Assembly: GCA_030651895.1 (NCBI GenBank)
Contig: JAUSBR010000013.1
Span: 62,001 to 126,000 of the forward strand
Direction: 5' to 3'
Length of the DNA: 64,000 nt
From: Sideroxyarcus sp.
GTDB lineage: Bacteria; Pseudomonadota; Gammaproteobacteria; Burkholderiales; Gallionellaceae
Positions 1 to 64,000 of this stretch are shown piece after piece (position 1 is the first letter of the stretch; each line of letters begins with the position of its first letter). The notes under the pieces are model-generated. The model was given only the letters and a program-made list of their open reading frames with translations, was not told where the DNA came from and did not search any database. The position numbers and the translations under genes were made by a program.

Positions 1-89
1 AAGAGGCCGCTCCGGTCATCGGCAGCGGGTTCGATGCCGCGGTGTTCAAACGCGAGTTGCGCGACATCGTCTCGTTCCTGCGTGCGTGA
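1..89 (+). CDS. C-terminal end of an unidentified protein (truncated by window edge)
   Basis: The open frame enters from the left edge (codons from base 3) and stops at TGA 87-89. Only the last 28 residues are visible, ending ELRDIVSFLRA. Phrases like ELRD-hydrophobic-hydrophobic-x-FL often close c-type cytochrome domains, but nothing else supports a family, so no function is given. Confidence 0.5.
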   Translation, partial: EAAPVIGSGFDAAVFKRELRDIVSFLRA

Positions 90-112
90 TCTCACACATC
101 ACATAAATCCGC

Positions 113-142
113 TTCAAGGAAAGCCCGACGCTCTGCTATAAT
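113..142 (+). promoter_or_regulatory. Extended -10 promoter of tRNA-Pro
   Basis: A perfect TATAAT lies at 137-142, preceded by TGC (134-136), which makes an extended -10. The -35 region around 113-118 (TTCAAG) is poor, as is common with extended -10 promoters. The box ends 9 bp before the tRNA, so the transcript starts at or just before the mature 5' end. Confidence 0.7.
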
Positions 143-151
143 CCGCGCCCT

Positions 152-228
<77 letters not shown>

Positions 229-240
229 GGAAAATATGAA

Positions 241-270
241 CAGGCCGACTCCGTCGGCCTGTTTCGTTTT
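241..270 (+). terminator. Rho-independent terminator after tRNA-Pro
   Basis: CAGGCCGAC (241-249) and GTCGGCCTG (253-261) form a perfect 9-bp stem with a 3-nt loop, followed by TTTCGTTTT. It separates the tRNA transcript from moaA, whose start lies 30 bp further on. Confidence 0.85.
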
Positions 271-299
271 GCGAGCCCAAAGGAGGACGCAAGAAGATC

Positions 300-1268
300 A
301 TGCAAGATCGCTTCGGACGTTCCATCGATTATCTGCGCATCTCGGTCACCGACCGCTGCGACCTGCGGTGCACCTACTGCATGCCGCAGGGTTTCCACGA
401 CTTCGAGGAACCCAAAGACTGGCTGAACTTCGACGAGATCGAACGTGTGGTTGCGGCCTTCGCACGTTTGGGGACATCGAAGATCCGTATCACCGGCGGC
501 GAGCCGCTGCTGCGCCGCGATCTGGCCGGATTGACCGCGCGCTTGGCGCGGACCGCTGGGATCAGCGATCTGTCCCTGAGTACCAATGCCACGCAACTGG
601 CGCAGCATGCCCATGCACTCAAGGTGGCCGGCATCACGCGCCTCAATGTCAGCCTCGATTCACTCTGCGCCGAGCGCATCCATAACATCACCCGGCGCGA
701 TGCGCTGCAATCTATCCTCGACGGTCTGCTGGTCGCCAGGGTGGCCGGCTTCCAGCCGATCAAGATTAACATGGTGGTGATGGCGGGGGTCAACGAGGAC
801 GAAGTGGTGGATATGGCGACGTTCTGCCTGCGCCACGGTTTCATCCTGCGCCTCATTGAGACCATGCCGATGGGGGAGAGCGGGCGGAATGCCGGCTACG
901 TCGATTTGCAGCCGATTCGCCTGCGTCTGCAGCAGCGTTTCGGACTTATCGACGGCGCGGTGCCGGGCGCCGGACCGGCGCGCTATCTGGTCTCGCCGGA
1001 CGGCAAACTCAGCATCGGCTTCATCACGCCGATGTCGCAGCACTTCTGCGAGACCTGCAACCGCGTGCGCCTTTCGGTCGATGGCACACTCTATCTCTGT
1101 CTGGGGCAGGAGCATAACTTCGAATTGAGGCCGCTGCTGCGCAACGGCATCAGCGATGCGGAACTGGACGCGGCGATACGCGCAGCGATCGAGATCAAAC
1201 CGGAGCGGCACGAGTTTCGCGAACATCCCGGCAAGGTCATCCGCATCATGTCCGCGACAGGCGGATAA
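300..1268 (+). CDS. moaA: GTP 3',8-cyclase MoaA (molybdenum cofactor biosynthesis)
   Basis: A radical SAM enzyme of 322 residues that, with MoaC, converts GTP to cyclic pyranopterin monophosphate, the first step of molybdopterin synthesis in the cytoplasm. The N-terminal [4Fe-4S]/SAM motif CDLRCTYC is near residues 20-27. The C-terminal second cluster motif CETCNRVRLSVDG...C is near 250-268. The chain ends in the conserved Gly-Gly tail (SATGG) needed for activity. Length is normal. The start follows AGGAGG at 281-286. It stands alone between two terminators. The product would supply the cofactor for the molybdoenzyme SoeA encoded later in the window. Confidence 0.95.
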   Translation: MQDRFGRSIDYLRISVTDRCDLRCTYCMPQGFHDFEEPKDWLNFDEIERVVAAFARLGTSKIRITGGEPLLRRDLAGLTARLARTAGISDLSLSTNATQLAQHAHALKVAGITRLNVSLDSLCAERIHNITRRDALQSILDGLLVARVAGFQPIKINMVVMAGVNEDEVVDMATFCLRHGFILRLIETMPMGESGRNAGYVDLQPIRLRLQQRFGLIDGAVPGAGPARYLVSPDGKLSIGFITPMSQHFCETCNRVRLSVDGTLYLCLGQEHNFELRPLLRNGISDAELDAAIRAAIEIKPERHEFREHPGKVIRIMSATGG

Positions 1269-1296
1269 AAAAAGCCCCGGCATGCCGGGGCTTTTT
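1267..1296. terminator. Bidirectional terminator between moaA and sqr
   Basis: The perfect palindrome CCCCGGCATGCCGGGG (1275-1290) is flanked by A7 on the left and T5 on the right, so it can end the converging transcripts of moaA (plus) and sqr (minus). Confidence 0.88.
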
Positions 1297-1316
1297 GTTT
1301 GCTGCATAGCGGAAAA

Positions 1317-2630
<1,314 letters not shown>

Positions 2631-3338
2631 TTACTTGCTGCCCTGCTGCTTGGACTCCACATGCTTGCTGGCTGGGGTTTCGCCATCATCAGGAGAGCCT
2701 TGTTCTTTCGCGAACAACACTGCCGCCTTTACGCGGGACGACAGATTGAGTTTGTTCAGGATGTGACGCACATGCTGCTTGACCGTGTCATAGCTGATCT
2801 TCAGCGTCTGCGCGATAGCCTTGTTGCTCTCGCCGCGCGATAGCAACTGCAGAATCTCGCGCTCGCGCTCGGTCAGCAGTTTGAGCGAGTTCTTCGGCTC
2901 CTGTCCCGGCTGGTCGCCGCGCAGCATGTCGATCATCTTTACGGTCATGGTCGGGGCCACTACCAGTTCGCCCGCTGCCACGCGGCGGATGGCATCCACC
3001 ACTTCCTCCGGCGCCATGTCCTTGAGCAGATAGCCGCGCACACCGGCACGGATCGCGTTGCCCAGATCCACTTCAGAATCGCTCATGGTCAGCACTACGG
3101 CGGGGATGGTGCAGCCTTCCTTGCGGATCTGTTCCAGCATCGCCAGGCCGTCCATCGGTTTCATGCGCAGGTCCATCACCAGCAGGTCGGGCTGCTCTTT
3201 GATCAGGTTGCGCAATTCGTCTATGGAGCCGACTGCGCCGAGTACATTGAAACCATAGCAGCGGGCGAGCAATTCACTCAGCCCGCGCCGACACAGACTC
3301 TGGTCGTCCACTAGTGCGATCTTCAATTCCTCAGCCAT
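2631..3338 (-). CDS. NarL/FixJ-family response regulator
   Basis: A 235-residue regulator with an N-terminal receiver domain (acidic pair D11-D12, phosphoacceptor D56 in VMDLRM, conserved Lys in YLLKD). The C-terminal LuxR-type helix-turn-helix (about 155-212) reads LTEREREILQLLSRGESNKAIA. A Lys/Ser/Gln-rich tail follows. The ATG at 3338 is chosen because GGAGAACTACGC precedes it and because it overlaps the kinase stop by 8 bp, which implies translational coupling. A longer in-frame start upstream lies inside the kinase. Partner of the adjacent kinase. Candidate binder of the tandem dyads at 4692-4733 and at three other sulfur-gene promoters (inference). Confidence 0.92.
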   Translation of the reverse strand: MAEELKIALVDDQSLCRRGLSELLARCYGFNVLGAVGSIDELRNLIKEQPDLLVMDLRMKPMDGLAMLEQIRKEGCTIPAVVLTMSDSEVDLGNAIRAGVRGYLLKDMAPEEVVDAIRRVAAGELVVAPTMTVKMIDMLRGDQPGQEPKNSLKLLTEREREILQLLSRGESNKAIAQTLKISYDTVKQHVRHILNKLNLSSRVKAAVLFAKEQGSPDDGETPASKHVESKQQGSK

Positions 3339-4554
3339 GCGTAGTTCTCCAGTTCGTCCCTGGTTCAGGGAAGAATAATTGTACGCATGTTCCAAGCCCT
3401 TTGGTGCTTTCTACCTTGATTTCTCCGCCGATACGCTGCGCTCGCTCGCGCATGATGATGATGCCGTAATGGCCCTCCACGGGCGAAAAAGTGCCGACGC
3501 CGTTGTCCTCGACGGTGAAGACGTAGAAACCGCAGAGATGGTCAACGATCAGCCGCGCATGGCCTGCGTTGGAGTGCTTGGCGATGTTGGAGAGTGCCTC
3601 GCGCACGATGTGATAGGTCTGAATCTCGTGCTCCAGTGGCAGGTCGAGGTCGGCGACGCGAATGGAGCAATCGAGCACGATGTTGTGCTGTTCCTCGAAG
3701 CGCTCGGCCAGCATCTGCAAGGCGTGCAACAGGCCGGCTGGATCCATCTCGCTGCGGAAGTCGGTGATCAGGGTGCGTACCGCCTTCTGGCCAATCTCCA
3801 AGGCCTCATCGATGTCGCGCACATATTTTGTCGCCATCAGTTCATTGTCGTTGCGCACCGCATCGCTCAGTAACGTGGTGTTCATGCGCGCGTAGTTCAG
3901 CGTCTGCGCCAGCGAATCGTGGATCTCGTTGGCGATGCTTTGACGTTCCCTTAACAATTCCTCGCGCTTTGCCTCGCGCGTGGTTTTGATGTGCTCGATC
4001 AGGGTACCCAGCAGGTCGGCGAAACTGGTCGCCATGGTGGCGGCGTTACCCGAAGAGGATTGCGGGGTATCGAAGAACAGTGTGAAGACGCCAAGCAGGG
4101 CTTCAGGGGAATTGCGGCATTCGATCGGAATGGAGATGACCGACTGGAACTGACCGTTCAGGCGGTCACCCTGCCGTGTCTCACAGGTGTAGACATCGGT
4201 TGAGCAGAGGCCGTGCTTGAATGCATCTTTACCGCAATCCTCGCAGGCTAGGTCGACGATACGCTCGGCTTCCATTTCTTCGCCGGTCAGGCCGACCGCG
4301 CTGATGACCTGTAGCGTCTGTTCGTCCGGCAGCAGCACGCGTACCACGCCAGCGCGGGCCTTGATGATGCCGATGGCCGTTTCGAGGAACGAGTTCAGCA
4401 GTGTGCGCAGGTCACTGGCGCGGGAAGCGGCGAATTCCTGTTCCACGCAGGTATCCAGCCCGCCGTTCTTGCCGGGGAGTACGAACTCGGGGTCGCGCGT
4501 CCAGAAGAACGCCGCGTTGTCCGGTTCGTCCACTGGTTTCATCTTTCTGCCCAT
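3331..4554 (-). CDS. Cytosolic NarX-like sensor histidine kinase with GAF domain and Cys cluster
   Basis: A 407-residue kinase without membrane segments. A GAF-like domain covers about residues 45-190, followed by a HisKA_3 dimerisation helix (ANEIHDSLAQTLNYARM, phospho-His212) and an HATPase_c domain ending near HYGIIIMRERAQRIGGEI. Inside the GAF region four cysteines are clustered at 104, 107, 117 and 124 (CEDC...C...C), a possible metal, Fe-S or persulfide site. It is the first gene of the operon kinase-regulator-sqr. The promoter region 4555-4791 holds tandem dyads and two short palindromes. The ligand is unknown; sulfide or a redox signal is inferred from the sqr linkage. Confidence 0.9.
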   Translation of the reverse strand: MGRKMKPVDEPDNAAFFWTRDPEFVLPGKNGGLDTCVEQEFAASRASDLRTLLNSFLETAIGIIKARAGVVRVLLPDEQTLQVISAVGLTGEEMEAERIVDLACEDCGKDAFKHGLCSTDVYTCETRQGDRLNGQFQSVISIPIECRNSPEALLGVFTLFFDTPQSSSGNAATMATSFADLLGTLIEHIKTTREAKREELLRERQSIANEIHDSLAQTLNYARMNTTLLSDAVRNDNELMATKYVRDIDEALEIGQKAVRTLITDFRSEMDPAGLLHALQMLAERFEEQHNIVLDCSIRVADLDLPLEHEIQTYHIVREALSNIAKHSNAGHARLIVDHLCGFYVFTVEDNGVGTFSPVEGHYGIIIMRERAQRIGGEIKVESTKGLGTCVQLFFPEPGTNWRTTHG

Positions 4555-4582
4555 AGCATTCGAAAAAAGGATATCCGGAAAA

Positions 4583-4625
4583 TACCATCTGGTACGATAG
4601 CCGTATTATGCACTTGGTATACCAA
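4583..4625. promoter_or_regulatory. Two short palindromes upstream of the kinase gene
   Basis: TACCA-TC-TGGTA (4583-4594) and TTGGTATACCAA (4614-4625, perfect) lie 29-71 bp upstream of the kinase ATG on the minus strand. Both share the GGTA/TACC core and are spaced about 31 bp apart. They may be operators; the protein that binds them is unknown. Confidence 0.4.
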
Positions 4626-4691
4626 TGCCGCGCGCTAGGTTATGCCGCTTTGCCTCAAATATCAATCGGACAGCAATCGAATTTTGCCAGC

Positions 4692-4733
4692 TACCCCAAT
4701 AGGGTTATAGTTCGCGCCACCCGATGTGGTTAT
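4692..4733. promoter_or_regulatory. Tandem dyad site A (sulfur regulon candidate operator)
   Basis: Two related 17-mers sit 25 bp apart: TACCCCAATAGGGTTAT (4692-4708) and CCACCCGATGTGGTTAT (4717-4733). They match an imperfect dyad TAACCC-N4-GGGTTAT also seen in tandem at 19687-19728, 32222-32262 and 46887-46925. The halves resemble NarL heptamers in 7-2-7 arrangement. The site lies between the divergent kinase/regulator/sqr operon and the phosphoesterase gene. Confidence 0.6.
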
Positions 4734-4791
4734 AGACACTATACGAGTGAATTCTGCCTAATGCGCCGGATTCCCGCGACACGAAAATGGT

Positions 4792-5322
4792 ATGAAGATC
4801 TGCATCGTTTCTGACAGTCATGACCGCTCCGATCCCCTGGTGGCGGCTATTGTAGAGGCGCAGGCTGCCGGGGCGCAGGCTGTCATCCATTGCGGCGACC
4901 TGATCGGTGTGAACACACTGCGTGCTTCCCTCAAGCTGGGCATCCCCATCCATGCCGTACATGGCAACAACATCGGCGATATCGCGTCGCTGTACCGGAC
5001 GATGGCAAAGTCCAATGGCGTATTCACCTATTATGGCCAAGAAGCGGTGCTGGAGTTGGGCGGGCGCAAGATATTTGTCACCCATATGCCGAACCATGGA
5101 CACGCTTTCGCCTGCACTGGCGACTACGACCTGGTCTGCCACGGCCACAGCCACACGGCACATGTCGACAAACAGCCCCATGTCAAAGGTGGCGAGTGCT
5201 GGCTGGTGAATCCCGGTTCGGTCGCGGGCATAGACGCGCCGGGCGTGAAAGCCCTCCCGACCTGGATACTTGGCGATCTGGCAACCATGACTTTTGAAAT
5301 CCGCAAGCTACCGGAGGGTTGA
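4792..5322 (+). CDS. YfcE/MJ0936-type metallophosphoesterase
   Basis: A 176-residue single-domain calcineurin-like phosphoesterase of the YfcE/YmdB class, probably cytosolic. Metal-binding motifs appear in order: DSH (SDSHD, residues 8-10), GDL (HCGDL near 35-39), GNN (VHGNN near 59-63) and C-terminal GHSHTAH (about 120-126). Natural substrates of this family are poorly known (phosphodiesters in vitro). No strong ribosome binding site precedes the ATG. It is transcribed away from the kinase operon and may share the regulatory region containing the tandem dyads. Confidence 0.85.
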   Translation: MKICIVSDSHDRSDPLVAAIVEAQAAGAQAVIHCGDLIGVNTLRASLKLGIPIHAVHGNNIGDIASLYRTMAKSNGVFTYYGQEAVLELGGRKIFVTHMPNHGHAFACTGDYDLVCHGHSHTAHVDKQPHVKGGECWLVNPGSVAGIDAPGVKALPTWILGDLATMTFEIRKLPEG

Positions 5323-5381
5323 TGAACGCTCCCATCGCAAGCAAGCAGCCGAAGAAGTTGCAGGATATCGCCAAGAAGTAA
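5322..5381 (+). CDS. Possible 19-residue leader or small peptide
   Basis: The ATG overlaps the phosphoesterase stop by one base (TGATG, 5320-5324) and a 19-codon frame runs to TAA 5379-5381. GGAGGG at 5313-5318 could serve as its ribosome site. The peptide is Lys-rich (ends KKLQDIAKK). No family is recognised and it may be a chance frame. Confidence 0.25.
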   Translation: MNAPIASKQPKKLQDIAKK

Positions 5382-5446
5382 TCCGTTTAGCACTGCCCCC
5401 AAGGCATGCCCCGCAACGTTGGAGGGCATCTGCCTTGGCGTGGCGT

Positions 5447-5452
5447 TATAAT
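5447..5452 (+). promoter_or_regulatory. -10 box of the rhodanese gene
   Basis: A perfect TATAAT at 5447-5452 lies 32 bp before the rhodanese ATG. No convincing -35 is present at 16-18 bp spacing. Confidence 0.5.
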
Positions 5453-5484
5453 CCCCGCATCAGTTAAAAAACAGGGGAGCCAGC

Positions 5485-5871
5485 ATGCAACACCTTCTAC
5501 CCAAAGAAGCCTTCGAATTCATGAAGGCCAATCCCGAGGCCGTCTTTATCGACGTGCGCAGCGAGATGGAACACATGTTCGTCGGTCACCCGCGCGGCTC
5601 CATCCTGATCCCCTGGGTGGATGGTCCCGACTGGGAGATCGACCCGCATTTCGTTTCCAAAGTGCGCAAGGCCGCCAGCGTCAACCGTCCCGTCGTACTC
5701 ATCTGCCGTTCCGGCCGTCGCTCTGCCGATGCCGGAGAAGCGCTGGAGAAGGCCGGGATAAAGGATGTCTACAATGTGGCACACGGTTTTGAAGGCGATC
5801 TCGACGATACCCATCACCGCAATTCGCACAATGGCTGGCGCTTCGATGGCTTGCCTTGGGCGCAGACCTAA
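5485..5871 (+). CDS. Single-domain rhodanese (sulfurtransferase)
   Basis: A 128-residue rhodanese-homology protein without signal peptide, so cytoplasmic. The substrate loop entry FIDVRSEMEHMFVGHPRGS is near residues 20-38. The active-site loop CRSGRRS is near 73-79, the catalytic cysteine being the first residue. AGGGGAGC precedes the ATG. Single-domain rhodaneses carry persulfide sulfur and in sulfur oxidisers commonly hand it to TusA-type carriers. It sits next to a DsrC/TusE-like gene, and tusA-dsrE2 is present at 47023-47747. The partner is inferred. Confidence 0.9.
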   Translation: MQHLLPKEAFEFMKANPEAVFIDVRSEMEHMFVGHPRGSILIPWVDGPDWEIDPHFVSKVRKAASVNRPVVLICRSGRRSADAGEALEKAGIKDVYNVAHGFEGDLDDTHHRNSHNGWRFDGLPWAQT

Positions 5872-5935
5872 TCTCCATCTTCATTCAAGATTTGCTGCAA
5901 GTGCAGGCAAACCACGAATGCCAGTAGCAGATCAG

Positions 5936-6301
5936 CTACATCATGCTGCCGAACGAAAGATCGTGTGCATGCGGCGGTAGCGGCAAGCCAGCCAGCAGGC
6001 TGGCTTGGCTCACCGGACCGTGCGGAAAGAGTTCATACAGATAGGCGCGTCCGCGCCCGTCACAAAACCGGCCTTCCATCTCGCGCAATATCTCCCGCGC
6101 ATTGTCGTCATTGCCGTGCTCACGAAAGCGCTCGCGCAAGAAATAGATGATTTCCCAATGTTCGTCGGTAAGCACCAACCTTTCGGCTTCCGCTTGCTGG
6201 TTAGCATGGTTGGGCGACCACTGCGTCAGGTCGGACAGATTCCCTTCCGGGTCGCTTTCGTAATGCAGTGGATTGCTGATGGCTTTATTGATGTCGAGCA
6301 T
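5936..6301 (-). CDS. DsrC/TusE-family protein lacking the C-terminal cysteines (RspA-like)
   Basis: A 121-residue protein with the DsrC/TusE fold signature: LTDEHWEIIYFLRERF near residues 44-59 and a C-terminal arm YELFPHGPVSQASLLAGLPLPP. In functional DsrC/TusE this arm carries one or two sulfur-binding cysteines (QACKIAGLPKPxGC-type). Here the penultimate-arm position is Ser and the final one falls in the sequence PHAHD, so neither is present. The only Cys is in RFCDGRGR. Cysteine-free paralogs have been called RspA and proposed to be regulatory. RBS AGGAGGG precedes the ATG. Its own promoter is at 6356-6384. Confidence 0.82.
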   Translation of the reverse strand: MLDINKAISNPLHYESDPEGNLSDLTQWSPNHANQQAEAERLVLTDEHWEIIYFLRERFREHGNDDNAREILREMEGRFCDGRGRAYLYELFPHGPVSQASLLAGLPLPPHAHDLSFGSMM

Positions 6302-6322
6302 GATGGTTCCCTCCTGCTGACG

Positions 6323-6347
6323 GGGTGAACGGAGGATGGGTTCACCC
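6323..6347 (-). promoter_or_regulatory. Inverted repeat in the leader of the DsrC-like gene
   Basis: GGGTGAAC (6323-6330) and GTTCACCC (6340-6347) form a perfect 8-bp inverted repeat with a 9-bp spacer. On the minus strand it starts at about the expected transcription start and ends just upstream of the ribosome binding site. It could be an operator or an RNA hairpin. Confidence 0.45.
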
Positions 6348-6355
6348 GAGTGGCC

Positions 6356-6384
6356 ATCATCAAACTGTCGAGTATTATTGTCAA
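6356..6384 (-). promoter_or_regulatory. Sigma70 promoter of the DsrC-like gene
   Basis: On the minus strand TTGACA (complement of 6379-6384) is followed after exactly 17 bp by GATGAT (complement of 6356-6361), 4 of 6 matches to TATAAT. The start would be near 6349, about 48 nt upstream of the ATG. Confidence 0.6.
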
Positions 6385-6456
6385 CAATTAATGGGGTGGA
6401 AAACGTATCGATATGATATCAATGGAATAAAACTGTCTATAGCGATAATTTTTTCT

Positions 6457-6783
6457 TCAGGCCTGCCACACCCCGAATCCCGCCGAGCGCAAGTCGATAC
6501 CCACTTCCACCTCCTTGTCGCAGGCCTCGTCATATGACATCGGATTGAATGCTTCATAAAGGTCGGGCAGCAAGCGTAAGCCGTATTTTTTCACATAGCT
6601 GTTCGACTGGATGCCCGCTTTGTGTTTGTCAAAGCGCACGTCGGGATCGAGGCCGGTCATGCCGACATACACACAGGGTTTGCCGGGTAGGTAGTCTGGG
6701 TTGCAACGTTTGAAGCGGCCTTCGTGGAGCACGTCCTTCGACAGTTCAATCACATAGACGTGATAATGCTTGCGACGTGCCAT
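6457..6783 (-). CDS. GIY-YIG-like domain protein
   Basis: A 108-residue basic protein. The N-terminal strand HVYVIELS, then PCVYVGMTGLDPDVRFDKHKAG, resembles the GIY-YIG nuclease core (two short strands with Tyr, then Arg and His), although the first motif is not a canonical GIY. The remainder (DEACDKEVEVGIDLRSAGFGVWQA) keeps a late Glu that could bind metal. Function unknown; similar stand-alone proteins are annotated as conserved hypothetical. It lies 22 bp downstream of the helix-turn-helix gene on the same strand and probably shares its transcript. Confidence 0.6.
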   Translation of the reverse strand: MARRKHYHVYVIELSKDVLHEGRFKRCNPDYLPGKPCVYVGMTGLDPDVRFDKHKAGIQSNSYVKKYGLRLLPDLYEAFNPMSYDEACDKEVEVGIDLRSAGFGVWQA

Positions 6784-6805
6784 GTTGAAGGCAGGTGGGG
6801 CAGGG

Positions 6806-7135
6806 TCAGGATATCTTCAGCTGGGATTTGGATTTTCGTCCCGGTGCGGCGGGCGGGATGTATCCGGCCAGCCGGCATTTCATGCTTTCGACCGGTTTTC
6901 CTTTTTCGTAGCGCGTGGAAAGACACACCATGATCTCGCGTTTGGCAGCGAGGTCGGCGAGTTGCGCGTGCGTTTTGGCGAGCGTGAGCCCGGTGGCGTC
7001 GGCGATCTCGGCGTCGGTACGTTCGCCGTGCGTTTTCAGGTATTGCAGAATGGTTTTCAATTTATTTCCAATATTCTGGGAGTTACTGAGACGGAATGTA
7101 CCGGACTTGGGGTGAATTAGCCACCCGCATGGCAA
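6806..7135 (-). CDS. Small winged-helix-like protein
   Basis: The frame encodes up to 109 residues. The middle part (KTILQYLKTHGERTDAEIADATGLTLAKTHAQLADLAAKREI) has the pattern of a winged helix: helix, recognition helix, then a wing (MVCLSTRYEKGKPVESMKC). The tail is basic (PGRKSKSQLKIS). The first in-frame start gives a non-conserved N-terminal extension. A TTG 26 codons later, preceded by GGA, may be the true start. Likely DNA-binding; no target known. It precedes the GIY-YIG-like gene in an apparent two-gene unit. Confidence 0.55.
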   Translation of the reverse strand: MPCGWLIHPKSGTFRLSNSQNIGNKLKTILQYLKTHGERTDAEIADATGLTLAKTHAQLADLAAKREIMVCLSTRYEKGKPVESMKCRLAGYIPPAAPGRKSKSQLKIS

Positions 7136-7171
7136 TGGGCGGGGAATCGGGCTGATTCTGGTCGAACTGTT

Positions 7172-8197
7172 TTAAGCCCAGAATTTGAAGTCAGCCTTTT
7201 CCAGGACGCGGATGCAACTGTCTACGACCTCGGAATCATAGATGATCCCGCGGCCCTCGCGTATCTCCGCCACAGCGGCTTCGATTCCCAGCGCCGGGCG
7301 GTAGGGGCGGAAAGAGGTCATCGCTTCGACGGTGTCGGCGACGGCGATGATGCGGGCCTCGATGGCGATATCGTCGTCCTTGAGTCCATTGGGATAACCC
7401 GAGCCGTCCAAGCGCTCGTGGTGTTCGATCACCATGCGCGCCACCGGCCAGGGGAAGGTGGTGCCTTTGAGTATCTCGAAGCCCGCATCGGGGTGGGTGC
7501 GAATGAAATCCATCTCGTTCTTGGACAGCTTTCTCGGGCAACTCAGCACTTCCGACGGTACGCGAATCTTGCCCACGTCATGCACCAGACTGCCGAGCCG
7601 GATGCCGGTGACGGTGTCGGTCGGCAGGCCCATATCTTCCGCGATCGCTGTTGCCAGCAGGGCGACACGTTTTTGGTGGCCGTCGGTATAGGGATCGCGC
7701 ATTTCGATTGCGCGCGACAGCACGCCGATGGTCTGTTCCAGTGCATCGACCGTGAGTTTCTCCGCTTTTTCGATCTCGCGCCTGTGAAAGTGCTGGCGCG
7801 CGCTCTTGTAGATCGCCAGCAACAGTACATCGGTATTCACCGGCTTGGTGACATACTGGTCAACGCCGATCTCGATGGCGCGGATGAAATAGTCGCGCTC
7901 GCTGTAGGCGGTAATCACGATGATGGGCACTTCGCTCGATGACGATTTGATGGTCGAGGCCATCTCCAGTCCGTCCATCACCGGCATCTTGATGTCGGTC
8001 ACCACGACATCGGGTTTGTGTTCGAGGAAGGCTTGCGCTCCCTCTTGGCCGTTGGTGGCCGTGTGCAGCACGCCTACCCAGCGGATCAGGAATCGCGACA
8101 GCAGTTCGCGGACTTCTTCCTCGTCCTCGACATAGAGCACGGTCAGCGTCTTCAGGAAATCTCGGTCGATCTGCGGGGTGGCATTTTCGGTGTGCAT
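7172..8197 (-). CDS. Response regulator with HD-GYP c-di-GMP phosphodiesterase domain
   Basis: 341 residues. The receiver domain covers about 17-135, with phosphoacceptor D68 (VTDIKMPVMDG) and Lys118. The HD-GYP domain covers about 150-341 with all key motifs: HD at 206-207 (LVHDVGK), HPDAGFEIL, and HHERLDGSGYPNGL at 259-272. It should hydrolyse c-di-GMP when phosphorylated. It is the last gene of a minus-strand operon PhnD-like binding protein, histidine kinase, HD-GYP regulator, with 13 bp to the kinase. The signal read by the periplasmic protein would thus be turned into a change in c-di-GMP. Confidence 0.93.
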   Translation of the reverse strand: MHTENATPQIDRDFLKTLTVLYVEDEEEVRELLSRFLIRWVGVLHTATNGQEGAQAFLEHKPDVVVTDIKMPVMDGLEMASTIKSSSSEVPIIVITAYSERDYFIRAIEIGVDQYVTKPVNTDVLLLAIYKSARQHFHRREIEKAEKLTVDALEQTIGVLSRAIEMRDPYTDGHQKRVALLATAIAEDMGLPTDTVTGIRLGSLVHDVGKIRVPSEVLSCPRKLSKNEMDFIRTHPDAGFEILKGTTFPWPVARMVIEHHERLDGSGYPNGLKDDDIAIEARIIAVADTVEAMTSFRPYRPALGIEAAVAEIREGRGIIYDSEVVDSCIRVLEKADFKFWA

Positions 8198-8210
8198 GAC
8201 AGCTTCTCGG

Positions 8211-9686
8211 TTAAGCGGTTCTTTCCAGCGGGATGCTCAATATGAAACGGGCACCGTCTTCGATGTTCGTGGCGCTGATCGTGCCTTCCATATTACGCTC
8301 AATTATCATTTTAGCCATATACAGACCAATGCCTGTGCCCTGATCCTTGGTGGTGAAATAGGGGTCGAACAATTGCTGCAGAATATTCGCGGGGATGCCG
8401 CCGCCGTTGTCTTCGACGCCCAGCACTGCGAAGCCGTCTTTCTGTTCGAGCACGACACGGATGCGGCCGCCGGACTGCCGATGCTCCAGTATCGCTTCCT
8501 TGGCATTGACCAGCAGATTGAGCACGGCCTGGCCATATTGGCCGGGAAAACCGCTCGCCGTCAGCCCCGGCGGGGCGTCCAGAGTGAGTTCGATATGGTT
8601 GCTCTTGAGCGAAGCCTCGATGATGAAGACCGCATCGCGGATGGAAGTCGCCACGTCGAAGCTCGACTTCTCGCGGTCGGGGCGGAAAAAATCACGGAAA
8701 TCGTCGATGGTGGTGGACATTCTTTCGATCAAGCGCCGCGCGTTGGCGGAGTCGCGTTCCAGCGTCTCTTCGGTCAGCGTCTTGAAACGAAAGTCGTCGA
8801 GGATGTTGCTAATGATGAGGCTCAGCGAGTTGAGCGGCTGCCGCCACTGGTGGGCGATGTTGTGCACCATCTCGCCCATGGCGGCAAGGCGCGACTGCTG
8901 GATCAGCAGATGGTCTTTGTCGCGGTTCGCGGCGACCTCGTTCTTCACGCGCTGAGCCAGCGTTTCGTTCAACTGTCTGAGCGCTTCCTCGGCTTCCCTG
9001 CGCTCGGCGATCTCGCGCAGCAGGCTGGCACGGTTGTCTTGCAGGTCGTCGCGCATGGAAGAGAAACTGTCGACCAGTTCACCGATCTCGTCCGTTCCCG
9101 CCATAGGCAGCGGAGTCTCGAAGTCCATGCGGGCGAGGCGGGTCGCGGCACTGGCCAGTTGCCGCACCGGCCTGCCGACCAGGAGTTCGGCGGTGGCGAC
9201 GATGGTGAGCATGAGCGCAGCCATTACGCCGAGCAGCACGTAGGTCAGTTCCGCGATCTCCTTGCGCGTGTTCTCCAGCGATGGTGCGAGGTCGACCTGG
9301 ATGATGAGCGTACCTAGGGGTTCGCCCAGATAGCGGATCGGCTTCTCGACTATGTGCACGTCGGGAGTGGTGGCCGCGTCCTGCAGTTTTGCTGCTGTCG
9401 CCAGCGGATACAGCGGCTTGTTCCCTGGATTGATCAGGCGGATGCTCAGCCATTCCGGGTTGTCTTCCTTCAGCGCGTCGAGATTGCCATGCAGGACATC
9501 GAGCTGGTTGCCCAACAGCAATGGCACGAGGGTCTCCGCCACACTGTTCAGGTGCTTGTCCACTCCCCGCAGGTGGGCGACCTCGTCAGCCGCCAGTGTG
9601 CGGGGTATCCAGACGACATACAGGTATCCGGCGATCAGCAGGCCGAGCAGAAAGAGCGGCAGCAGTAGTTTCGCGCGCAGTGACAT
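8211..9686 (-). CDS. Membrane sensor histidine kinase (HAMP, HisKA, HATPase)
   Basis: 491 residues. TM1 is about 7-27, then a periplasmic region of about 120 residues, TM2 about 147-169, HAMP, a coiled segment, HisKA with phospho-His279 (GEMVHNIAHQWRQPLNSL) and HATPase_c with N, G1 and G2 boxes (NLLVNAKEAI, VEDNGGGIP, GTGIGLYMAK). The HQWRQPLN signature is typical of kinases paired with HD-GYP or other output regulators. The start is 4 bp after the stop of the PhnD-like gene, indicating coupling. The ligand is unknown; the binding protein is the likely primary receptor. Confidence 0.92.
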   Translation of the reverse strand: MSLRAKLLLPLFLLGLLIAGYLYVVWIPRTLAADEVAHLRGVDKHLNSVAETLVPLLLGNQLDVLHGNLDALKEDNPEWLSIRLINPGNKPLYPLATAAKLQDAATTPDVHIVEKPIRYLGEPLGTLIIQVDLAPSLENTRKEIAELTYVLLGVMAALMLTIVATAELLVGRPVRQLASAATRLARMDFETPLPMAGTDEIGELVDSFSSMRDDLQDNRASLLREIAERREAEEALRQLNETLAQRVKNEVAANRDKDHLLIQQSRLAAMGEMVHNIAHQWRQPLNSLSLIISNILDDFRFKTLTEETLERDSANARRLIERMSTTIDDFRDFFRPDREKSSFDVATSIRDAVFIIEASLKSNHIELTLDAPPGLTASGFPGQYGQAVLNLLVNAKEAILEHRQSGGRIRVVLEQKDGFAVLGVEDNGGGIPANILQQLFDPYFTTKDQGTGIGLYMAKMIIERNMEGTISATNIEDGARFILSIPLERTA

Positions 9687-9690
9687 GTTT

Positions 9691-10548
9691 TCAGTATTTG
9701 TCTATCCAGAAGGATTCAAGGCCCCAGGCGCGCATCGGTGCGTAGTCGCCCAGCGAGGTCGCCACCGGGTCCTGCATCGGCACGCGGGCGAACATCTCTT
9801 TGCCTTCCTGCGTCGCGCTCAATTCAAGCAACGCCTTGCGCACTTTTTCGCGGTCTGTTTTTGGTACGCGCGGATTGGCGGCGACCGGCAACGAGGGGAA
9901 CTCGCGCGTGGTGTAGATGATGCGCAGGGCATCCTTCACCGCAGGCTCCTGTTCCTGCAACGTCGTCTCGACGCCGCCGCCCGCATCCGCCAACCCGTTG
10001 ACTACATGCAGATAGACCGAGCTGTGCGTCTTCACATACATCGGATTGATGGTGATGTGGTGCAACCGCGCCAGATCGGCGCGCATCAGCAGGCTGGCAC
10101 CGATCGCATTGGGCGAGGGGAACGCCACGGTCTTCTTTTCGAGATCGGCGAGCTTGGTGTAAACACTGTCCTTGCGCACCAGAAGTATCCCGCGCAAGGG
10201 TGCGCTGTCGCGCACCAGCGGAATGTAGCCGGGATCGGGAACCGACTTGATGATGCTGTAGGGATTGCAGTAGACGAAATCAAAAGTGGACTTCGCCAGT
10301 TCCTTCTCGAATTCCGGAACGGAAATCATCGAGGTGAGCTTGAGCGAAAGGCCGGCGCGTTTTTCCACCGCTTCCACGATGGGCATCCAGATGGCCATCA
10401 GCTTGCGCTGCTCGAACTGCGGCGTGACGGCGAAGGTGTAGGTCTTGTCGGCCGCCATGGTGCAGGTGGCGGTCAGCAGTCCAAGCAGCAGTGCCGGCAA
10501 AGCCAGCGCGAGCGACCAGCGGCTTTGAGATTTTTGACAGGTGTTCAT
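9691..10548 (-). CDS. PhnD-like periplasmic substrate-binding protein
   Basis: 285 residues with a signal peptide (about 1-33, ending TCTMAADK). The rest follows the phosphate/phosphonate-binding (PhnD, PBP2) fold: TYTFAVTPQFEQRKLMAIW, DFVYCNPYSIIK, LADLEKKTVAFPSPNAIGAS. No ABC transporter genes are adjacent. The next genes are a histidine kinase and an HD-GYP regulator, so it probably acts as the sensory receptor rather than in uptake. PhnD-type domains also sense ligands in TtrS kinases, one of which is encoded at 38889-40655. The ligand cannot be read from sequence. Confidence 0.85.
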   Translation of the reverse strand: MNTCQKSQSRWSLALALPALLLGLLTATCTMAADKTYTFAVTPQFEQRKLMAIWMPIVEAVEKRAGLSLKLTSMISVPEFEKELAKSTFDFVYCNPYSIIKSVPDPGYIPLVRDSAPLRGILLVRKDSVYTKLADLEKKTVAFPSPNAIGASLLMRADLARLHHITINPMYVKTHSSVYLHVVNGLADAGGGVETTLQEQEPAVKDALRIIYTTREFPSLPVAANPRVPKTDREKVRKALLELSATQEGKEMFARVPMQDPVATSLGDYAPMRAWGLESFWIDKY

Positions 10549-10585
10549 TTTGCCTCCCGATCCAGTTATTTTTATGGGGCCGCAT

Positions 10586-10599
10586 TGTGGAATGCCACA
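10586..10599. promoter_or_regulatory. Small dyad upstream of the PhnD/kinase/HD-GYP operon
   Basis: TGTGG-AATG-CCACA (10586-10599) lies 38-51 bp upstream of the operon's first ATG in the 274-bp divergent region 10549-10822. It is a possible operator. I see no other gene in this gap. Confidence 0.3.
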
Positions 10600-10822
10600 G
10601 AATCATTCTACGCCTCCCGCCATATCGTGTGAGCCGGGCGGCCTATATATGTACAGGCAAAACGGGGATATTGCTTCACCGTGAGGGTTCGCTGGGTTGG
10701 CATTGTATTGTTGCAACAGCTTGCGCATCAGGAAGCAAGAATCCGAGCATCCAGCGCGCGCGTTGTTTATAGTAGCGACCGCGCTGCGACCTGCTGCGCA
10801 TTGATTACATGACTGATCTGCT

Positions 10823-11584
10823 ATGACTATCGCCCATCTTTCTCCTACCTATATCGATCCGTCCCACCTTGCCGATGCAGTCAAGAGCCAGGGTTTTGGC
10901 GTGCTGAGCCCGTCCGGGGTGGCTACTTTCCTTGATATGCCGCTTTCGGCATTGGAGGCGCTGAAACCGGATTGGGACGATCTGCCGCCGGATAACTTCC
11001 TCAAGGACGGTGGGCGCTATCGCCGCCGTAGGCATGCCAGCTTTATCATCGACGGCAAGGATATCAAGCAGGTGGCGCACCGCGCGCATTACCAGCCGCT
11101 GGAATACAACGCGCTGCACGGAGGCATGTTGCGCATGTTTGAGCCGATGAAACCGGAGTTCGTGGCACAACCGGTGATCACCAGGCTGCTGCAGTCTATC
11201 GCGCAAGTCTGTTCCGTCGTCAAAGGCGCGCAGCCCTGGCATGTCGAAGCGCACGAGTTTCGCATCGACACCAGCACCGGCATCGGCCGACCGACGCCTG
11301 AAGGTGCGCACCGCGACGGTACCGACTTCGTCGCCATCCTGTTCGCCGGGCGCGAGAACATTCGCGGCGGCGAAAGCCGCATCTTCGAATTCAACGGTCG
11401 CCATGGCCAGCGCTTCACGCTGACCGACAAGTGGACGCTGCTGCTGCTAGACGATCAGCGCGTCATCCACGAATCCACCCCCATCCAGCCCGCGGGAGAG
11501 AACGGTCATCGCGATACGCTGGTGCTGACTTTCCGTGCGGGTGGATTCCTGGAGCCGCAGTTCGCGGCAGAAGTGACGCAGTAA
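10823..11584 (+). CDS. 2-oxoglutarate/Fe(II) dioxygenase family protein (2OG-Fe_Oxy_2-like)
   Basis: 253 residues, no signal peptide. The facial triad is visible as GAHRDGTDF (HxD near residues 162-164) and a distal His within HESTPIQPA...GHRDTLVLTFR, with the Arg in TLVLTFR as the likely 2-oxoglutarate anchor. The overall pattern matches the family that includes free amino-acid hydroxylases such as bacterial isoleucine dioxygenase. The substrate is not deducible. It is monocistronic, upstream of the converging small gene at 11750-11920. Confidence 0.75.
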   Translation: MTIAHLSPTYIDPSHLADAVKSQGFGVLSPSGVATFLDMPLSALEALKPDWDDLPPDNFLKDGGRYRRRRHASFIIDGKDIKQVAHRAHYQPLEYNALHGGMLRMFEPMKPEFVAQPVITRLLQSIAQVCSVVKGAQPWHVEAHEFRIDTSTGIGRPTPEGAHRDGTDFVAILFAGRENIRGGESRIFEFNGRHGQRFTLTDKWTLLLLDDQRVIHESTPIQPAGENGHRDTLVLTFRAGGFLEPQFAAEVTQ

Positions 11585-11690
11585 GATTCTGCCCCGGGCT
11601 AGTTGTTTCAATGTCCGTCGTCTTTGAATATCTCGCTGGCTTCGGTCATGTGCTTGGTCAGCTTGCCCGAGTACCACCAACAACTCTGAA

Positions 11691-11726
11691 AATTAAAAGC
11701 CGCGCGACCATTCAGGCTCGCGCGGC
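11691..11726 (-). terminator. Terminator of the 56-residue protein gene
   Basis: GCCGCGCGA (11699-11707) and TCGCGCGGC (11718-11726) are a perfect 9-bp stem. Read on the minus strand it is followed by CTTTTAATTTTC. The remaining gap, 11585-11690, shows no supportable gene. Confidence 0.75.
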
Positions 11727-11749
11727 AGAGTTGTTCTTTGCTGCTTAAT

Positions 11750-11920
11750 TCAGGGCTTCTTGGGAGTGCTGTAGGGCACTTCTTTCTGGGCCGGCTCCCA
11801 GGTAGTTTCATAGCCAACAAAAAACTGCCCAGGTACGATTTCCTTCTGACGGGTAGTTACGCGGAATGCGTGGCCATCCGCAATCTTGGGGCGGCAGAAA
11901 GGCTTCTTATCATCACTCAT
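11750..11920 (-). CDS. Small conserved-looking protein, 56 residues
   Basis: The frame begins MSDDKKPFCRPKIADGHAFR and ends VPYSTPKKP. An AAGGAGATAG ribosome site lies 4 bp before the ATG, and a terminator follows within 24 bp, so it is very likely expressed. One Cys and one His occur (FCRPKIADGH). The middle is GQFFVGYETTWEP. No membrane segment or known family is recognised. It may be a small cytoplasmic beta-rich protein; no function is assigned. Confidence 0.7.
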   Translation of the reverse strand: MSDDKKPFCRPKIADGHAFRVTTRQKEIVPGQFFVGYETTWEPAQKEVPYSTPKKP

Positions 11921-12017
11921 GCTGCTATCTCCTTCGGTTAAAAAAGTGGTGGTTGAAAACGGGAAGTCTGTAAACAGGCATTTCGACCTTTCCCCTTTCC
12001 CTGCTGAAATTATACTA

Positions 12018-12431
12018 TTAGCGCGTGTATTGTGCCTTCTTTGGAATCACATGCCGCACGCCCCCTTGGGGATTCTCAACGTCCCCTTTATAGCGGGGGA
12101 TGATGTGAATATGGACATGGAAGATGCTTTGCCCGGCCGCTGGTCCGACATTGACGCCGATATTGTAGCCATCCGGATTGAATTCCTCGTCAATGAGTTT
12201 TTTTTCCTCTTTAATAAGGCCCATACAGGCAGCCACTTCTTCCGGCGTCAGGTCGAAAAAGCTGGATACATGCCGACGCGGGATGACCACGGTGTGCCCC
12301 GGACTTGCCGGGTAGGAGTCGCGGGCACTGTAAGCAAGTTCATGCTGTATCGATACCCCACGCGCATCTGAGCAAAACAGGCATGGATTATTGGGGTCTC
12401 TTTTCTTTTCTTGTGTGGCTTCAGTCGACAA
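12018..12431 (-). CDS. HIT-family nucleotide-binding protein
   Basis: About 137 residues. The histidine triad HVHIHIIPR is near the C-terminus, preceded by AAGQSIFHVHIH, with the zinc-like pair CLFC near the N-terminus as in Hint/HinT relatives. HIT proteins hydrolyse nucleoside phosphoramidates or dinucleotides in the cytoplasm. No ATG is available. AGAGG lies 7 bp before a TTG at 12431, which I take as start; a GTG two codons upstream (12437) is the alternative. It is divergent from the DUF4279 gene. Confidence 0.85.
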   Translation of the reverse strand: MSTEATQEKKRDPNNPCLFCSDARGVSIQHELAYSARDSYPASPGHTVVIPRRHVSSFFDLTPEEVAACMGLIKEEKKLIDEEFNPDGYNIGVNVGPAAGQSIFHVHIHIIPRYKGDVENPQGGVRHVIPKKAQYTR

Positions 12432-12492
12432 CCGCACACCTCTTTCTGTACGTTATACTCAGACAAACAAACTCATTAACGAGGAAACTATC

Positions 12493-12909
12493 GTGGCATC
12501 GAATAAAGGACGGGCTTACTTTGCACTGCTTGGTTATCATTTCAACCCCGACGACATCACACGTCTGCTTGGGATAGAACCCACCTCCGTCAATGCTGCC
12601 GGCGCACACAGCAATCTGGATAAACCCGTCATCAGTTCCTGGGAGTTATCCACGGAGACCATCGCTGGAGAGCTGGACGTATTTGCCTTGACCGATACCA
12701 TCGTCAAGCAGTTGGAGCCCATCAAAGAAAAAATCGTTGAAGTCTGTAAAAGTCACAATCTGTCTCCAAGGTTGGGCGTGACACTGACTTTATCTGTCGA
12801 TAAAGGCGAATCAAGCCCGGAAGTCGGGTTCGGCGCCAGAACGATCCGTTTCCTGGCGGAGACCGGTTCATTCATTGAGGTGGAAAACAAACTTTCCGAG
12901 CGGATCTGA
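12493..12909 (+). CDS. DUF4279 domain protein
   Basis: 138 residues starting at GTG 12493 with GAGGA at 12481-12485. The opening GRAYFALLGYHFNPDDITRLLGIEPT followed by SSWELST is the DUF4279 signature (aromatic-rich first strand, LGIxPT, Trp). No signal peptide. Function of the family is unknown. It is flanked by a divergent HIT gene and a convergent TPR gene and looks monocistronic. Confidence 0.75.
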   Translation: MASNKGRAYFALLGYHFNPDDITRLLGIEPTSVNAAGAHSNLDKPVISSWELSTETIAGELDVFALTDTIVKQLEPIKEKIVEVCKSHNLSPRLGVTLTLSVDKGESSPEVGFGARTIRFLAETGSFIEVENKLSERI

Positions 12910-12931
12910 TTTCAGTCCGCCCTCAACCAAT

Positions 12932-13990
12932 CTAGCTTTTAATCACGTTTAGATGCAACTGCGCCTTTTTCAGTTGCTCCTCGCAATGCTTCAAACAGAG
13001 TGGTTGCAGCGCGTGAGGAAAACATTCTAGGATCACCTCGAATTCATCCGCGACTTCTTCTGCGAGCACAGCATCGTTTGTCATTTGAGCCAGTACATTT
13101 TGTACCGTCGCCTTGTTCACCCGACTGATGACGGCCACATGGATAGGCAACTGCTGCTCCATACTGACCGTCAAGGCCAATTCGTAGGAATTGATCGCTT
13201 CTTTTAAGCGATCAGGGTTTTCTTCCGACTCGCCGAGATGATGCAAAGCGGCCGCCCGATTGTTATGCGTGGCAACGAGTTCCAATGCGTAATCATCTGC
13301 GTCGAGTGCGGCGAGAGCGTTCTTATAGGCAACAACGGACTTTTGAAATTGACGGTTGCCCTTAAGCTGTTTACCGAACGTATGTAAGGTGGCCCCCAGT
13401 TGATGCATGGTGTACATCCACTCTTTCGGCGACTTTTCTCGTGTCCAAACCAGCAAAGCATTGGTGTAAGCATCTACCGCGATCTTTAATGGCGGTGTGG
13501 CTTCAAGCAGCCGGCCAAGCGACTGGTTGGCCGTGCCCAGGTTATATTGCGTGGCGGCCCATTCTAGGGGAGAGCCTTCCTGGGTGAACTCCTCCAATGC
13601 CTTGCCAAAACACAGGATGGCCTGTTCAAACAAAGCTGCATCTCTGCGCTGCTGCCCCAGTGCGGCAAGAATGTTTCCGAGATTGTTCTGCGTCTCCGCC
13701 CAGACCAATGGCTCCTGTGTGCGACTTATCTTTGCAGCAAGATCGGCTGTATCGCCAGTTTCAGCCAGCGCAGCCTCAAGCGTCTCGCGCAAACTCTCAT
13801 AGATCCTGGCACTGAAACGGTGCTGTTCATAGTTTCCCCGTGCGTAACGAAAATTATCCGCTACTGCAACCTTGGTATCCGGAGCCGCCGCTGTGGCCGC
13901 CTCCGCACTCAGCATGCCGATGGAATTCGCTATTGCGCGTTCCAGCGCCTTGTTCGGCGGGAAAATGATGTAATTGGTTGAGAAATTCAT
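12932..13990 (-). CDS. Tetratricopeptide-repeat protein
   Basis: 352 residues. At least four TPR-like units of about 50 residues run from about 92 to 290, marked by W-A-x-T-Q-x-N-L-G-x-x-x-x-x-L-G (WAETQNNLGNILAALG, WAATQYNLGTANQSLG) and similar helices. The spacing is like the FxxAI-YxxAL repeats seen in bacterial TPR proteins acting as scaffolds. No catalytic domain is apparent. The ATG overlaps the FKBP stop by 4 bp (ATGA), so the two are translationally coupled. Last gene of the three-gene unit starting at 14879. Confidence 0.8.
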   Translation of the reverse strand: MNFSTNYIIFPPNKALERAIANSIGMLSAEAATAAAPDTKVAVADNFRYARGNYEQHRFSARIYESLRETLEAALAETGDTADLAAKISRTQEPLVWAETQNNLGNILAALGQQRRDAALFEQAILCFGKALEEFTQEGSPLEWAATQYNLGTANQSLGRLLEATPPLKIAVDAYTNALLVWTREKSPKEWMYTMHQLGATLHTFGKQLKGNRQFQKSVVAYKNALAALDADDYALELVATHNNRAAALHHLGESEENPDRLKEAINSYELALTVSMEQQLPIHVAVISRVNKATVQNVLAQMTNDAVLAEEVADEFEVILECFPHALQPLCLKHCEEQLKKAQLHLNVIKS

Positions 13991-14496
13991 TGTGCCCGGT
14001 CGAGTATCTCATTCAGCTCGGGATCGGCACCGACCGCTCCGCCAAGCTCGATCTCTTCCTCGGTGGCTTCGCGTATGGACAGAACTTCCAGCTTGAAGGT
14101 GACTTCTCTGCCGCAAAGCGGGTTATTGCCGTCGATAGTCAATGTCTTGTCGTCGAAACGCGTAACGATGAAATCTTTGGGCTCACCCTTTTCGTTTGCC
14201 ATAGTGATTGTCATGCCGATCTCGCGAAATTCTTCCGGGACATTTTCTATACGATCGGTGAATACCAGAGATTCATCCCGCTCGCCGTACAACTTTGCAG
14301 TGTCTATCGGCACTTCGATGATGTCGCCGACTTTTTTGCCATACAGTTCCTTGGTCACTTCTTCAGACATCACATCATTCACGCCATGAACATAAGCCAG
14401 CGGATAATCCACAGTAACCAATACGTCACCGGTTTTGTTATCGATGACCTTGTAATTCAGTTCAACGAATTTTTCGTCTTCAATCGTATCTGACAT
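13987..14496 (-). CDS. SlyD-like FKBP peptidyl-prolyl isomerase
   Basis: 169 residues with an FKBP domain interrupted by a flap (LxYxVID...GDVLVTVDYPLAYVHGVNDVMSEEVTKELYGKKVGD, then VDGNNPLCGREVTFKLEVLSIREAT near 120-145). This is the layout of SlyD-type isomerase/chaperones. Typical SlyD ends in a His-rich metal-binding tail; here the tail is acidic (EEEIELGGAVGADPELNEILDRAQ) without His. Cytoplasmic. Middle gene of a three-gene unit, coupled to the TPR gene. Confidence 0.85.
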   Translation of the reverse strand: MSDTIEDEKFVELNYKVIDNKTGDVLVTVDYPLAYVHGVNDVMSEEVTKELYGKKVGDIIEVPIDTAKLYGERDESLVFTDRIENVPEEFREIGMTITMANEKGEPKDFIVTRFDDKTLTIDGNNPLCGREVTFKLEVLSIREATEEEIELGGAVGADPELNEILDRAQ

Positions 14497-14528
14497 GACT
14501 AGAATGCCCTGATGTTGATAAATTATTC

Positions 14529-14879
14529 TTAGAACAGCGTAGCGCCGAAGATCCTGACCTTGTCTTTTTCATAACCCAGCACAAGTCTTCCCAGCCATTC
14601 ACTGTTATTTTTCTTGTTTATCACTTTGTATAGAACAGTGACATATTCTCCGCGCCGTATCATGCCGAGATAGGAATAATCTTCCGACAGGTTCTTCGCA
14701 AGGTCGCTTCTCGCAAACTGCTTGCCCATTTCAACCTCATTGGCACCCGCAATAAAAGTGCTTGAAAAATTACGCGTGAAGGCGCCGTAGTTCCCTTCAT
14801 TGGAGTACTTGATAAGATCGGCCCACATCGGGTGCGCCAACTCTAAAATCTCTTCATCTGTTTTTTCAATAATGTTCAT
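14529..14879 (-). CDS. Hypothetical protein, 116 residues
   Basis: The frame could start at a GTG four codons earlier, but ATG 14879 is preferred (GGGATATCTT precedes). The protein is alpha/beta with no signal peptide: an N-terminal helix (EEILELAHPMWADLIKYSNEGNYGAF), then strands (GEYVTVLYKVINKKNNSEWLGRLVLGYEKDKVRIFG). The order helix pair then long antiparallel strands is reminiscent of small cone-shaped (NTF2-like) folds. This is only a resemblance and no family is assigned. First gene of the unit with the FKBP and TPR genes. Confidence 0.6.
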   Translation of the reverse strand: MNIIEKTDEEILELAHPMWADLIKYSNEGNYGAFTRNFSSTFIAGANEVEMGKQFARSDLAKNLSEDYSYLGMIRRGEYVTVLYKVINKKNNSEWLGRLVLGYEKDKVRIFGATLF

Positions 14880-14950
14880 AAGATATCCCACACTGCACAG
14901 TGTTTCATGATTCTATCTATAGCGATGTCACACTACTAGCTGAATAGATA

Positions 14951-14982
14951 AAAAAAGGACCAACATAATATGCCGGTCCTTT
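14951..14982 (-). terminator. Terminator of the sat-apr operon
   Basis: AAAGGACC (14954-14961) and GGTCCTTT (14975-14982) form a stem. On the minus strand the stem is followed by a run of T (complement of the A6 at 14951-14956), as expected for termination about 100 bp after aprA. Confidence 0.7.
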
Positions 14983-15017
14983 CTAACAGACTAACAAGTT
15001 ATAGCAAATATTGCTTC

Positions 15018-15055
15018 GCAGGCCTGATTTTACAAAACTGCTAAATCAGGCCTGC
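15018..15055. repeat. Perfect inverted repeat just after aprA
   Basis: GCAGGCCTGATTT (15018-15030) and its exact complement (15043-15055) form a 13-bp stem with a 12-nt loop. It begins 6 bp after the aprA stop and has no T-run on either side. It may protect the 3' end of the apr mRNA or help termination with the following hairpin. Confidence 0.6.
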
Positions 15056-15061
15056 ATTTGC

Positions 15062-16954
15062 TTAGTGGTGGTCTACCGGCGCCGCTTTCTCTACATCACC
15101 AACCAGGTGGTAGAGCGGTGCTTTTTCCATCGTGTACTCACCCGTCTTTGGATCGCGACGGGAAACTGTCAGCACGTGCCAGTTCTTGTCATCCAGCTTC
15201 ATCACGTCGCCGCGGTAGTAGTAACCAGGCCAACGAGTTTCCTTACGGAACAGCGTATGTTGGAACACGCTCTCGGAAGTCAGGAAACGATGCTTCAGCT
15301 CCCATGCACGCAGCAGTTCATGGATGTCAGACGCGGCAACCTTTTCCAGGTCTTCACCCAGAATCGACATCTTCTTCAGACCGATGTTCAGGAGCTTGTC
15401 GTTGGTCATGTAGTTGACACCAAAACCACCACAGTACTCGTCCATCATCTTCTGCAAGCGATCAAGACCCTGTCTCGGATTGATGAAGTTGGGATTGACC
15501 GTACCGGCAACTACTTCATTGCTGAAGACGCGGTAAGTTTCCATGGGCTTGTAGACTTGTTCCTTACGACGATTGATCTGAGCGTCGGAGACACGGATGC
15601 CCTCTGCTTTGCCATCATCGATGTATTTACAAGCAGCCTTGGCAGCCAGTCGACCTTCGGTGAACGAACCGGAAGAGAAGGCGTGCGGTGTTCCGCCTAC
15701 CGCATCACCGGCACCGAACAGACCTTCAATGGTCGTCATGCGGTTATAGCCCCAGAAATACTCTTTCGGAGAGATGTCTTCCGGACCGGAACACCATGCG
15801 CCGCAACCTGTTGCGTGCGAACCCATGACGTAAGGCTCGGAAGTGGTCAGCTCGGGGTTCTCGTACTTGGGATCCACGTCTGTAGCTGCCCACAGCACGG
15901 CCTGACCAACGGTCATGCCCAGGAAGTTGTGCCAGCCGATCTCCTCGAGGTGAGGATCCTGGAAGGCTTCCATGGTGACCATGTGGATCGGGCCGCGACC
16001 GGCATTCACCTCGTTGATGATCGCATGGTTGCGCAGGCAGGTCGGGATGGGACGATGCGTGCGGTGCGAGACTTCCGGATCCAGATATTCCTTGCCCACC
16101 ATTTGCTGCAGTGCCGGGAACCACTTGGACTCGTACTCTTCACCGTAGCCATTCTGGGTATAGGTCTTGAGGTGCAGGAAGTAGGCGCCGACAGGGCCGT
16201 AACCGTCCTTGAAGCGAGCCAGCACGATACGGTTTTCCATTTGCGTCATCTTTGCACCGGCTTCGATCATCAGGCCGTATGCAGAGCCAGAAGACCACGG
16301 TGCGTACCAGACACGACCCGCACCTTCACCGACAGAGCGCGGCTTGAAGATGTTGGAAGCGCCACCGGCGCCGCAGATAACCGTCTTGGCCTTGAACACG
16401 TGGTAGTTACCCGTGCGGACATTGAAGCCCACTGCACCGGCAACACGGTTCTCTTTGGATTCATCCATCAGCAGGTGAGTTACGCAGATGCGGTTGAACA
16501 CCTTGTCCGCCGACTTCTTGGCTGCATCAGCAACGATAGGCTTGTAGGATTCGCCGTGAATCATGATCTGCCAACGGCCTTCACGCAGATACGAACCCTT
16601 CTTCTCGTTGCGCATGATGGGCAGACCCCATTCTTCGAAGTTATGCACAGCGGAGTCAACGTGGCGTGCCATGTCGAACAGCAGGTCTTCGCGAACCATA
16701 CCCATCAGGTCGATACGTGCATAGCGCACATGATCTTCAGGATTGTTTTCGCCGAAGCGGGTGCCCATGTAGCAGTTGATCGCGTACAGGCCTTGCGCCA
16801 CAGCGCCGGAACGCATGATGTTCGCTTTTTCTGCGATGACGATCTTCTTGTCCTGACCCCAATATCTTGCCTCGAATGCCGCGCCCGTACCGCCTAGGCC
16901 AGCACCGACAACCAGGATGTCGATATTGTCTTCGATAATTGTCGAGTAGCTCAT
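15062..16954 (-). CDS. aprA: Adenylylsulfate (APS) reductase, alpha subunit
   Basis: 630 residues. FAD flavoprotein subunit of cytoplasmic APS reductase, here working in the oxidative direction (sulfite + AMP to APS). The FAD motif GAGLGGTGAAFEA starts at residue 17. AprA-typical segments are present: IMRSGAVAQGLYAINCYMG, WGLPIMRNEKKGSYLREGRWQIMIHGESYKPI, GGTPHAFSSGSFTEGRLAAKAA. Full length. The ATG overlaps the aprB stop by one base (TGATG). Last gene of sat-aprM-aprB-aprA. Presence of aprM and association with sox genes supports the sulfur-oxidiser lineage rather than sulfate reducers. Confidence 0.97.
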   Translation of the reverse strand: MSYSTIIEDNIDILVVGAGLGGTGAAFEARYWGQDKKIVIAEKANIMRSGAVAQGLYAINCYMGTRFGENNPEDHVRYARIDLMGMVREDLLFDMARHVDSAVHNFEEWGLPIMRNEKKGSYLREGRWQIMIHGESYKPIVADAAKKSADKVFNRICVTHLLMDESKENRVAGAVGFNVRTGNYHVFKAKTVICGAGGASNIFKPRSVGEGAGRVWYAPWSSGSAYGLMIEAGAKMTQMENRIVLARFKDGYGPVGAYFLHLKTYTQNGYGEEYESKWFPALQQMVGKEYLDPEVSHRTHRPIPTCLRNHAIINEVNAGRGPIHMVTMEAFQDPHLEEIGWHNFLGMTVGQAVLWAATDVDPKYENPELTTSEPYVMGSHATGCGAWCSGPEDISPKEYFWGYNRMTTIEGLFGAGDAVGGTPHAFSSGSFTEGRLAAKAACKYIDDGKAEGIRVSDAQINRRKEQVYKPMETYRVFSNEVVAGTVNPNFINPRQGLDRLQKMMDEYCGGFGVNYMTNDKLLNIGLKKMSILGEDLEKVAASDIHELLRAWELKHRFLTSESVFQHTLFRKETRWPGYYYRGDVMKLDDKNWHVLTVSRRDPKTGEYTMEKAPLYHLVGDVEKAAPVDHH

Positions 16955-17436
16955 CAGTATTGCACTCCCTCTTTGATTTCCAGACCGTTGGATTGCAGTG
17001 TGTGCAATCCGCCGTCATCCATGCGAATGTATTTAGGCTCATTGAACAGCAGTTGGCTGTTGCGCATTTCCTTGCTGGGGGCGGGGACCTTTGCGAGGTC
17101 CGGTGTCGCCGAACCCCAGGGCTTGGTCGTGATAGGTGCCAGCAGCTCCATATCTTTCTTGCCGTTGCGGAACTTGATGCGCCACGCGATCGTGCCTTTT
17201 TCTTCATCACGGATCACGCGAACACTGTGTCCAAGCGGTGCAAAGTCGGCATAACCGCGTACATCGATCGCTTGATGCGGGCAGGCCTTCACGCAGGAAT
17301 AGCATTCCCAGCACATGCTGGGTTCGATGTTGTAAGCGCGACGCAGCTTCTTGTCGATGTGCATGATGTCGGACGGGCAGATGTCAACGCATTCTCCGCA
17401 ACCGTCACAACGTGTCATATATACAAACGTTGGCAT
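16954..17436 (-). CDS. aprB: Adenylylsulfate (APS) reductase, beta subunit
   Basis: 160 residues. Iron-sulfur subunit carrying electrons between the AprA flavin and the membrane. Two [4Fe-4S] motifs: CDGCGECVDICPSD (residues 10-23) and CWECYSCVKACPHQA (about 42-56). A beta-rich part and a C-terminal tail wrapping around AprA follow, as known for the family. No signal peptide. It lies 43 bp downstream of aprM and overlaps aprA by one base. Confidence 0.97.
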   Translation of the reverse strand: MPTFVYMTRCDGCGECVDICPSDIMHIDKKLRRAYNIEPSMCWECYSCVKACPHQAIDVRGYADFAPLGHSVRVIRDEEKGTIAWRIKFRNGKKDMELLAPITTKPWGSATPDLAKVPAPSKEMRNSQLLFNEPKYIRMDDGGLHTLQSNGLEIKEGVQY

Positions 17437-17479
17437 AAGATACTCCTCTATTTCTTATTGAAAATTAGTCAAGACAGCA

Positions 17480-18304
17480 TTAGTAATGGTCGGCTCGTTC
17501 GGCCTTGATGCACAGTCCCATGTTGGGCGGGTTCTTGCCCATATACTGGGGCACATCCGGGAACTTGCGCTGTACTTCCGGATCCGTCAGGTCATAGTCG
17601 GGCGGCAGGTTCTCGCGTCCACCGTCGGCCATGATCACGCGCTTCTGGAAGGCCGCAGCGGGCTTGAAGAACATGTGCGCGAACTTGGACCAATACACGC
17701 CGCCAAAGAGCACGGTGCTGGACAGGATGAACAAGGCAAAGAATACGGTTACGCCACCGCCGGTGAACGACCAGATCAATGCGAAGGTCGAGGTGGCCAG
17801 CAGCGAGAGGATGAACAGGTCAGCGCGCTCGAGCCGGAAAGCGGACAGGCCTTCCGCAGCTACATCGGCGCGGATAAAGAACCAGAACCAGTATCCGCCC
17901 ACGGCCAGCATCAGTGCGCCGATGTGCCACAGCTGTGGCAGCAGGGTAGAGGTGGACTCCGGCGAGAAGATCATGATCGCGGTCGTCACGATGAAGATGA
18001 TGGTTCCCCACATGGTCAACAGATGGGAAATCCTGCGCCGTGGATTGTCGAATTCACCGGAGGTCAAAACTTCTTTTACCAGCACGGCTGCGGCCATCGA
18101 CACCTTTTCACCGCCGCTCACTTCGCGCTTGGCGCTCTTCTGAGCTTTTTTCGCATTCTCGAAAAAGTACTGCGCGCTTTTCTTGTGCAGCATGTCAAGT
18201 ATCGTCCCGCCCATGACCAGCAGGACCATCAATATGATGTAGCCCTGCATGTAAGCGGTTGGAATCGTTGCCGAAAGATCGACAAAGGGATTGCTTGTGA
18301 ACAT
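17480..18304 (-). CDS. aprM: AprM, putative membrane anchor/electron partner of APS reductase
   Basis: 274 residues with about five to six transmembrane helices (for example MQGYIILMVLLVMGGTIL, TMWGTIIFIVTTAIMIF, LWHIGALMLAVGGYWFWFFI, LFILSLLATSTFALIWSF, VFFALFILSSTVLFGGVYW). It resembles the membrane protein AprM of sulfur-oxidising bacteria, which replaces QmoABC as link between AprBA and quinone (role inferred in the literature from gene context). Histidines in the helices (SHLLTMWG, WHIGAL) could bind heme. It is located between sat and aprBA. Confidence 0.85.
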   Translation of the reverse strand: MFTSNPFVDLSATIPTAYMQGYIILMVLLVMGGTILDMLHKKSAQYFFENAKKAQKSAKREVSGGEKVSMAAAVLVKEVLTSGEFDNPRRRISHLLTMWGTIIFIVTTAIMIFSPESTSTLLPQLWHIGALMLAVGGYWFWFFIRADVAAEGLSAFRLERADLFILSLLATSTFALIWSFTGGGVTVFFALFILSSTVLFGGVYWSKFAHMFFKPAAAFQKRVIMADGGRENLPPDYDLTDPEVQRKFPDVPQYMGKNPPNMGLCIKAERADHY

Positions 18305-18414
18305 CAGTTTCTCCTCAAAAATTGCAGACGAATGACTATCTTTTAACTGCTTGGCTGTCGAGTATGGAAAAAGCTACTTCCAAAAAAATCCTTCACTCCA
18401 CGAACCTACCACCA

Positions 18415-19596
18415 TTACTTTCCAGCTTCTTCCAAACTCGCGTAATAGGCACGCAAAATCTCCAACACCTCGGGACGACTGAACTCTGCGGGCACATTCT
18501 CCCCTTTGGAGAGTGAGTTGCGCAACTGCGTCCCGGAGACTTGCAGGCGGTCGGCATCGTCGTGCGGGCAGGTCTTGGCCGAGGCCATGCCGCCGCATTT
18601 ATAACACCAAAACGAGATATCGATCTTCAGAGCTTCGGTTTCCAGCGCGCCCTTGGGCACCTGGTCGAAGATGTGATGCGCGTCGAACGGGCCGTAGTAG
18701 CTGCCGACACCGGCGTGGTCGCGACCGACGATCTGGTGCGAGCAGCCGTAGTTCTGGCGGAACACCGCGTGCAGCAGTGCCTCGCGCGGACCGGCATAAC
18801 GCATGTCGAGCGGATAGCCCGCCTGTACCACGGTCTTCTTGACGAAGTATTTTTCGGTCAGGGTGCCGATGGCCTTGGCGCGTACTTCGGCGGGGATGTC
18901 GCCCGGCTTCAGGTTGCCCAGCAACGAGTGAATCAGCACGCCATCGCAGACTTCGATGGCGATCTTGGCCAGATACTCGTGCGAACGGTGCATCGGGTTG
19001 CGCGTCTGGAAACAGGCGATCTTGGACCAGCCCATCTGGCTGAAGATCTCGCGCGTCTGTTTGGGGGTCTTGAACAGCTCGGGATACTTCTCCGGGAAGC
19101 CGCCTTGCGACAGGACCTTGATGGAGCCGGCAAGATTGACCTCGCCCTGCTCCATGACCATCTTGACGCCGGGGTGTTTCGGGTCGGTGGTCTTGAACAC
19201 CATGGCGCACTCGTGCGCCTTGTCGATGGTGTATTTCTCGGTGATCGACATGGTGGCAAGCGTCTCGCCGTTCTCCGGGTCGGTCAGCGCTACCTCTTGG
19301 CCGGTCTTGATTGAGTCGGCGACGGCCTGGCTGACGGACAGCGTGATGGGGATGGGCCAGAACAGGCCGTTGGCCATCTTCATGCCATCGCACACACCTT
19401 GCCAGTCGGCATGCGTCATGAAGCCATCCAGCGGGGTGAAGCCGCCGATGCCGAACATGATGATATCGCCCTTTTCGCGCGAGCTGACTTTGACTTGTGG
19501 AAGTTTCTTTGCTTTTTCGAGTTCGGACTTGAGTGCGGAACCTTCGAGCAACAACGGATTGAGACTGCCCCCGCCATGCGGGTTGACCAACGCCAT
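18415..19596 (-). CDS. sat: Sulfate adenylyltransferase (dissimilatory ATP sulfurylase)
   Basis: 393 residues, homo-oligomeric cytoplasmic enzyme. In this pathway it converts APS and pyrophosphate to ATP and sulfate. Signature motifs: [15 protein letters not shown] (about 195-209) and [17 protein letters not shown] (about 290-306). Near the C-terminus the Cys residues in [19 protein letters not shown] form a zinc-like site common in this Sat type. RBS AAGGGAGG precedes the ATG. First gene of the sat-aprMBA operon. The divergent region to soeA carries the tandem dyads at 19687-19728. Confidence 0.97.
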
Positions 19597-19686
19597 ACGT
19601 GCCTCCCTTTAGTATTGTAGTAATCCTGTCAACTACTTATGAATTCTCAGGTTTCGCACACTAGAGTAAGCTCCGTCACTAGGCGA

Positions 19687-19728
19687 TAGCCCTCATGGGT
19701 TGAGAGAGGCACCCCCCTTATGGGTTAT
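19687..19728. promoter_or_regulatory. Tandem dyad site B between sat and soeA
   Basis: TAGCCCTCATGGGTTGA (19687-19703) and CCCCCCTTATGGGTTAT (19712-19728) are spaced 25 bp apart, exactly as at 4692-4733. The site lies 90-132 bp upstream of sat and 125-166 bp upstream of soeA, so one regulator could serve both sulfite-oxidising routes. Confidence 0.65.
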
Positions 19729-19835
19729 GCTTCAATCCCTCATCACGGCTATGGTAGTGCTGGCGCGGGATACGCATACTTGCGGGCCTAAAAAAAGCCT
19801 AGTAGTTTTGTAGGGCTGTAGCACCTCGATAACTA

Positions 19836-19841
19836 TATAAA
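19836..19841 (+). promoter_or_regulatory. -10 box directly upstream of soeA
   Basis: TATAAA at 19836-19841 (within TATATAAATA) lies only 11 bp before the soeA ATG, and no purine-rich ribosome site exists between them. The transcript would start 3-6 nt before the ATG, so it may be leaderless. No good -35 is seen, which suits an activator-dependent promoter. Confidence 0.45.
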
Positions 19842-19852
19842 TACACCAGCCA

Positions 19853-22768
19853 ATGTCATCGACCCCTTTGCATGACCCTCTCGCGCCGCCGGTTGCGGAC
19901 GCGAAAACCGAGGTTAAAAACACCACTTGTTATATGTGCGCCTGCCGTTGCGGCATCCGCGTGCACATGCGCAACGGCGAAGTCCGTTATATCGACGGCA
20001 ACCCCGACCATCCGCTCAACAACGGCGTTATCTGTGCCAAGGGTTCGTCCGGCATCATGAAGCAGTATTCGCCCGCGCGGCTGACCAAGCCGTTGCGCCG
20101 CAAGCCCGGCGCAGAGCGCGGTACCAGCGAGTTCGAAGAGATCAGCTGGGAAGAGACCTTCACCATCCTCGGTGAGCGACTGGGCAAGATCCGTGCGACC
20201 GACCCGAAGAAGTTCGCGCTGTTCACCGGCCGCGACCAGATGCAGGCGCTGACCGGTCTGTTCGCACGCCAGTTCGGCACACCCAACTACGCAGCGCACG
20301 GCGGTTTCTGCTCGGTCAACATGGCTGCGGGCATGATCTACACCATCGGTGGCTCGTTCTGGGAGTTCGGCGGCCCTGACCTCGAACGCTCCAAGCTGTT
20401 CATCATGATCGGCACGGCGGAAGACCATCACTCCAATCCGATGAAGATCGCCATCTCCAAGTTCAAGCGCGAGGGCGGCCGTTTCATCTCCATCAATCCG
20501 GTGCGCACCGGTTACTCCGCTATCGCCGACGAGTGGGTGCCCATCCGTCCCGGTACCGATGGCGCGCTGATGCTGGCGCTGATCCACGAGATCATCGCCC
20601 TCGGCCTGTTCGACCGTGAATTCCTGGTGCGCTACACCAACTCCGGGCAACTCATCAACCTCGACGACAAACATGACGAGTTCGGCATGTTCGTGCGTAC
20701 CGAAGTGGCCAAGGAAGAAGGTTGCTACGATCCGCAGAACAAGTTGTGGTGGGATCGCAATACCAACAAGGCGGTGATCACCCATACCGAAGGCGCCGAT
20801 CCTTTCCTGCTCGGCGAATTCAAATTGTCCGACGGCACGCCGGTCAAACCCGCGTTCCAGATGCTGCAGGATCGCGTCAAGGATTACACGCCGGAATGGG
20901 CGGAACAGATCACCGGCATTCCCGCCGACACCATCAAGCGCCTGGCGCACGAGATGGGCATCACCGCGCGCGACCAGAAGATCGAACTGCCGATCGCATG
21001 GACCGATTCCTGGGGCAAGGAGCACGACACTGTCACCGGTAACCCGGTCTCGTTCCACGCCATGCGCGGACTGGCCGCGCACTCCAACGGTTTCCAGACC
21101 ATACGCGCGCTGTCGATCCTGATGACGCTGCTGGGCACCATTGACCGCCCTGGCGGCTTCCGTCACAAGCCGCCGTTCCCGCGTCCGATCCCGCCCTGCG
21201 CGCGCACACCCAACCATCCCAAGGCAGTGCAGCCGAACACGCCGCTGGACGGCATGGCCCTCGGTTGGCCGTCCGATCCGGATGACCTCTTCGTCAACGA
21301 GGACGGCAGCCCAGTGCGTATCGACAAGGCGTTCTCGTGGGAGTACCCGCTGTCGGTGCACGGCCTGATGCACAACGCCATCACCAACGCCTGGCGCGGC
21401 GATCCCTACAAGATCGACACGCTGTTGCTGTTCATGGCTAACATGGCCTGGAACTCCTCGATGAACACCAGCGAAGTGCGCAAGATGCTGGTCGACAAGG
21501 ACGAGAACGGCGAATACAAGATCCCGTTCCTGGTGGTGTGCGACGCCTTCCAATCCGAAACCACCGCCTTCGCCGACCTGATCCTGCCGGATACGACCTA
21601 CCTCGAGCGTCACGATGTGATGTCCATGCTCGACCGTCCGATCTCCGAGTTCGACGGTCCGGTGGATTCGGTGCGCATCCCCGTGGTGCCGCCGACCGGC
21701 GAATGCAAACCGTTCCAGGAAGTGCTGATCGAACTCGGTTCGCGCCTGAAGCTGCCCGCTTTCGTGAACAAGGATGGCGGGCGCAAGTTCAAGGACTATC
21801 CCGACTTCATCGTCAACTGGGAGACCGCGCCGGGTTCCGGCATCGGCTTCCTGTCCGGCTGGCGCGGCAAGGGGGGCGAGAAGACTTTGCGCGGCGAACC
21901 GAACCCGAACCAGTGGGAGATGTATGCCAAGAACGATTGCGTGCACCACTACAAGTTACCGCGCTCCTACCAGTTCATGCGCAACTGGAACCAGGGTTAT
22001 CTGGAGTGGTCGCAGAGCAACGGCATCACGCGCTATGCCGAACCCATCCTGATCCATGTCTATTCCGAAGTGCTGCAGAAGTTCCGTCTCGCCGCGCAGG
22101 GCAAGAGCATCACGCGCCAGCCGCCCAAGCATCTGGCCAAGCGCATCGAGACCTTCTTCGATCCGCTGCCGTTCTACTACGAGCCGCTGGAGACGCAGAC
22201 GACAGACAAACTGAAGTACCCGCTGTCCGCGCTGACGCAGCGTCCGATGGCGATGTACCACTCGTGGGATTCGCAGAACGCCTGGCTGCGCCAGATCCAT
22301 GCGCACAACTATCTCTACGTGAATGCGAAGACGGCCAAGGATGCGGGCATCGCCGACGGCGACTGGATCTGGTGCGAATCGCAATGGGGCAAGGTGCGCT
22401 GCATGGCGCGCTACAGCGAGTCGGTCGAACCCGGCACGGTGTGGACCTGGAACGCCATCGGCAAAGCGGCCGGCGCTTGGAACCTGTCGCCGGACGCGAA
22501 CGAATCGCAGCAAGGCTTTTTGCTCAATCACGTGATCTCGGAAGAGTTGCCGCCGGAAGCGGACGGCAAGCGTTTCTCCAACTCCGATCCGATCACCGGA
22601 CAGGCGGCTTGGTACGACGTGCGTGTGCGCATCTACAAGGCGGAAGAGGGCGAGCCCGAACAGACCTCGCCGCAATTCGAACCCATGAAGAAATATCCCG
22701 GCATGAAAGAACATCCGAGCTGGCAAGCCTACTTCGGCGGCGGCAAGAAGAAGGGCGGTGCGAAATGA
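19853..22768 (+). CDS. soeA: Sulfite-oxidising enzyme SoeA, molybdopterin subunit
   Basis: 971 residues, DMSO-reductase superfamily. N-terminal [4Fe-4S] site C26-x2-C29-x3-C33-x27-C61, then the molybdopterin oxidoreductase domain (for example GGFCSVNMAAGMIYT, NPVRTGYSAIADEWVPIRPGTDGALMLAL) and a C-terminal dinucleotide-binding domain (NYLYVNAKTAKDAGIADGDWIWCES). There is no Tat signal, so it faces the cytoplasm, as for SoeABC of Allochromatium vinosum, which oxidises sulfite directly to sulfate. Followed by an overlapping FeS subunit and a DmsC-like anchor. Polysulfide/thiosulfate reductase relatives are similar; the context (apr, sox, sulfate carriers) favours Soe. Confidence 0.9.
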   Translation: MSSTPLHDPLAPPVADAKTEVKNTTCYMCACRCGIRVHMRNGEVRYIDGNPDHPLNNGVICAKGSSGIMKQYSPARLTKPLRRKPGAERGTSEFEEISWEETFTILGERLGKIRATDPKKFALFTGRDQMQALTGLFARQFGTPNYAAHGGFCSVNMAAGMIYTIGGSFWEFGGPDLERSKLFIMIGTAEDHHSNPMKIAISKFKREGGRFISINPVRTGYSAIADEWVPIRPGTDGALMLALIHEIIALGLFDREFLVRYTNSGQLINLDDKHDEFGMFVRTEVAKEEGCYDPQNKLWWDRNTNKAVITHTEGADPFLLGEFKLSDGTPVKPAFQMLQDRVKDYTPEWAEQITGIPADTIKRLAHEMGITARDQKIELPIAWTDSWGKEHDTVTGNPVSFHAMRGLAAHSNGFQTIRALSILMTLLGTIDRPGGFRHKPPFPRPIPPCARTPNHPKAVQPNTPLDGMALGWPSDPDDLFVNEDGSPVRIDKAFSWEYPLSVHGLMHNAITNAWRGDPYKIDTLLLFMANMAWNSSMNTSEVRKMLVDKDENGEYKIPFLVVCDAFQSETTAFADLILPDTTYLERHDVMSMLDRPISEFDGPVDSVRIPVVPPTGECKPFQEVLIELGSRLKLPAFVNKDGGRKFKDYPDFIVNWETAPGSGIGFLSGWRGKGGEKTLRGEPNPNQWEMYAKNDCVHHYKLPRSYQFMRNWNQGYLEWSQSNGITRYAEPILIHVYSEVLQKFRLAAQGKSITRQPPKHLAKRIETFFDPLPFYYEPLETQTTDKLKYPLSALTQRPMAMYHSWDSQNAWLRQIHAHNYLYVNAKTAKDAGIADGDWIWCESQWGKVRCMARYSESVEPGTVWTWNAIGKAAGAWNLSPDANESQQGFLLNHVISEELPPEADGKRFSNSDPITGQAAWYDVRVRIYKAEEGEPEQTSPQFEPMKKYPGMKEHPSWQAYFGGGKKKGGAK

Positions 22769-23496
22769 CTCAACTCGCCCTTGTCATCGACTTGAACGTC
22801 TGCGTCGGCTGCCACGCCTGCGTGACCAGCTGCAAGGAGTGGAACACCTCCGGCTCGGCCGGCCCGCTGTGCGACGAGAATCCCTACGGACAGGATCCGA
22901 CCGGCACCTTCTTCAACCGCGTGCAGACTTTCGAGATCGGCACCTACCCGAACAGCGAGACGCTGCATTTCCCCAAATCCTGCCTGCATTGCGAGGATCC
23001 GCCCTGCGTGCCGGTGTGCCCGACCGGCGCATCGTACAAACGCAAACAGGACGGCATCGTGCTGGTGGATTACGACAAGTGCATCGGCTGCAAGTATTGC
23101 ACCTGGGCCTGCCCGTACGGCGCGCGCGAGATCGACGAAAAAGCCAAGGTGATGAAGAAGTGCACCCTGTGCGTTGACCGCATCTACGATATGTCCATGC
23201 CGGAGGCCGACCGCAAACCGTCCTGCGTCAAAGCCTGCCCGACCAGCGCGCGTCTGTTCGGCGACATCCACGATCCCGAATCGGCCGTGTCGCTGGCGAT
23301 CCGCGAAGAGGGCGGTTACGCGCTGATGCCGGAGTGGGGCACGCAACCCGCCAACCATTATCTGCCGCGCCGCAAGATGAAGATGAAGATCCACATGGAT
23401 GAGCTGGAGCGCGCGGACAATCCGCTCAAAGTGGACGGTCACCTGCCCAAACCGGCTAAGGGCGCCTCGTCGATGGACGATGCCTCGGCATGGTAA
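22765..23496 (+). CDS. soeB: SoeB, iron-sulfur subunit
   Basis: 243 residues of the DmsB/NrfC ferredoxin type. Four Cys groups fit four [4Fe-4S] clusters: CVGCHACVTSC (about 13-23), CLHCEDPPCVPVCP, CIGCKYCTWACP and CTLCVDR...CVKACP. No signal peptide. The ATG overlaps the soeA stop (ATGA), giving translational coupling. It passes electrons from the molybdenum subunit to SoeC. The C-terminal tail after residue 205 (Lys/Met/Asp rich) is variable. Confidence 0.93.
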   Translation: MTQLALVIDLNVCVGCHACVTSCKEWNTSGSAGPLCDENPYGQDPTGTFFNRVQTFEIGTYPNSETLHFPKSCLHCEDPPCVPVCPTGASYKRKQDGIVLVDYDKCIGCKYCTWACPYGAREIDEKAKVMKKCTLCVDRIYDMSMPEADRKPSCVKACPTSARLFGDIHDPESAVSLAIREEGGYALMPEWGTQPANHYLPRRKMKMKIHMDELERADNPLKVDGHLPKPAKGASSMDDASAW

Positions 23497-23525
23497 TGAA
23501 GCAACCAGTTTAGGAACGGTACATT

Positions 23526-24509
23526 ATGAAACCAGCATTTTCCGTCATTTTTCTGACTACGCTCATCGGGGCGGCGCAGGGCTTGTTCCTCGCCCTGTTC
23601 ACGCACCAGTCGTATGCGCTGTTCGGCCTGCTGCCGATGCAGTCGGATGATTTCTACGGCTACGGCACTGCCATCGCGATGGTGTTGCTCGGTGGCGGCC
23701 TTTTTGCAGCGGTGTTCCACCTCGGCAAGCCCATCTACATGGTCACCCGCGCATGGCGCGGCATGACCCAGTGGCGCACTTCCTGGCTGTCGCGCGAACT
23801 GATCGCGCTGCCGGCATTCATGGGAATCGTGTTCCTGTATGGCGTGTCGCACCTGGCCGGGTTCCGCCCGGTGCTGCTGACACTGCCCAGCGGCCAGCCC
23901 ATCGATCTGTCTTTCGTGCTCGGCGTTGTCGGTACCTTGCTGGCGTTCACGCTGTTCGTTTGTACCGCGATGATCTACGCCTGCCTGCGTTTCCTGCGCG
24001 AGTGGTACTCGCCGCTGACCGTGATCAACTACATCCTGATGGGCGGGTCTTCCGGCTTCATCCTGGCGGCGTTCTACGCGGCCTCGGCCGCACCCGACCA
24101 GGCTGACTTCTTCGCCGGCTGGGCGATCATCATCACCGTGCTGGCATTCGCCGGACGCGCCGCCTCGCTGGTGCGCAACGCGCGCCTGAAACCGAAATCG
24201 ACCATGCAGACCGCCATCGGCGTCAAGCATCCCACTATCGTGCAGCGCTCGATGGGGGCGATGGGAGGCACGTTCAATACACGCGAGTTCTTCCACGGCA
24301 AGAGCCTCGTCTTCATGCGCGTGATCAAGCCGACGTTCCTGGTAATGGCGTTCGTTCTTCCGCTGGCCCTGTTGGCGCTGGGACTGTTCTCACCCGCCTT
24401 GCTCGGCGTGGCATTCGTGATTCAGTACATCGGCTTGATGGTGGAGCGCTGGTTCTTCTTCGCGCAGGCCAACCATCCGCAGAACCTCTATTACCAGACC
24501 ATAGGTTGA
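23526..24509 (+). CDS. soeC: SoeC, DmsC/NrfD-type membrane anchor
   Basis: 327 residues with about eight predicted membrane helices (VIFLTTLIGAAQGLFLALF, GTAIAMVLLGGGLFAAVF, LPAFMGIVFLYGVSHLAG, VLGVVGTLLAFTLFVCTAMI and others). It is the quinone-reacting anchor of the Soe complex (DmsC-like, Pfam DMSO_anchor). AGGAAC-like purines precede the ATG. It starts 29 bp after soeB and ends 10 bp before the first SulP gene, so transcription probably continues into the transporters. Confidence 0.9.
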   Translation: MKPAFSVIFLTTLIGAAQGLFLALFTHQSYALFGLLPMQSDDFYGYGTAIAMVLLGGGLFAAVFHLGKPIYMVTRAWRGMTQWRTSWLSRELIALPAFMGIVFLYGVSHLAGFRPVLLTLPSGQPIDLSFVLGVVGTLLAFTLFVCTAMIYACLRFLREWYSPLTVINYILMGGSSGFILAAFYAASAAPDQADFFAGWAIIITVLAFAGRAASLVRNARLKPKSTMQTAIGVKHPTIVQRSMGAMGGTFNTREFFHGKSLVFMRVIKPTFLVMAFVLPLALLALGLFSPALLGVAFVIQYIGLMVERWFFFAQANHPQNLYYQTIG

Positions 24510-24519
24510 TCACGACATC

Positions 24520-26307
24520 TTGAAAAGCTCACACACGCGCAATTACTGGTTGCACCGCCTGCTGCCGTTCATGCAGTGGAAACATCTGGTGGATAAACAG
24601 TCCACCCGTGCCGACCTGATCGCCGGTATCACCGGCGCGTTGATCGTGTTGCCGCAGGGGGTGGCTTTTGCCACCATCGCCGGGATGCCGCCCGAATACG
24701 GCTTGTATGCGGCGATGGTGCCCGCGATCATCGCTGCCCTGTTCGGTTCGAGTTGGCATCTGGTGTCGGGGCCGACCACCGCCATCTCCATCGCTGTGTT
24801 CGCCGCCATGAGTCCGCTGGCCAATCCCGGTTCGCCAGAATTCATCAGCATGGTGCTCACACTGACCTTTCTGGTGGGACTGTTCCAGCTGATCCTGGGC
24901 CTCGCGCGCATGGGCGTGCTGGTCAACTTCATCTCGCACACCGTGGTGATCGGTTTCACCGCAGGCGCGGCACTGCTGATCGCGGCCAGCCAGGTGAAGA
25001 ATTTCTTCGGCATCGCCATCGAACGCGGCGCGCACTTCCATGTGGTGATCGAGCGCTTCATCGAGCAGTTCGGCAACATCAATCCCTGGGTCACGCTGGT
25101 CGGCGCCGTCACGCTGGCGTCGGGCATTCTGGCCAAGCTCTACATGCCCAAACTGCCGTACATGATCGTGGCGATGGTGGTCGGCAGCGTGGTTGCCTGG
25201 CTGCTCAATCTGGAGCTCGGTGTGGAGACCACGCTGATCACGACCGTGGGGGCCTTGCCCGCGCACCTGCCGCCGTTGTCGCTGCCGGACTTTTCCTATG
25301 CGACCATCCACAAGGTGCTGTTCCCTGCGCTGGTGGTCACCATGCTGGCGCTGACCGAAGCGGTCTCCATCTCGCGTTCCATCGCGGTGAGGTCGGAGCA
25401 GCGCATCGACGGCAACCAGGAGTTCATCGGTCAGGGCCTGTCCAACCTGGTTGGCAGTTTCTTTTCCAGCTATGCCTCCTGCGGCTCGTTCAATCGCAGC
25501 GGCGTGAACTACGCTGCCGGGGCGAAGACGCCGATGGCGACGGTGTATGCCTCAGGTTTCCTGGTCCTCGTTCTGCTGCTGGTCGCACCGCTCGCCTCCT
25601 ATCTGCCGACGGCGGCGATGGCAGGCATATTGTTCCTGGTCGCCTGGGGGTTGATCGATTTCCATCATATCGGCAGCATCGGCAAGACCAGCCGCTCCGA
25701 GACGGTGGTGCTGTGGGTGACCCTGCTGGGCACGCTGGTCGATCTGGAGAAGGGTATCTTCTTCGGCATCCTGCTCTCGCTCGCCATCTACCTGTTCCGT
25801 GTCTCGCGTCCGGGTATCGTGCCGGTGGTGCCGGCGAAGGAGGAGGGCGCATATCACTTCGTCGGCGCCGAAGACCATCCGCAATGTCCGCAACTGGCCA
25901 TGGTGCGTCTGAACGGTGCGATCTTCTTTGGTGCGGTGGACCATGTGCAGAGCAGCCTGCAGAAGATAGACGAGATCGAACCGCAGAAGAAATCCGTGCT
26001 GGTCATCGCGCGCGGTATCAGTTTTGTCGATGTGGCGGGTGCCGAGATGCTGGCACAGGAGGCGCGCCGCCGCCGCAAGATGGGCGGAGGGCTGTATTTC
26101 TATCGCTGCAAGGATGATATCTACAAGTTCCTGCGCAAGTCGGACAAGCTGGACGATATCGGGGAGGGCGGGTTCTTCCCGACCATGTCGAACTGGATCA
26201 AACCCATCTATTCCACGCTAGACCCCGAGATCTGCCGCAACTGCAAGGCGCGCATATTTTCGGAATGTCATGAGAGATTGCCGGACGGGGAGCCGCGGAC
26301 AGCATGA
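24520..26307 (+). CDS. SulP-family anion transporter with STAS domain (1)
   Basis: 595 residues. Sulfate-transporter core with about 12-14 helices (DLIAGITGALIVLPQGVAFATIAGMPPEYGLYAAMVPAIIAALFG; GSFFSSYASCGSFNRSGVNYAAGAKTP) and a C-terminal STAS domain (about 445-560). The last 30 residues carry CRNCKARIFSEC, a Cys motif commonly seen in this SulP subgroup. The start is TTG 24520, only 10 bp after soeC, with a weak ribosome site; the next ATG (24571) would cut the N-terminus. Its position after soeABC suggests movement of sulfate, possibly export of the product; direction is not deducible. Confidence 0.88.
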   Translation: MKSSHTRNYWLHRLLPFMQWKHLVDKQSTRADLIAGITGALIVLPQGVAFATIAGMPPEYGLYAAMVPAIIAALFGSSWHLVSGPTTAISIAVFAAMSPLANPGSPEFISMVLTLTFLVGLFQLILGLARMGVLVNFISHTVVIGFTAGAALLIAASQVKNFFGIAIERGAHFHVVIERFIEQFGNINPWVTLVGAVTLASGILAKLYMPKLPYMIVAMVVGSVVAWLLNLELGVETTLITTVGALPAHLPPLSLPDFSYATIHKVLFPALVVTMLALTEAVSISRSIAVRSEQRIDGNQEFIGQGLSNLVGSFFSSYASCGSFNRSGVNYAAGAKTPMATVYASGFLVLVLLLVAPLASYLPTAAMAGILFLVAWGLIDFHHIGSIGKTSRSETVVLWVTLLGTLVDLEKGIFFGILLSLAIYLFRVSRPGIVPVVPAKEEGAYHFVGAEDHPQCPQLAMVRLNGAIFFGAVDHVQSSLQKIDEIEPQKKSVLVIARGISFVDVAGAEMLAQEARRRRKMGGGLYFYRCKDDIYKFLRKSDKLDDIGEGGFFPTMSNWIKPIYSTLDPEICRNCKARIFSECHERLPDGEPRTA

Positions 26308-26375
26308 ATCAGCTGTAGCAAGGTGACTCTGCAGGGATTGCAAACATCAGCCAGAACAGATCGAGGATTTATACA

Positions 26376-28319
26376 ATGAGCAGCAAAGCCATCCAGACCA
26401 GAACCGTCATCGCCGCCGTCATCTTCGCGCTGGTCGGCGTATCCGCATTCATGTTCGCGCCCAGCCGCGAGATCGCCGTCGTCCTCAACCTGCTGTTGCT
26501 GACCGTGTATCTATTCGCTTTCGAGGTGGTCGGTGTCGATGTGGCGGCGGTCAGCATCATGGTGCTGCTGGGCCTGATCAGCCATTTCGGCAGCATGATC
26601 GATCTGCCCAAACCGCTGGTGCAGGGCAGGGAGCTCTTCAGCGGCTTTTCCGGCAATGCCGTGATCTCGATCATCGCGGTGATGATCGTCGGTGCGGGCC
26701 TGGACAAGACCGGCCTGATGAGCAAGGTGGCGAGCTTCATCATCCGGGTGGCGGGCAATACAGAGGCGCGCATCATCCCGGCGATCTCCAGCACGGTCGG
26801 TTTCATCTCCAGCTTCATGCAGAACGTCGGCGCCGCAGCGCTGTTCCTGCCGGTGGTCGGCCGCATCTCTGCGCGTACCGGCTTGCCGATGTCGCGCCTG
26901 CTGATGCCCATGGGTTTCTGCGCCATTCTCGGCGGCACCATCACCATGGTCGGTTCCAGCCCGCTGATTCTGCTCAACGACCTGATCCTGGCGTCGAACA
27001 AGGCGCTGCCGCCCGAGCAGCAGATGGAGACATGGTCGCTGTTCACCGTCACGCCTATCGGTCTGGCACTGCTGGCTTCCGGCATCGCCTATTTTGTCTT
27101 CGCCGGGCGCTATGTACTGCCGGGCAAGGCGAGCGAGGATGTCACCAGCGGTGCCAATGCAATGGATTATTTCCAGGAGCTCTATGGCCTCGACTATGCG
27201 GTGCGCGAAGTGGTGGTGCCGCCCGAGAGCCGGCTGGTCGGCAAGACACTCGATGACATCGAGCGGCCCTACCGTTTACGGATCATCGCCATCATGCGCG
27301 GCAATGACGATCTGCGCATCGATCCGGCGCGCGATGTCGAGATCGCTGCCGGCAGTGTGCTGGGGTTGCTCGGCGCGCCGGAAAGGTTGAACGAATTCGC
27401 TGCGGCCAAGGGGCTGCAACTGCGCGATGAAATGGAGACCTTCGCCGATCAGCTGTCGCCGGCCAAGGCGGGAATCGCCGAGATCGTCATTCCTCCCGGT
27501 TCCGAACTCATCGGCAAGAGTGCGCGCGATCTCTGGATGCGCAAGACCTATGGCATCTCGTTGACGGCATTGCATCGCGGCGGCAATACCCTGCGCGAAG
27601 GCGACGGCGTGCGCGATCTGCCGCTGCAGTCCGGCGATGCGCTGATCGTGCATACCGGCTGGGATGCGCTGGCGCATCTGGAAAAGGACAAGAACTTCGT
27701 TGTCGTCACCACCGAGTTCCCGCACGAGGAAATGCGCCCGCACAAAGTGAGCGCCGCACTCGCCTGCTTCGCCGTCGCGCTCGTGCTGATCCTGTTCACC
27801 GACACTCTGCTGTCGATCTCGCTGATGACCGGCGCCATCGGCATGATCCTGCTGCGCGTGCTCAGCATCGAAGAGGCCTACCGCGCGGTGAGCTGGAAAT
27901 CGGTGTTCCTGCTGGCCAGTCTGATTCCGCTCGGTCTCGCGGTCGAGACCAGCGGTACGGCGAAGTGGATCGCGGAACAGACGCTGTTGCTGCTGGGTGG
28001 CACGCCGATCTGGGTGATCCAGCTGGCCATCGCTATCCTGGCTACCTTCTTCACGCTGGTGATGTCGAATGTGGGCGCGACAGTGCTGCTGGTACCGTTG
28101 GCCGTGAACATCGCCATCGGCGCGGGTGCCGACCCGGCAGTGTTCGCGCTGACCGTGGCGCTGGCAACCTCGAACTCCTTCTTCCTGCCGACCCATCAGG
28201 TCAACGCGCTGTTGATGGGGCCGGGTGGTTACCGCGTGGCCGATTACATGCGGGCCGGCGGGATCATGACGATACTGTTCATCACTGTGCTCATGATCAT
28301 GCTGAACCTGATTTTTTGA
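26376..28319 (+). CDS. SLC13/DASS-type anion permease with two RCK_C (TrkA_C) domains
   Basis: 647 residues. Two membrane halves (about 8-240 and 460-647) of the ArsB/NhaD-DASS fold with paired hairpins (FISSFMQNVGAAALFLPVVG; TLVMSNVGATVLLVPLAVN). They flank two cytosolic RCK_C domains (about 270-350 and 365-450: REVVVPPESRLVGKTLDDI, AEIVIPPGSELIGKSARDLWMR). This layout is that of SAC1-like sodium/sulfate transporters. It lies 68 bp after the first SulP gene in a run of four anion carriers. The substrate is likely sulfate by context. Confidence 0.87.
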   Translation: MSSKAIQTRTVIAAVIFALVGVSAFMFAPSREIAVVLNLLLLTVYLFAFEVVGVDVAAVSIMVLLGLISHFGSMIDLPKPLVQGRELFSGFSGNAVISIIAVMIVGAGLDKTGLMSKVASFIIRVAGNTEARIIPAISSTVGFISSFMQNVGAAALFLPVVGRISARTGLPMSRLLMPMGFCAILGGTITMVGSSPLILLNDLILASNKALPPEQQMETWSLFTVTPIGLALLASGIAYFVFAGRYVLPGKASEDVTSGANAMDYFQELYGLDYAVREVVVPPESRLVGKTLDDIERPYRLRIIAIMRGNDDLRIDPARDVEIAAGSVLGLLGAPERLNEFAAAKGLQLRDEMETFADQLSPAKAGIAEIVIPPGSELIGKSARDLWMRKTYGISLTALHRGGNTLREGDGVRDLPLQSGDALIVHTGWDALAHLEKDKNFVVVTTEFPHEEMRPHKVSAALACFAVALVLILFTDTLLSISLMTGAIGMILLRVLSIEEAYRAVSWKSVFLLASLIPLGLAVETSGTAKWIAEQTLLLLGGTPIWVIQLAIAILATFFTLVMSNVGATVLLVPLAVNIAIGAGADPAVFALTVALATSNSFFLPTHQVNALLMGPGGYRVADYMRAGGIMTILFITVLMIMLNLIF

Positions 28320-28357
28320 CCGGCGCATGATTTCTGCAATTTGAAACCGGGGGCAGC

Positions 28358-30508
28358 ATGAATAGCCGTCTTGCACGCATCTTTCCATTTCTGTCCTGGT
28401 GGCCGCTGAACGGTGCCAACGTAAGAACCGACCTGATCGCGGGTATCACCGTCGCACTGGTGCTGATCCCGCAATCCATGGCTTACGCGCAACTGGCGGG
28501 ACTGCCCGCCTACTACGGCCTGTATGCTGCCTTTCTTCCCGGCATCATTGCCGCGATGTGGGGTTCGTCAGCCCAGCTTGCGACAGGCCCGGTTGCCGTT
28601 GCTTCGCTGCTGACGGCCTCCGCGCTGGCACCGCTCGCCGCCACCGGTTCCGAACAGTTTGTCGCGCTTGCCATCCTGCTGGCGCTGATGGTCGGCCTGA
28701 TCCAACTCGCGCTGGGCGTGTTCAAGCTTGGCGTGGTGGTGAACTTTTTGTCGCACCCGGTGATCGTCGGTTTCACCAACGCCGCCGCCATCATCATCGG
28801 CCTGTCCCAGCTCAACAAACTGTTCGGCGTGTCCATGGGGCGCAGCGAACATTTCATCAATGACATCTGGGGTGTCTTGCTGCAGATCGGCGAGACACAC
28901 TGGCCGACGCTGATCATGGGTGTCTCGGCCTTCGCCATCATGTGGGGATTGAAGAAGTTCGCGCCCAAGTTGCCCGGTGTCCTGATCGCGGTGGCCATTA
29001 CCACCATCGCCAGCTTCGCCATCGGCTTCGAGCACAACAGCAAGGGGCAGATCGAGGAGATCGCGGATGCCGAGGTCAAGACGCTGGCCAACGATTTTTC
29101 GCGTGGCGAGATCAGGATGGAGGAATTGAACGGTGTGCTCAGCGCCAAGACGGCCGAACTCAAGCTAATGCAGAAGTCGAAAGACGGCAGCGGGCAGCAT
29201 ATTGCGGCGCTGAGATACGAGACCGAACTGATCAAGCTGGAGATCGAACACCTGGAAGGGGAGAGCCGCAAGGCCGCGCGTTCATTGCGCAAATTCATCT
29301 TCGAACAGGTTCCGGCGACCGATACGCAACCGGCCAAACTGTATCTGACCGGGCAGGTGCCACAGGGAGAGCTGTCCGACGGTTATCGCTGGCGCATCAA
29401 GAAAGTGAGCAAGGGTGAGTTGAAGCTGGTCGGTGGCGGCGAAGTGGTCGGCAGTATTCCCTCCGGTCTGCCCGACATCGGTCTGCCCAAGATGAGCTGG
29501 GAGACCATGATGTCGCTGTTGTCCAGCGCGCTGGTGATCTCACTGGTCGGATTTATGGAAGCGATCTCCATCGCCAAGGCAATGGCGGCCAAGACCAGAC
29601 AACGCATCGACCCCAACCAGGAGTTGCTCGGGCAGGGTATCTCCAACATCGTCGGCAGTCTGAGTCAGTCGTTCCCGGTCAGCGGTTCGTTCTCGCGCTC
29701 TGCGGTGAACCTCAACGCGGGCGCAGTCACCGGCCTGTCCAACGTGTTCGCCGGACTGATCGTGCTGGTCACGCTGCTGTTCCTCACGCCGCTGCTGTAT
29801 CACCTGCCGCAGGCGGTGCTGGCGGCGGTGATCATGATGGCGGTGATCGGATTGGTCAATTTCAAGGCCATCGCGCATGCCTGGCATACGCACAAGCATG
29901 ACGGTGTTGCCGCTATCGTGACCTTTGTTGCCACGTTGGCCTTCGCGCCGCACTTGGACAACGGCATCATGATCGGCGCCGGTCTCGCGATCATCCTGTA
30001 TCTGTACCGCACCATGAAGCCGCGTGTCGCCATCCTCGGTCGCCATCCTGATGGTCACTTGCGCGACGTGAAGGTGCACAACCTGCCGGTGAGCGAGAAC
30101 ATCATCGCCATGCGCTACGACGGTTCGCTGTATTTCGCCAACGTGCCCTACTTCGAGGATACCGTGCTGGAAGCGGTGGCCAACAACCCGCAGGCTAGAT
30201 ACCTGCTGATCGTGAGTGACGGCATCAATCAGCTTGATGCTTCGGGTGAGGAAGTCATCCACCATCTGGTCGAGCGCCTGCGTGCCGGCGGCATCCGTGT
30301 GGTGTTCAGCGGGCTGAAGAAACAGGTGCTCGACGTGATGCGTCATTCCGGCCTGCTGAAATATATCGGCGAGGAGAGCTTCTTCATGGATGAAGAGAAG
30401 GCGCTGGAAGAGATCTATGCCGAAGTGATCAAAGTGAAGCCGGATGCCAAACGGCGTTTGCTGAAGCAGAGCATCGGCGACAACGATGGTGTCAGAACCT
30501 GGTTATAG
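28358..30508 (+). CDS. SulP-family anion transporter with a large internal insertion (2)
   Basis: 716 residues, about 150 longer than usual. The SulP core is recognisable on both sides (DLIAGITVALVLIPQSMAYAQLAGLPAYYGLYAAFLPG; SLSQSFPVSGSFSRSAVNLNAGA) with a C-terminal STAS domain (about 575-690). Residues about 226-378 form an insertion between the helix ending ITTIASFAIGF and VGSIPSGLPDIGLP. It is charged and helical (ELNGVLSAKTAELKLMQ, YETELIKLEIEHLEGE), probably a coiled-coil on one face of the membrane. GGGGG precedes the ATG. Third gene of the carrier series. Confidence 0.88.
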   Translation: MNSRLARIFPFLSWWPLNGANVRTDLIAGITVALVLIPQSMAYAQLAGLPAYYGLYAAFLPGIIAAMWGSSAQLATGPVAVASLLTASALAPLAATGSEQFVALAILLALMVGLIQLALGVFKLGVVVNFLSHPVIVGFTNAAAIIIGLSQLNKLFGVSMGRSEHFINDIWGVLLQIGETHWPTLIMGVSAFAIMWGLKKFAPKLPGVLIAVAITTIASFAIGFEHNSKGQIEEIADAEVKTLANDFSRGEIRMEELNGVLSAKTAELKLMQKSKDGSGQHIAALRYETELIKLEIEHLEGESRKAARSLRKFIFEQVPATDTQPAKLYLTGQVPQGELSDGYRWRIKKVSKGELKLVGGGEVVGSIPSGLPDIGLPKMSWETMMSLLSSALVISLVGFMEAISIAKAMAAKTRQRIDPNQELLGQGISNIVGSLSQSFPVSGSFSRSAVNLNAGAVTGLSNVFAGLIVLVTLLFLTPLLYHLPQAVLAAVIMMAVIGLVNFKAIAHAWHTHKHDGVAAIVTFVATLAFAPHLDNGIMIGAGLAIILYLYRTMKPRVAILGRHPDGHLRDVKVHNLPVSENIIAMRYDGSLYFANVPYFEDTVLEAVANNPQARYLLIVSDGINQLDASGEEVIHHLVERLRAGGIRVVFSGLKKQVLDVMRHSGLLKYIGEESFFMDEEKALEEIYAEVIKVKPDAKRRLLKQSIGDNDGVRTWL

Positions 30509-30536
30509 GAACGAATCTTTATTGGGGTTTTCGGGA

Positions 30537-32120
30537 ATGTCGCATTCGGTTCAAGGCAGCAAAGTAGTTCAAGGTTTTCGGGCAACGATAGGCAAGGATG
30601 CACTGGCGTCGGTAGTCGTCTTTCTGGTGGCGTTGCCGCTGTGCATGGGTGTGGCGATCGCTTCCGGTGTGTCGCCGATGGCGGGGTTGGTCACCGGCAT
30701 CGTTGGCGGGCTGGTGGTCGGCCTGATCGCGGGTTCGCCCTTGCAGGTCAGTGGCCCGGCGGCGGGCCTGACCGTGCTGGTGTGGCAACTGGTGCAGCAT
30801 CACGGCATCGAGATGCTGGGTGTAATCGTGCTGCTGGCCGGTCTGCTGCAACTGGCCGCCGGAGTGCTCAAGCTCGGGCAGTGGTTCCGTGCAGTGTCGC
30901 CCGCGGTCATCCACGGCATGCTGGCCGGTATCGGCGTGCTGATCCTCGCTTCGCAGTTTCACGTCATGCTCGACAACAAGCCGATCGGTTCCGGCATGGA
31001 TAACTTCGCCGGTATCGTGCCGGCGCTGATGGATACGTTCACTTCCGGCGGCAGCTCATTGCAGGCGTTCTTCATCGGTCTGCTGACCATCGCGATCATC
31101 GTGCTGTGGAGCATGTTTGCGCCGAAATGGCTGAAAGTGTTGCCGGGCCCGCTGGTGGCGGTGGTGGCGGCGGTGATCGTCTCTGTCGTGATGCAACTGA
31201 AGATCAAATACATTCCCGACCTGCTCGCCAACCCGGAAGACATCAACAACTTCTGGGCGGTAATCCAGTATCCGACACTGGAGAATCTGCGTCTTGCATT
31301 CAACAAGGAGATATTGATTGCCGCTGTCTCGGTTGCCTTCATCGCTAGCGCGGAAACGCTGCTGAGCGCGAGCGCGGTAGACCAACTGCACCAGGGGCCG
31401 CGCACCAAGTACGACAAGGAGCTGGTCGCGCAGGGCGTGGGCAATTCGATCTGCGGCGTGCTGGGTGCGCTGCCGATGACCGGCGTGATCGTGCGTTCCA
31501 CTGCCAATGTTGAGGCGGGCGGCAAGACGCGCGCTTCCGCTTTCCTGCATGGCGTCTGGCTGCTGCTCTTCGCGGCGGTGTTGCCGTTCACTTTGAGTTA
31601 CATCCCGGTTGCTAGCCTGGCGGCGGTACTGGTGTTCACCGGCTGGAAGCTGGCCTATCCCAAGGCGGTCCCCGATCTGCTCAAGTTCGGCAGGAGCGAG
31701 GTGGCGATCTATCTCATCACCATCGTCATGATCGTTGCCAGCAATCTGCTGGAGGGCGTGCTGATCGGTCTGGGCCTGTCGATACTCAAGCTGTTGCATG
31801 CGTTCTCGCACCTGGAGATCAAATGGGACGAAGATATCGTGCGCAACCGCGTTCAACTTCACCTGAAAGGTGCGGCCACACTGATCCGTCTGCCCCAACT
31901 AGCAGCTGCCCTCGAAGGGATACGCCCGGGTGCCGAAGTGCACGTCCACTTCGAACATCTGGATTACATCGACCATGCCTGTCTCGATCTGCTGACCAAT
32001 TGGGAGAAGCAGCACGAGGTCACCGGAGGTACACTGGTCATCGAATGGGAAGAGTTGTCGACGAAATATCATCAGCGTCGCGCTGGGGTGCGCAAGAATT
32101 TTGTGCGCGTCGTGACTTAG
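30537..32120 (+). CDS. SulP-family anion transporter, BicA-like subgroup (3)
   Basis: 527 residues from ATG 30537 (an upstream in-frame start at 30486 would overlap the previous gene and lacks a ribosome site). It has the shorter SulP type: GKDALASVVVFLVALPLCMGVAIASGVSPMAGLVTGIVGGLVVGLIAGSPLQVSGPAAGLTVLV. A reduced STAS-like end follows (VHVHFEHLDYIDHACLDLLTNWE). Members of this subgroup are often linked to carbonic anhydrases and considered bicarbonate carriers; here the neighbours are sulfate-type carriers, so the substrate is open. Last of four transporters after soeABC. Confidence 0.82.
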   Translation: MSHSVQGSKVVQGFRATIGKDALASVVVFLVALPLCMGVAIASGVSPMAGLVTGIVGGLVVGLIAGSPLQVSGPAAGLTVLVWQLVQHHGIEMLGVIVLLAGLLQLAAGVLKLGQWFRAVSPAVIHGMLAGIGVLILASQFHVMLDNKPIGSGMDNFAGIVPALMDTFTSGGSSLQAFFIGLLTIAIIVLWSMFAPKWLKVLPGPLVAVVAAVIVSVVMQLKIKYIPDLLANPEDINNFWAVIQYPTLENLRLAFNKEILIAAVSVAFIASAETLLSASAVDQLHQGPRTKYDKELVAQGVGNSICGVLGALPMTGVIVRSTANVEAGGKTRASAFLHGVWLLLFAAVLPFTLSYIPVASLAAVLVFTGWKLAYPKAVPDLLKFGRSEVAIYLITIVMIVASNLLEGVLIGLGLSILKLLHAFSHLEIKWDEDIVRNRVQLHLKGAATLIRLPQLAAALEGIRPGAEVHVHFEHLDYIDHACLDLLTNWEKQHEVTGGTLVIEWEELSTKYHQRRAGVRKNFVRVVT

Positions 32121-32221
32121 CGTTAATATGGCTGCGGCAGGCAACTTGCAGGCTACATGCGACTTCACGTGCCATCTCCTGAAGTTGAAAAATGACATAC
32201 TAATTCAGTCAAATAACCGCA

Positions 32222-32262
32222 TAACCCCTAAGGGCTATCTCATGTCCCCCCGTGCTGGTTAT
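32222..32262. promoter_or_regulatory. Tandem dyad site C upstream of soxYZ-1
   Basis: TAACCCCTAAGGGCTAT (32222-32238) and CCCCCCGTGCTGGTTAT (32246-32262), 24 bp apart, lie 70-110 bp upstream of the soxY start. The pattern and arrangement match those at 4692, 19687 and 46887. The rest of the 211-bp gap shows no gene. Confidence 0.65.
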
Positions 32263-32331
32263 GGACGCTGATGCAAGGCTGCTATCAAATCTGCTACTGG
32301 CTGATTCTATTAGCTATATTAGGAGATGTTA

Positions 32332-32814
32332 ATGCAGGAAAATGATCACAGCACGATAGATTCCAGTCGTCGCAAAGCTCTCAAAGCGGGTGTCGGCTTG
32401 GGCCTTTTCGGTATGTTTGCCACACTGGGACTGTTGCCGAAGTCGGCCTGGGCCGCAGTCGACCGCAAAGTCTTTGACGCAAAGTCGCTGAAGGAGGCTT
32501 TTCAGGCAATGGGCGGACTGGCGCCAGCGGACAGCAACCTCGTCATCCTCGATGTGCCCGAGACCGCCGAGAACGGAGCTATGGTGCCTGTCACGGTAGA
32601 GTCCAAATTCCCCCGCACCGAACAGATATCCATCCTGGTCGAGAAGAATCCGACCGCACTGGTTGAGAACCTGACGATAGCCGAAGGCACGGAAGGCTTC
32701 ATCACGACCCGTATCAAGATGGCACAGACCTCCACTGTCATCGCGCTGGTCAAGGCGGACGGAAAGTTCTACAAGGCGGTCAAGGAAGTCAAAGTCACCG
32801 CGGGAGGTTGCTGA
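32332..32814 (+). CDS. soxY: SoxY, thiosulfate carrier subunit (copy 1)
   Basis: 160 residues with a twin-arginine-type signal (SSRRKALKAGVGLGLFGMFATL, cleavage after AWA near 41). SoxY carries sulfur intermediates on a C-terminal cysteine in the periplasm. The protein ends TAGGC, so the carrier Cys160 is the very last residue; the usual GGCGG end lacks its last two glycines. The start is ATG 32332 because AGGAG (32321-32325) is 6 bp before it; ATG 32326 would touch the ribosome site. It overlaps soxZ by one base. Confidence 0.93.
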   Translation: MQENDHSTIDSSRRKALKAGVGLGLFGMFATLGLLPKSAWAAVDRKVFDAKSLKEAFQAMGGLAPADSNLVILDVPETAENGAMVPVTVESKFPRTEQISILVEKNPTALVENLTIAEGTEGFITTRIKMAQTSTVIALVKADGKFYKAVKEVKVTAGGC

Positions 32815-33125
32815 TGTCAGACCCGACTAAGATGAAAGCTGTCGCGGCCAATGGCGTGACCGAAGTGCGCGCACTGATGCAGCACGAGATGGAGACCGGT
32901 CGCCGCAAGGACGAATCAGGCAAACTCGTACCGGCATGGTATATCACCGATTTCAAGGTGCAACATAACGGCAGAACGGTTCTGGAAGGCCAGTTCGGCA
33001 CTTCCGTATCCAAGAACCCGTTCCTGGTGTTCCGCTTCAAGGGCGGCAAGGCAGGCGACAAGCTCGCACTCTCCTGGACCGACAATCGCGGCGAAAAACG
33101 TAACGACGAGGTGGCTATCGGCTGA
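32814..33125 (+). CDS. soxZ: SoxZ, sulfur-carrier complex subunit (copy 1)
   Basis: 103 residues, the SoxZ partner that forms the heterodimer with SoxY in the periplasm (no own signal; exported with SoxY). Typical segments: VRALMQHEMETGRRKDESGKLVPAWYITDF and VSKNPFLVFRFKGGKAGDKLALSWTDNRGE. GGAGG lies 6 bp before the ATG, which overlaps the soxY stop. About half of its positions match the second SoxZ at 41437. Confidence 0.94.
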   Translation: MSDPTKMKAVAANGVTEVRALMQHEMETGRRKDESGKLVPAWYITDFKVQHNGRTVLEGQFGTSVSKNPFLVFRFKGGKAGDKLALSWTDNRGEKRNDEVAIG

Positions 33126-33223
33126 TAAGCTACCAAAATCCAGCCTGGACATGGTGCACATGGACAGGCCGCTACATCGTCAACTTAGAATCTAAAAAAA
33201 AATATATAGAGGAAAGGGAAGAG

Positions 33224-33865
33224 ATGGTCGAAGAAGCGCAGAAGGAGAAACAGGCACCCGCCAAGGAAAGCATCTGGAACAGGCTCAAGCGGCCTCCCAA
33301 ATGTTCGTTCATTTCCTTGCTCTTTGTGGGTATGGCATTAGGCATCATCATCTGGGGCGGTTTGAACATGGGTATGGAGTGGACAAACCGCTCCGAGTTC
33401 TGCACTTCCTGCCACGAGATGACCATTCCCTATGAGGAACTCAAACAGACGGTCCACTACAAGAATCGTAGCGGCACCACCGTCAACTGCTCGGACTGTC
33501 ACGTCGCCAGCAGCAAGACTCCCGTCGATTACATGTACAAGTCGCTGCAGAAACTGATTGCGGCGCGCGACATCATCGGCCATATCAGCGGCATCGTGGA
33601 CACCCCGGAGAAATTCGAGGCGCACCGTCTGGAGATGGCCAAGCGCGTGTGGGAGCGGATGGAGAGTCGTGATTCCAAGGAATGCCGCAACTGCCACAAC
33701 TTCGCCACCATGGATCCGGACAAGCAGAAGGCGCGTTCGCAGATCAAGCATGAGGAAGCGCAGGAAGACAAGATTACCTGTATCGAATGCCACAAGGGCA
33801 TCGCGCACAAGCCTGTCCATTCCCAGTTGGAACAAAAGGAAGAGGAAGCGCCAGCCGCAATCTGA
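33224..33865 (+). CDS. NapC/NrfH-type membrane tetraheme c-cytochrome
   Basis: 213 residues. One N-terminal membrane anchor (about 27-47, FISLLFVGMALGIIIWGG) and four CXXCH sites: CTSCH 60-64, CSDCH 89-93, CRNCH 154-158, CIECH 186-190. This is the NapC/NirT/NrfH family that exchanges electrons between quinol and periplasmic partners. Its neighbours (soxYZ, a two-site cytochrome, fccAB) suggest it passes electrons from sulfur compounds to quinone or the reverse. AGGAAAGGGAAGAG precedes the ATG. Confidence 0.93.
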   Translation: MVEEAQKEKQAPAKESIWNRLKRPPKCSFISLLFVGMALGIIIWGGLNMGMEWTNRSEFCTSCHEMTIPYEELKQTVHYKNRSGTTVNCSDCHVASSKTPVDYMYKSLQKLIAARDIIGHISGIVDTPEKFEAHRLEMAKRVWERMESRDSKECRNCHNFATMDPDKQKARSQIKHEEAQEDKITCIECHKGIAHKPVHSQLEQKEEEAPAAI

Positions 33866-33931
33866 AGCTGCATGGCGGGGCGGCTGCCATGCAGCTCCGC
33901 AGTCATTACAACGTACCTGGAGTCGATGAAG

Positions 33932-34936
33932 ATGAAGAAAATCGCTGTTACCCTGATGAGCGCCCTGATCGCCGGTCCTGTGCTGGCAGCCCCCGACTGG
34001 AGCAAGGTGCCTGCTGTCAAAGTGCCGCTGTTCTATCCCGGCCAGTCCGGCCTGGAATGGGTGCTGATCAAGAAGGACCATTCCGCTGCCAACCAGATCT
34101 TGGAAAAGAAGCGCGCCTGCGTGAAATGCCACGATACCGATGCGGTGGAGATCGGGGACAAGATCGTGGCCGGCAAGCCGGTCGGCAACGAGCGCAAACC
34201 GCTGGACAACGCGGTGCCCAAGGGCAAGGCCGGTTCCATCCCGGTCACTGTGCAGGCCGCGCATGACGGCAACAAACTTTATCTGCGCTTCGAGTGGGAT
34301 ACGCCCAAGGCCGGTGGCGGAGTGAAGATGGATCCGAAGAACGACATGAAGCTGACCGTGATGTTCGACGACAGCAAGGTCGAGTACGCCGACCGCGGCG
34401 GTTGCTGGGCGACCTGCCACCAGGACTTGCGCGGCATGTCGGATGCGAACGATGCGGGCGCCAAGGGTCACGCCAAGGCCAAGGAGCTGGGCTGGGGCGA
34501 CGGCGTCACCAAGTACCTCAAGGAATCGCGTACCGGGCTCAGCGTGACCGGCAATACCCGCGGCGGTTGGGACAAGCTGAAGTCGGACGCCGAGATCGAG
34601 GCTGCGCTGAAGGAAGGCAAGTTCATGGACGTGATCCAGTTCCGCAGCAAGGACAAGGCGCGCGACGGCTACATTCTGGATGCGCGCCACATGGACGGCG
34701 GCAAGAGCCTGATCAAGGCCGAAGGCAAGAAGAGCGGCAAGCACTGGACTGTGGTGTTCGAGCGCACACTGGCCGCCGGCGGCAAGGGTGACCACACCAT
34801 CGCGGCGGGCAAGCTCTACAACATCGGCTTCGCTATCCACGACGACAACGCCGATGGACGCTTCCACCAGGTGTCGCTGGGTTACACGCTCGGCCTGGAC
34901 AACGCTGCGGCAGACTTCAGCGCAGTGAAACAGTAA
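33932..34936 (+). CDS. Periplasmic cytochrome with ethylbenzene-dehydrogenase-type heme domain
   Basis: 334 residues with a signal peptide (1-20). An N-terminal c-type heme site CVKCH (63-67) precedes an ethylbenzene dehydrogenase-related (cytochrome c-552/DMSO-reductase-II heme-binding) domain (about 90-330; VTVQAAHDGNKLYLRFEWDTP, FERTLAAGG). Within it lies CWATCH (158-163), a CX3CH spacing rather than CXXCH. The ATG at 33932 is preferred (GGAG 9 bp upstream); ATG 33926 is 3 bp from it. It probably receives electrons together with the NapC-type protein 66 bp upstream. Function is inferred from context. Confidence 0.8.
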   Translation: MKKIAVTLMSALIAGPVLAAPDWSKVPAVKVPLFYPGQSGLEWVLIKKDHSAANQILEKKRACVKCHDTDAVEIGDKIVAGKPVGNERKPLDNAVPKGKAGSIPVTVQAAHDGNKLYLRFEWDTPKAGGGVKMDPKNDMKLTVMFDDSKVEYADRGGCWATCHQDLRGMSDANDAGAKGHAKAKELGWGDGVTKYLKESRTGLSVTGNTRGGWDKLKSDAEIEAALKEGKFMDVIQFRSKDKARDGYILDARHMDGGKSLIKAEGKKSGKHWTVVFERTLAAGGKGDHTIAAGKLYNIGFAIHDDNADGRFHQVSLGYTLGLDNAAADFSAVKQ

Positions 34937-34995
34937 AGAATCAAGCATTACAGCAACAAGGCAATACGGCAGCAAGGCAACAACGTAGTACAGGC

Positions 34996-35015
34996 AGCGG
35001 GTGGCAACACCCGCT
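34996..35015 (+). repeat. GNRA-loop hairpin between cytochrome genes
   Basis: AGCGGGTG (34996-35003) and CACCCGCT (35008-35015) enclose a GCAA loop, an extra-stable RNA hairpin. The surrounding gap 34937-35050 also has short direct repeats (GCAACAAGGCA, GCAGCAAGGCA). It may attenuate or stabilise the fccAB part of the mRNA. Confidence 0.5.
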
Positions 35016-35050
35016 ACAGGGAGCTTCATACACAGAACGAGGAGCAAAAG

Positions 35051-35629
35051 ATGAGAAAAAAATGGAGTGGATTGGCTTTGGCATTCGTTGCCTTGGTCTT
35101 TTCGGCTGCTGCATATGCAGTGCCGCCAACCGCGGAAATACTGTCCTACGCTTGCGCCGGATGTCACGGTACTAACGGTGCCAGCGCCGGACCCAGCATG
35201 CCCAGCCTCGCCGGACAATCGAAGGTCTTTTTCATCGATGCGATGAAAAAATTCAAGAGCGGCGAGCGCAGCGGCACCGTCATGACACGTCTGGTCAAGG
35301 GCTACAGTGACGAGCAGATCGTTGCGATGGCCGACTTCTTCGCCAAGCAGAAACCCGCAGCACAGACCACGGCAGTCGATCCCGCGCTGGTCGCCCAGGG
35401 CAAGGTCGTCTATGACAATGCCTGCAAGCGCTGCCACCTGGAGAACGGCAAGGAGTTCGAGGAAGACACTCCCGTCGTGGCTGGCCAATGGCTGAAGTAT
35501 CTGCAGATCCAGATGGGCGAGTTCCGCGACGGCAAGCGCAAGATCTCCGAGAAGAAAGCAGAGAAGGTTAAATCGCTGACTGCTGCCGAATGGGAAGCTG
35601 CGGCGCATTTCTATGCCAGCCAGAAATAA
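35051..35629 (+). CDS. fccA: Diheme cytochrome c subunit of flavocytochrome c sulfide dehydrogenase
   Basis: 192 residues with signal peptide (1-23, AAAYA). Two class I c-heme domains: CAGCH (35-39) and CKRCH (125-129), like cytochrome c4/FccA. It lies directly upstream of the flavin subunit (17 bp between stop and start), so it is the electron acceptor of FccB in the periplasm. The ATG is preceded by AACGAGGAGCAAAAG. A free cytochrome c4 would look similar, but the pairing with fccB decides. Confidence 0.88.
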   Translation: MRKKWSGLALAFVALVFSAAAYAVPPTAEILSYACAGCHGTNGASAGPSMPSLAGQSKVFFIDAMKKFKSGERSGTVMTRLVKGYSDEQIVAMADFFAKQKPAAQTTAVDPALVAQGKVVYDNACKRCHLENGKEFEEDTPVVAGQWLKYLQIQMGEFRDGKRKISEKKAEKVKSLTAAEWEAAAHFYASQK

Positions 35630-35645
35630 CAAGGAGAAAAACAAC

Positions 35646-36911
35646 ATGACTATGGAACGCAGAAATTTCCTCAAGCTCCTCGGCGCTGGCGCCGGTGTCG
35701 CCACGCTCGGTCTGGCAGGTTGCGCCACCACCAACAAGGCGGGTGCGCGCAAAGTGGTTGTTATCGGCGGCGGCTACGGCGGCACCATCGCGGCCAAGTA
35801 CCTTCGCATGCAGGACCCATCCATCGAGGTGACCCTGATCGAGCGCAACGACCACTACGTGTCCTGCCCGTTCAGCAACCTCTATATCGGCGGCCTGATG
35901 CCTGACCTGTCTTCGCTGACCATCAAGTACGACCAACTCGCCGCCAACCACGGCATCAAGGTGGTACAGGCGGAAGTGACCGGTATCGATGCCAAGGCGC
36001 ATATCGTGAAGACTTCAGCAGGCGATTTCCCGTACGAGAAGTGCGTGGTGTCTCCCGGTATCGAGTTCCGCACGAACGAGATCAAGGGTTATGACGACCA
36101 GATCATGCCGCACGCCTGGAAAGCCGGTCCGCAAACCGTGCTGCTGCGCAAGCAGCTCGAGGCGATGAAGCCGGGCGGCACCGTCGTGCTGTCGATCCCG
36201 CTGGCTCCGTACCGTTGCCCGCCGGGACCGTACGAGCGTATCAGCATGATCGCCATGTACCTCAAGCAGAACAAGCCAGGTTCCAAGATCATCGTGCTGG
36301 ATGCCAACCCGGACATCGTGTCGAAGAAGGGCCTGTTCCTCAAGGGCTGGAAGAAGCATTACCAGGGCATCATCGACTACCGTCCCGCCAAGAAGGTCAC
36401 CGAAGTGGACAACAAGAACATGACGGTACTGATCGAGGGGATCGAAGAGGTGAAGGGCGATGTCATCAACATCATCCCGCCGCAGAAAGCAGGCGCGATC
36501 GCCCATATCGCCGGTCTGGTCGGTGCCGACGGCAAGTGGTGCCCGGTGCGTTCCTTCGACTTCGAGTCGAGGAACCATCCGGATATCCACGTCATCGGCG
36601 ACTCTTCCATCGCGGGTGCGATGCCCAAGTCGGGTTATTCCGCCAACTCGGAAGCCAAAGTCTGCGCCACCAACATCGTGGCGATGATGAACGGCCGCAA
36701 GATGACCGAGATGTCCGCGATCAACACCTGCTACAGCTACCTGTCGGCAAAGGAAGCGGTCAGTGTGACCGGTGTCTATCGTGTGAACGCAAGCTCTCAG
36801 GCGATCGAGGCGGTTCCCGGTTCGGTCGGCGTTTCTGCCGACCTGTCCGAGACCGAAGCGATGTACGCTGAAAGCTGGATCAAGAACATTCTCGTCGAGA
36901 TGTCGACCTGA
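35646..36911 (+). CDS. fccB: Flavocytochrome c sulfide dehydrogenase, flavin subunit
   Basis: 421 residues with a Tat signal (ERRNFLKLLGAGAGVATLGLAGC). FAD motif GGGYGG (41-46). C74 in CPFSNLYIGG corresponds to the cysteine that binds FAD covalently in Chromatium FCSD. C191 (PYRCPPGPYE) and C362 (INTCYSY) are the likely redox disulfide. The C-terminal FCSD flavin-binding domain is complete. It oxidises sulfide in the periplasm and passes electrons to FccA. AAGGAG precedes ATG 35646; an earlier in-frame start lies within fccA. Confidence 0.93.
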   Translation: MTMERRNFLKLLGAGAGVATLGLAGCATTNKAGARKVVVIGGGYGGTIAAKYLRMQDPSIEVTLIERNDHYVSCPFSNLYIGGLMPDLSSLTIKYDQLAANHGIKVVQAEVTGIDAKAHIVKTSAGDFPYEKCVVSPGIEFRTNEIKGYDDQIMPHAWKAGPQTVLLRKQLEAMKPGGTVVLSIPLAPYRCPPGPYERISMIAMYLKQNKPGSKIIVLDANPDIVSKKGLFLKGWKKHYQGIIDYRPAKKVTEVDNKNMTVLIEGIEEVKGDVINIIPPQKAGAIAHIAGLVGADGKWCPVRSFDFESRNHPDIHVIGDSSIAGAMPKSGYSANSEAKVCATNIVAMMNGRKMTEMSAINTCYSYLSAKEAVSVTGVYRVNASSQAIEAVPGSVGVSADLSETEAMYAESWIKNILVEMST

Positions 36912-36936
36912 TCCTGGCAGCGTAGGTATCAAACGA

Positions 36937-36971
36937 ACCCTGCCTGGCAGTTTGTCAGGCAGGGTTTTTTT
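36937..36971 (+). terminator. Terminator after fccB
   Basis: ACCCTGCCTG (36937-36946) pairs with CAGGCAGGGT (36956-36965), followed by T7. A strong intrinsic terminator between fccB and the transporter gene. Confidence 0.88.
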
Positions 36972-36994
36972 AGTTGTATAGGGAGAACCAATTC

Positions 36995-38098
36995 ATGGAT
37001 GCATCAAATTTGATCACTTTCATTGTCCTGAGCGGATTCGCGCTCGGAGTCGCGTTCGGTTTCATCGCGAACAAAACCAATTTCTGCACGATGGGCGCCA
37101 TCTCGGATGTCGTCAATATGGAACACTGGGGGCGTATGCGCGCCTGGCTGCTTGCCATGGCGGTCGCCATGGTCGGCGTCAGCGTGCTGGCTTATACCAA
37201 TGCTGTCAATTTTTCTGAGTCGCTGTATGCCAGCAAAAATTTCTACTGGCTGAGCTATGTCGTGGGCGGCCTCTGCTTCGGTGTCGGCATGACGCTGGCC
37301 GGCGGGTGTGCCAACAAGAATCTGGTGCGCCTTGGTGGCGGCAACCTGAGATCGCTGGTGGTCATCTTTATTATGGGCTTTGCGGCGATCGTCACCATGA
37401 AAGGCGTGCTCGGCACTTTCCGCATCAACGTGCTGCAGTCTCCTTTTGGCACCGTCTATTTTGAGAACGGCCAGTTGCTGCCCGCGCTGTTCTCGGGTGC
37501 CGGCGGCATCAGTGCGCAAACCCTGCAACTGTTGATGACCGCTGTGGTGGCACTGACTATCATCCTGTTCGTGTACAAGGACGCGAAGTTCCGCAAGGAT
37601 ATCAACAACAACCTGGCGGCTTTGGTCATTGGCGCGATTGTGGTGTGCAGCTGGTATGTCACCGGTCATCTCGGTCTGGCGGAGAATCCGGAGACGCTGG
37701 AGATGGCCTATTTCGGCACCAGCTCCAACCGTCCCGAATCGATGTCCTTCGTCGCACCATCCGCTTACAGTCTGGAATATCTGGCCTATTCGACGGATGT
37801 CTCGAAGATCATCACCTTCGGTATCGCCACCGTTTTGGGGGTTGCCTTCGGTTCGCTCATCTATGCATTGATCAGCAAGTCATTTCGCCTGGAAGCTTTC
37901 TCCTCTGTACAGGACATGCTCTTCCATATTGGCGGTGCGATATTGATGGGATTCGGAGCCGTGGTTGCCGCGGGATGCACCATCGGTCAGGGTATAACCG
38001 GCATATCGACGCTTTCGCTGGGTTCGCTGCTGGCCTTGTTGTCCATCATCGCGGGTTCCGCCATCACGATGAAGATCCAGTTGGCCATGATGGAATGA
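36995..38098 (+). CDS. YeeE/YedE family transporter, thiosulfate importer-like (TsuA)
   Basis: 367 residues, about nine or more membrane helices. The three conserved Cys motifs of YeeE/YedE are present: NKTNFCTMGAI (N-terminal), GMTLAGGCANKNLVRLGGGNLRS and VVAAGCTIGQGITG. In TsuA these cysteines relay thiosulfate through the membrane. GGGAG lies 11 bp before ATG 36995, which I prefer to the ATG 21 bp upstream. It stands between two terminators, next to fccAB and a TtrSR-like sensor, consistent with thiosulfate traffic. Confidence 0.88.
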   Translation: MDASNLITFIVLSGFALGVAFGFIANKTNFCTMGAISDVVNMEHWGRMRAWLLAMAVAMVGVSVLAYTNAVNFSESLYASKNFYWLSYVVGGLCFGVGMTLAGGCANKNLVRLGGGNLRSLVVIFIMGFAAIVTMKGVLGTFRINVLQSPFGTVYFENGQLLPALFSGAGGISAQTLQLLMTAVVALTIILFVYKDAKFRKDINNNLAALVIGAIVVCSWYVTGHLGLAENPETLEMAYFGTSSNRPESMSFVAPSAYSLEYLAYSTDVSKIITFGIATVLGVAFGSLIYALISKSFRLEAFSSVQDMLFHIGGAILMGFGAVVAAGCTIGQGITGISTLSLGSLLALLSIIAGSAITMKIQLAMME

Positions 38099-38181
38099 TT
38101 GGGAATACAGGTCCGGTGCCTGTGATCGGATTTTTTTCCGACAGAACGTCAAAATTATTTCCGGACGGTTGATGGCGAAAG

Positions 38182-38214
38182 CGGCTGATGAAAGAAATTT
38201 CATCAGCCGTTTTT
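38182..38214 (+). terminator. Terminator after the YeeE/YedE gene
   Basis: CGGCTGATGAAA (38182-38193) pairs perfectly with TTTCATCAGCCG (38198-38209) over a 4-nt loop, followed by TTTTT. It separates the gene from the convergent response regulator. Confidence 0.88.
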
Positions 38215-38272
38215 CCGTGCTGTTCAAGTGATTCGAGTGAGCGCGCCTGGTTCTACGGGTGTTGAATCACAT

Positions 38273-38896
38273 TCACTTGCTATCGTTGAGCTGTAGCAAT
38301 AACTGTGTCAGTTCCGCGGAGGAATTGATGCCCAACTTCGATTTCAGATTCTGGCAGTGAACCTGCACGGTTCGTTCGGATATATATAGCCGCATGCCGA
38401 TCGCCTTGTAAGGCAAACCTTCCACAACGAGCCGGGCAACTTCCATCTCACGCAGGGTCAGCTTGTTCAAGCGTTCCGACAGCACCGACCTTGTCGCATT
38501 CTCTTTGTGCCGCATGAGGTCGTGCCTGACGGCATGACTGACGGCGTCGAGCAGCGTCTGATCCTTGAATGGCTTCTCGATGAAGTCGCTGGCACCGAAC
38601 TTCATGGCCTGGACGGCAATGGTGACATCGGCATGTCCGGTGAGGAAGATGACCGGCAATTGTATATTTCGCTCATTGAGGGTCCGTTGCAGTTCCAGAC
38701 CGCTCATCAACGGCATACGCACGTCCAGGATCAGGCAGCCGGGTTGGGTGAGCCCGTCCAGTGCCGCCAGGAACGTTTCCGCCGAGTCATAGGCTGCGAC
38801 GCGCCAGCCGACCGATTCAAGCAGGAACACGAGGGCTTTTCGAAGCGATGCATCGTCATCGACGACGATGACCAGTGGAGCTACGCACTCATTCAT
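38273..38896 (-). CDS. TtrR/FixJ-like response regulator
   Basis: 207 residues. Receiver domain with acidic residues D13-D15, phosphoacceptor D58 (LILDVRMPLMSG), T in FLTGHADV and Lys in IEKPF. A LuxR/FixJ helix-turn-helix (about 145-200) reads LTLREMEVARLVVEGLPYKAIGMRL. The ATG overlaps the kinase stop by 8 bp. With the PhnD-domain kinase it forms a TtrSR/ThsSR-like system for tetrathionate or thiosulfate. The 22-bp palindrome at 40727-40748 is a candidate target in front of both its own operon and soxYZAXB. Confidence 0.9.
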   Translation of the reverse strand: MNECVAPLVIVVDDDASLRKALVFLLESVGWRVAAYDSAETFLAALDGLTQPGCLILDVRMPLMSGLELQRTLNERNIQLPVIFLTGHADVTIAVQAMKFGASDFIEKPFKDQTLLDAVSHAVRHDLMRHKENATRSVLSERLNKLTLREMEVARLVVEGLPYKAIGMRLYISERTVQVHCQNLKSKLGINSSAELTQLLLQLNDSK

Positions 38897-40655
38897 TGTT
38901 TCGGTATTCCGGCAGGTTGAGTTGGAAAACGAGTCCGGGCTGCAGCTCGCGGGGGTGGACGCTCAATTTGCCGCTGTGTGCCTCGGCGATACTTTTGCAA
39001 ATGGCAAGTCCGAGCCCGAGCCCATCGGGCTTGGTGGTGAAGAACGGCTCGAAAAGACGGGAGAGTGCCTCGGGCGGGACGTGAGGGCCGTGATCGGCAA
39101 CGGCGATGGTCACGTCGTTGTTGGTCTGGTCCAAGACGATATCGATCATGCGATTTTCCTCGGGCAGGGTGATCATGGCGTCGGCGGCATTCTTCATCAG
39201 GTTGGTCAGAACTTGTTGGATCTGTTGATGATCGGCCTTGAGCATTTTACCTGCAGGCAGGCGGTTGTCTAATGTGACGGGTGGCAAGGACGGCAGCATC
39301 TTTGAGAAGTTGTCTATCGCTTCATTGACAGTGTCGGCGATCGGGCGAAGTTCGCTGGCTGCCATGCGCTTTCTGGCGAAGGTACGCACCTGGCGGATGA
39401 CTTTGTCGGCGCGCTCGGTCTGGGCGACGATCTCATGGTTCACTTTGCTGACCATGTCTGCGTTGACCTGTCCGGAAGCACAGTTCCTTTCCAGTCCCTG
39501 TGCATAGGCGGCGATGGTCGCCAATGGCTGGTTGAGCTCGTGTGCCAGCGTGCTTGCCATCTCGCCCAGGATGGAAAGCCGCGCCATATGTTCGGTCTTG
39601 ATCTGCAGTTCATAGGCTTTTGCCCTTGATTCCCGCAATTCGATGGTGCGGCGTTTGACCAGGATCTGGACGCGGATGAAATAGACGGCGACAGCAAAAA
39701 GAACCAGCAGCGCGGTCAGCAGGTATGGGCGATAGTTCTTCATCAGTCCGCGGTAACTGGTGGTCCTCAACTCTGCGTAAGGGCCGATCATCAGGTCGCG
39801 GTCCAACTCCATGATCGGTTGATAGTCGGCGGGGATGCTCCAGGACAAGCCCTTGGTGGAAGGGGGCATGGAGAACAAGGTCACGGCGACCTTCTTGGCA
39901 AGTTCCTGATCCATGTCCCGCACGGCGGCCAGCGGCCAGTCAGGATAAAGCTGCGTCGAGGGCACGCATTTGAATCCGGGATCGGGACGCGGCGCCACCA
40001 CCTTGAAATCGGCAAGCCGGAGTTTGCCCTGTTTGGACAACTGCTCCATCAGGCAGGTGCGGACGATGGCTACATCGGCTTCGTTCGTGCGCAGGGCGTC
40101 GATGGCCTGGCTCATGGGGAAGCCCACATAGACCAGCTTGGCGTCTCCGGCTTCCAGATCGACGCCTGCGGCCAGCAACTCTCGTGCGGCGGCGAGATAT
40201 CCGCCGAAGGCATCAGTGGCCACCACCGCCACACGCTTGCCGCGCAGATCGGAAAGTCTGCTCACGTCCTTGCGGCCGGCCAATGTCAGGATTGTCGAGC
40301 CCAGCGACTTCTGCGGTGTAGTCGCTTCGGGCAGCATGATGGTGGCGATGCGCTGGATGCCGAACTCCGAAGCGAGAGCAACATACTGGCTGCCGTGGGT
40401 GAGCACGAAACCCAGCTCTCCCTTGCGAACCGCTTCGTTCAATTGCGTGCCGTCCATTGGCGATAGTTCGAACCTGTAGCCGGGGATGGCGGTTGCCAGC
40501 CTGGATTGGATCTCTGCCCAATTGAAAAGCACCCCGTCCAGTTCCCGGTAGGACAATGTGCCGATACGCACAATGGTCTCGGATGCAGTGGCGCAAGTCG
40601 GGAGGATGAGCAGAGAGGCCATCATGACAAAGCGGGCAAAGGCGATGCGGAGCAT
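38889..40655 (-). CDS. TtrS/ThsS-like sensor histidine kinase with PhnD-type periplasmic domain
   Basis: 588 residues. Signal/anchor (1-24), PhnD-like sensor domain (about 27-290) with Cys201 and Cys230 (RTCLMEQ, FKCVPS), TM about 310-328, a linker helix, HisKA with phospho-His372 (STLAHELNQPLATIAAYAQGL) and HATPase_c (NLMKNAADAM, GLGLGLAICKSI). The start at 40655 is chosen because the sensor's signal peptide begins there, with AGAGG upstream; the open frame runs further up but through the promoter region. TtrS senses tetrathionate and ThsS thiosulfate; the ligand here is inferred from adjacent sox genes. Confidence 0.9.
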   Translation of the reverse strand: MLRIAFARFVMMASLLILPTCATASETIVRIGTLSYRELDGVLFNWAEIQSRLATAIPGYRFELSPMDGTQLNEAVRKGELGFVLTHGSQYVALASEFGIQRIATIMLPEATTPQKSLGSTILTLAGRKDVSRLSDLRGKRVAVVATDAFGGYLAAARELLAAGVDLEAGDAKLVYVGFPMSQAIDALRTNEADVAIVRTCLMEQLSKQGKLRLADFKVVAPRPDPGFKCVPSTQLYPDWPLAAVRDMDQELAKKVAVTLFSMPPSTKGLSWSIPADYQPIMELDRDLMIGPYAELRTTSYRGLMKNYRPYLLTALLVLFAVAVYFIRVQILVKRRTIELRESRAKAYELQIKTEHMARLSILGEMASTLAHELNQPLATIAAYAQGLERNCASGQVNADMVSKVNHEIVAQTERADKVIRQVRTFARKRMAASELRPIADTVNEAIDNFSKMLPSLPPVTLDNRLPAGKMLKADHQQIQQVLTNLMKNAADAMITLPEENRMIDIVLDQTNNDVTIAVADHGPHVPPEALSRLFEPFFTTKPDGLGLGLAICKSIAEAHSGKLSVHPRELQPGLVFQLNLPEYRNNE

Positions 40656-40726
40656 GAACAAAGGACCTCTTTTCTTCAGGGGTAATGAAGCAATCTGATT
40701 ATACCCGCCTGTGTCTCGCGCACTGC

Positions 40727-40748
40727 CACTACGCACAAGTGCGTAGTG
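40727..40748. promoter_or_regulatory. 22-bp palindrome in the sensor/sox divergent promoter
   Basis: CACTACGCAC-AA-GTGCGTAGTG is a perfect inverted repeat with 10-bp arms (40727-40736 and 40739-40748), 72 bp upstream of the kinase ATG and 153 bp upstream of soxY-2. The size and symmetry suit a dimer of a LuxR/FixJ-type regulator, most simply the adjacent response regulator. The remaining 245-bp gap holds no gene. Confidence 0.65.
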
Positions 40749-40901
40749 GGTTACTCGAAGGTGCCAATATTTTTCTTTGCTTCGTCGCCTTATCTTGCCA
40801 TCATCGCTGTTGGCAGTACGAGCAGCGTTCTGCTCCCTGAGCGGAACATGGGAGAAGCGTGGCATTTCTTTACAACGGTATTTAACCAGTGGGGGAAAAG
40901 A

Positions 40902-41396
40902 ATGACGAATAGAACAGGACTGGAAGCAATCGACATGGAGCGCCGCAATGCGCTCAAGACCGGAGGCGGCATTGGACTGATGGCGCTGTTTGGCGCGCTC
41001 GGTCTGCTGCAACCCGGCAAGGCATTCGCGGAATGGAACAAGACGGCATTCTCTTCCAAGAGCATGGAAGAAGCACTGGCCGCGCTGGGGGTGGACAAAC
41101 CCGATAATAGTGACGCGATCAAGCTCACCGTGCCAGAGATCGCCGAGAACGGCTCGGTCGTTCCCGTTACGGTCGCCTGCACCCTCGCCAACGTCCAGCA
41201 GATCTCGATCTTTGTGGACAAGAATCCCAATGTGCTGGCAGCCAACTTTACTTTCCCGCAGGGCACCGAAGGCATTGTCACCACGCGCGTCAAGATGGGG
41301 CAGACCGCCAATGTGGTTGCTCTGGTCAAGGCAGACGGCAAGTTCTATCGCGCCGCCAGAGAAGTCAAAGTGACTGCCGGCGGTTGCGGCGGTTAA
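40902..41396 (+). CDS. soxY: SoxY, thiosulfate carrier subunit (copy 2)
   Basis: 164 residues with Tat signal (ERRNALKTGGGIGLMALFGAL, cleavage near AFA). It ends in the full canonical carrier motif GGCGG. The mature part resembles copy 1 (VPEIAENGSVVPVTVACTL; AREVKVTAGGCGG). Start ATG 40902 with GGGGGAAAAG upstream; an earlier in-frame start would add 52 residues through the promoter. First gene of soxYZAXB. With SoxAX and SoxB it carries thiosulfate-derived sulfur. Confidence 0.95.
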   Translation: MTNRTGLEAIDMERRNALKTGGGIGLMALFGALGLLQPGKAFAEWNKTAFSSKSMEEALAALGVDKPDNSDAIKLTVPEIAENGSVVPVTVACTLANVQQISIFVDKNPNVLAANFTFPQGTEGIVTTRVKMGQTANVVALVKADGKFYRAAREVKVTAGGCGG

Positions 41397-41436
41397 CGGT
41401 CGCCAGGCTCAATCCAATCAATCAAGGAAAAACATC

Positions 41437-41751
41437 ATGGGCAATCCAATGAAGATACGCGCCTCTGTCAAAGACGGCGTGACTGAAGTCAAAGTACTCA
41501 TGCAACACGAGATGGAAACCGGCCTGCGCAAGGAAGCCGACGGCACGCTGGTTCCGGCCTGGTTCATCACCGAGGTGAAAGCGCAGCATCAGGGCCGCAC
41601 CGTGCTGGAGGCGCAGTATGGCCAATCCATCTCCAAGAACCCCTACCTGCTGTTCCGCTTCAAGGGCGGAGCCGTCGGCGAAAAGGTCACCGTCACCTGG
41701 ATGGACAACAAGGGCGATACGCGCACCGACGAGGCCGCGATCGCGGCATAG
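41437..41751 (+). CDS. soxZ: SoxZ, sulfur-carrier complex subunit (copy 2)
   Basis: 104 residues. Typical SoxZ: IRASVKDGVTEVKVLMQHEMETGLRKEADGTLVPAWFITE and QSISKNPYLLFRFKGGAVGEKVTVTWMDNKGDTRTDE. No signal; it travels with SoxY. AAGGAAAAACATC precedes the ATG. It is 40 bp after soxY-2 and 62 bp before soxA. Confidence 0.95.
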   Translation: MGNPMKIRASVKDGVTEVKVLMQHEMETGLRKEADGTLVPAWFITEVKAQHQGRTVLEAQYGQSISKNPYLLFRFKGGAVGEKVTVTWMDNKGDTRTDEAAIAA

Positions 41752-41813
41752 AGCTAGGCAAACTGAACTGGCTGCGCAGATCGTGCAGTCGGAAATCACT
41801 CAGGGAGGCATTG

Positions 41814-42632
41814 ATGAATACCAGCAGATTAACAAGAATGATTTTGGTATTGGCACTGGCAGCAAGCGGGGCGGCGCAGGCGGCCGACGACTCGGCATCC
41901 GATTCGGACAAGATCGAGGCGTATCGCGAGATGATCAGCGACGGCAATCCGGCCGAGTTTGACGAGATGCGCGGCGAGGAATTGTGGAAGAAACCTGCAG
42001 GACCCAAGAACGCATCGCTGGAAAAATGCGATCTGGGCAAAGGTGCCGGCGTAGTCAAAGGGGCTTATGCCGCCTTGCCGCGCTATTTCAAGGATACAAA
42101 AAAGGTGCAGGATCTGGAATCGCGCCTGTTGACCTGCATGACCACGTTGCAGGGCATCCCGGAAGCCGATATCACCGCCAAGCCTTTCGCCAGCGACAAG
42201 AAGCCATCCGACATCTCGTCGTTGGCAACCTATGTCGTGGGTCAGTCCAAGGGCATGAAGATGGCGGTCTCGACCAAGCACCCCAAGGAGAAGGAAGCTT
42301 ACGAGATCGGCAAACGCATCTTCAATTATCGCGCCGGTCCTTATGACTTCGCCTGTTCGACCTGCCACGCGACCAGCGATGTGCGTATCCGCATGCAGGA
42401 TCTGCCCAACTTCAACGTCAAGGCAGACGCCCAGTCGGCCTACTCCAGCTGGCCCGCCTATCGCGTCTCGCAAGGTCTGACGCGCTCGTTCCAGTGGCGT
42501 TTGAACGATTGCTTCCGCCAGCAACGCTTCCCCGAACCCAAGTTCGCTTCGGAAGCGACAGTGGCTCTGACCATGTATCTGGCGGTCAGCGCAAACGGTG
42601 CAGATTATGCAGGCCCAGGTCTGAAACGCTAG
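41814..42632 (+). CDS. soxA: SoxA, c-type cytochrome of the thiosulfate-binding SoxAX complex
   Basis: 272 residues with signal peptide (1-23, AQA). One heme site CSTCH (181-185) and the conserved Cys233 (NDCFRQQRFP), whose persulfide ligates the heme and takes part in joining thiosulfate to SoxY. The N-terminal domain has lost its heme site but keeps Cys72 and Cys108 as a likely disulfide. AGGGAGG precedes ATG 41814; TTG 41811 is adjacent. Mono-heme SoxA type. Confidence 0.95.
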   Translation: MNTSRLTRMILVLALAASGAAQAADDSASDSDKIEAYREMISDGNPAEFDEMRGEELWKKPAGPKNASLEKCDLGKGAGVVKGAYAALPRYFKDTKKVQDLESRLLTCMTTLQGIPEADITAKPFASDKKPSDISSLATYVVGQSKGMKMAVSTKHPKEKEAYEIGKRIFNYRAGPYDFACSTCHATSDVRIRMQDLPNFNVKADAQSAYSSWPAYRVSQGLTRSFQWRLNDCFRQQRFPEPKFASEATVALTMYLAVSANGADYAGPGLKR

Positions 42633-42644
42633 GAGACGATGATC

Positions 42645-43298
42645 ATGAACGCAAAACAATTGTTTGGAATAGCCGTGTCTGTATGTCTGGCGAGCGTGAC
42701 TTTTTCTGCCCAGGCTGGTAGCAAGGACGACAAGAAGCTGGATGCGAAGACCACCGAGATCATCAAGCGTGATTTCCGCGACAAAGGTATCGCCAAGGCG
42801 GATCGCGTGAACCAGGACGAGTTGCAGGCAGCTTGCAGCAAGTACCTGGACGATGTGCCGGACAAGCTGAAGGGCAAGCTGGAAGCAGCGCAGGCCAAGG
42901 AGATCAAGTGGCCTGCCGACGGCAAGTACATGGGCGACTGGAAGGCCGGCGAGAAACTGGCCCAGAGCGGTCGCGGCATGACCTGGAGCGACAAGCCGGA
43001 AGACACCCCGGGGGGCAACTGCTACAACTGCCACCGCCTGTCTGCCAAGGAGATCGCCTACGGCACCATCGGACCCAGCCTGCTCAACTACGGCAAGAAA
43101 CGCGGCACCAAGGAAGAGGTGCAGCGCAGCGTGTACGGCCATATCTACAATGCCAAGGCCTACAACGCCTGCGCCAATATGCCGCGATTCGGGCATATGG
43201 GCATCCTGACCGAAGCTCAGATCAAGGATCTGGTGGCCTTACTGCTGGACCCGGAATCGCCTGTCAATCCGAAGGACGCATCCGCTGCTGCAAAGTAA
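42645..43298 (+). CDS. soxX: SoxX, c-type cytochrome subunit of SoxAX
   Basis: 217 residues with signal peptide (1-24, AQA). The c-heme site CYNCH is at 126-130 and the Met ligand is in ANMPRFG. A long N-terminal extension (about 25-110) precedes the heme domain, as in the longer SoxX forms. AGGAGA overlaps the soxA stop and is 8 bp from ATG 42645; ATG 42639 is too close. The order soxA-soxX is reversed relative to the Paracoccus operon. Confidence 0.93.
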   Translation: MNAKQLFGIAVSVCLASVTFSAQAGSKDDKKLDAKTTEIIKRDFRDKGIAKADRVNQDELQAACSKYLDDVPDKLKGKLEAAQAKEIKWPADGKYMGDWKAGEKLAQSGRGMTWSDKPEDTPGGNCYNCHRLSAKEIAYGTIGPSLLNYGKKRGTKEEVQRSVYGHIYNAKAYNACANMPRFGHMGILTEAQIKDLVALLLDPESPVNPKDASAAAK

Positions 43299-43310
43299 CA
43301 TGAAGCCGAA

Positions 43311-43336
43311 CTGCCCCTTCCGCAAGGGAGGGGCAG
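43311..43336 (+). repeat. GNRA-loop hairpin after soxX
   Basis: CTGCCCCTTCC and GGGAGGGGCAG enclose GCAA (43311-43336); one pair is G-U. A stable hairpin 13 bp after soxX. The following gap up to soxB (43337-43467) shows no gene. The same GCAA-loop design occurs at 34996 and 45737. Confidence 0.55.
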
Positions 43337-43467
43337 GGTTTCAGCCCTGTGAATAGCGAGTCGCCGTGCGTGCGCTCCCTCACGATATACCAACCTGAAT
43401 CAGCCATGACGATCGCGCATCGATACATCCGTGCCGACCGCTCGTGTTTAGTGCGAAGGGATCTTTC

Positions 43468-45192
43468 ATGGACATGAATCGCCGAGAATTCTTGCAGCTG
43501 CTGGCCATCGCTTCGGCCGGCGGTTTGCTGTTGCACAACAACGAGAGCCTCGCAGCCAGCAATGCAGCGCGACTCTATGATCTGCCGCGTCACGGCAACG
43601 TCAGTCTGCTGCATATCACCGATAGTCACGCGCAACTGAACCCGATGTATTTCCGCGAGCCGGATATCAATCTCGGTGTCGGCAGCATGAGCGGCCAGCC
43701 GCCGCATCTGGTCGGCAATGCCCTGCTCAAGCGTTTCGGTGTCAAGCCGGGTTCGCCCGAAGCGCACGCCTACACCAGTCTCAATTATCTGGATGCCGCG
43801 CGCACCTACGGCAAGGTCGGCGGCTTCGCCCACCTCGCCACGCTGGTCAAGCAGATACGTGCCTCGCGCCCCGGCGCTTTGCTGCTGGACGGCGGCGACA
43901 CCTGGCAGGGCAGCGGACAGGCGCTATGGAGCAAAGGTCAGGACATGATCGATGCCTGTCTCGAACTCGGCGTGGATGTGATGACCATGCACTTCGAATG
44001 CATGTACGGCGCGCAGCGCATCAAGGAGGTCGAGGAAGGCCAGCTGGCCGGCAAGATGGATGTGGTTGCGCAGAACGTGAAGACCGCCGACTTCGGCGAT
44101 GCGGTGTTCAAGCCCTATGTCATCCGCGAGATCAACAAGGTGCCAGTGGCGATCATCGGCCAGGCCTTCCCCTACAGCACCATCGCCAACCCGCGCTACT
44201 TCGTGCCCGACTGGTCGTACGGCATCCAGGAAGAGAATCTGCAACTCGTCATCGACGAAGCGCGCAAGAAGGGTGCGCAAGTCGTCGTGCTGCTATCGCA
44301 CAACGGCATGGATGTCGACCTCAAGCTCGCCTCGCGCGTGAGCGGGCTGGACGCCATCCTCGGCGGCCATACCCACGACGGCATCCCCGCGCCCATTCCG
44401 GTGAAGAATCGCGGCGGTACCACGCTGGTGACCAACGCCGGTTCCAACGGCAAGTTCCTCGGCGTGCTCGATTTCGACGTGAAGAGGGGCAAGGTGGCGA
44501 GCTTCCGCTACAAACTGCTGCCGGTGTTCTCCAACCTGCTCGCGGCGGACGCGAGCATGACGGCGCTGATGCAGAAGCACCGTGCGCCGTATGCCGACAA
44601 ACTTTCCGAAAAGCTGGCGACCACCGACGGCCTGCTCTATCGTCGCGGCAACTTCAACGGCAGCTTCGACCAACTCATCCTCGACGCGCTGATGAAAGAG
44701 AAAGACGCGCCCATCGCTTTCTCGCCCGGCTTCCGCTGGGGCACCTCGCTGCTGCCGGGATCGGACATCACCATGGACGATGTGCTCAACCAGACCGCCA
44801 TCACCTATCCGTACACCACGGTCACCGAGATGAGCGGCGAGCAGATCAAGACGGTGCTGGAAGACGTGTGCGACAACCTGTTCAATCCCGATCCCTATTA
44901 CCAGCAGGGCGGCGACATGGTGCGCGTGGGCGGACTGGAATATACCTGCGAGCCGAATGCCGCGATGGGCAAGCGCATTCAGGACATGCGTCTGGACGGC
45001 AAGCTGCTGGACGCTGCCAAGACTTATAAAGTGGCCGGATGGGCCCCCGTTTCGGAAGCCGCGCGTGACAAAGGCGGAGAGCCGATCTGGGATCTGGTCG
45101 CGCGCCATCTGCGCAACGAGAAGGTCGTCAAGGTGACCGCACCCAACGTGCCGAAACTGAAAGGCGTCGCCGGCAACCCCGGCATGATCTGA
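43468..45192 (+). CDS. soxB: SoxB, thiosulfohydrolase
   Basis: 574 residues. Tat-type signal (MNRREFLQLLAIASAGG). A dimanganese metallophosphatase/5'-nucleotidase fold: LLHITDSHAQLNPMY, DGGDTWQGSGQALWSKGQDM, LSHNGMDVDLKLA and GGHTHDGIPAP give the metal ligands. The C-terminal nucleotidase domain runs from about 400. It hydrolyses SoxY-bound S-sulfonate to release sulfate. AAGGGA is 6 bp before ATG 43468. No soxCD follows, so SoxY persulfide sulfur is probably released as sulfane sulfur for cytoplasmic oxidation. Confidence 0.96.
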   Translation: MDMNRREFLQLLAIASAGGLLLHNNESLAASNAARLYDLPRHGNVSLLHITDSHAQLNPMYFREPDINLGVGSMSGQPPHLVGNALLKRFGVKPGSPEAHAYTSLNYLDAARTYGKVGGFAHLATLVKQIRASRPGALLLDGGDTWQGSGQALWSKGQDMIDACLELGVDVMTMHFECMYGAQRIKEVEEGQLAGKMDVVAQNVKTADFGDAVFKPYVIREINKVPVAIIGQAFPYSTIANPRYFVPDWSYGIQEENLQLVIDEARKKGAQVVVLLSHNGMDVDLKLASRVSGLDAILGGHTHDGIPAPIPVKNRGGTTLVTNAGSNGKFLGVLDFDVKRGKVASFRYKLLPVFSNLLAADASMTALMQKHRAPYADKLSEKLATTDGLLYRRGNFNGSFDQLILDALMKEKDAPIAFSPGFRWGTSLLPGSDITMDDVLNQTAITYPYTTVTEMSGEQIKTVLEDVCDNLFNPDPYYQQGGDMVRVGGLEYTCEPNAAMGKRIQDMRLDGKLLDAAKTYKVAGWAPVSEAARDKGGEPIWDLVARHLRNEKVVKVTAPNVPKLKGVAGNPGMI

Positions 45193-45213
45193 TACCGATA
45201 GAAAGGAATCGCC

Positions 45214-45720
45214 ATGAACAGTATTCGCTTCATCTTTATTCTGTTGGCCGCGTTGACCGTGCAAACGGCTGTCGCCGCTGACAAGTCCAAGGGCATCACT
45301 TATCAGGATGTAAAGTTGCAGATTGCGCGCATCCAGGTGGAGGACAGTGTTAGTTTCGACGACGCGGTGGAATCACTCAAGTTGCGCGCCAACCAGCACA
45401 ACCTCAAGTTCGTCGGCGTGAATGCGATCTACAAGGAGATCGAGTCGCTCACCGGCCAGCCGGCCAAACGCATGGAGATATTCAACTTCTGCGACGGCCT
45501 CACGGCGAACAAGATGCTGCAGGCTGATCCCGTGATGATCGCCTACATGCCGTGCCGCATCGCGGTGCTGGAAGACGCGCAGGGCAAGCGCTGGCTTATC
45601 TCGATGATGATGGACCTCGCCAAGGTCAAGAAACTGCCCGCCGATGCGCGCAGTAGCGCCGAGCGGGTGATGGCGGCGATGAAGGACATGATGGTGGCGG
45701 CCAGCCGCGGCGATCTGTAG
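45214..45720 (+). CDS. DUF302-like periplasmic protein
   Basis: 168 residues with signal peptide (1-22, AVAAD). The region 40-130 (SVSFDDAVESLKLRANQHNLKFVGVNAIYKEI...IFNFCDGLTANKML...YMPCRIAVLEDAQGKRWL) has the DUF302 pattern of a small beta-alpha fold with two cysteines at FCD and PCR. It starts 21 bp after soxB, with GAAAGGA upstream, so it is part of the sox operon. Role unknown; DUF302 proteins are frequent in sulfur-oxidiser gene clusters. Confidence 0.75.
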   Translation: MNSIRFIFILLAALTVQTAVAADKSKGITYQDVKLQIARIQVEDSVSFDDAVESLKLRANQHNLKFVGVNAIYKEIESLTGQPAKRMEIFNFCDGLTANKMLQADPVMIAYMPCRIAVLEDAQGKRWLISMMMDLAKVKKLPADARSSAERVMAAMKDMMVAASRGDL

Positions 45721-45721
45721 G

Positions 45722-45801
45722 GTGGGCAGGTTTCATCTCCCCGCAAGGGGGAGGCCGACGGGTTCCCAACGGCTTCGCCGTTACCCATTCGCACTGCCCA
45801 C
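45722..45801. repeat. Composite palindromic intergenic element
   Basis: Outer arms GTGGGCAG (45722-45729) and CTGCCCAC (45794-45801) enclose two small hairpins: CTCCCC-GCAA-GGGGGAG (45737-45753) and AACGGC-TTCG-CCGTT (45768-45782). The structure resembles dispersed palindromic (REP/MITE-like) units and would also end the sox transcript. Confidence 0.5.
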
Positions 45802-45832
45802 GCGGTTGCAAATGATATTTTCGCGTGGCCTG

Positions 45833-45860
45833 ATGTAGGGTGCGCAGGCGCACCCTACAT
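45833..45860. terminator. Perfect 28-bp palindrome between sox and MBL genes
   Basis: ATGTAGGGTGCGC-AG-GCGCACCCTACAT (45833-45860) is a perfect inverted repeat located 2 bp past the stop of the minus-strand metallo-beta-lactamase gene. Its left arm repeats the TGTAGGGTGSGCAGG sequence that starts at 45717. It probably works as a bidirectional transcript end. Confidence 0.55.
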
Positions 45861-45862
45861 AT

Positions 45863-46768
45863 TTATTCCCATTCCAGTTGCGGATACAGCAACGCGACGT
45901 TGCGGCGGTTGACTGCTTCGAACAGCAACCACTTGCCGCGTTCCGAGCCGGCTGCGCTCGGGATGGTCTGCTCCATGCTCTGGCCCTGCTTGATGGCGTT
46001 GCGTACATCGGCCAGCAGGGTCTCGAGGTAACGTTTCTCATCGTCGAGCGCAGTGCCCAGCGGTTTGCTGGTGGAGCCGTGTCCCGCGACGAAATGCTTG
46101 GCTGGGGTGCCGCGCAGTTGTTCGATCACTTCCAGCCAGCCCGGGATGTTGCCGTCGATGGAAGGCGTACGTTCGACGAACAGCAGGTCGCCGGTCCACA
46201 GTGTCTTGCTCGCGGTATCGAACACGCTGAGGTCGGCAGGGCTGTGCGCCACCGGATGCGCGGTCAGGCGCAGGAGGCGTCCGCCCAGATCGATCTCGTG
46301 TGTGTTCGCGACCGCCAGCGTCGGCGCTATCAGTTCGGAACCAGCCGCGTCCGCGCCGACCCACTCGGCCTGGTTGCGCAGATAGGCTTCCCGGCGCAGT
46401 GCCATCGCCTCGGCCAGCTTTCCGTGGCCGACGAACACCGGCTTGTCCTGCTTGAATGCCGCATTGCCCAGCGAATGGTCGGGATGCACATGCGTCGTGA
46501 TGACGTAGAGGATGGGCAGTTTGGAGACTTTACGTATCGCTTCGCGCAATTGCGAACCGACCTTTGGCGAACCGCCGGTGTCGATCACGGCGATCCCTTT
46601 TTCGCCGATCACGAAACCGGTGTTGCAGATGTCGCCGCCGTAACCAGCGTTGAGATCCTTGTGTTGGCCGTGGTGGACGTAGACACCTGTTGCAATTTGC
46701 TCAATTTTCAGTGGATCGCACAGTGCCAGGCTGGGGAAAAGCGTGAACAGTATGAGTAGTCTTTGCAT
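45863..46768 (-). CDS. Periplasmic metallo-beta-lactamase-fold hydrolase (SoxH/quinoprotein-relay-like)
   Basis: About 301 residues from the ATG at 46768, which starts a signal peptide (LLILFTLFPSLALCD); in-frame ATGs further upstream lack a ribosome site as well. Zinc motif THVHPDHSLGN (HxHxDH), then VAHSPADLSVF, TGDLLF and AGHGS supply the other ligands. The family includes SoxH and the quinoprotein relay system hydrolases. Several sulfur-oxidiser members are thought to act on persulfides or thioesters, but no activity can be read here. Divergent from tusA; both share the region with dyad site D. Confidence 0.8.
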   Translation of the reverse strand: MQRLLILFTLFPSLALCDPLKIEQIATGVYVHHGQHKDLNAGYGGDICNTGFVIGEKGIAVIDTGGSPKVGSQLREAIRKVSKLPILYVITTHVHPDHSLGNAAFKQDKPVFVGHGKLAEAMALRREAYLRNQAEWVGADAAGSELIAPTLAVANTHEIDLGGRLLRLTAHPVAHSPADLSVFDTASKTLWTGDLLFVERTPSIDGNIPGWLEVIEQLRGTPAKHFVAGHGSTSKPLGTALDDEKRYLETLLADVRNAIKQGQSMEQTIPSAAGSERGKWLLFEAVNRRNVALLYPQLEWE

Positions 46769-46886
46769 GGGGGTGATTTCCATTAAATAGTTAACAAAAA
46801 CAAAATATTGGCGCAATATGCGGAGTGGCGGCCAACGCGTGCGAATGTGATGGGAACGTGAAGGTGTCGCTTGCTCGGAATACAGA

Positions 46887-46925
46887 TAACACCAATGGGG
46901 TATCTAGTTCCCACTTATTGGTTAT
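46887..46925. promoter_or_regulatory. Tandem dyad site D upstream of tusA
   Basis: TAACACCAATGGGGTAT (46887-46903) and TCCCACTTATTGGTTAT (46909-46925), 22 bp apart, lie about 100-135 bp upstream of tusA and 120-160 bp upstream of the divergent MBL gene. A further CGGTTATAG occurs at 46972. Same pattern as sites A, B and C. The rest of the gap shows no gene. Confidence 0.6.
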
Positions 46926-47022
46926 GGACGTGCCGACCAAGTATATTCCTATAATGGCACTCGGTTATAGCACTGAGCCGCACTTTTTTAATCAGCATAT
47001 CTTTATGAGGGAGTAGAGAAAC

Positions 47023-47250
47023 ATGAATTTCGACAAAGAACTGAATGCCCGCGGAATGTCCTGCCCGTTGCCTATCGTGAAGACCAAGAAATCGCTGGCC
47101 GACATGACCACCGGTCAAGTGCTCAAGGTGATCTCCACCGACACCGGCTCCGTGAAAGACATGGCCGCCTTCGCCGAGCAGACCGGCAACGCACTGTTGT
47201 CCACCGTGGAAGAGAACGGCGAGTTCGTTTTCTACATGCAGAAAAAATAA
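47023..47250 (+). CDS. tusA: TusA-family sulfur carrier protein
   Basis: 75 residues. The CPxP motif MSCPLPIVKTKK places the persulfide-carrying Cys at residue 14 at the start of helix 1. The rest is the usual beta-alpha-beta-alpha-beta-beta fold (GQVLKVISTDTGSVKDMAAFAEQTGN). GAGGGAGTAG precedes the ATG. TusA accepts sulfane sulfur from rhodaneses and delivers it to DsrE-type and Dsr/sHdr enzymes. It lies 26 bp before dsrE2. Confidence 0.96.
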   Translation: MNFDKELNARGMSCPLPIVKTKKSLADMTTGQVLKVISTDTGSVKDMAAFAEQTGNALLSTVEENGEFVFYMQKK

Positions 47251-47276
47251 ACCAACCAGACAACAAGGGAGCAAGC

Positions 47277-47747
47277 ATGGCAAACAAGAAAATGGCGATC
47301 ATCGCCACCAAGGGCACTTTGGACATGGCGTATCCGCCGTTCATCCTGGGCTCCACCGCAGCGGCACTCGGTTATGACGTGCAGATCTTCTTCACCTTCT
47401 ACGGCCTGCAACTGCTGCGCAAGGACCTGTCCAGCGTCATGATCAGCCCGCTGGCAAACCCGGCGATGCCGATGCCCATCCCGATGCCCGTGATGGTGCA
47501 GATGCTGCCAGGTATGGAATCCATGGCCACCATGATGATGAAGCAAAAGTTGAAGAAGCATGGCGTCGCCTCGCTGGAAGAGCTGCGCGACCTGTGCCTG
47601 GAAGCGGACGTCAAGTTCGTGGCCTGCCAGATGACCGTTGACCTGTTCGAATTCGACAAGAGCGAATTCATCGACAACGTCGAATACGGCGGCGCCGCGA
47701 CATTCATGAATTTTGCAGGGGACACCGATATCTGCCTGTTCGTTTAA
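47277..47747 (+). CDS. dsrE2: DsrE2-family protein (DsrE/DsrF/DrsH-like)
   Basis: 156 residues. Segments typical of DsrE2: KMAIIATKGTLDMAYPPFILGSTAAALGYDVQIFFTFYGLQLLRKD, a Met/Pro-rich stretch (NPAMPMPIPMPVMVQMLPGM) that may touch the membrane, and the conserved Cys in FVACQMTVDLFEF. It works with TusA and rhodanese as sulfur relay in sulfur oxidisers. AAGGGAGC precedes the ATG. tusA-dsrE2 is a widespread gene pair; no hdr or dsr genes follow here. Confidence 0.93.
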   Translation: MANKKMAIIATKGTLDMAYPPFILGSTAAALGYDVQIFFTFYGLQLLRKDLSSVMISPLANPAMPMPIPMPVMVQMLPGMESMATMMMKQKLKKHGVASLEELRDLCLEADVKFVACQMTVDLFEFDKSEFIDNVEYGGAATFMNFAGDTDICLFV

Positions 47748-47766
47748 GGTAGATATCGTTTTATTG

Positions 47767-47787
47767 GAGACGCCATCCCGGCGTCTC
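47767..47787 (+). terminator. Hairpin between dsrE2 and the FadL-type gene
   Basis: GAGACGCC-ATCCC-GGCGTCTC (47767-47787) is a perfect 8-bp stem without a T-run. It sits 21-41 bp after dsrE2 and may partially terminate or process the transcript before the porin gene. Confidence 0.5.
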
Positions 47788-47810
47788 TTACAATCAGGGA
47801 GAAAGAAGCA

Positions 47811-49046
47811 ATGAGAATCAATAAGATCGCAGCTTCATTAATTACACTGGGCATGGCAGCATCGCCTTTGGCATTCGCAACAAACGGTGACGAAATGATG
47901 GCCGTTGGTTCGCAAAGTACCGCACTGGGTGGTTCCGGTGTAGCTCACTTCATGGGCGCCGAAAGCGTTTGGGCGAATCCGGCGATGCTGGGCAAGTCCA
48001 AAGGTTCTGAATTCGTCGGTGGCGTCGTGTCCTTCACGCCGAAAGTGAACAACAATGGCGTCCCTGCGCTGAGTGGTCAGCCTGCTGACAGCACTGCATC
48101 CACCAGCTACATCCCCGATCTGTCTTACTCCAGCAGAATGAGCGACAACCTGACCTACGGTGTCTCGCTGGCTGGTATCGCCGGCATGGGTGTTGACTAT
48201 AAAGGGGCCGCAGGTACACATATCAAGGCCAAGTCGGCTTTGAGCATCATGCGTGTCGTGATGACTCTGGCCTACAACCAAGACAATTTCGGCGTAGGTT
48301 TCTCGCCGATATTCCAGTCCGGTTCTTTGATGCTTTCATATGATGCTTCTGGCATGGGTATGGGAAATGTGAATGCTGCTGAGAGCAAGAGTTCCAGTAG
48401 CAGCGTTGGCTTTACGTTGGGTGGCTACTACGATGTTGCACCCGCATTTACGGTTGGAGGAGCATACCAATCCAAGTTTTCCGCAAAATATGGCACGCAA
48501 ATATCAGCTGCCGGTAATGGCTTTGGCCTGTGCCAACCGGCTGGTGGTCTCTGTATGGGATTGGCTCCATTTGGAGATGACTTGGATCAGCCAGCTCAGT
48601 TGAAGCTGGGTGCGGCTTACACCATGGCTGAGAGCGTTACGCTGACTGCTGACTACAAGTTGATCAAGTGGGGCAGTGCGGCTGGTTACAAGGACTTCAA
48701 CTGGAAAGATCAGACTGTCATCGCAGTCGGTGCAAAATATTCGGCAAATGGCTACTGGCTTGGTGCAGGATACAACCATGCCAACGACCCGATTGAAAAT
48801 ATGGCTGCCGGGGTATATCGCAATGATGCGATCAACTTCTTCAACAATATGTTCTTTCCTGCTGTCGTGACTAACTCCTACACTTTGGGCGGCGGTGTTG
48901 ACTTCTCCAAGACCCTTGCTGTTGAAGGCTCGTATGTGATGACACCGAAAGTGACGAAAGTTGCTCCTGTTACTAACTTCGGTGGTAGCAACACAACGAC
49001 ACACTCTCAAAGTTCGTATTCTGTTTCATTGCGTTACAAGTTCTAA
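47811..49046 (+). CDS. OmpP1/FadL-family outer membrane channel
   Basis: 411 residues. Signal peptide (1-23, AFA), then NGDEMMAVGSQSTALGGSGVAHFMGAESVWANPA, the N-terminal hatch typical of FadL/TodX. Many amphipathic beta strands follow, and the chain ends in an outer-membrane C-terminus (SQSSYSVSLRYKF, last residue Phe). FadL channels pass hydrophobic molecules. Adjacent tusA-dsrE2 suggests uptake of sulfur, polysulfide or other hydrophobic sulfur compounds, but this is only context. AGGGAGAAAG precedes the ATG. Confidence 0.88.
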   Translation: MRINKIAASLITLGMAASPLAFATNGDEMMAVGSQSTALGGSGVAHFMGAESVWANPAMLGKSKGSEFVGGVVSFTPKVNNNGVPALSGQPADSTASTSYIPDLSYSSRMSDNLTYGVSLAGIAGMGVDYKGAAGTHIKAKSALSIMRVVMTLAYNQDNFGVGFSPIFQSGSLMLSYDASGMGMGNVNAAESKSSSSSVGFTLGGYYDVAPAFTVGGAYQSKFSAKYGTQISAAGNGFGLCQPAGGLCMGLAPFGDDLDQPAQLKLGAAYTMAESVTLTADYKLIKWGSAAGYKDFNWKDQTVIAVGAKYSANGYWLGAGYNHANDPIENMAAGVYRNDAINFFNNMFFPAVVTNSYTLGGGVDFSKTLAVEGSYVMTPKVTKVAPVTNFGGSNTTTHSQSSYSVSLRYKF

Positions 49047-49096
49047 ATTCAGTGAGCTAACCCTCGGCAATGCCGGGGGCTCACATGAAGCAATAA

Positions 49097-49125
49097 AAAA
49101 GGCCGGGTGTCCCCCGGCCTTTTTC
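49097..49125. terminator. Bidirectional terminator between FadL-type gene and glnD
   Basis: GGCCGGG-TGTCC-CCCGGCC (49101-49119) is flanked by A6 on the left and TTTTTC on the right, suiting both converging transcripts. Confidence 0.88.
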
Positions 49126-49127
49126 TT

Positions 49128-51662
49128 TCATGTCAGCTGTTGTCGCAACGCGGCACACAGCTCTTCCGCCTGCTGCGGCTTCTCCAGCACTTCCCCGCCT
49201 ATCCAGAACGTGTCTTCGGCGCGCGAACCCAGGGTGTTGATCTTGGCGCTGTGCAGTTCGATGCGATGTTCTGCCAACACCCAGGCGATGCGGGCCAGCA
49301 GGCCGGGGCGGTCGCCCGCGACCACCGAGAGGATGTGACGGCCTTTCTCGTCCAGTGCGATGGCGACCTGGGGGGCGATGGGGAAGTGTTTGAGCTGGCG
49401 GCTGACCCGGCCCGTGTGCGGTGAGGTGGGCGCCGCATCGCCGGTCAGCAACTGCGCCAGTTCGTATTCGATGTAGTTCATCACGTCGCGGTAGACGGTG
49501 CCGCTGTTGTTCGCATCCATCACCTGAAAACTGTCCAGCGCGTAGCCGTGCTGGGTGGTGTGCACCTTGGCTTCCATGATGTTGTAGCTCATGCGTGCGA
49601 AGAAGTTGCAGATGTGGGCGAACAGCCAGGGTTTGTCCGGCGCGTAGACCAGCACCTGGATACCTTCGCCGCTGCGGCTCAGGCGCGTCTTGACGACGGG
49701 GGTGTCGGTGTTCACGCGGTGTGCCAGCAGGCGCGTGTGCCAGGCGATCTCGTGCGGTTCGTGGCGCAGGAAATAATCGGCGTCGAACTGCGCCCACAAC
49801 ATCTCGTACACCTCGCGATGGATGGCGTACAGGCTCAGTGTCTCGGCGGCGACGCGGCGCACCTCGCCGATCTGGTCGGCGATCTTGCCGCTGATCATGT
49901 AACGGCGGGAGGCGTTGTAGAGGTCTTCCAGCAACTTGCCTTTCCACGCGTTCCACACCTTGCCGCTGGTGCCGCGGATGTCGGCGACGGTGAGCAGATA
50001 GAGTGCGGCAAGCTGGCGCTCGTTCTTGATCTTGGCGGCGAAGGCGGCGATGACGTCCTGGTCTGACAGGTCCTGTTTCTGCGCGGTGGCAGACATGCTG
50101 AGATGCTGCTCCACCAGCCAAACCACCAGTTCGGCATCTTCGCGCATCAGGCCGTGCTGCCTGCAGAAGCGCATGGCGTCTCCGCGTCCGAGTTTGGAGT
50201 GGTCTCCGCCGCGTCCCTTGGCGATGTCGTGGAACAGGCCGGCGATGTAAAGCACTTCCGGACGCGCGAAGTCCCTGATGAGCCTGCTGCACAGCGGGAA
50301 TTCGTGCGCGTATTGTTCCAGCGTGAAGCGGCGCAGGTTACGCACCACCATCAGGATATGTTCGTCCACGGTGTAGACATGGAACAGGTCGTGCTGCATC
50401 TGGCCGACGATGCGGCCGAAGGCGGGGATATAGCGTCCCAGGATGTCCTGCTGGTTCATGCGCCGCAGCGCATGGGTGAGTCCATGCGGCTGACGGAAGA
50501 TGTCCATGAACAGCGCACGGTTGCGCTCATCCTTGCGGAAGGCCGGGCCGATGAGTTTGCGACCGCGCCACAATGCGCGCAGTGTCGGTGCCGAGAAGCC
50601 GGTCAGGCGCGGGTGCTGCTCCAGCAGCAGGAAACTTTCCAGTATCGCGGAAGGTTCCTGCTCGAACAGCGCCTCGTCGCGCGCCTCCAGTTTGTCGTCG
50701 CGCGCGATGAAGCGCTCGTTGATCGGTTGGGTCTCGGCGACCGGGAAGATGCGCGCGCGTATGGTCTGCAACAGCACGGCATTGAGTTGCAAGACGGCAC
50801 GGCGGGTGCGGTAGTAATGCTGCATCAGGTGTTCGCTGGCGCGGCGCTGCGCGCTGGCTACGATGCCGAGCTGTTCGGCGAGCGCGGTCTGGTATTCGAA
50901 CACCAGCCGGTCGTCGTGGCGGCCGGAAAGATAATGCAGGCGGATGCGCAGGTCCTGCAGCAGGTGCTCGTGATGGGCGACCTGGCGCGCCTCGGTGGCG
51001 GTGATGAGGTCGGCCTGCGCCAGAGCCTGCCAGGTATGGCCGAAACCGCAGGCGCGCGAGATCCACAACACCGACTGCAGGTCGCGTAGGCCGCCGGGAC
51101 TCTCTTTCAGGTTGGGTTCGAGATTGTGGTCGGTGTCGATGAAGCGGGTATGGCGCTGTTCCTGTTCCTTTACCTTGGCAAGATAGAAGGCGCGGCGGCT
51201 GAGGTGTTCGGCGAGCGCTTCGCGCATCTCCAGGAACAGTGCGCGGTCGCCGGTGATGCGCCGCGCTTCCAGCAGATTGGTCTGCACCGTCACGTCCGAC
51301 GATTCGGCCATGCAGTCGCCGACCGTGCGCACGCTGTGGCCGACTTCGAGGCCGATGTCCCACAACTTGCCGACCAGTTCCTGCAGGCGTTGTTGCAGCG
51401 CTTCGTCGGGCTGCTGCGGCAGCAGGATGAGCAGGTCGACATCGGATCTCGGGTAAAGCTCGGCGCGACCATATCCACCCACGGCGACCAGCGCCAGATC
51501 GGAAGGCATGGCCAGCATCTTCCACATCCGCACCAGATGATCGTCCACCAGCTTGGCGTGCGCGCGCAGATAACGTGCGGGATGCGGATTCGCCAGATAT
51601 TCCTGCTGCATGGCGAGCCGACCGGCACGCAGGCTGTCTCGGATCGCCGCGATGGTCTTCAT
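49128..51662 (-). CDS. glnD: Bifunctional [protein-PII] uridylyltransferase/uridylyl-removing enzyme GlnD
   Basis: 844 residues, normal length. Nucleotidyltransferase domain with GGYGRAELYPRSDVDLLILL (about 61-80), an HD domain for removal of UMP (HDIAKGRGGDHSKLG near 470-485) and two C-terminal ACT domains that sense glutamine (VLVYAPDKPWLFAHICNFF; ILSVVAGDRPGLLARIAWVLAEH). It controls nitrogen status through PII. It is 10 bp downstream of map, so the two form an operon. Confidence 0.96.
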   Translation of the reverse strand: MKTIAAIRDSLRAGRLAMQQEYLANPHPARYLRAHAKLVDDHLVRMWKMLAMPSDLALVAVGGYGRAELYPRSDVDLLILLPQQPDEALQQRLQELVGKLWDIGLEVGHSVRTVGDCMAESSDVTVQTNLLEARRITGDRALFLEMREALAEHLSRRAFYLAKVKEQEQRHTRFIDTDHNLEPNLKESPGGLRDLQSVLWISRACGFGHTWQALAQADLITATEARQVAHHEHLLQDLRIRLHYLSGRHDDRLVFEYQTALAEQLGIVASAQRRASEHLMQHYYRTRRAVLQLNAVLLQTIRARIFPVAETQPINERFIARDDKLEARDEALFEQEPSAILESFLLLEQHPRLTGFSAPTLRALWRGRKLIGPAFRKDERNRALFMDIFRQPHGLTHALRRMNQQDILGRYIPAFGRIVGQMQHDLFHVYTVDEHILMVVRNLRRFTLEQYAHEFPLCSRLIRDFARPEVLYIAGLFHDIAKGRGGDHSKLGRGDAMRFCRQHGLMREDAELVVWLVEQHLSMSATAQKQDLSDQDVIAAFAAKIKNERQLAALYLLTVADIRGTSGKVWNAWKGKLLEDLYNASRRYMISGKIADQIGEVRRVAAETLSLYAIHREVYEMLWAQFDADYFLRHEPHEIAWHTRLLAHRVNTDTPVVKTRLSRSGEGIQVLVYAPDKPWLFAHICNFFARMSYNIMEAKVHTTQHGYALDSFQVMDANNSGTVYRDVMNYIEYELAQLLTGDAAPTSPHTGRVSRQLKHFPIAPQVAIALDEKGRHILSVVAGDRPGLLARIAWVLAEHRIELHSAKINTLGSRAEDTFWIGGEVLEKPQQAEELCAALRQQLT

Positions 51663-51672
51663 GGAAGTGGAT

Positions 51673-52464
51673 TCAGGCGGGGACGGGCGGCGAACCGGCG
51701 GAAAGCGTCAGCACTTCAAAGCCGGTCTCGGTGACCAGAATGGTGTGCTCGTATTGTGCCGACAGACTGTGGTCCTTGGTCACCACGGTCCAGCCGTCGC
51801 CGAGTTGCTTGATCTCTTTTCGGCCCGCATTCACCATCGGCTCGATGGTGAAGATCATGCCCGCTTCGAGTCTGGGACCGGTGCCGGCTTTGCCGTAGTG
51901 CAGCACCTGCGGCTCCTCGTGGAACTTGTCGCCGATGCCGTGCCCGCAGAACTCACGCACCACGCTGTAGCCCATGCCCTCGACGAAGGTCTGGATGGCC
52001 TGGCCGATGTCACCCAGATAGGAACCCGCTTTCACGGTGCGGATGCCGCGCCACATCGCTTCATAAGTCACTTCGCAAAGGCGTTTTGACTGGATCGACG
52101 GCTCGCCGACGTAGTACATGCGGCTGGTGTCGCCGTGCCAACCGTCCTTGATCGTGGTGATGTCGAGATTGACGATGTCGCCGTTCTTCAGCTTCTTGTC
52201 GCTGGGCACGCCGTGGCACACCTGATGGTTGATCGAGGTGCAGATGGATTTCGGATAGGGCGTGTGGCCGTGCGGCGCGTAGTTCAGCGGCGCTGGGATG
52301 CAGCCCTGCACGTCCACCATGTAATCGTGGCAGAGCTTGTCGAGCTCGTCGGTGGTGACGCCGACTTTGACGAAGGGGCCGATGTAATCGAGCACTTCGC
52401 CGGCCAGACGTCCGGCGATGCGCATCTTTTCGATTTCCTGCGGGGATTTAATGCTTATAGACAT
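51673..52464 (-). CDS. map: Methionine aminopeptidase, type I
   Basis: 263 residues. Removes N-terminal Met from new proteins in the cytoplasm. Metal ligands are seen in DIVNLDITTIKDGWHGDTSRMYY (two Asp), GHGIGDKFHEEPQVLHYG (His), FTIEPMV (Glu) and QYEHTILVTE (Glu). No strong ribosome site precedes the ATG. First gene of map-glnD. Confidence 0.96.
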   Translation of the reverse strand: MSISIKSPQEIEKMRIAGRLAGEVLDYIGPFVKVGVTTDELDKLCHDYMVDVQGCIPAPLNYAPHGHTPYPKSICTSINHQVCHGVPSDKKLKNGDIVNLDITTIKDGWHGDTSRMYYVGEPSIQSKRLCEVTYEAMWRGIRTVKAGSYLGDIGQAIQTFVEGMGYSVVREFCGHGIGDKFHEEPQVLHYGKAGTGPRLEAGMIFTIEPMVNAGRKEIKQLGDGWTVVTKDHSLSAQYEHTILVTETGFEVLTLSAGSPPVPA

Positions 52465-52547
52465 GATTAATCAGGATAAGACGAACAGGTGCGAGGATAG
52501 TTGATAGTGCCCACCTGCACAACCTCGAATGCAGAGGGGATAACGTA

Positions 52548-52576
52548 AAAAAGGCACGCCATCGGCGTGCCTTCTT
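52548..52576 (-). terminator. Terminator after the DEAD-box helicase gene
   Basis: AAGGCACGCC-ATC-GGCGTGCCTT (52551-52573) is a perfect stem with a run of T on the minus-strand side (complement of A6 at 52547-52552). It ends the helicase transcript coming from the right. Confidence 0.82.
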
Positions 52577-52596
52577 GTTACGACGGAACTTGCGGT

Positions 52597-54213
52597 TTAA
52601 CGCTTGTTGCCGTTGGGGTTGCTGTTATTGCCGCGACCCAGCGAGAAGCCGGTGCCTTGCGGACGACGCGGAGCAGCGTGCGGTGCTGCTGTATGCGGCG
52701 CGGCAGCGCGGTGAGCCGGAGCGTGGTGCGAAGGCGCGTGATGGGCAGGAGCGCGGTTGCCGCCCATGTTGCCATTCACGTTGCCGTTCGGGTTGCCACT
52801 GCGCGGCGCATCATTGGTGAAACGGCTGTGCTTGTGGCCTTCGCGACGCTGGTCGGAATGCTCGTGACGGCTGTCCGGTGCGGCATGACGGCTGAAGTTG
52901 CTGCCATTGCCCGCGCCGTTGCTATTGCGGCCAAATCCGCCGCCATTGCTGTTGCGACCGGCGTAACCGCCGCCGTTACCGCGCGGCGCGCCGCTGCGCG
53001 GTGCGGAAGAAGCGGGACGCGGCTTGAACTTCGGCTCCATGCCTTCGACGGTGTGCGCCTTGATCGGTTGGCCGGTAAAGCGCTCGATCTTTTTCAGGTT
53101 CATCGCGTCGCGGTTGGAAGCGAACGAGACGGCGATACCTGTTGCGCCGGCACGGCCGGTACGGCCGATGCGGTGCACGTAGTCTTCGGCGAACTTGGGC
53201 AGGTCGAAGTTGATGACGTGGGTGATGCCCGCCACGTCGATGCCGCGCGCGGCGACGTCGGTAGCGACCAGCACGCGCACATTGCCTTTGCGCAGGTTGA
53301 GCAGAGTGCGGTTGCGCTCACGCTGGTTCATGTCGCCGTGCAGGGCGGCGGCGGCATGGCCGGCAGCGGAAAGCTCATCCGCCAGCATGTCGGCATCGCG
53401 CTTGGTGGCGGTGAACACCAGTGCCTGGTTCAGATCGACATCGCGCAGCAGGTGGTCGAGCAGGCGATTCTTGTGTGCCATATCGTCCACGTACATCAGA
53501 CGCTGCTCGATGTTCTCGTGGCGCGCTTGCGACGATGCGACGCTGATGCGTTTCGGGCTCTTCAGCAGGCGCATGGCCAGGTTGCCGATCGCGCCTTCCA
53601 GCGTGGCGGAGAACAGCAGGGTCTGGCGGGTCGCCGGTGTGGCGGCGGCGATGCGCTCCACGTCGTCGATGAAGCCCATATCCAGCATGCGGTCGGCTTC
53701 GTCCAGTACCAGCATCTCCAGACGCGAGAAGTCGATACGGCCGCGTTCGATGTGGTCGATCAGACGGCCCGGTGTCGCCACCAGGATGTCCACGAAACCG
53801 GACAGCAGTTTGTTCTGCAGCGGGTAAGGCATGCCGCCGAGGATGCTCACCACCTTGACGCGCATGTTCTTGCCGTACTTGTTGGCGGCGTCGGACACTT
53901 GTTGTGCCAGTTCGCGGGTCGGGGTCAGCACCAGGATGCGCGGACCTTTGCCGCGCACGGCAGCTTCAACCGACAGCTTTTGCAGAGCGGGCAGGATGAA
54001 GGCGGCAGTCTTGCCGGTGCCGGTCTGGGCAGAGGCCATCAGGTCATGGCCGGCCAGTGCTTCGGGGATGGCTTGCGCCTGAATCGGGGAGGGCACGGTG
54101 TAACCGGCATCCTGAACAGCTTTCAGAATGGCCGGATCCAGACCCAGGGTGGCAAAAGTGACTACGTTTTCAGTAGGCGCGGGTGCAGCAGTCGTAATAG
54201 TTTTATCAGACAC
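52597..54213 (-). CDS. DEAD-box ATP-dependent RNA helicase (RhlE-like)
   Basis: 538 residues. RecA-like domains with all motifs: Q motif (GYTVPSPIQAQAIP), AQTGTGKT (motif I), TPTRELAQQ, DEAD in VLDEADRMLDMGF, SATLEGAI, and HRIGRTGRAG (motif VI). After residue about 390 a low-complexity tail of some 140 residues is rich in Gly/Asn, then His/Pro/Ala (APAHHAPSHHAPAH), ending in Asn/Arg. Such tails bind RNA. It is probably involved in ribosome assembly or RNA decay. The -10 box near 54421 predicts a leader of about 200 nt. Confidence 0.93.
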   Translation of the reverse strand: MSDKTITTAAPAPTENVVTFATLGLDPAILKAVQDAGYTVPSPIQAQAIPEALAGHDLMASAQTGTGKTAAFILPALQKLSVEAAVRGKGPRILVLTPTRELAQQVSDAANKYGKNMRVKVVSILGGMPYPLQNKLLSGFVDILVATPGRLIDHIERGRIDFSRLEMLVLDEADRMLDMGFIDDVERIAAATPATRQTLLFSATLEGAIGNLAMRLLKSPKRISVASSQARHENIEQRLMYVDDMAHKNRLLDHLLRDVDLNQALVFTATKRDADMLADELSAAGHAAAALHGDMNQRERNRTLLNLRKGNVRVLVATDVAARGIDVAGITHVINFDLPKFAEDYVHRIGRTGRAGATGIAVSFASNRDAMNLKKIERFTGQPIKAHTVEGMEPKFKPRPASSAPRSGAPRGNGGGYAGRNSNGGGFGRNSNGAGNGSNFSRHAAPDSRHEHSDQRREGHKHSRFTNDAPRSGNPNGNVNGNMGGNRAPAHHAPSHHAPAHRAAAPHTAAPHAAPRRPQGTGFSLGRGNNSNPNGNKR

Positions 54214-54538
54214 GATTGTTCCTTTAATTTTTTTAGATACAGCGCATGCGCGGCCTCAAGGCCACACAATGAAATTCAGTAGGGGGAGATACAAATACCT
54301 CTACCGGCGCAAACAAAACATCGTCGCTAACCGGTGAAGCTTGGCGCATCCAGAATAAAGAGATGCCAGAGGGTCAGAAAACGATGAACTCAATACCGCC
54401 CATGGGGCGACAAGGCGCGCATTATACTCAGCAAAGGAATAAAAGCCAGCGATATGTTATGTGCGCCTGCAGACATAGGCGGCGGGGCGGATAGAGCGTA
54501 TATTTCATCCATAAATACAATACAGTGAAGGCGGCAGC
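54214..54538. other. 325-bp divergent intergenic region: helicase leader and two promoters
   Basis: On the minus strand a perfect TATAAT (complement of 54421-54426) implies a helicase transcript start near 54414 and an untranslated leader of about 200 nt. On the plus strand TACAAT (54516-54521) lies 18 bp before the TTG start of the PhnD-like gene. No further gene is seen in the region. Confidence 0.5.
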
Positions 54539-55453
54539 TTGATATTTAGGGAGAAACGCACGGGATGGCGCGTCTTGGCGCTGGTCGTACTGCTGGTCGC
54601 CGGTTGCGGCAAGCAGGAAGAGCCCTATCAGCCCGTCTTCTCCACGCGCGGCGTGGGCGATCCCGAGGAATATGTCATCGGCATCCATCCGCTGCACAAT
54701 CCCAAGCGTCTGATCGAAGTGTACGGTCCCGTCGTGGACCGCTTGAACGCCGCCATTCCGCAGGCGCATTTCCGTCTGGAAGCGTCGCGCAACTACGAAG
54801 AGTTCGAAAAGAAGCTGTTTGCCCGCCGTTTCGACTTTGCCATGCCCAATTCCTACGAGACTGTGCGTTCGCTCAAGCATGGCTACCATGTCTTCGCCAA
54901 GATGGGCGACGACGACCTCTTCCGCGGCATCATTCTGGTGCGCAGGGACAGCGGCATCCGCCAGGTGAGCGACCTCAAGGGCAAGAAGGTGGCCTATCCC
55001 GCGCTCACCGCTTTGGCGGCGACCATGATGCCGCAATACTATCTGCATACCCACGGCCTTGATGTGAACCGCGACATCGTGAACGTGTATGTCGGCTCCC
55101 AGGAATCTTCCATCATGAATGTGCTGCGCGGCCATGCGGCGGCGGGTGCGACCTGGACGGTGCCATGGAATACTTTCCAGAAGGATCAACCCAGGCAGGC
55201 GGCGCAACTCGAAGTGAAATGGCGTACCGACACGCTGCCCAACAACGGCTGGGTGGTGCGCAACGATGTCCAGCCCATTCTGGCGGAGAAGGTCAGCAAG
55301 GTGTTGGTCGGTCTGAGTGCCACACCGGAAGGCAAGGCGATGCTGAAGAAGATAGGCGTCTCGCGTTTCGAGTATGCGACCAGCCAGACCTACAAGCCGG
55401 TGGAGCAGTACCTGAAGGTCTTTTCCGAAACCGTGCGCCATGTCGAGTATTGA
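54539..55453 (+). CDS. PhnD-like substrate-binding lipoprotein
   Basis: 304 residues starting at TTG 54539 with GAAGG 7 bp upstream. Lipobox LLVAGC (Cys near residue 21) marks a lipoprotein. The PhnD/PBP2 fold is visible in EEYVIGIHPLHNPKRLIEVYGPVVDRLN, ARRFDFAMPNSYETVRS, IRQVSDLKGKKVAYPALTALAATMMP. No ABC transporter is present. It ends 3 bp before a membrane PAS-GGDEF gene, so it probably acts as receptor for that cyclase. Second free-standing PhnD-like receptor in the window (see 9691-10548). Confidence 0.85.
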   Translation: MIFREKRTGWRVLALVVLLVAGCGKQEEPYQPVFSTRGVGDPEEYVIGIHPLHNPKRLIEVYGPVVDRLNAAIPQAHFRLEASRNYEEFEKKLFARRFDFAMPNSYETVRSLKHGYHVFAKMGDDDLFRGIILVRRDSGIRQVSDLKGKKVAYPALTALAATMMPQYYLHTHGLDVNRDIVNVYVGSQESSIMNVLRGHAAAGATWTVPWNTFQKDQPRQAAQLEVKWRTDTLPNNGWVVRNDVQPILAEKVSKVLVGLSATPEGKAMLKKIGVSRFEYATSQTYKPVEQYLKVFSETVRHVEY

Positions 55454-55456
55454 GCG

Positions 55457-57157
55457 ATGAAACTGGCCGATACCATCAGCGCCTTCTGGCGCAGTTCGAT
55501 ACGACGGCAGTTGATCATCGGCTTCGCGCTGGCATCGCTGGGTCTGATGCTGGGCTTCGGTTATCTGGTGCTCAAGCATCAGCGCGAAGCCTTGTACCAG
55601 TTCTCCAACGAGCGCGCATCCGAGCTTGCGCACACGCTTTCCATCAGCGGCACCTCCTGGGCGCTGGCCAACGACCTGGTCGGACTGCAGGAAGTGGTGC
55701 AGGGCGTGGTCAGGACGCCGGACCTGCAGCGCGCCTATTTCCTCGACCGCCACGGCGAGGTGCTGGCGTCGACCAATCCCGACGAGGTCGGTTTCTTCGT
55801 TACCGACGAGGTGAGTCGCCGCATGCTGGCGTCGACTTCCATGGAGCAGCTCGTGTTGCTGAATGACAAGAATATCTACGTCGTCGCCCATCCGGTCATG
55901 TCGGAGGGGCGGCAGCTCGGCTGGTCGCGGGTGGAGATGACGCGGGTCACCGTCCATGCCAACCTGTCGGCTCTGACGCGGGTGTGGTTCCAGTTTGTGC
56001 TGTTCACTGTGCTCGTGGTGTCGCTGGTGGCGCTGCTCCTCGCGCGCCGCTTGACCGGCGGACTGGATCACCTGATGCAGGTTGCTTCTGCCGTGGAGCG
56101 CGGCTGGGGCAAGCGCCGTGCCGATGTCGGGCGCGCGGACGAGATCGGCGTGTTGGCGCGCCATCTGGACCGCATGCTCAACGCGATCGAACAGCAGAAG
56201 AAAGTGATTAGCGAGAGCGAGGCCAAATACCGCTTCCTCGCCGACAACATCTCCGATGTGATCTGGATCGTGAACCTCGGGACGAACCGCTGGGAATATA
56301 TGAGTCCCTCGGTGCAGAAGATGCTGGGCTACAGTGTCGAGGAGATCATGGAGCAGCCGATGGAGCACACCATGACCTCCAAATCCTATGCCGACATCCA
56401 GGGCTGGATAGAAGAGCGCAGCAAGTTGTTCCTGAGCGGACTCGACGGCAGCCATGTCTACACCAATGAAGTCGAGCAAGTGTGCCGCGACGGTTCCACC
56501 CTGTGGACCGAGGTCACGACCCACTTCGCCCGCAACGAGCATGACGAGCTGATCCTGCTGGGTGTCTCGCGCGACATCAGCGAACGCAAGAAAGCCGAAG
56601 AGCAGATCCGCAATCTGGCCTTCTACGACACGCTGACGCAGTTGCCGAACCGCCGTTTGCTGCTGGACCGTTTCAACCTGGTCATCTCCGCCTGCAAACG
56701 CAGCAACCGTTATGCCGCGCTGATGTTCATGGATCTGGATAATTTCAAACCGCTCAACGACGAGCACGGCCACGATGTTGGCGACCTGCTGCTGATCGAG
56801 GTGGCGCGGCGCATCACCGGCTGCCTGCGCGAGGTGGATACCGTGGCGCGTTTCGGCGGCGACGAGTTCGTGGTGATGCTGAGCGAGCTTGATACCGACA
56901 AGGCGAAATCGCTGAAGCAGACCCGGATGATCGCGGAAAAGATCCGCCAGATCATCGGCGAGCCCTATCGCCTGAAGGTGGTGCGGGAGGGAAGTCCCCA
57001 GCCGCAGGTCGTCGAACACCGCTGCACCGCCAGCATCGGCGTGGTGGTATTCAATAACCACGGCGTCACCCAGGAGGACCTGCTCAAACTGGCCGATGCC
57101 GCCATGTATCAGGCCAAATCGGCCGGCCGCAATCAGGTGCATTTCGCCGAGACATAA
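55457..57157 (+). CDS. Membrane diguanylate cyclase (HAMP-PAS-GGDEF)
   Basis: 566 residues. TM1 about 20-40, periplasmic region, TM2 about 175-195 (FQFVLFTVLVVSLVALLLA), HAMP-like segment, PAS/PAC (about 255-375) and GGDEF domain with intact active site GGDEF at 467-471. An RxxD inhibitory site is not obvious. It should make c-di-GMP in response to the periplasmic/PAS signal. It starts 3 bp after the PhnD-like lipoprotein gene and is followed 16 bp later by the FecR-like gene. Confidence 0.92.
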   Translation: MKLADTISAFWRSSIRRQLIIGFALASLGLMLGFGYLVLKHQREALYQFSNERASELAHTLSISGTSWALANDLVGLQEVVQGVVRTPDLQRAYFLDRHGEVLASTNPDEVGFFVTDEVSRRMLASTSMEQLVLLNDKNIYVVAHPVMSEGRQLGWSRVEMTRVTVHANLSALTRVWFQFVLFTVLVVSLVALLLARRLTGGLDHLMQVASAVERGWGKRRADVGRADEIGVLARHLDRMLNAIEQQKKVISESEAKYRFLADNISDVIWIVNLGTNRWEYMSPSVQKMLGYSVEEIMEQPMEHTMTSKSYADIQGWIEERSKLFLSGLDGSHVYTNEVEQVCRDGSTLWTEVTTHFARNEHDELILLGVSRDISERKKAEEQIRNLAFYDTLTQLPNRRLLLDRFNLVISACKRSNRYAALMFMDLDNFKPLNDEHGHDVGDLLLIEVARRITGCLREVDTVARFGGDEFVVMLSELDTDKAKSLKQTRMIAEKIRQIIGEPYRLKVVREGSPQPQVVEHRCTASIGVVVFNNHGVTQEDLLKLADAAMYQAKSAGRNQVHFAET

Positions 57158-57173
57158 CTGAAAGGGAGTAGCC

Positions 57174-57842
57174 ATGAACAGATCACGCCGCCGCCTGTTA
57201 CGACAATTATCGGTTCTGGGACTGCTGTCCGGCGCGGGGATCCCCGGCCTGATCCGCGATGCGCTCGCCGCCGGAAACTATCCTTCCGTGCAGGGCATGC
57301 ACAAGATCAAGGGCGATGTCCGTATCAATGGCAAGCCGGCCCGCGAGGGGCAGCCCGTGCTGCCGGGCGACAAGGTCACCACCGGTGCCGATGGCGAGGC
57401 CATCTATGTCATCGACCGGAATGCCTTTCTGCAGCGCAGCAACAGCGTGGTCCATTTCGGCAAGGAGGCGGCGAAGGAATTCTTCCGTGTCGTCAGCGGC
57501 AGGATACTGTCGGTGTTCGAACACGGCGAGAAACGTCTGGTGGTGCCTACCGCTGTCATCGGTATCCGCGGCACCGCATGCTACATAGAGGCCGACCCGA
57601 AAAAAGTGTATTTCTGTCTCTGCTACGGCACAGCCGAGATCGAGCCGACGGCGGAGCCCGGACGGATGGAGCGGATCGAGACCCGGCACCACGATCACCC
57701 TGTCTACATCCACCACGACAAGGGCATGCCGTCCATGGCGAAAACCGAGGTCGCCAACCACACAGACGATGAGCTCATCATGCTGGAGTGGCTGAACCGG
57801 CGCAGGCCGCCGTTCTACGGCCAGGGATTGAGCGCTTACTGA
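57174..57842 (+). CDS. FecR-domain-like exported protein
   Basis: 222 residues. Arg-rich signal (MNRSRRRLLRQLSVLGLLSGAG, cleavage near ALA). The core HKIKGDVRINGKPAREGQPVLPGDKVTTGADGEAIYVIDRNAFLQRSNS, then SGRILSVFEHGEKRLVVPTAVIGIRGTACYIEA, is a FecR-type beta domain. The second half has FCLCYG and a His-rich stretch (ETRHHDHPVYIHHD), possible metal ligands. AAAGGGAG precedes the ATG. No FecA/FecI partners. Third gene with the PhnD-like receptor and the GGDEF enzyme; role unknown. Confidence 0.78.
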   Translation: MNRSRRRLLRQLSVLGLLSGAGIPGLIRDALAAGNYPSVQGMHKIKGDVRINGKPAREGQPVLPGDKVTTGADGEAIYVIDRNAFLQRSNSVVHFGKEAAKEFFRVVSGRILSVFEHGEKRLVVPTAVIGIRGTACYIEADPKKVYFCLCYGTAEIEPTAEPGRMERIETRHHDHPVYIHHDKGMPSMAKTEVANHTDDELIMLEWLNRRRPPFYGQGLSAY

Positions 57843-57930
57843 CATCGTTGCTCTCTCTCCGCTTGTTCCGGCGGGCCGGATCGGGCGCATTTCACCGACA
57901 TATAGATGTCATAACTGTCTGATGGCTCTG

Positions 57931-57939
57931 TGCTAGAAT
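57931..57939 (+). promoter_or_regulatory. Extended -10 promoter of typA
   Basis: TGCTAGAAT (57931-57939) has the TGn extension followed by TAGAAT (5 of 6). No good -35. The start would be about 30 nt before the typA ATG at 57974. Confidence 0.5.
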
Positions 57940-57973
57940 GCGCCCCCTTTGAATCCAGCACAGGTAGTACATC

Positions 57974-59806
<1,833 letters not shown>

Positions 59807-59826
59807 GATTCCCGCCGGGATGTGAC

Positions 59827-59854
59827 GACAAGGGACGCTTCGGCGTCCCTTGTC
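59827..59854 (+). terminator. Terminator after typA
   Basis: GACAAGGGACGC (59827-59838) and GCGTCCCTTGTC (59843-59854) form a perfect 12-bp stem with a TTCG loop, followed by ATTTCA. It is very stable but has a weak T-run. Confidence 0.7.
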
Positions 59855-59907
59855 ATTTCAGCTTGAATATCTATACTGGCCTTCCAGACTCGACAGGAGT
59901 AATAACC

Positions 59908-60699
59908 ATGAAAACAATATTATTTTTCATCGGGCTCATGTTTGCTACGGCCAGCGCCCAAGCCGCCGTGCAGGGAAAAGAAGTCAGCTACCACGCCAAC
60001 GGCACCACACTCAAAGGTTACATCGCTTACGACGATGCCGTGAAAGGCAAACGCCCCGGCATCCTTGTCGTGCATGAATGGTGGGGACACAACGAATATG
60101 CGCGCAAGCGCGCCCGCATGCTGGCGGAACAAGGCTATACCGCGCTGGCGGTGGACATGTACGGCGACGGCAAACAGGCGCATCACCCGGACGATGCCGG
60201 CAAGTTCGCCAGCGAAGTGTCGAAGAACGCCGTGCTGGCAAAATCCAGATTCGATGCCGCATACGATCTGATCAGCAAGGAAGCCACGGTGGACGCGCGC
60301 AACATCGCCGCCATCGGTTACTGCTTCGGCGGTTCGGTGGTGCTCAACATGGCGCGCATCGGCGAGCCGCTCAAGGCAGCGGTGAGTTTTCACGGCAGCC
60401 TGAAGACCGCGACCCCGGCGGCAGCGGGCAAAGTGAAGGCGCGCGTGGCCAGCTTCACCGGCGAAGCTGATCCGATGATCCCGGCGGAGCAGGTCGCGGC
60501 CTTCCGCCAGGAGATGGACAAGGCCGGTGTGAGTTACAAGGCCGTGACCTACCCCGGTGCCAAACACGCGTTCACCAATCCGGAGGCGGACAAGTTCGGC
60601 CAGGAGTTCAAGTTGCCGCTGGCCTACAACGCCGCTGCCGACAAGGCTTCGTGGGCCGAAGGTTTGGCGTTTCTGGCGGATGCGTTCAGGGGGAAATAG
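59908..60699 (+). CDS. Dienelactone hydrolase family protein, exported
   Basis: 263 residues with signal peptide (1-19, ASAQA). Alpha/beta-hydrolase: GILVVHEWWGHNEYARKRARMLAEQGYTALAVDMYG, nucleophile elbow GYCFGG (Cys nucleophile), acid in TGEADPMIPAEQ, and His in GAKHAFTNPEAD. Dienelactone hydrolases of this shape act on esters/lactones; the substrate is unknown. CAGGAG precedes ATG 59908. Monocistronic. Confidence 0.88.
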   Translation: MKTILFFIGLMFATASAQAAVQGKEVSYHANGTTLKGYIAYDDAVKGKRPGILVVHEWWGHNEYARKRARMLAEQGYTALAVDMYGDGKQAHHPDDAGKFASEVSKNAVLAKSRFDAAYDLISKEATVDARNIAAIGYCFGGSVVLNMARIGEPLKAAVSFHGSLKTATPAAAGKVKARVASFTGEADPMIPAEQVAAFRQEMDKAGVSYKAVTYPGAKHAFTNPEADKFGQEFKLPLAYNAAADKASWAEGLAFLADAFRGK

Positions 60700-60775
60700 C
60701 TGTGTATGAAGCCGTACAGATGCCTTGTGGCGTAGATTCTATGCTGGATGCCGCAGACCCGGACGGAGTGGAGAT

Positions 60776-61930
60776 ATGAATAATCAAAACATGCGCACCG
60801 CACAATCCTGCGCCACAGATGCACGTCAGGCTGCGGCGGAGTTTCACGCGGCAGTGGTGCAGCCGGATATGGAACTGGTGGTTTTCTTCTGCTCCAGTCA
60901 CTACGATCTTGATGAGCTGGCTGCGGAAATGAACCGGCTGTTTGTTGGAATACAGGTGGTGGGCTGTACCTCTGCCGGTGAGATCGGACCGCTCGGCAAT
61001 TGCGCGCATGGACTGTCGGGGGCCAGTTTCTCCGCGTCCGATTTCGCGGTCGTCAGCGGATTGCTGGAAAATTTGACCGGGTTCAGTATCACAGCAGGAC
61101 ATGACTTTGCGCAAACCCTGCTGCAGCGTCTGGAAAGCCGTGCGCCGGATGCTGTGCCGGAAAATAGTTTTGCATTGCTGCTCATCGACGGTTTGTCCAT
61201 ACGGGAGGAACCGGTAGCGCATGCCTTGCAGTATGCTTTGGGAGATATTGTGCTGTTCGGCGGTTCTGCGGGCGACGACCAGAAGTTCAACAGAACGCTT
61301 GTATTCAGCGATGGCCGATTCCATTCCGATGGCGCTGTGCTGGTTCTGCTCAACACCTCTTTGCCTTTCAAGATATTCAAGACCCAGCATTTCATTGCCA
61401 CCGCTGAGCGGCTGGTGGTGACGGAAGCTGATACAGATGAACGCATCGTCAAGGAGATCAACGGACTTCCGGCCGCCGCGGAATATGCGCGACTGCTGGG
61501 GATCGATGTGCATGAACTCAACCCCATGCGTTTCGCCGCTTCCCCCGTCGTGGTGATGATAGACGGCACGGACTATGTGCGTTCTATCCAGAAGGCCAAT
61601 CCTGACGGCAGCCTGACTTTCTTTTGCGCCATCGAAGAGGGGCTGGTGCTCAGGGTCGCGCACGGTGTGGGGCTGCTGAACAATCTGGAGCAGACTTTCG
61701 ACACTATCCGTGCGGAAATAGGCCAGCCCCAGCTCGTCATTGCCTGCGATTGCATCCTGCGCAAGCTGGAGATTTCCCAGAACGGTTTGGATGGCCGGGT
61801 CGCGGAAATATTCCGCAGCAACAACACGGTGGGTTTTAACAGTTACGGCGAACAGTTCCACGGCGTGCACGTCAACCAGACGCTTACCGGGATCGCCATC
61901 GGCTCGGCCGGGAATACAGGCGATGACTGA
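60776..61930 (+). CDS. FIST-domain sensory protein
   Basis: 384 residues, no signal or membrane segment. FIST_N (about 30-220; MELVVFFCSSHYDLDELAAEM, VVGCTSAGEIGP, GGSAGDDQKF) and FIST_C (about 225-370; YARLLGIDVHEL, GFNSYGEQFHGVHVNQT). FIST is a predicted small-ligand sensor domain, often linked to signalling outputs. GGAGTGGAG precedes the ATG. Its stop overlaps the following GGDEF gene by 8 bp, so the two are translationally coupled and probably interact. Confidence 0.9.
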   Translation: MNNQNMRTAQSCATDARQAAAEFHAAVVQPDMELVVFFCSSHYDLDELAAEMNRLFVGIQVVGCTSAGEIGPLGNCAHGLSGASFSASDFAVVSGLLENLTGFSITAGHDFAQTLLQRLESRAPDAVPENSFALLLIDGLSIREEPVAHALQYALGDIVLFGGSAGDDQKFNRTLVFSDGRFHSDGAVLVLLNTSLPFKIFKTQHFIATAERLVVTEADTDERIVKEINGLPAAAEYARLLGIDVHELNPMRFAASPVVVMIDGTDYVRSIQKANPDGSLTFFCAIEEGLVLRVAHGVGLLNNLEQTFDTIRAEIGQPQLVIACDCILRKLEISQNGLDGRVAEIFRSNNTVGFNSYGEQFHGVHVNQTLTGIAIGSAGNTGDD

Positions 61931-62726
61931 GCAGCCGAAATCGGACACCGGCGTGCAGGCCTTGCAGGACGAGATCGTGCGCCTGAATAAAGTCGTTCAG
62001 GCACTGATGAATCGATCCGAACGCAATGCCAGTTTGCGCGGGTCCGATTTCAACCTGTTCCACACGGCGATCACGCTGGAAGATCAGGTGCGCCGCCGCA
62101 CCGCTGAGTTGGAAGCGGCGATGCGGGAAAACGAAAAGATCACCCGTGCTTTGCGCGAAAGCGAAAACCGGATTCGCCAGTTGGCTTTTCATGATGCATT
62201 GACGCAACTTGCCAATCGCCGTTTGTTGACCGACCGCCTGGGACAGGCGATGGCTGCCAGCAAACGCAGCGGGCGTTACGGCGCGGTGATGTTTCTGGAT
62301 CTGGACAATTTCAAGCCGCTCAACGATAAGCACGGGCACGAGGCGGGCGATATGTTGCTGATCGAAGTTGCCCATCGTCTGACTCTTTGCGTTCGCGAAG
62401 CGGATACCGTTGCTCGTGTCGGTGGCGATGAGTTCGTTGTGATGATCAGTGAGCTGGATCGGGATAGAGAGGTATCCATTACGCATGCCCGAGTCGTCGC
62501 AGAAAAGGTGCGAACTGCCCTGGCGGCGCCTTATATCCTGACCCGCAAGCATGAAGGCGATGCGGAGACCACGCTGGAACATCATTGCACATCGAGTATC
62601 GGCGTGGTTATGTTCAGCGACAAGCAGGCCAGTCAGGAAGATATCCTGAAATGGGCCGATATGGCGATGTACCAAGCGAAAGAAGCAGGGCGCAACAGAG
62701 TCAGCTTCTACGATGGGGCGTCCTGA
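61923..62726 (+). CDS. Cytosolic diguanylate cyclase (coiled coil-GGDEF)
   Basis: 267 residues. N-terminal coiled coil (about 10-90; ALQDEIVRLNKVVQALMNR, QVRRRTAELEAAMRENEKITRALRESENR) and GGDEF domain (about 95-265) with intact GGDEF at 167-171. No sensory domain of its own; the overlapping FIST gene probably provides sensing. The start ATG 61923 is inside the end of the FIST gene. Its GGDEF domain is close to that of the cyclase at 55457 (FLDLDNFKPLNDKHGHEAGD in both styles). Confidence 0.92.
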   Translation: MTEQPKSDTGVQALQDEIVRLNKVVQALMNRSERNASLRGSDFNLFHTAITLEDQVRRRTAELEAAMRENEKITRALRESENRIRQLAFHDALTQLANRRLLTDRLGQAMAASKRSGRYGAVMFLDLDNFKPLNDKHGHEAGDMLLIEVAHRLTLCVREADTVARVGGDEFVVMISELDRDREVSITHARVVAEKVRTALAAPYILTRKHEGDAETTLEHHCTSSIGVVMFSDKQASQEDILKWADMAMYQAKEAGRNRVSFYDGAS

Positions 62727-62803
62727 GGGCCGAACACCCGTGCGGTATTTCGCCCGCCCCTGATGGTTTATACTGCGCCCTGACTTAATCTACCCGAACA
62801 ACC

Positions 62804-64000
62804 ATGCTGGAAATCCTCTCCGTTGTTGCCGTTCTGCTGCTCATCGTGCTGTTGGCGATGCAGTGGCGTCAGCCTGCGCGTGCCGCGCAGGTGCTGGAGC
62901 AGCAGCACCGCGCCATGCTCACCGACCTGCACGACGGCTTGAACAAGCAGGGCGACCGCCTTATCGCGGCGCAGGCGGCGGAATCGGAACGGCTGCGTTC
63001 CGCCGTGGGCGAGGAGTTGCGCGCCACGCGCGATGCCATCGGCGCGCTGCGCACCGAGATGCTGGCGCAGATGCTGGAGAGGCTGGCGGAACAGGGCAGG
63101 GCAGACCAGAAGCTGATCCAGGAATCGTTCAACAATGCCTCGCAACACCTGCGCAACAGCATCGAGACCCTGAGCAAGACGGTGGACGGACGGTTGGAGC
63201 AGATCGGCGGCAAGGTCAACGAGCGCCTGGACGAGGGCTTCAAGAAGACCAACGAGACCTTCGTCAGCGTGATGGCACGGCTGGCGACCATCGACGAGGC
63301 GCAGAAGAAGATCGACGGCCTCACCACCAACGTCGTCAGCCTGCAGGAACTGCTGGGCGACAAGCGTTCGCGCGGCGCGTTCGGCGAAGTGCAGCTGGAA
63401 GGGCTGGTGCGCAACATCCTGTCGCCGCAGGCCTACGAGATGCAGTACACCCTGCCCAACGGCAGCCGCGCCGACTGCGTGCTCAAGCTGCCCGAGCCGA
63501 CCGGCATGGTGGCAGTGGATTCCAAGTTCCCGCTGGAGAATTATCACCGCATGTTCGACGCGGCGAGTCCCGCCGAAAGACTGGTCGCAGAAAGACAGTT
63601 CAAGGCCGACGTCAAAAAGCATGTGGACGACATCGCCGGCAAATACATCATCCCCAACGTCACCTCCGACGGTGCGGTGATGTTCATCCCGGCCGAGGCC
63701 GTGTTCGCCGAGATCCACGCGCATCACTCCGACGTGGTGGACTACGCCATGCAGCGCCGTGTGTGGATCGTCTCGCCAACAACACTCATGGCGGTGCTGA
63801 ATACCGCGCGTGCGGTGATGAAAGACGTGGAGACGCGCAAGCAGGTGCACATCATCAAGGATGAGTTGGGCAAGCTCGGCAAGGACTTCGGCCGTTTCGA
63901 CGAGCGCATGAAGAAGCTGGCCGAGCACATCCGCCAGGCGAACAAGGATGTGGACGACGTGCAGATCAGCAGCCGCAAGATCACCGAGCAGTTCGCCAAG
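62804..64000 (+). CDS. rmuC: RmuC-family DNA recombination protein (truncated by window edge)
   Basis: The first 399 residues are visible; the stop lies beyond base 64000. N-terminal membrane helix (LEILSVVAVLLLIVLLAMQW), a long coiled coil (about 25-170), then the RmuC nuclease-like core: GDKRSRGAFGEVQLEGLVRNIL, YTLPNGSRADCVLKLPEPTGMVAVDSKFPLENYHRM, MFIPAEAVFAEIHAHH. RmuC limits DNA inversions at short repeats. A TATACT box at 62769-62774 may be the -10. Confidence 0.93.
   Translation, partial: MLEILSVVAVLLLIVLLAMQWRQPARAAQVLEQQHRAMLTDLHDGLNKQGDRLIAAQAAESERLRSAVGEELRATRDAIGALRTEMLAQMLERLAEQGRADQKLIQESFNNASQHLRNSIETLSKTVDGRLEQIGGKVNERLDEGFKKTNETFVSVMARLATIDEAQKKIDGLTTNVVSLQELLGDKRSRGAFGEVQLEGLVRNILSPQAYEMQYTLPNGSRADCVLKLPEPTGMVAVDSKFPLENYHRMFDAASPAERLVAERQFKADVKKHVDDIAGKYIIPNVTSDGAVMFIPAEAVFAEIHAHHSDVVDYAMQRRVWIVSPTTLMAVLNTARAVMKDVETRKQVHIIKDELGKLGKDFGRFDERMKKLAEHIRQANKDVDDVQISSRKITEQFAK

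Follow-up and report, generated by a model that had tools for sequence, protein, structure and literature searches.

The window analysed here, a stretch of 64,000 nucleotides from Sideroxyarcus sp., carries several groups of sulfur-oxidation genes, and the same pair of short, imperfect inverted repeats recurs between them. What are these tandem dyads for, and which protein reads them? In open-access PubMed Central text we found no paper that names, for Gallionellaceae, an operator or a regulator of sulfur oxidation genes. The original prediction placed eight 17-mers in four pairs (starting at 4692/4717, 19687/19712, 32222/32246 and 46887/46909), all between genes and with within-pair spacings of 25, 25, 24 and 22 bp. 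All eight were located at these positions, the spacings were reproduced, and gene annotation of the window bears out the intergenic position of every pair. A third dyad in the sat/soeA region, -35 and -10 boxes at fixed distance and the direction of the sites are additions to that first reading. The dyads are the following.

4692..4708, plus strand: distal dyad of the yfcE-side operator, TACCCCAATAGGGTTAT; kept in relatives
4717..4733, plus strand: proximal dyad of the yfcE-side operator, CCACCCGATGTGGTTAT; followed by a -35-like TAGACA (4733-4738) and a -10-like CCTAAT (4757-4762)
19687..19703, plus strand: outer dyad of the sat/soeA region; on the minus strand it serves as the dyad proximal to sat, TAGTGT (19663-19658) lying 29 bases on
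19712..19728, plus strand: middle dyad of the sat/soeA region, CCCCCCTTATGGGTTAT
19736..19752, plus strand: third dyad of the sat/soeA region, TCCCTCATCACGGCTAT; proximal to soeA, with a -10-like CATACT at 19775-19780
32222..32238, plus strand: distal dyad of the soxYZ operator
32246..32262, plus strand: proximal dyad of the soxYZ operator, with a -10-like TCAAAT at 32285-32290
46887..46903, plus strand: distal dyad of the tusA-dsrE2 operator
46909..46925, plus strand: proximal dyad of the tusA-dsrE2 operator, with a -10 box TATAAT at 46950-46955

A weight matrix built from the eight 17-mers scores the four pairs at 42.7-46.6 and the next place in the window at 21.6. Among 100 dinucleotide shuffles of the window, the best pair score was 19.8. 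With a leave-one-out matrix, three of the four held-out pairs outscore all other places in the window; the 4692 pair, when held out, is exceeded by a single place at 62732.

From the four window pairs we built a model using sequence only (R1) and ran it over the host genome, an assembly of 2,126,815 bases in 17 contigs that is 73% complete, so that about a quarter may be missing. At E<=10 only the four window pairs were found. Because R1 scores its own four pairs high by construction, the informative result is the absence of further matches. In this incomplete genome the tandem pair is not equally common at unrelated promoters or inside genes, which agrees with what the original prediction expected of a genome-wide matrix scan. 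A first simple pattern scan did not discriminate in the host, with 275 matches vs 289 in its control. The exact pattern CCC-N5-GGYTATAGAC has a second host match (C12:95285), which lies between genes and is without an upstream dyad. In the family, R1 at E<=0.1 matches 91 of 158 Gallionellaceae genomes, with six matches per genome at most, and the reversed control R3 (the R1 alignment written backwards) matches two of the 158, once each. The single-contig genomes G123 and G124 have three R1 matches each, all within about 16.5 kb. A wider model, R2, built from 41 sites, matches 102 of the 158 family genomes. The shared dyads are real and chance is excluded; the claim of a single operator common to sulfur-gene promoters and conserved in relatives has held.

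The genes faced by the sites, together with the regulatory genes discussed below, are these.

1317..2588, minus strand: sqr-like pyridine nucleotide-disulfide oxidoreductase, the next gene after the regulator
2631..3338, minus strand: NarL-type response regulator, the proposed binder (Response_reg, GerE; nearest solved structure E. coli NarL)
3331..4554, minus strand: sensor kinase (weak GAF-like region, HisKA_3, HATPase_c)
4792-5322 and 5485-5871, plus strand: yfcE-type phosphodiesterase and rhodanese, faced by the 4692 site
18415..19596, minus strand: sat, divergent from soeA; aprBA follow at 15062-17436
19853..24509, plus strand: soeA-type molybdoenzyme and genes called soeB and soeC (molybdopterin and DmsC families)
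32326..33125, plus strand: soxY and soxZ
47023-47250 and 47277-47747, plus strand: tusA and dsrE2

The genes at 19853-24509 are presumably soe genes, a name that was assigned both in the original prediction and by us, beyond the family matches. The sites had been placed in front of four sulfur operons. This stands for sat/soeA, soxYZ and tusA-dsrE2; the 4692 site, however, faces yfcE and not the kinase operon. Gene context was taken from R2 matches in 34 loci and the window, 52 in all; some loci represent the same genome twice, and one partial match was dropped. Five groups account for 47 of the remaining 51 sites: kinase/yfcE (23), sat/soeA (10), tusA-dsrE2 (9), soxYZ (4) and sqr (1). One of the other four faces sqr and three are without an assigned gene group. 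In relatives L029, L108, L163 and L165 the site adjoining the kinase faces soeA, and in L051 and L054 a second site lies between regulator and sqr. The yfcE-type phosphodiesterase and the rhodanese are found downstream of the operator in many relatives too.

Two further genes of these neighborhoods deserve mention. A 274-aa protein encoded at 17480-18304, between aprB and sat, has no Pfam or NCBIfam match and is kept beside sat in relatives. The gene at 45863-46816, divergent from tusA, encodes a zinc metallohydrolase that is related to SoxH and belongs to the quinoprotein relay type (TIGR04559, 385 bits).

The dyad is a 16-bp inverted repeat. Its half-sites had been likened to NarL heptamers in a 7-2-7 arrangement; the 7-2-7 frame is present, but the half-site reads TAACCCN and so differs from the E. 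coli NarL heptamer TACYYMT. When the sites are aligned on their right-hand GG, a -35-like TAGACA or TGGACG follows downstream and then -10-like boxes (CCTAAT for yfcE and sqr, TATAAT for tusA, TCAAAT for soxY). The -35 box lies directly next to the proximal dyad or overlaps with it, and at several promoters the -35 and -10 boxes are poor consensus matches. Spacing was assessed on 80 sites, 73 of them anchorable, with the sat/soeA sites, some f37 sites and duplicates left out. In about 50 of the 73 anchored sites the best -10-like hexamer begins 29-31 bases past the GG, vs about 12 in shuffled flanks; many of the anchored promoters are orthologs, and the sites are thus not independent. With -12 taken as the first base of the -10 box, the predicted center of the proximal dyad is at -43.5 to -45.5 (near -44.5), and that of the distal dyad lies another 22-26 bases upstream, near -66 to -70. 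The predicted proximal center coincides with that of NarL-type activation from tandem 7-2-7 sites, about -44.5 beside the -35 box. On this predicted geometry the sites are to be regarded as directional promoter operators.

In the sat/soeA region a conserved -10-like CATACT stands 29 bases after the third dyad on the soeA side, and a conserved TAGTGT stands 29 bases after the outer dyad on the minus strand, towards sat. Because each of the end dyads has its box at 29 bases, both divergent genes can be served. The situation at the 4692-type site is different. Here the fixed-distance boxes are on the yfcE side only, whereas the kinase side shows conserved blocks at variable distance (13 loci). 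For this reason self-regulation of the kinase/regulator operon, which had also been proposed, is possible but unsupported.

We suggest that the tandem dyads are operators of a sulfur-oxidation regulon of iron- and sulfur-oxidizing bacteria, under the kinase/NarL-type regulator pair beside sqr, and we consider this the probable explanation. Its parts differ in strength. The putative operator and regulon are well supported by the comparisons above, the regulator at 2631-3338 is the likely binder, and activation by the bound regulator appears likely from promoter geometry. The regulator is of NarL/FixJ type, as it exceeds the cut-offs of Response_reg (with 78.2 bits) and of GerE (with 69.6 bits), and it matches the NarL structure 1a04 with E 6e-38. 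It falls below the NCBIfam equivalog cut-offs for NarL (184.8 bits vs 250) and NarP (158.7 vs 343). The kinase, matched in its kinase part, likewise falls below those for NarQ (152.8 bits vs 553) and NarX (111 vs 578). In the Pfam search of the kinase there was no PAS domain and only a weak GAF_2 (23.3 bits vs a cut-off of 28.6), so it does not count as NreB-type. FisR-type sulfur regulators have an AAA+ sigma-54 interaction domain. Pfam finds no such domain in this regulator, and the promoters have -35/-10-like boxes; it is therefore not of FisR type. Two cysteines of the kinase, C104 and C124, are present in all rows of an alignment of 32, a few of which come from one genome; in a wider set of 62 rows, 61 have C104 and 60 have C124. 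Our guess is that the kinase is a thiol or redox sulfur sensor.

Do sites and regulator occur together? Regulator orthologs, defined by at least 65% identity and set apart from paralogs at 32-41%, are present in 95 of the 158 family genomes. With R1, 87 genomes have both site and regulator, four the site only (these are 60-83% complete), eight the regulator only and 59 neither; with R2 the respective numbers are 95, seven, zero and 56. However, soeA is present in 81 family genomes and is distributed nearly like the regulator. Since the genomes are related and the soeA distribution is nearly identical, the co-occurrence is an association and not proof. The attempt to tell the regulator apart from mere sulfur-island membership by means of soeA failed, as the distributions nearly coincide.

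These figures leave some room for another DNA-binding protein, encoded elsewhere, that binds the dyads, the kinase/regulator pair being carried along with the sulfur island as a passenger. Regulator, soeA and sites being distributed nearly alike, co-occurrence does not single out the regulator, and seven genomes have an R2 match but no regulator ortholog. We nevertheless regard such a protein as unlikely. Firstly, the site adjoins the kinase gene in most loci examined and in the f37 genomes. Secondly, the inverted repeat has the 7-2-7 frame which, in the excerpted text of PMC7419079, is bound by NarL-type proteins. Thirdly, the second NarL/FixJ-type regulator of the window (38273-38896) was considered as a general binder and rejected, close orthologs (at least 75% identity) occurring in only eight of the 158 genomes. 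With this competitor excluded as a general binder, the regulator beside sqr, which co-occurs with the sites and was already named in the original prediction, is the best candidate. Its recognition helix does not provide a mark of specificity: TVKQHV had seemed to go with the motif and TVKLHV with its absence, but L100 (G011) and G414 have TVKLHV and the motif. In the second two-component pair (38273-41012), which lies between soxYZ and tusA, the regulator is FixJ/TtrR-like and the kinase has a periplasmic domain of the phosphonate-binding type.

If the regulator beside sqr is the binder, a presumed sulfur or redox signal would lead the kinase to phosphorylate it. The regulator would then bind as two dimers, one at the dyad near -44.5 abutting the -35 box and the other at the dyad near -66 to -70. 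Together the bound dimers might bring sigma-70 RNA polymerase to the genes faced by the site, namely yfcE-rhodanese, soeABC, soxYZ, tusA-dsrE2 and probably, on the minus strand, sat-apr. In relatives, sqr and dsr would be further targets. The same protein could also repress, its dimer over the -35 box blocking RNA polymerase until the signal arrives, and the contact of the proximal dyad with that box would suit such a role. We find this improbable: the two dyads lie upstream, at positions from which NarL activates (PMC7419079, excerpt), and the boxes of several promoters match the consensus poorly. The rise of dsr on thiosulfate in Sideroxydans lithotrophicus ES-1 fits activation, although it is compatible with derepression too (PMC8788666, excerpt). 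Finally, that the pairs arose by chance, or are a repeated element with no part in transcription, is extremely improbable: despite the one window place that beats the held-out 4692 pair, it is refuted by the shuffles, the whole-genome scan, the reversed control, the occurrence in 91-102 of 158 genomes and the fixed-distance promoter boxes.

Activation by a NarL-type regulator from tandem dyads has close parallels. According to the excerpted text of PMC7419079, the ogt promoter is activated by E. coli NarL from two tandem 7-2-7 sites, with centers at -44.5 and -77.5; activation from -67.5 is described too. NarX/NarL at ogt thus resembles the proposed system in the type of regulator and in tandem 7-2-7 inverted repeats, one of which abuts the -35 box at -44.5; it is unlike in its upstream site (-77.5, here near -66 to -70), in its nitrate signal, in its half-site and in its kinase, ours failing the NarQ/NarX cut-offs. 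NreBC of Bacillus licheniformis is described, in the part of PMC9918477 consulted, as sensing sulfide and raising sqr-pdo. It is similar in that a kinase and a NarL-type regulator raise sqr and act on sulfide oxidation, and different in that NreB has a PAS domain (PMC9918477, PMC8139620, both in excerpt) where the kinase here has a weak GAF-like region. As far as these excerpts go, NreBC exerts local control of sqr-pdo, in contrast to the multi-operon lithotrophic regulon proposed here. By analogy, it is the nearest functional precedent. RsrS-RsrR of Acidithiobacillus caldus (PMC5093147) is reportedly a two-component system controlling the tetrathionate pathway; it shares two-component control of inorganic sulfur oxidation and differs in pathway and lineage. 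SoxR and sHdrR of Hyphomicrobium denitrificans (PMC12423496) are said to be one-component ArsR-type repressors that respond to sulfane sulfur; they also regulate thiosulfate oxidation genes, and the difference lies in that one-component, ArsR-type design.

The proposed regulon would be a new one, under a regulatory system of a known kind. The site yields a candidate regulator and a list of targets with predicted promoter positions, for which S. lithotrophicus ES-1 is a culturable test organism. It also suggests a link of sulfur oxidation with a rhodanese and a YfcE-type phosphodiesterase, and the operator may help to recognise other genes of the pathway. In a more far-reaching view, a single two-component activator would act as master switch for lithotrophic sulfur oxidation (dsr, apr-sat, soe, sqr, tusA-dsrE2, soxYZ) in sulfur-oxidizing families throughout the order. 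It would sense reactive sulfur via the conserved C104/C124 of a GAF-like domain, and the YfcE-type phosphodiesterase would be a pathway member so far unrecognised. We offer this as a tentative possibility that we would sooner doubt than accept.

How far does the site reach in the order? Regulator homologs at E<=1e-50 occur in 83 of its 399 genomes, and R2 was run on the 74 of these that lie outside the family. All f37 genomes (8/8) and the one f42 genome, with regulators 59-64% identical, have R2 matches; in each of the eight f37 loci one match adjoins the kinase gene, weakly in L126. The other 65 have regulators 49-59% identical, and 43 of them are without an R2 match at E<=1. The remaining 22 show one to three matches (best E 0.0097), about the number expected by chance. 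A few of these weak matches look genuine, namely three within 25 kb around the regulator of G414, one weak match adjoining the kinase in G238 and one weak match in G465, by eye facing a TusA-like frame. The exact pattern CCC-N5-GGYTATAGAC is present in 33 of the 399 genomes vs 52 for its backwards control (hand count). Its mere presence tells us little, because the control is commoner, and some matches are isolated or inside genes (L212, L216). Still, the pattern occurs in 24 of 83 genomes with the regulator and nine of 316 without; the control shows no such association (13 of 83 and 39 of 316).

R2 is too narrow for the true spread of the site. It scored the G465 and G238 sites weakly, and it missed a variant at dsrA, as seen in G124, where it finds no site at dsr. 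A looser scan with inspection revealed this variant tandem upstream of dsrA in all ten Gallionellaceae loci in which dsrA was found, with TANNAT 29 bases after the GG in 10/10. The f37 genomes have a standard site there, in the interval separating dsrA from a divergent gene. No site was found in the only partly annotated sox cluster of G124, and the stretches of host contig C5 beside the window (L228-L230) yielded no start of dsrA. According to the excerpt of PMC8788666, S. lithotrophicus ES-1 responds to thiosulfate with a rise of both its dsr and its sox genes; the dsr rise fits a predicted membership of dsr in the regulon.

The dsr loci have one more recurrent feature. Divergent from dsrA, at L099:13978-14604, a Cas6/Cmx6-like protein is encoded (TIGR02807, 152 bits, cut-off 98.85), and a frame in L166 matches the same family with 130 bits against the same cut-off. 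Matches to cas6 are found in most dsr loci examined.
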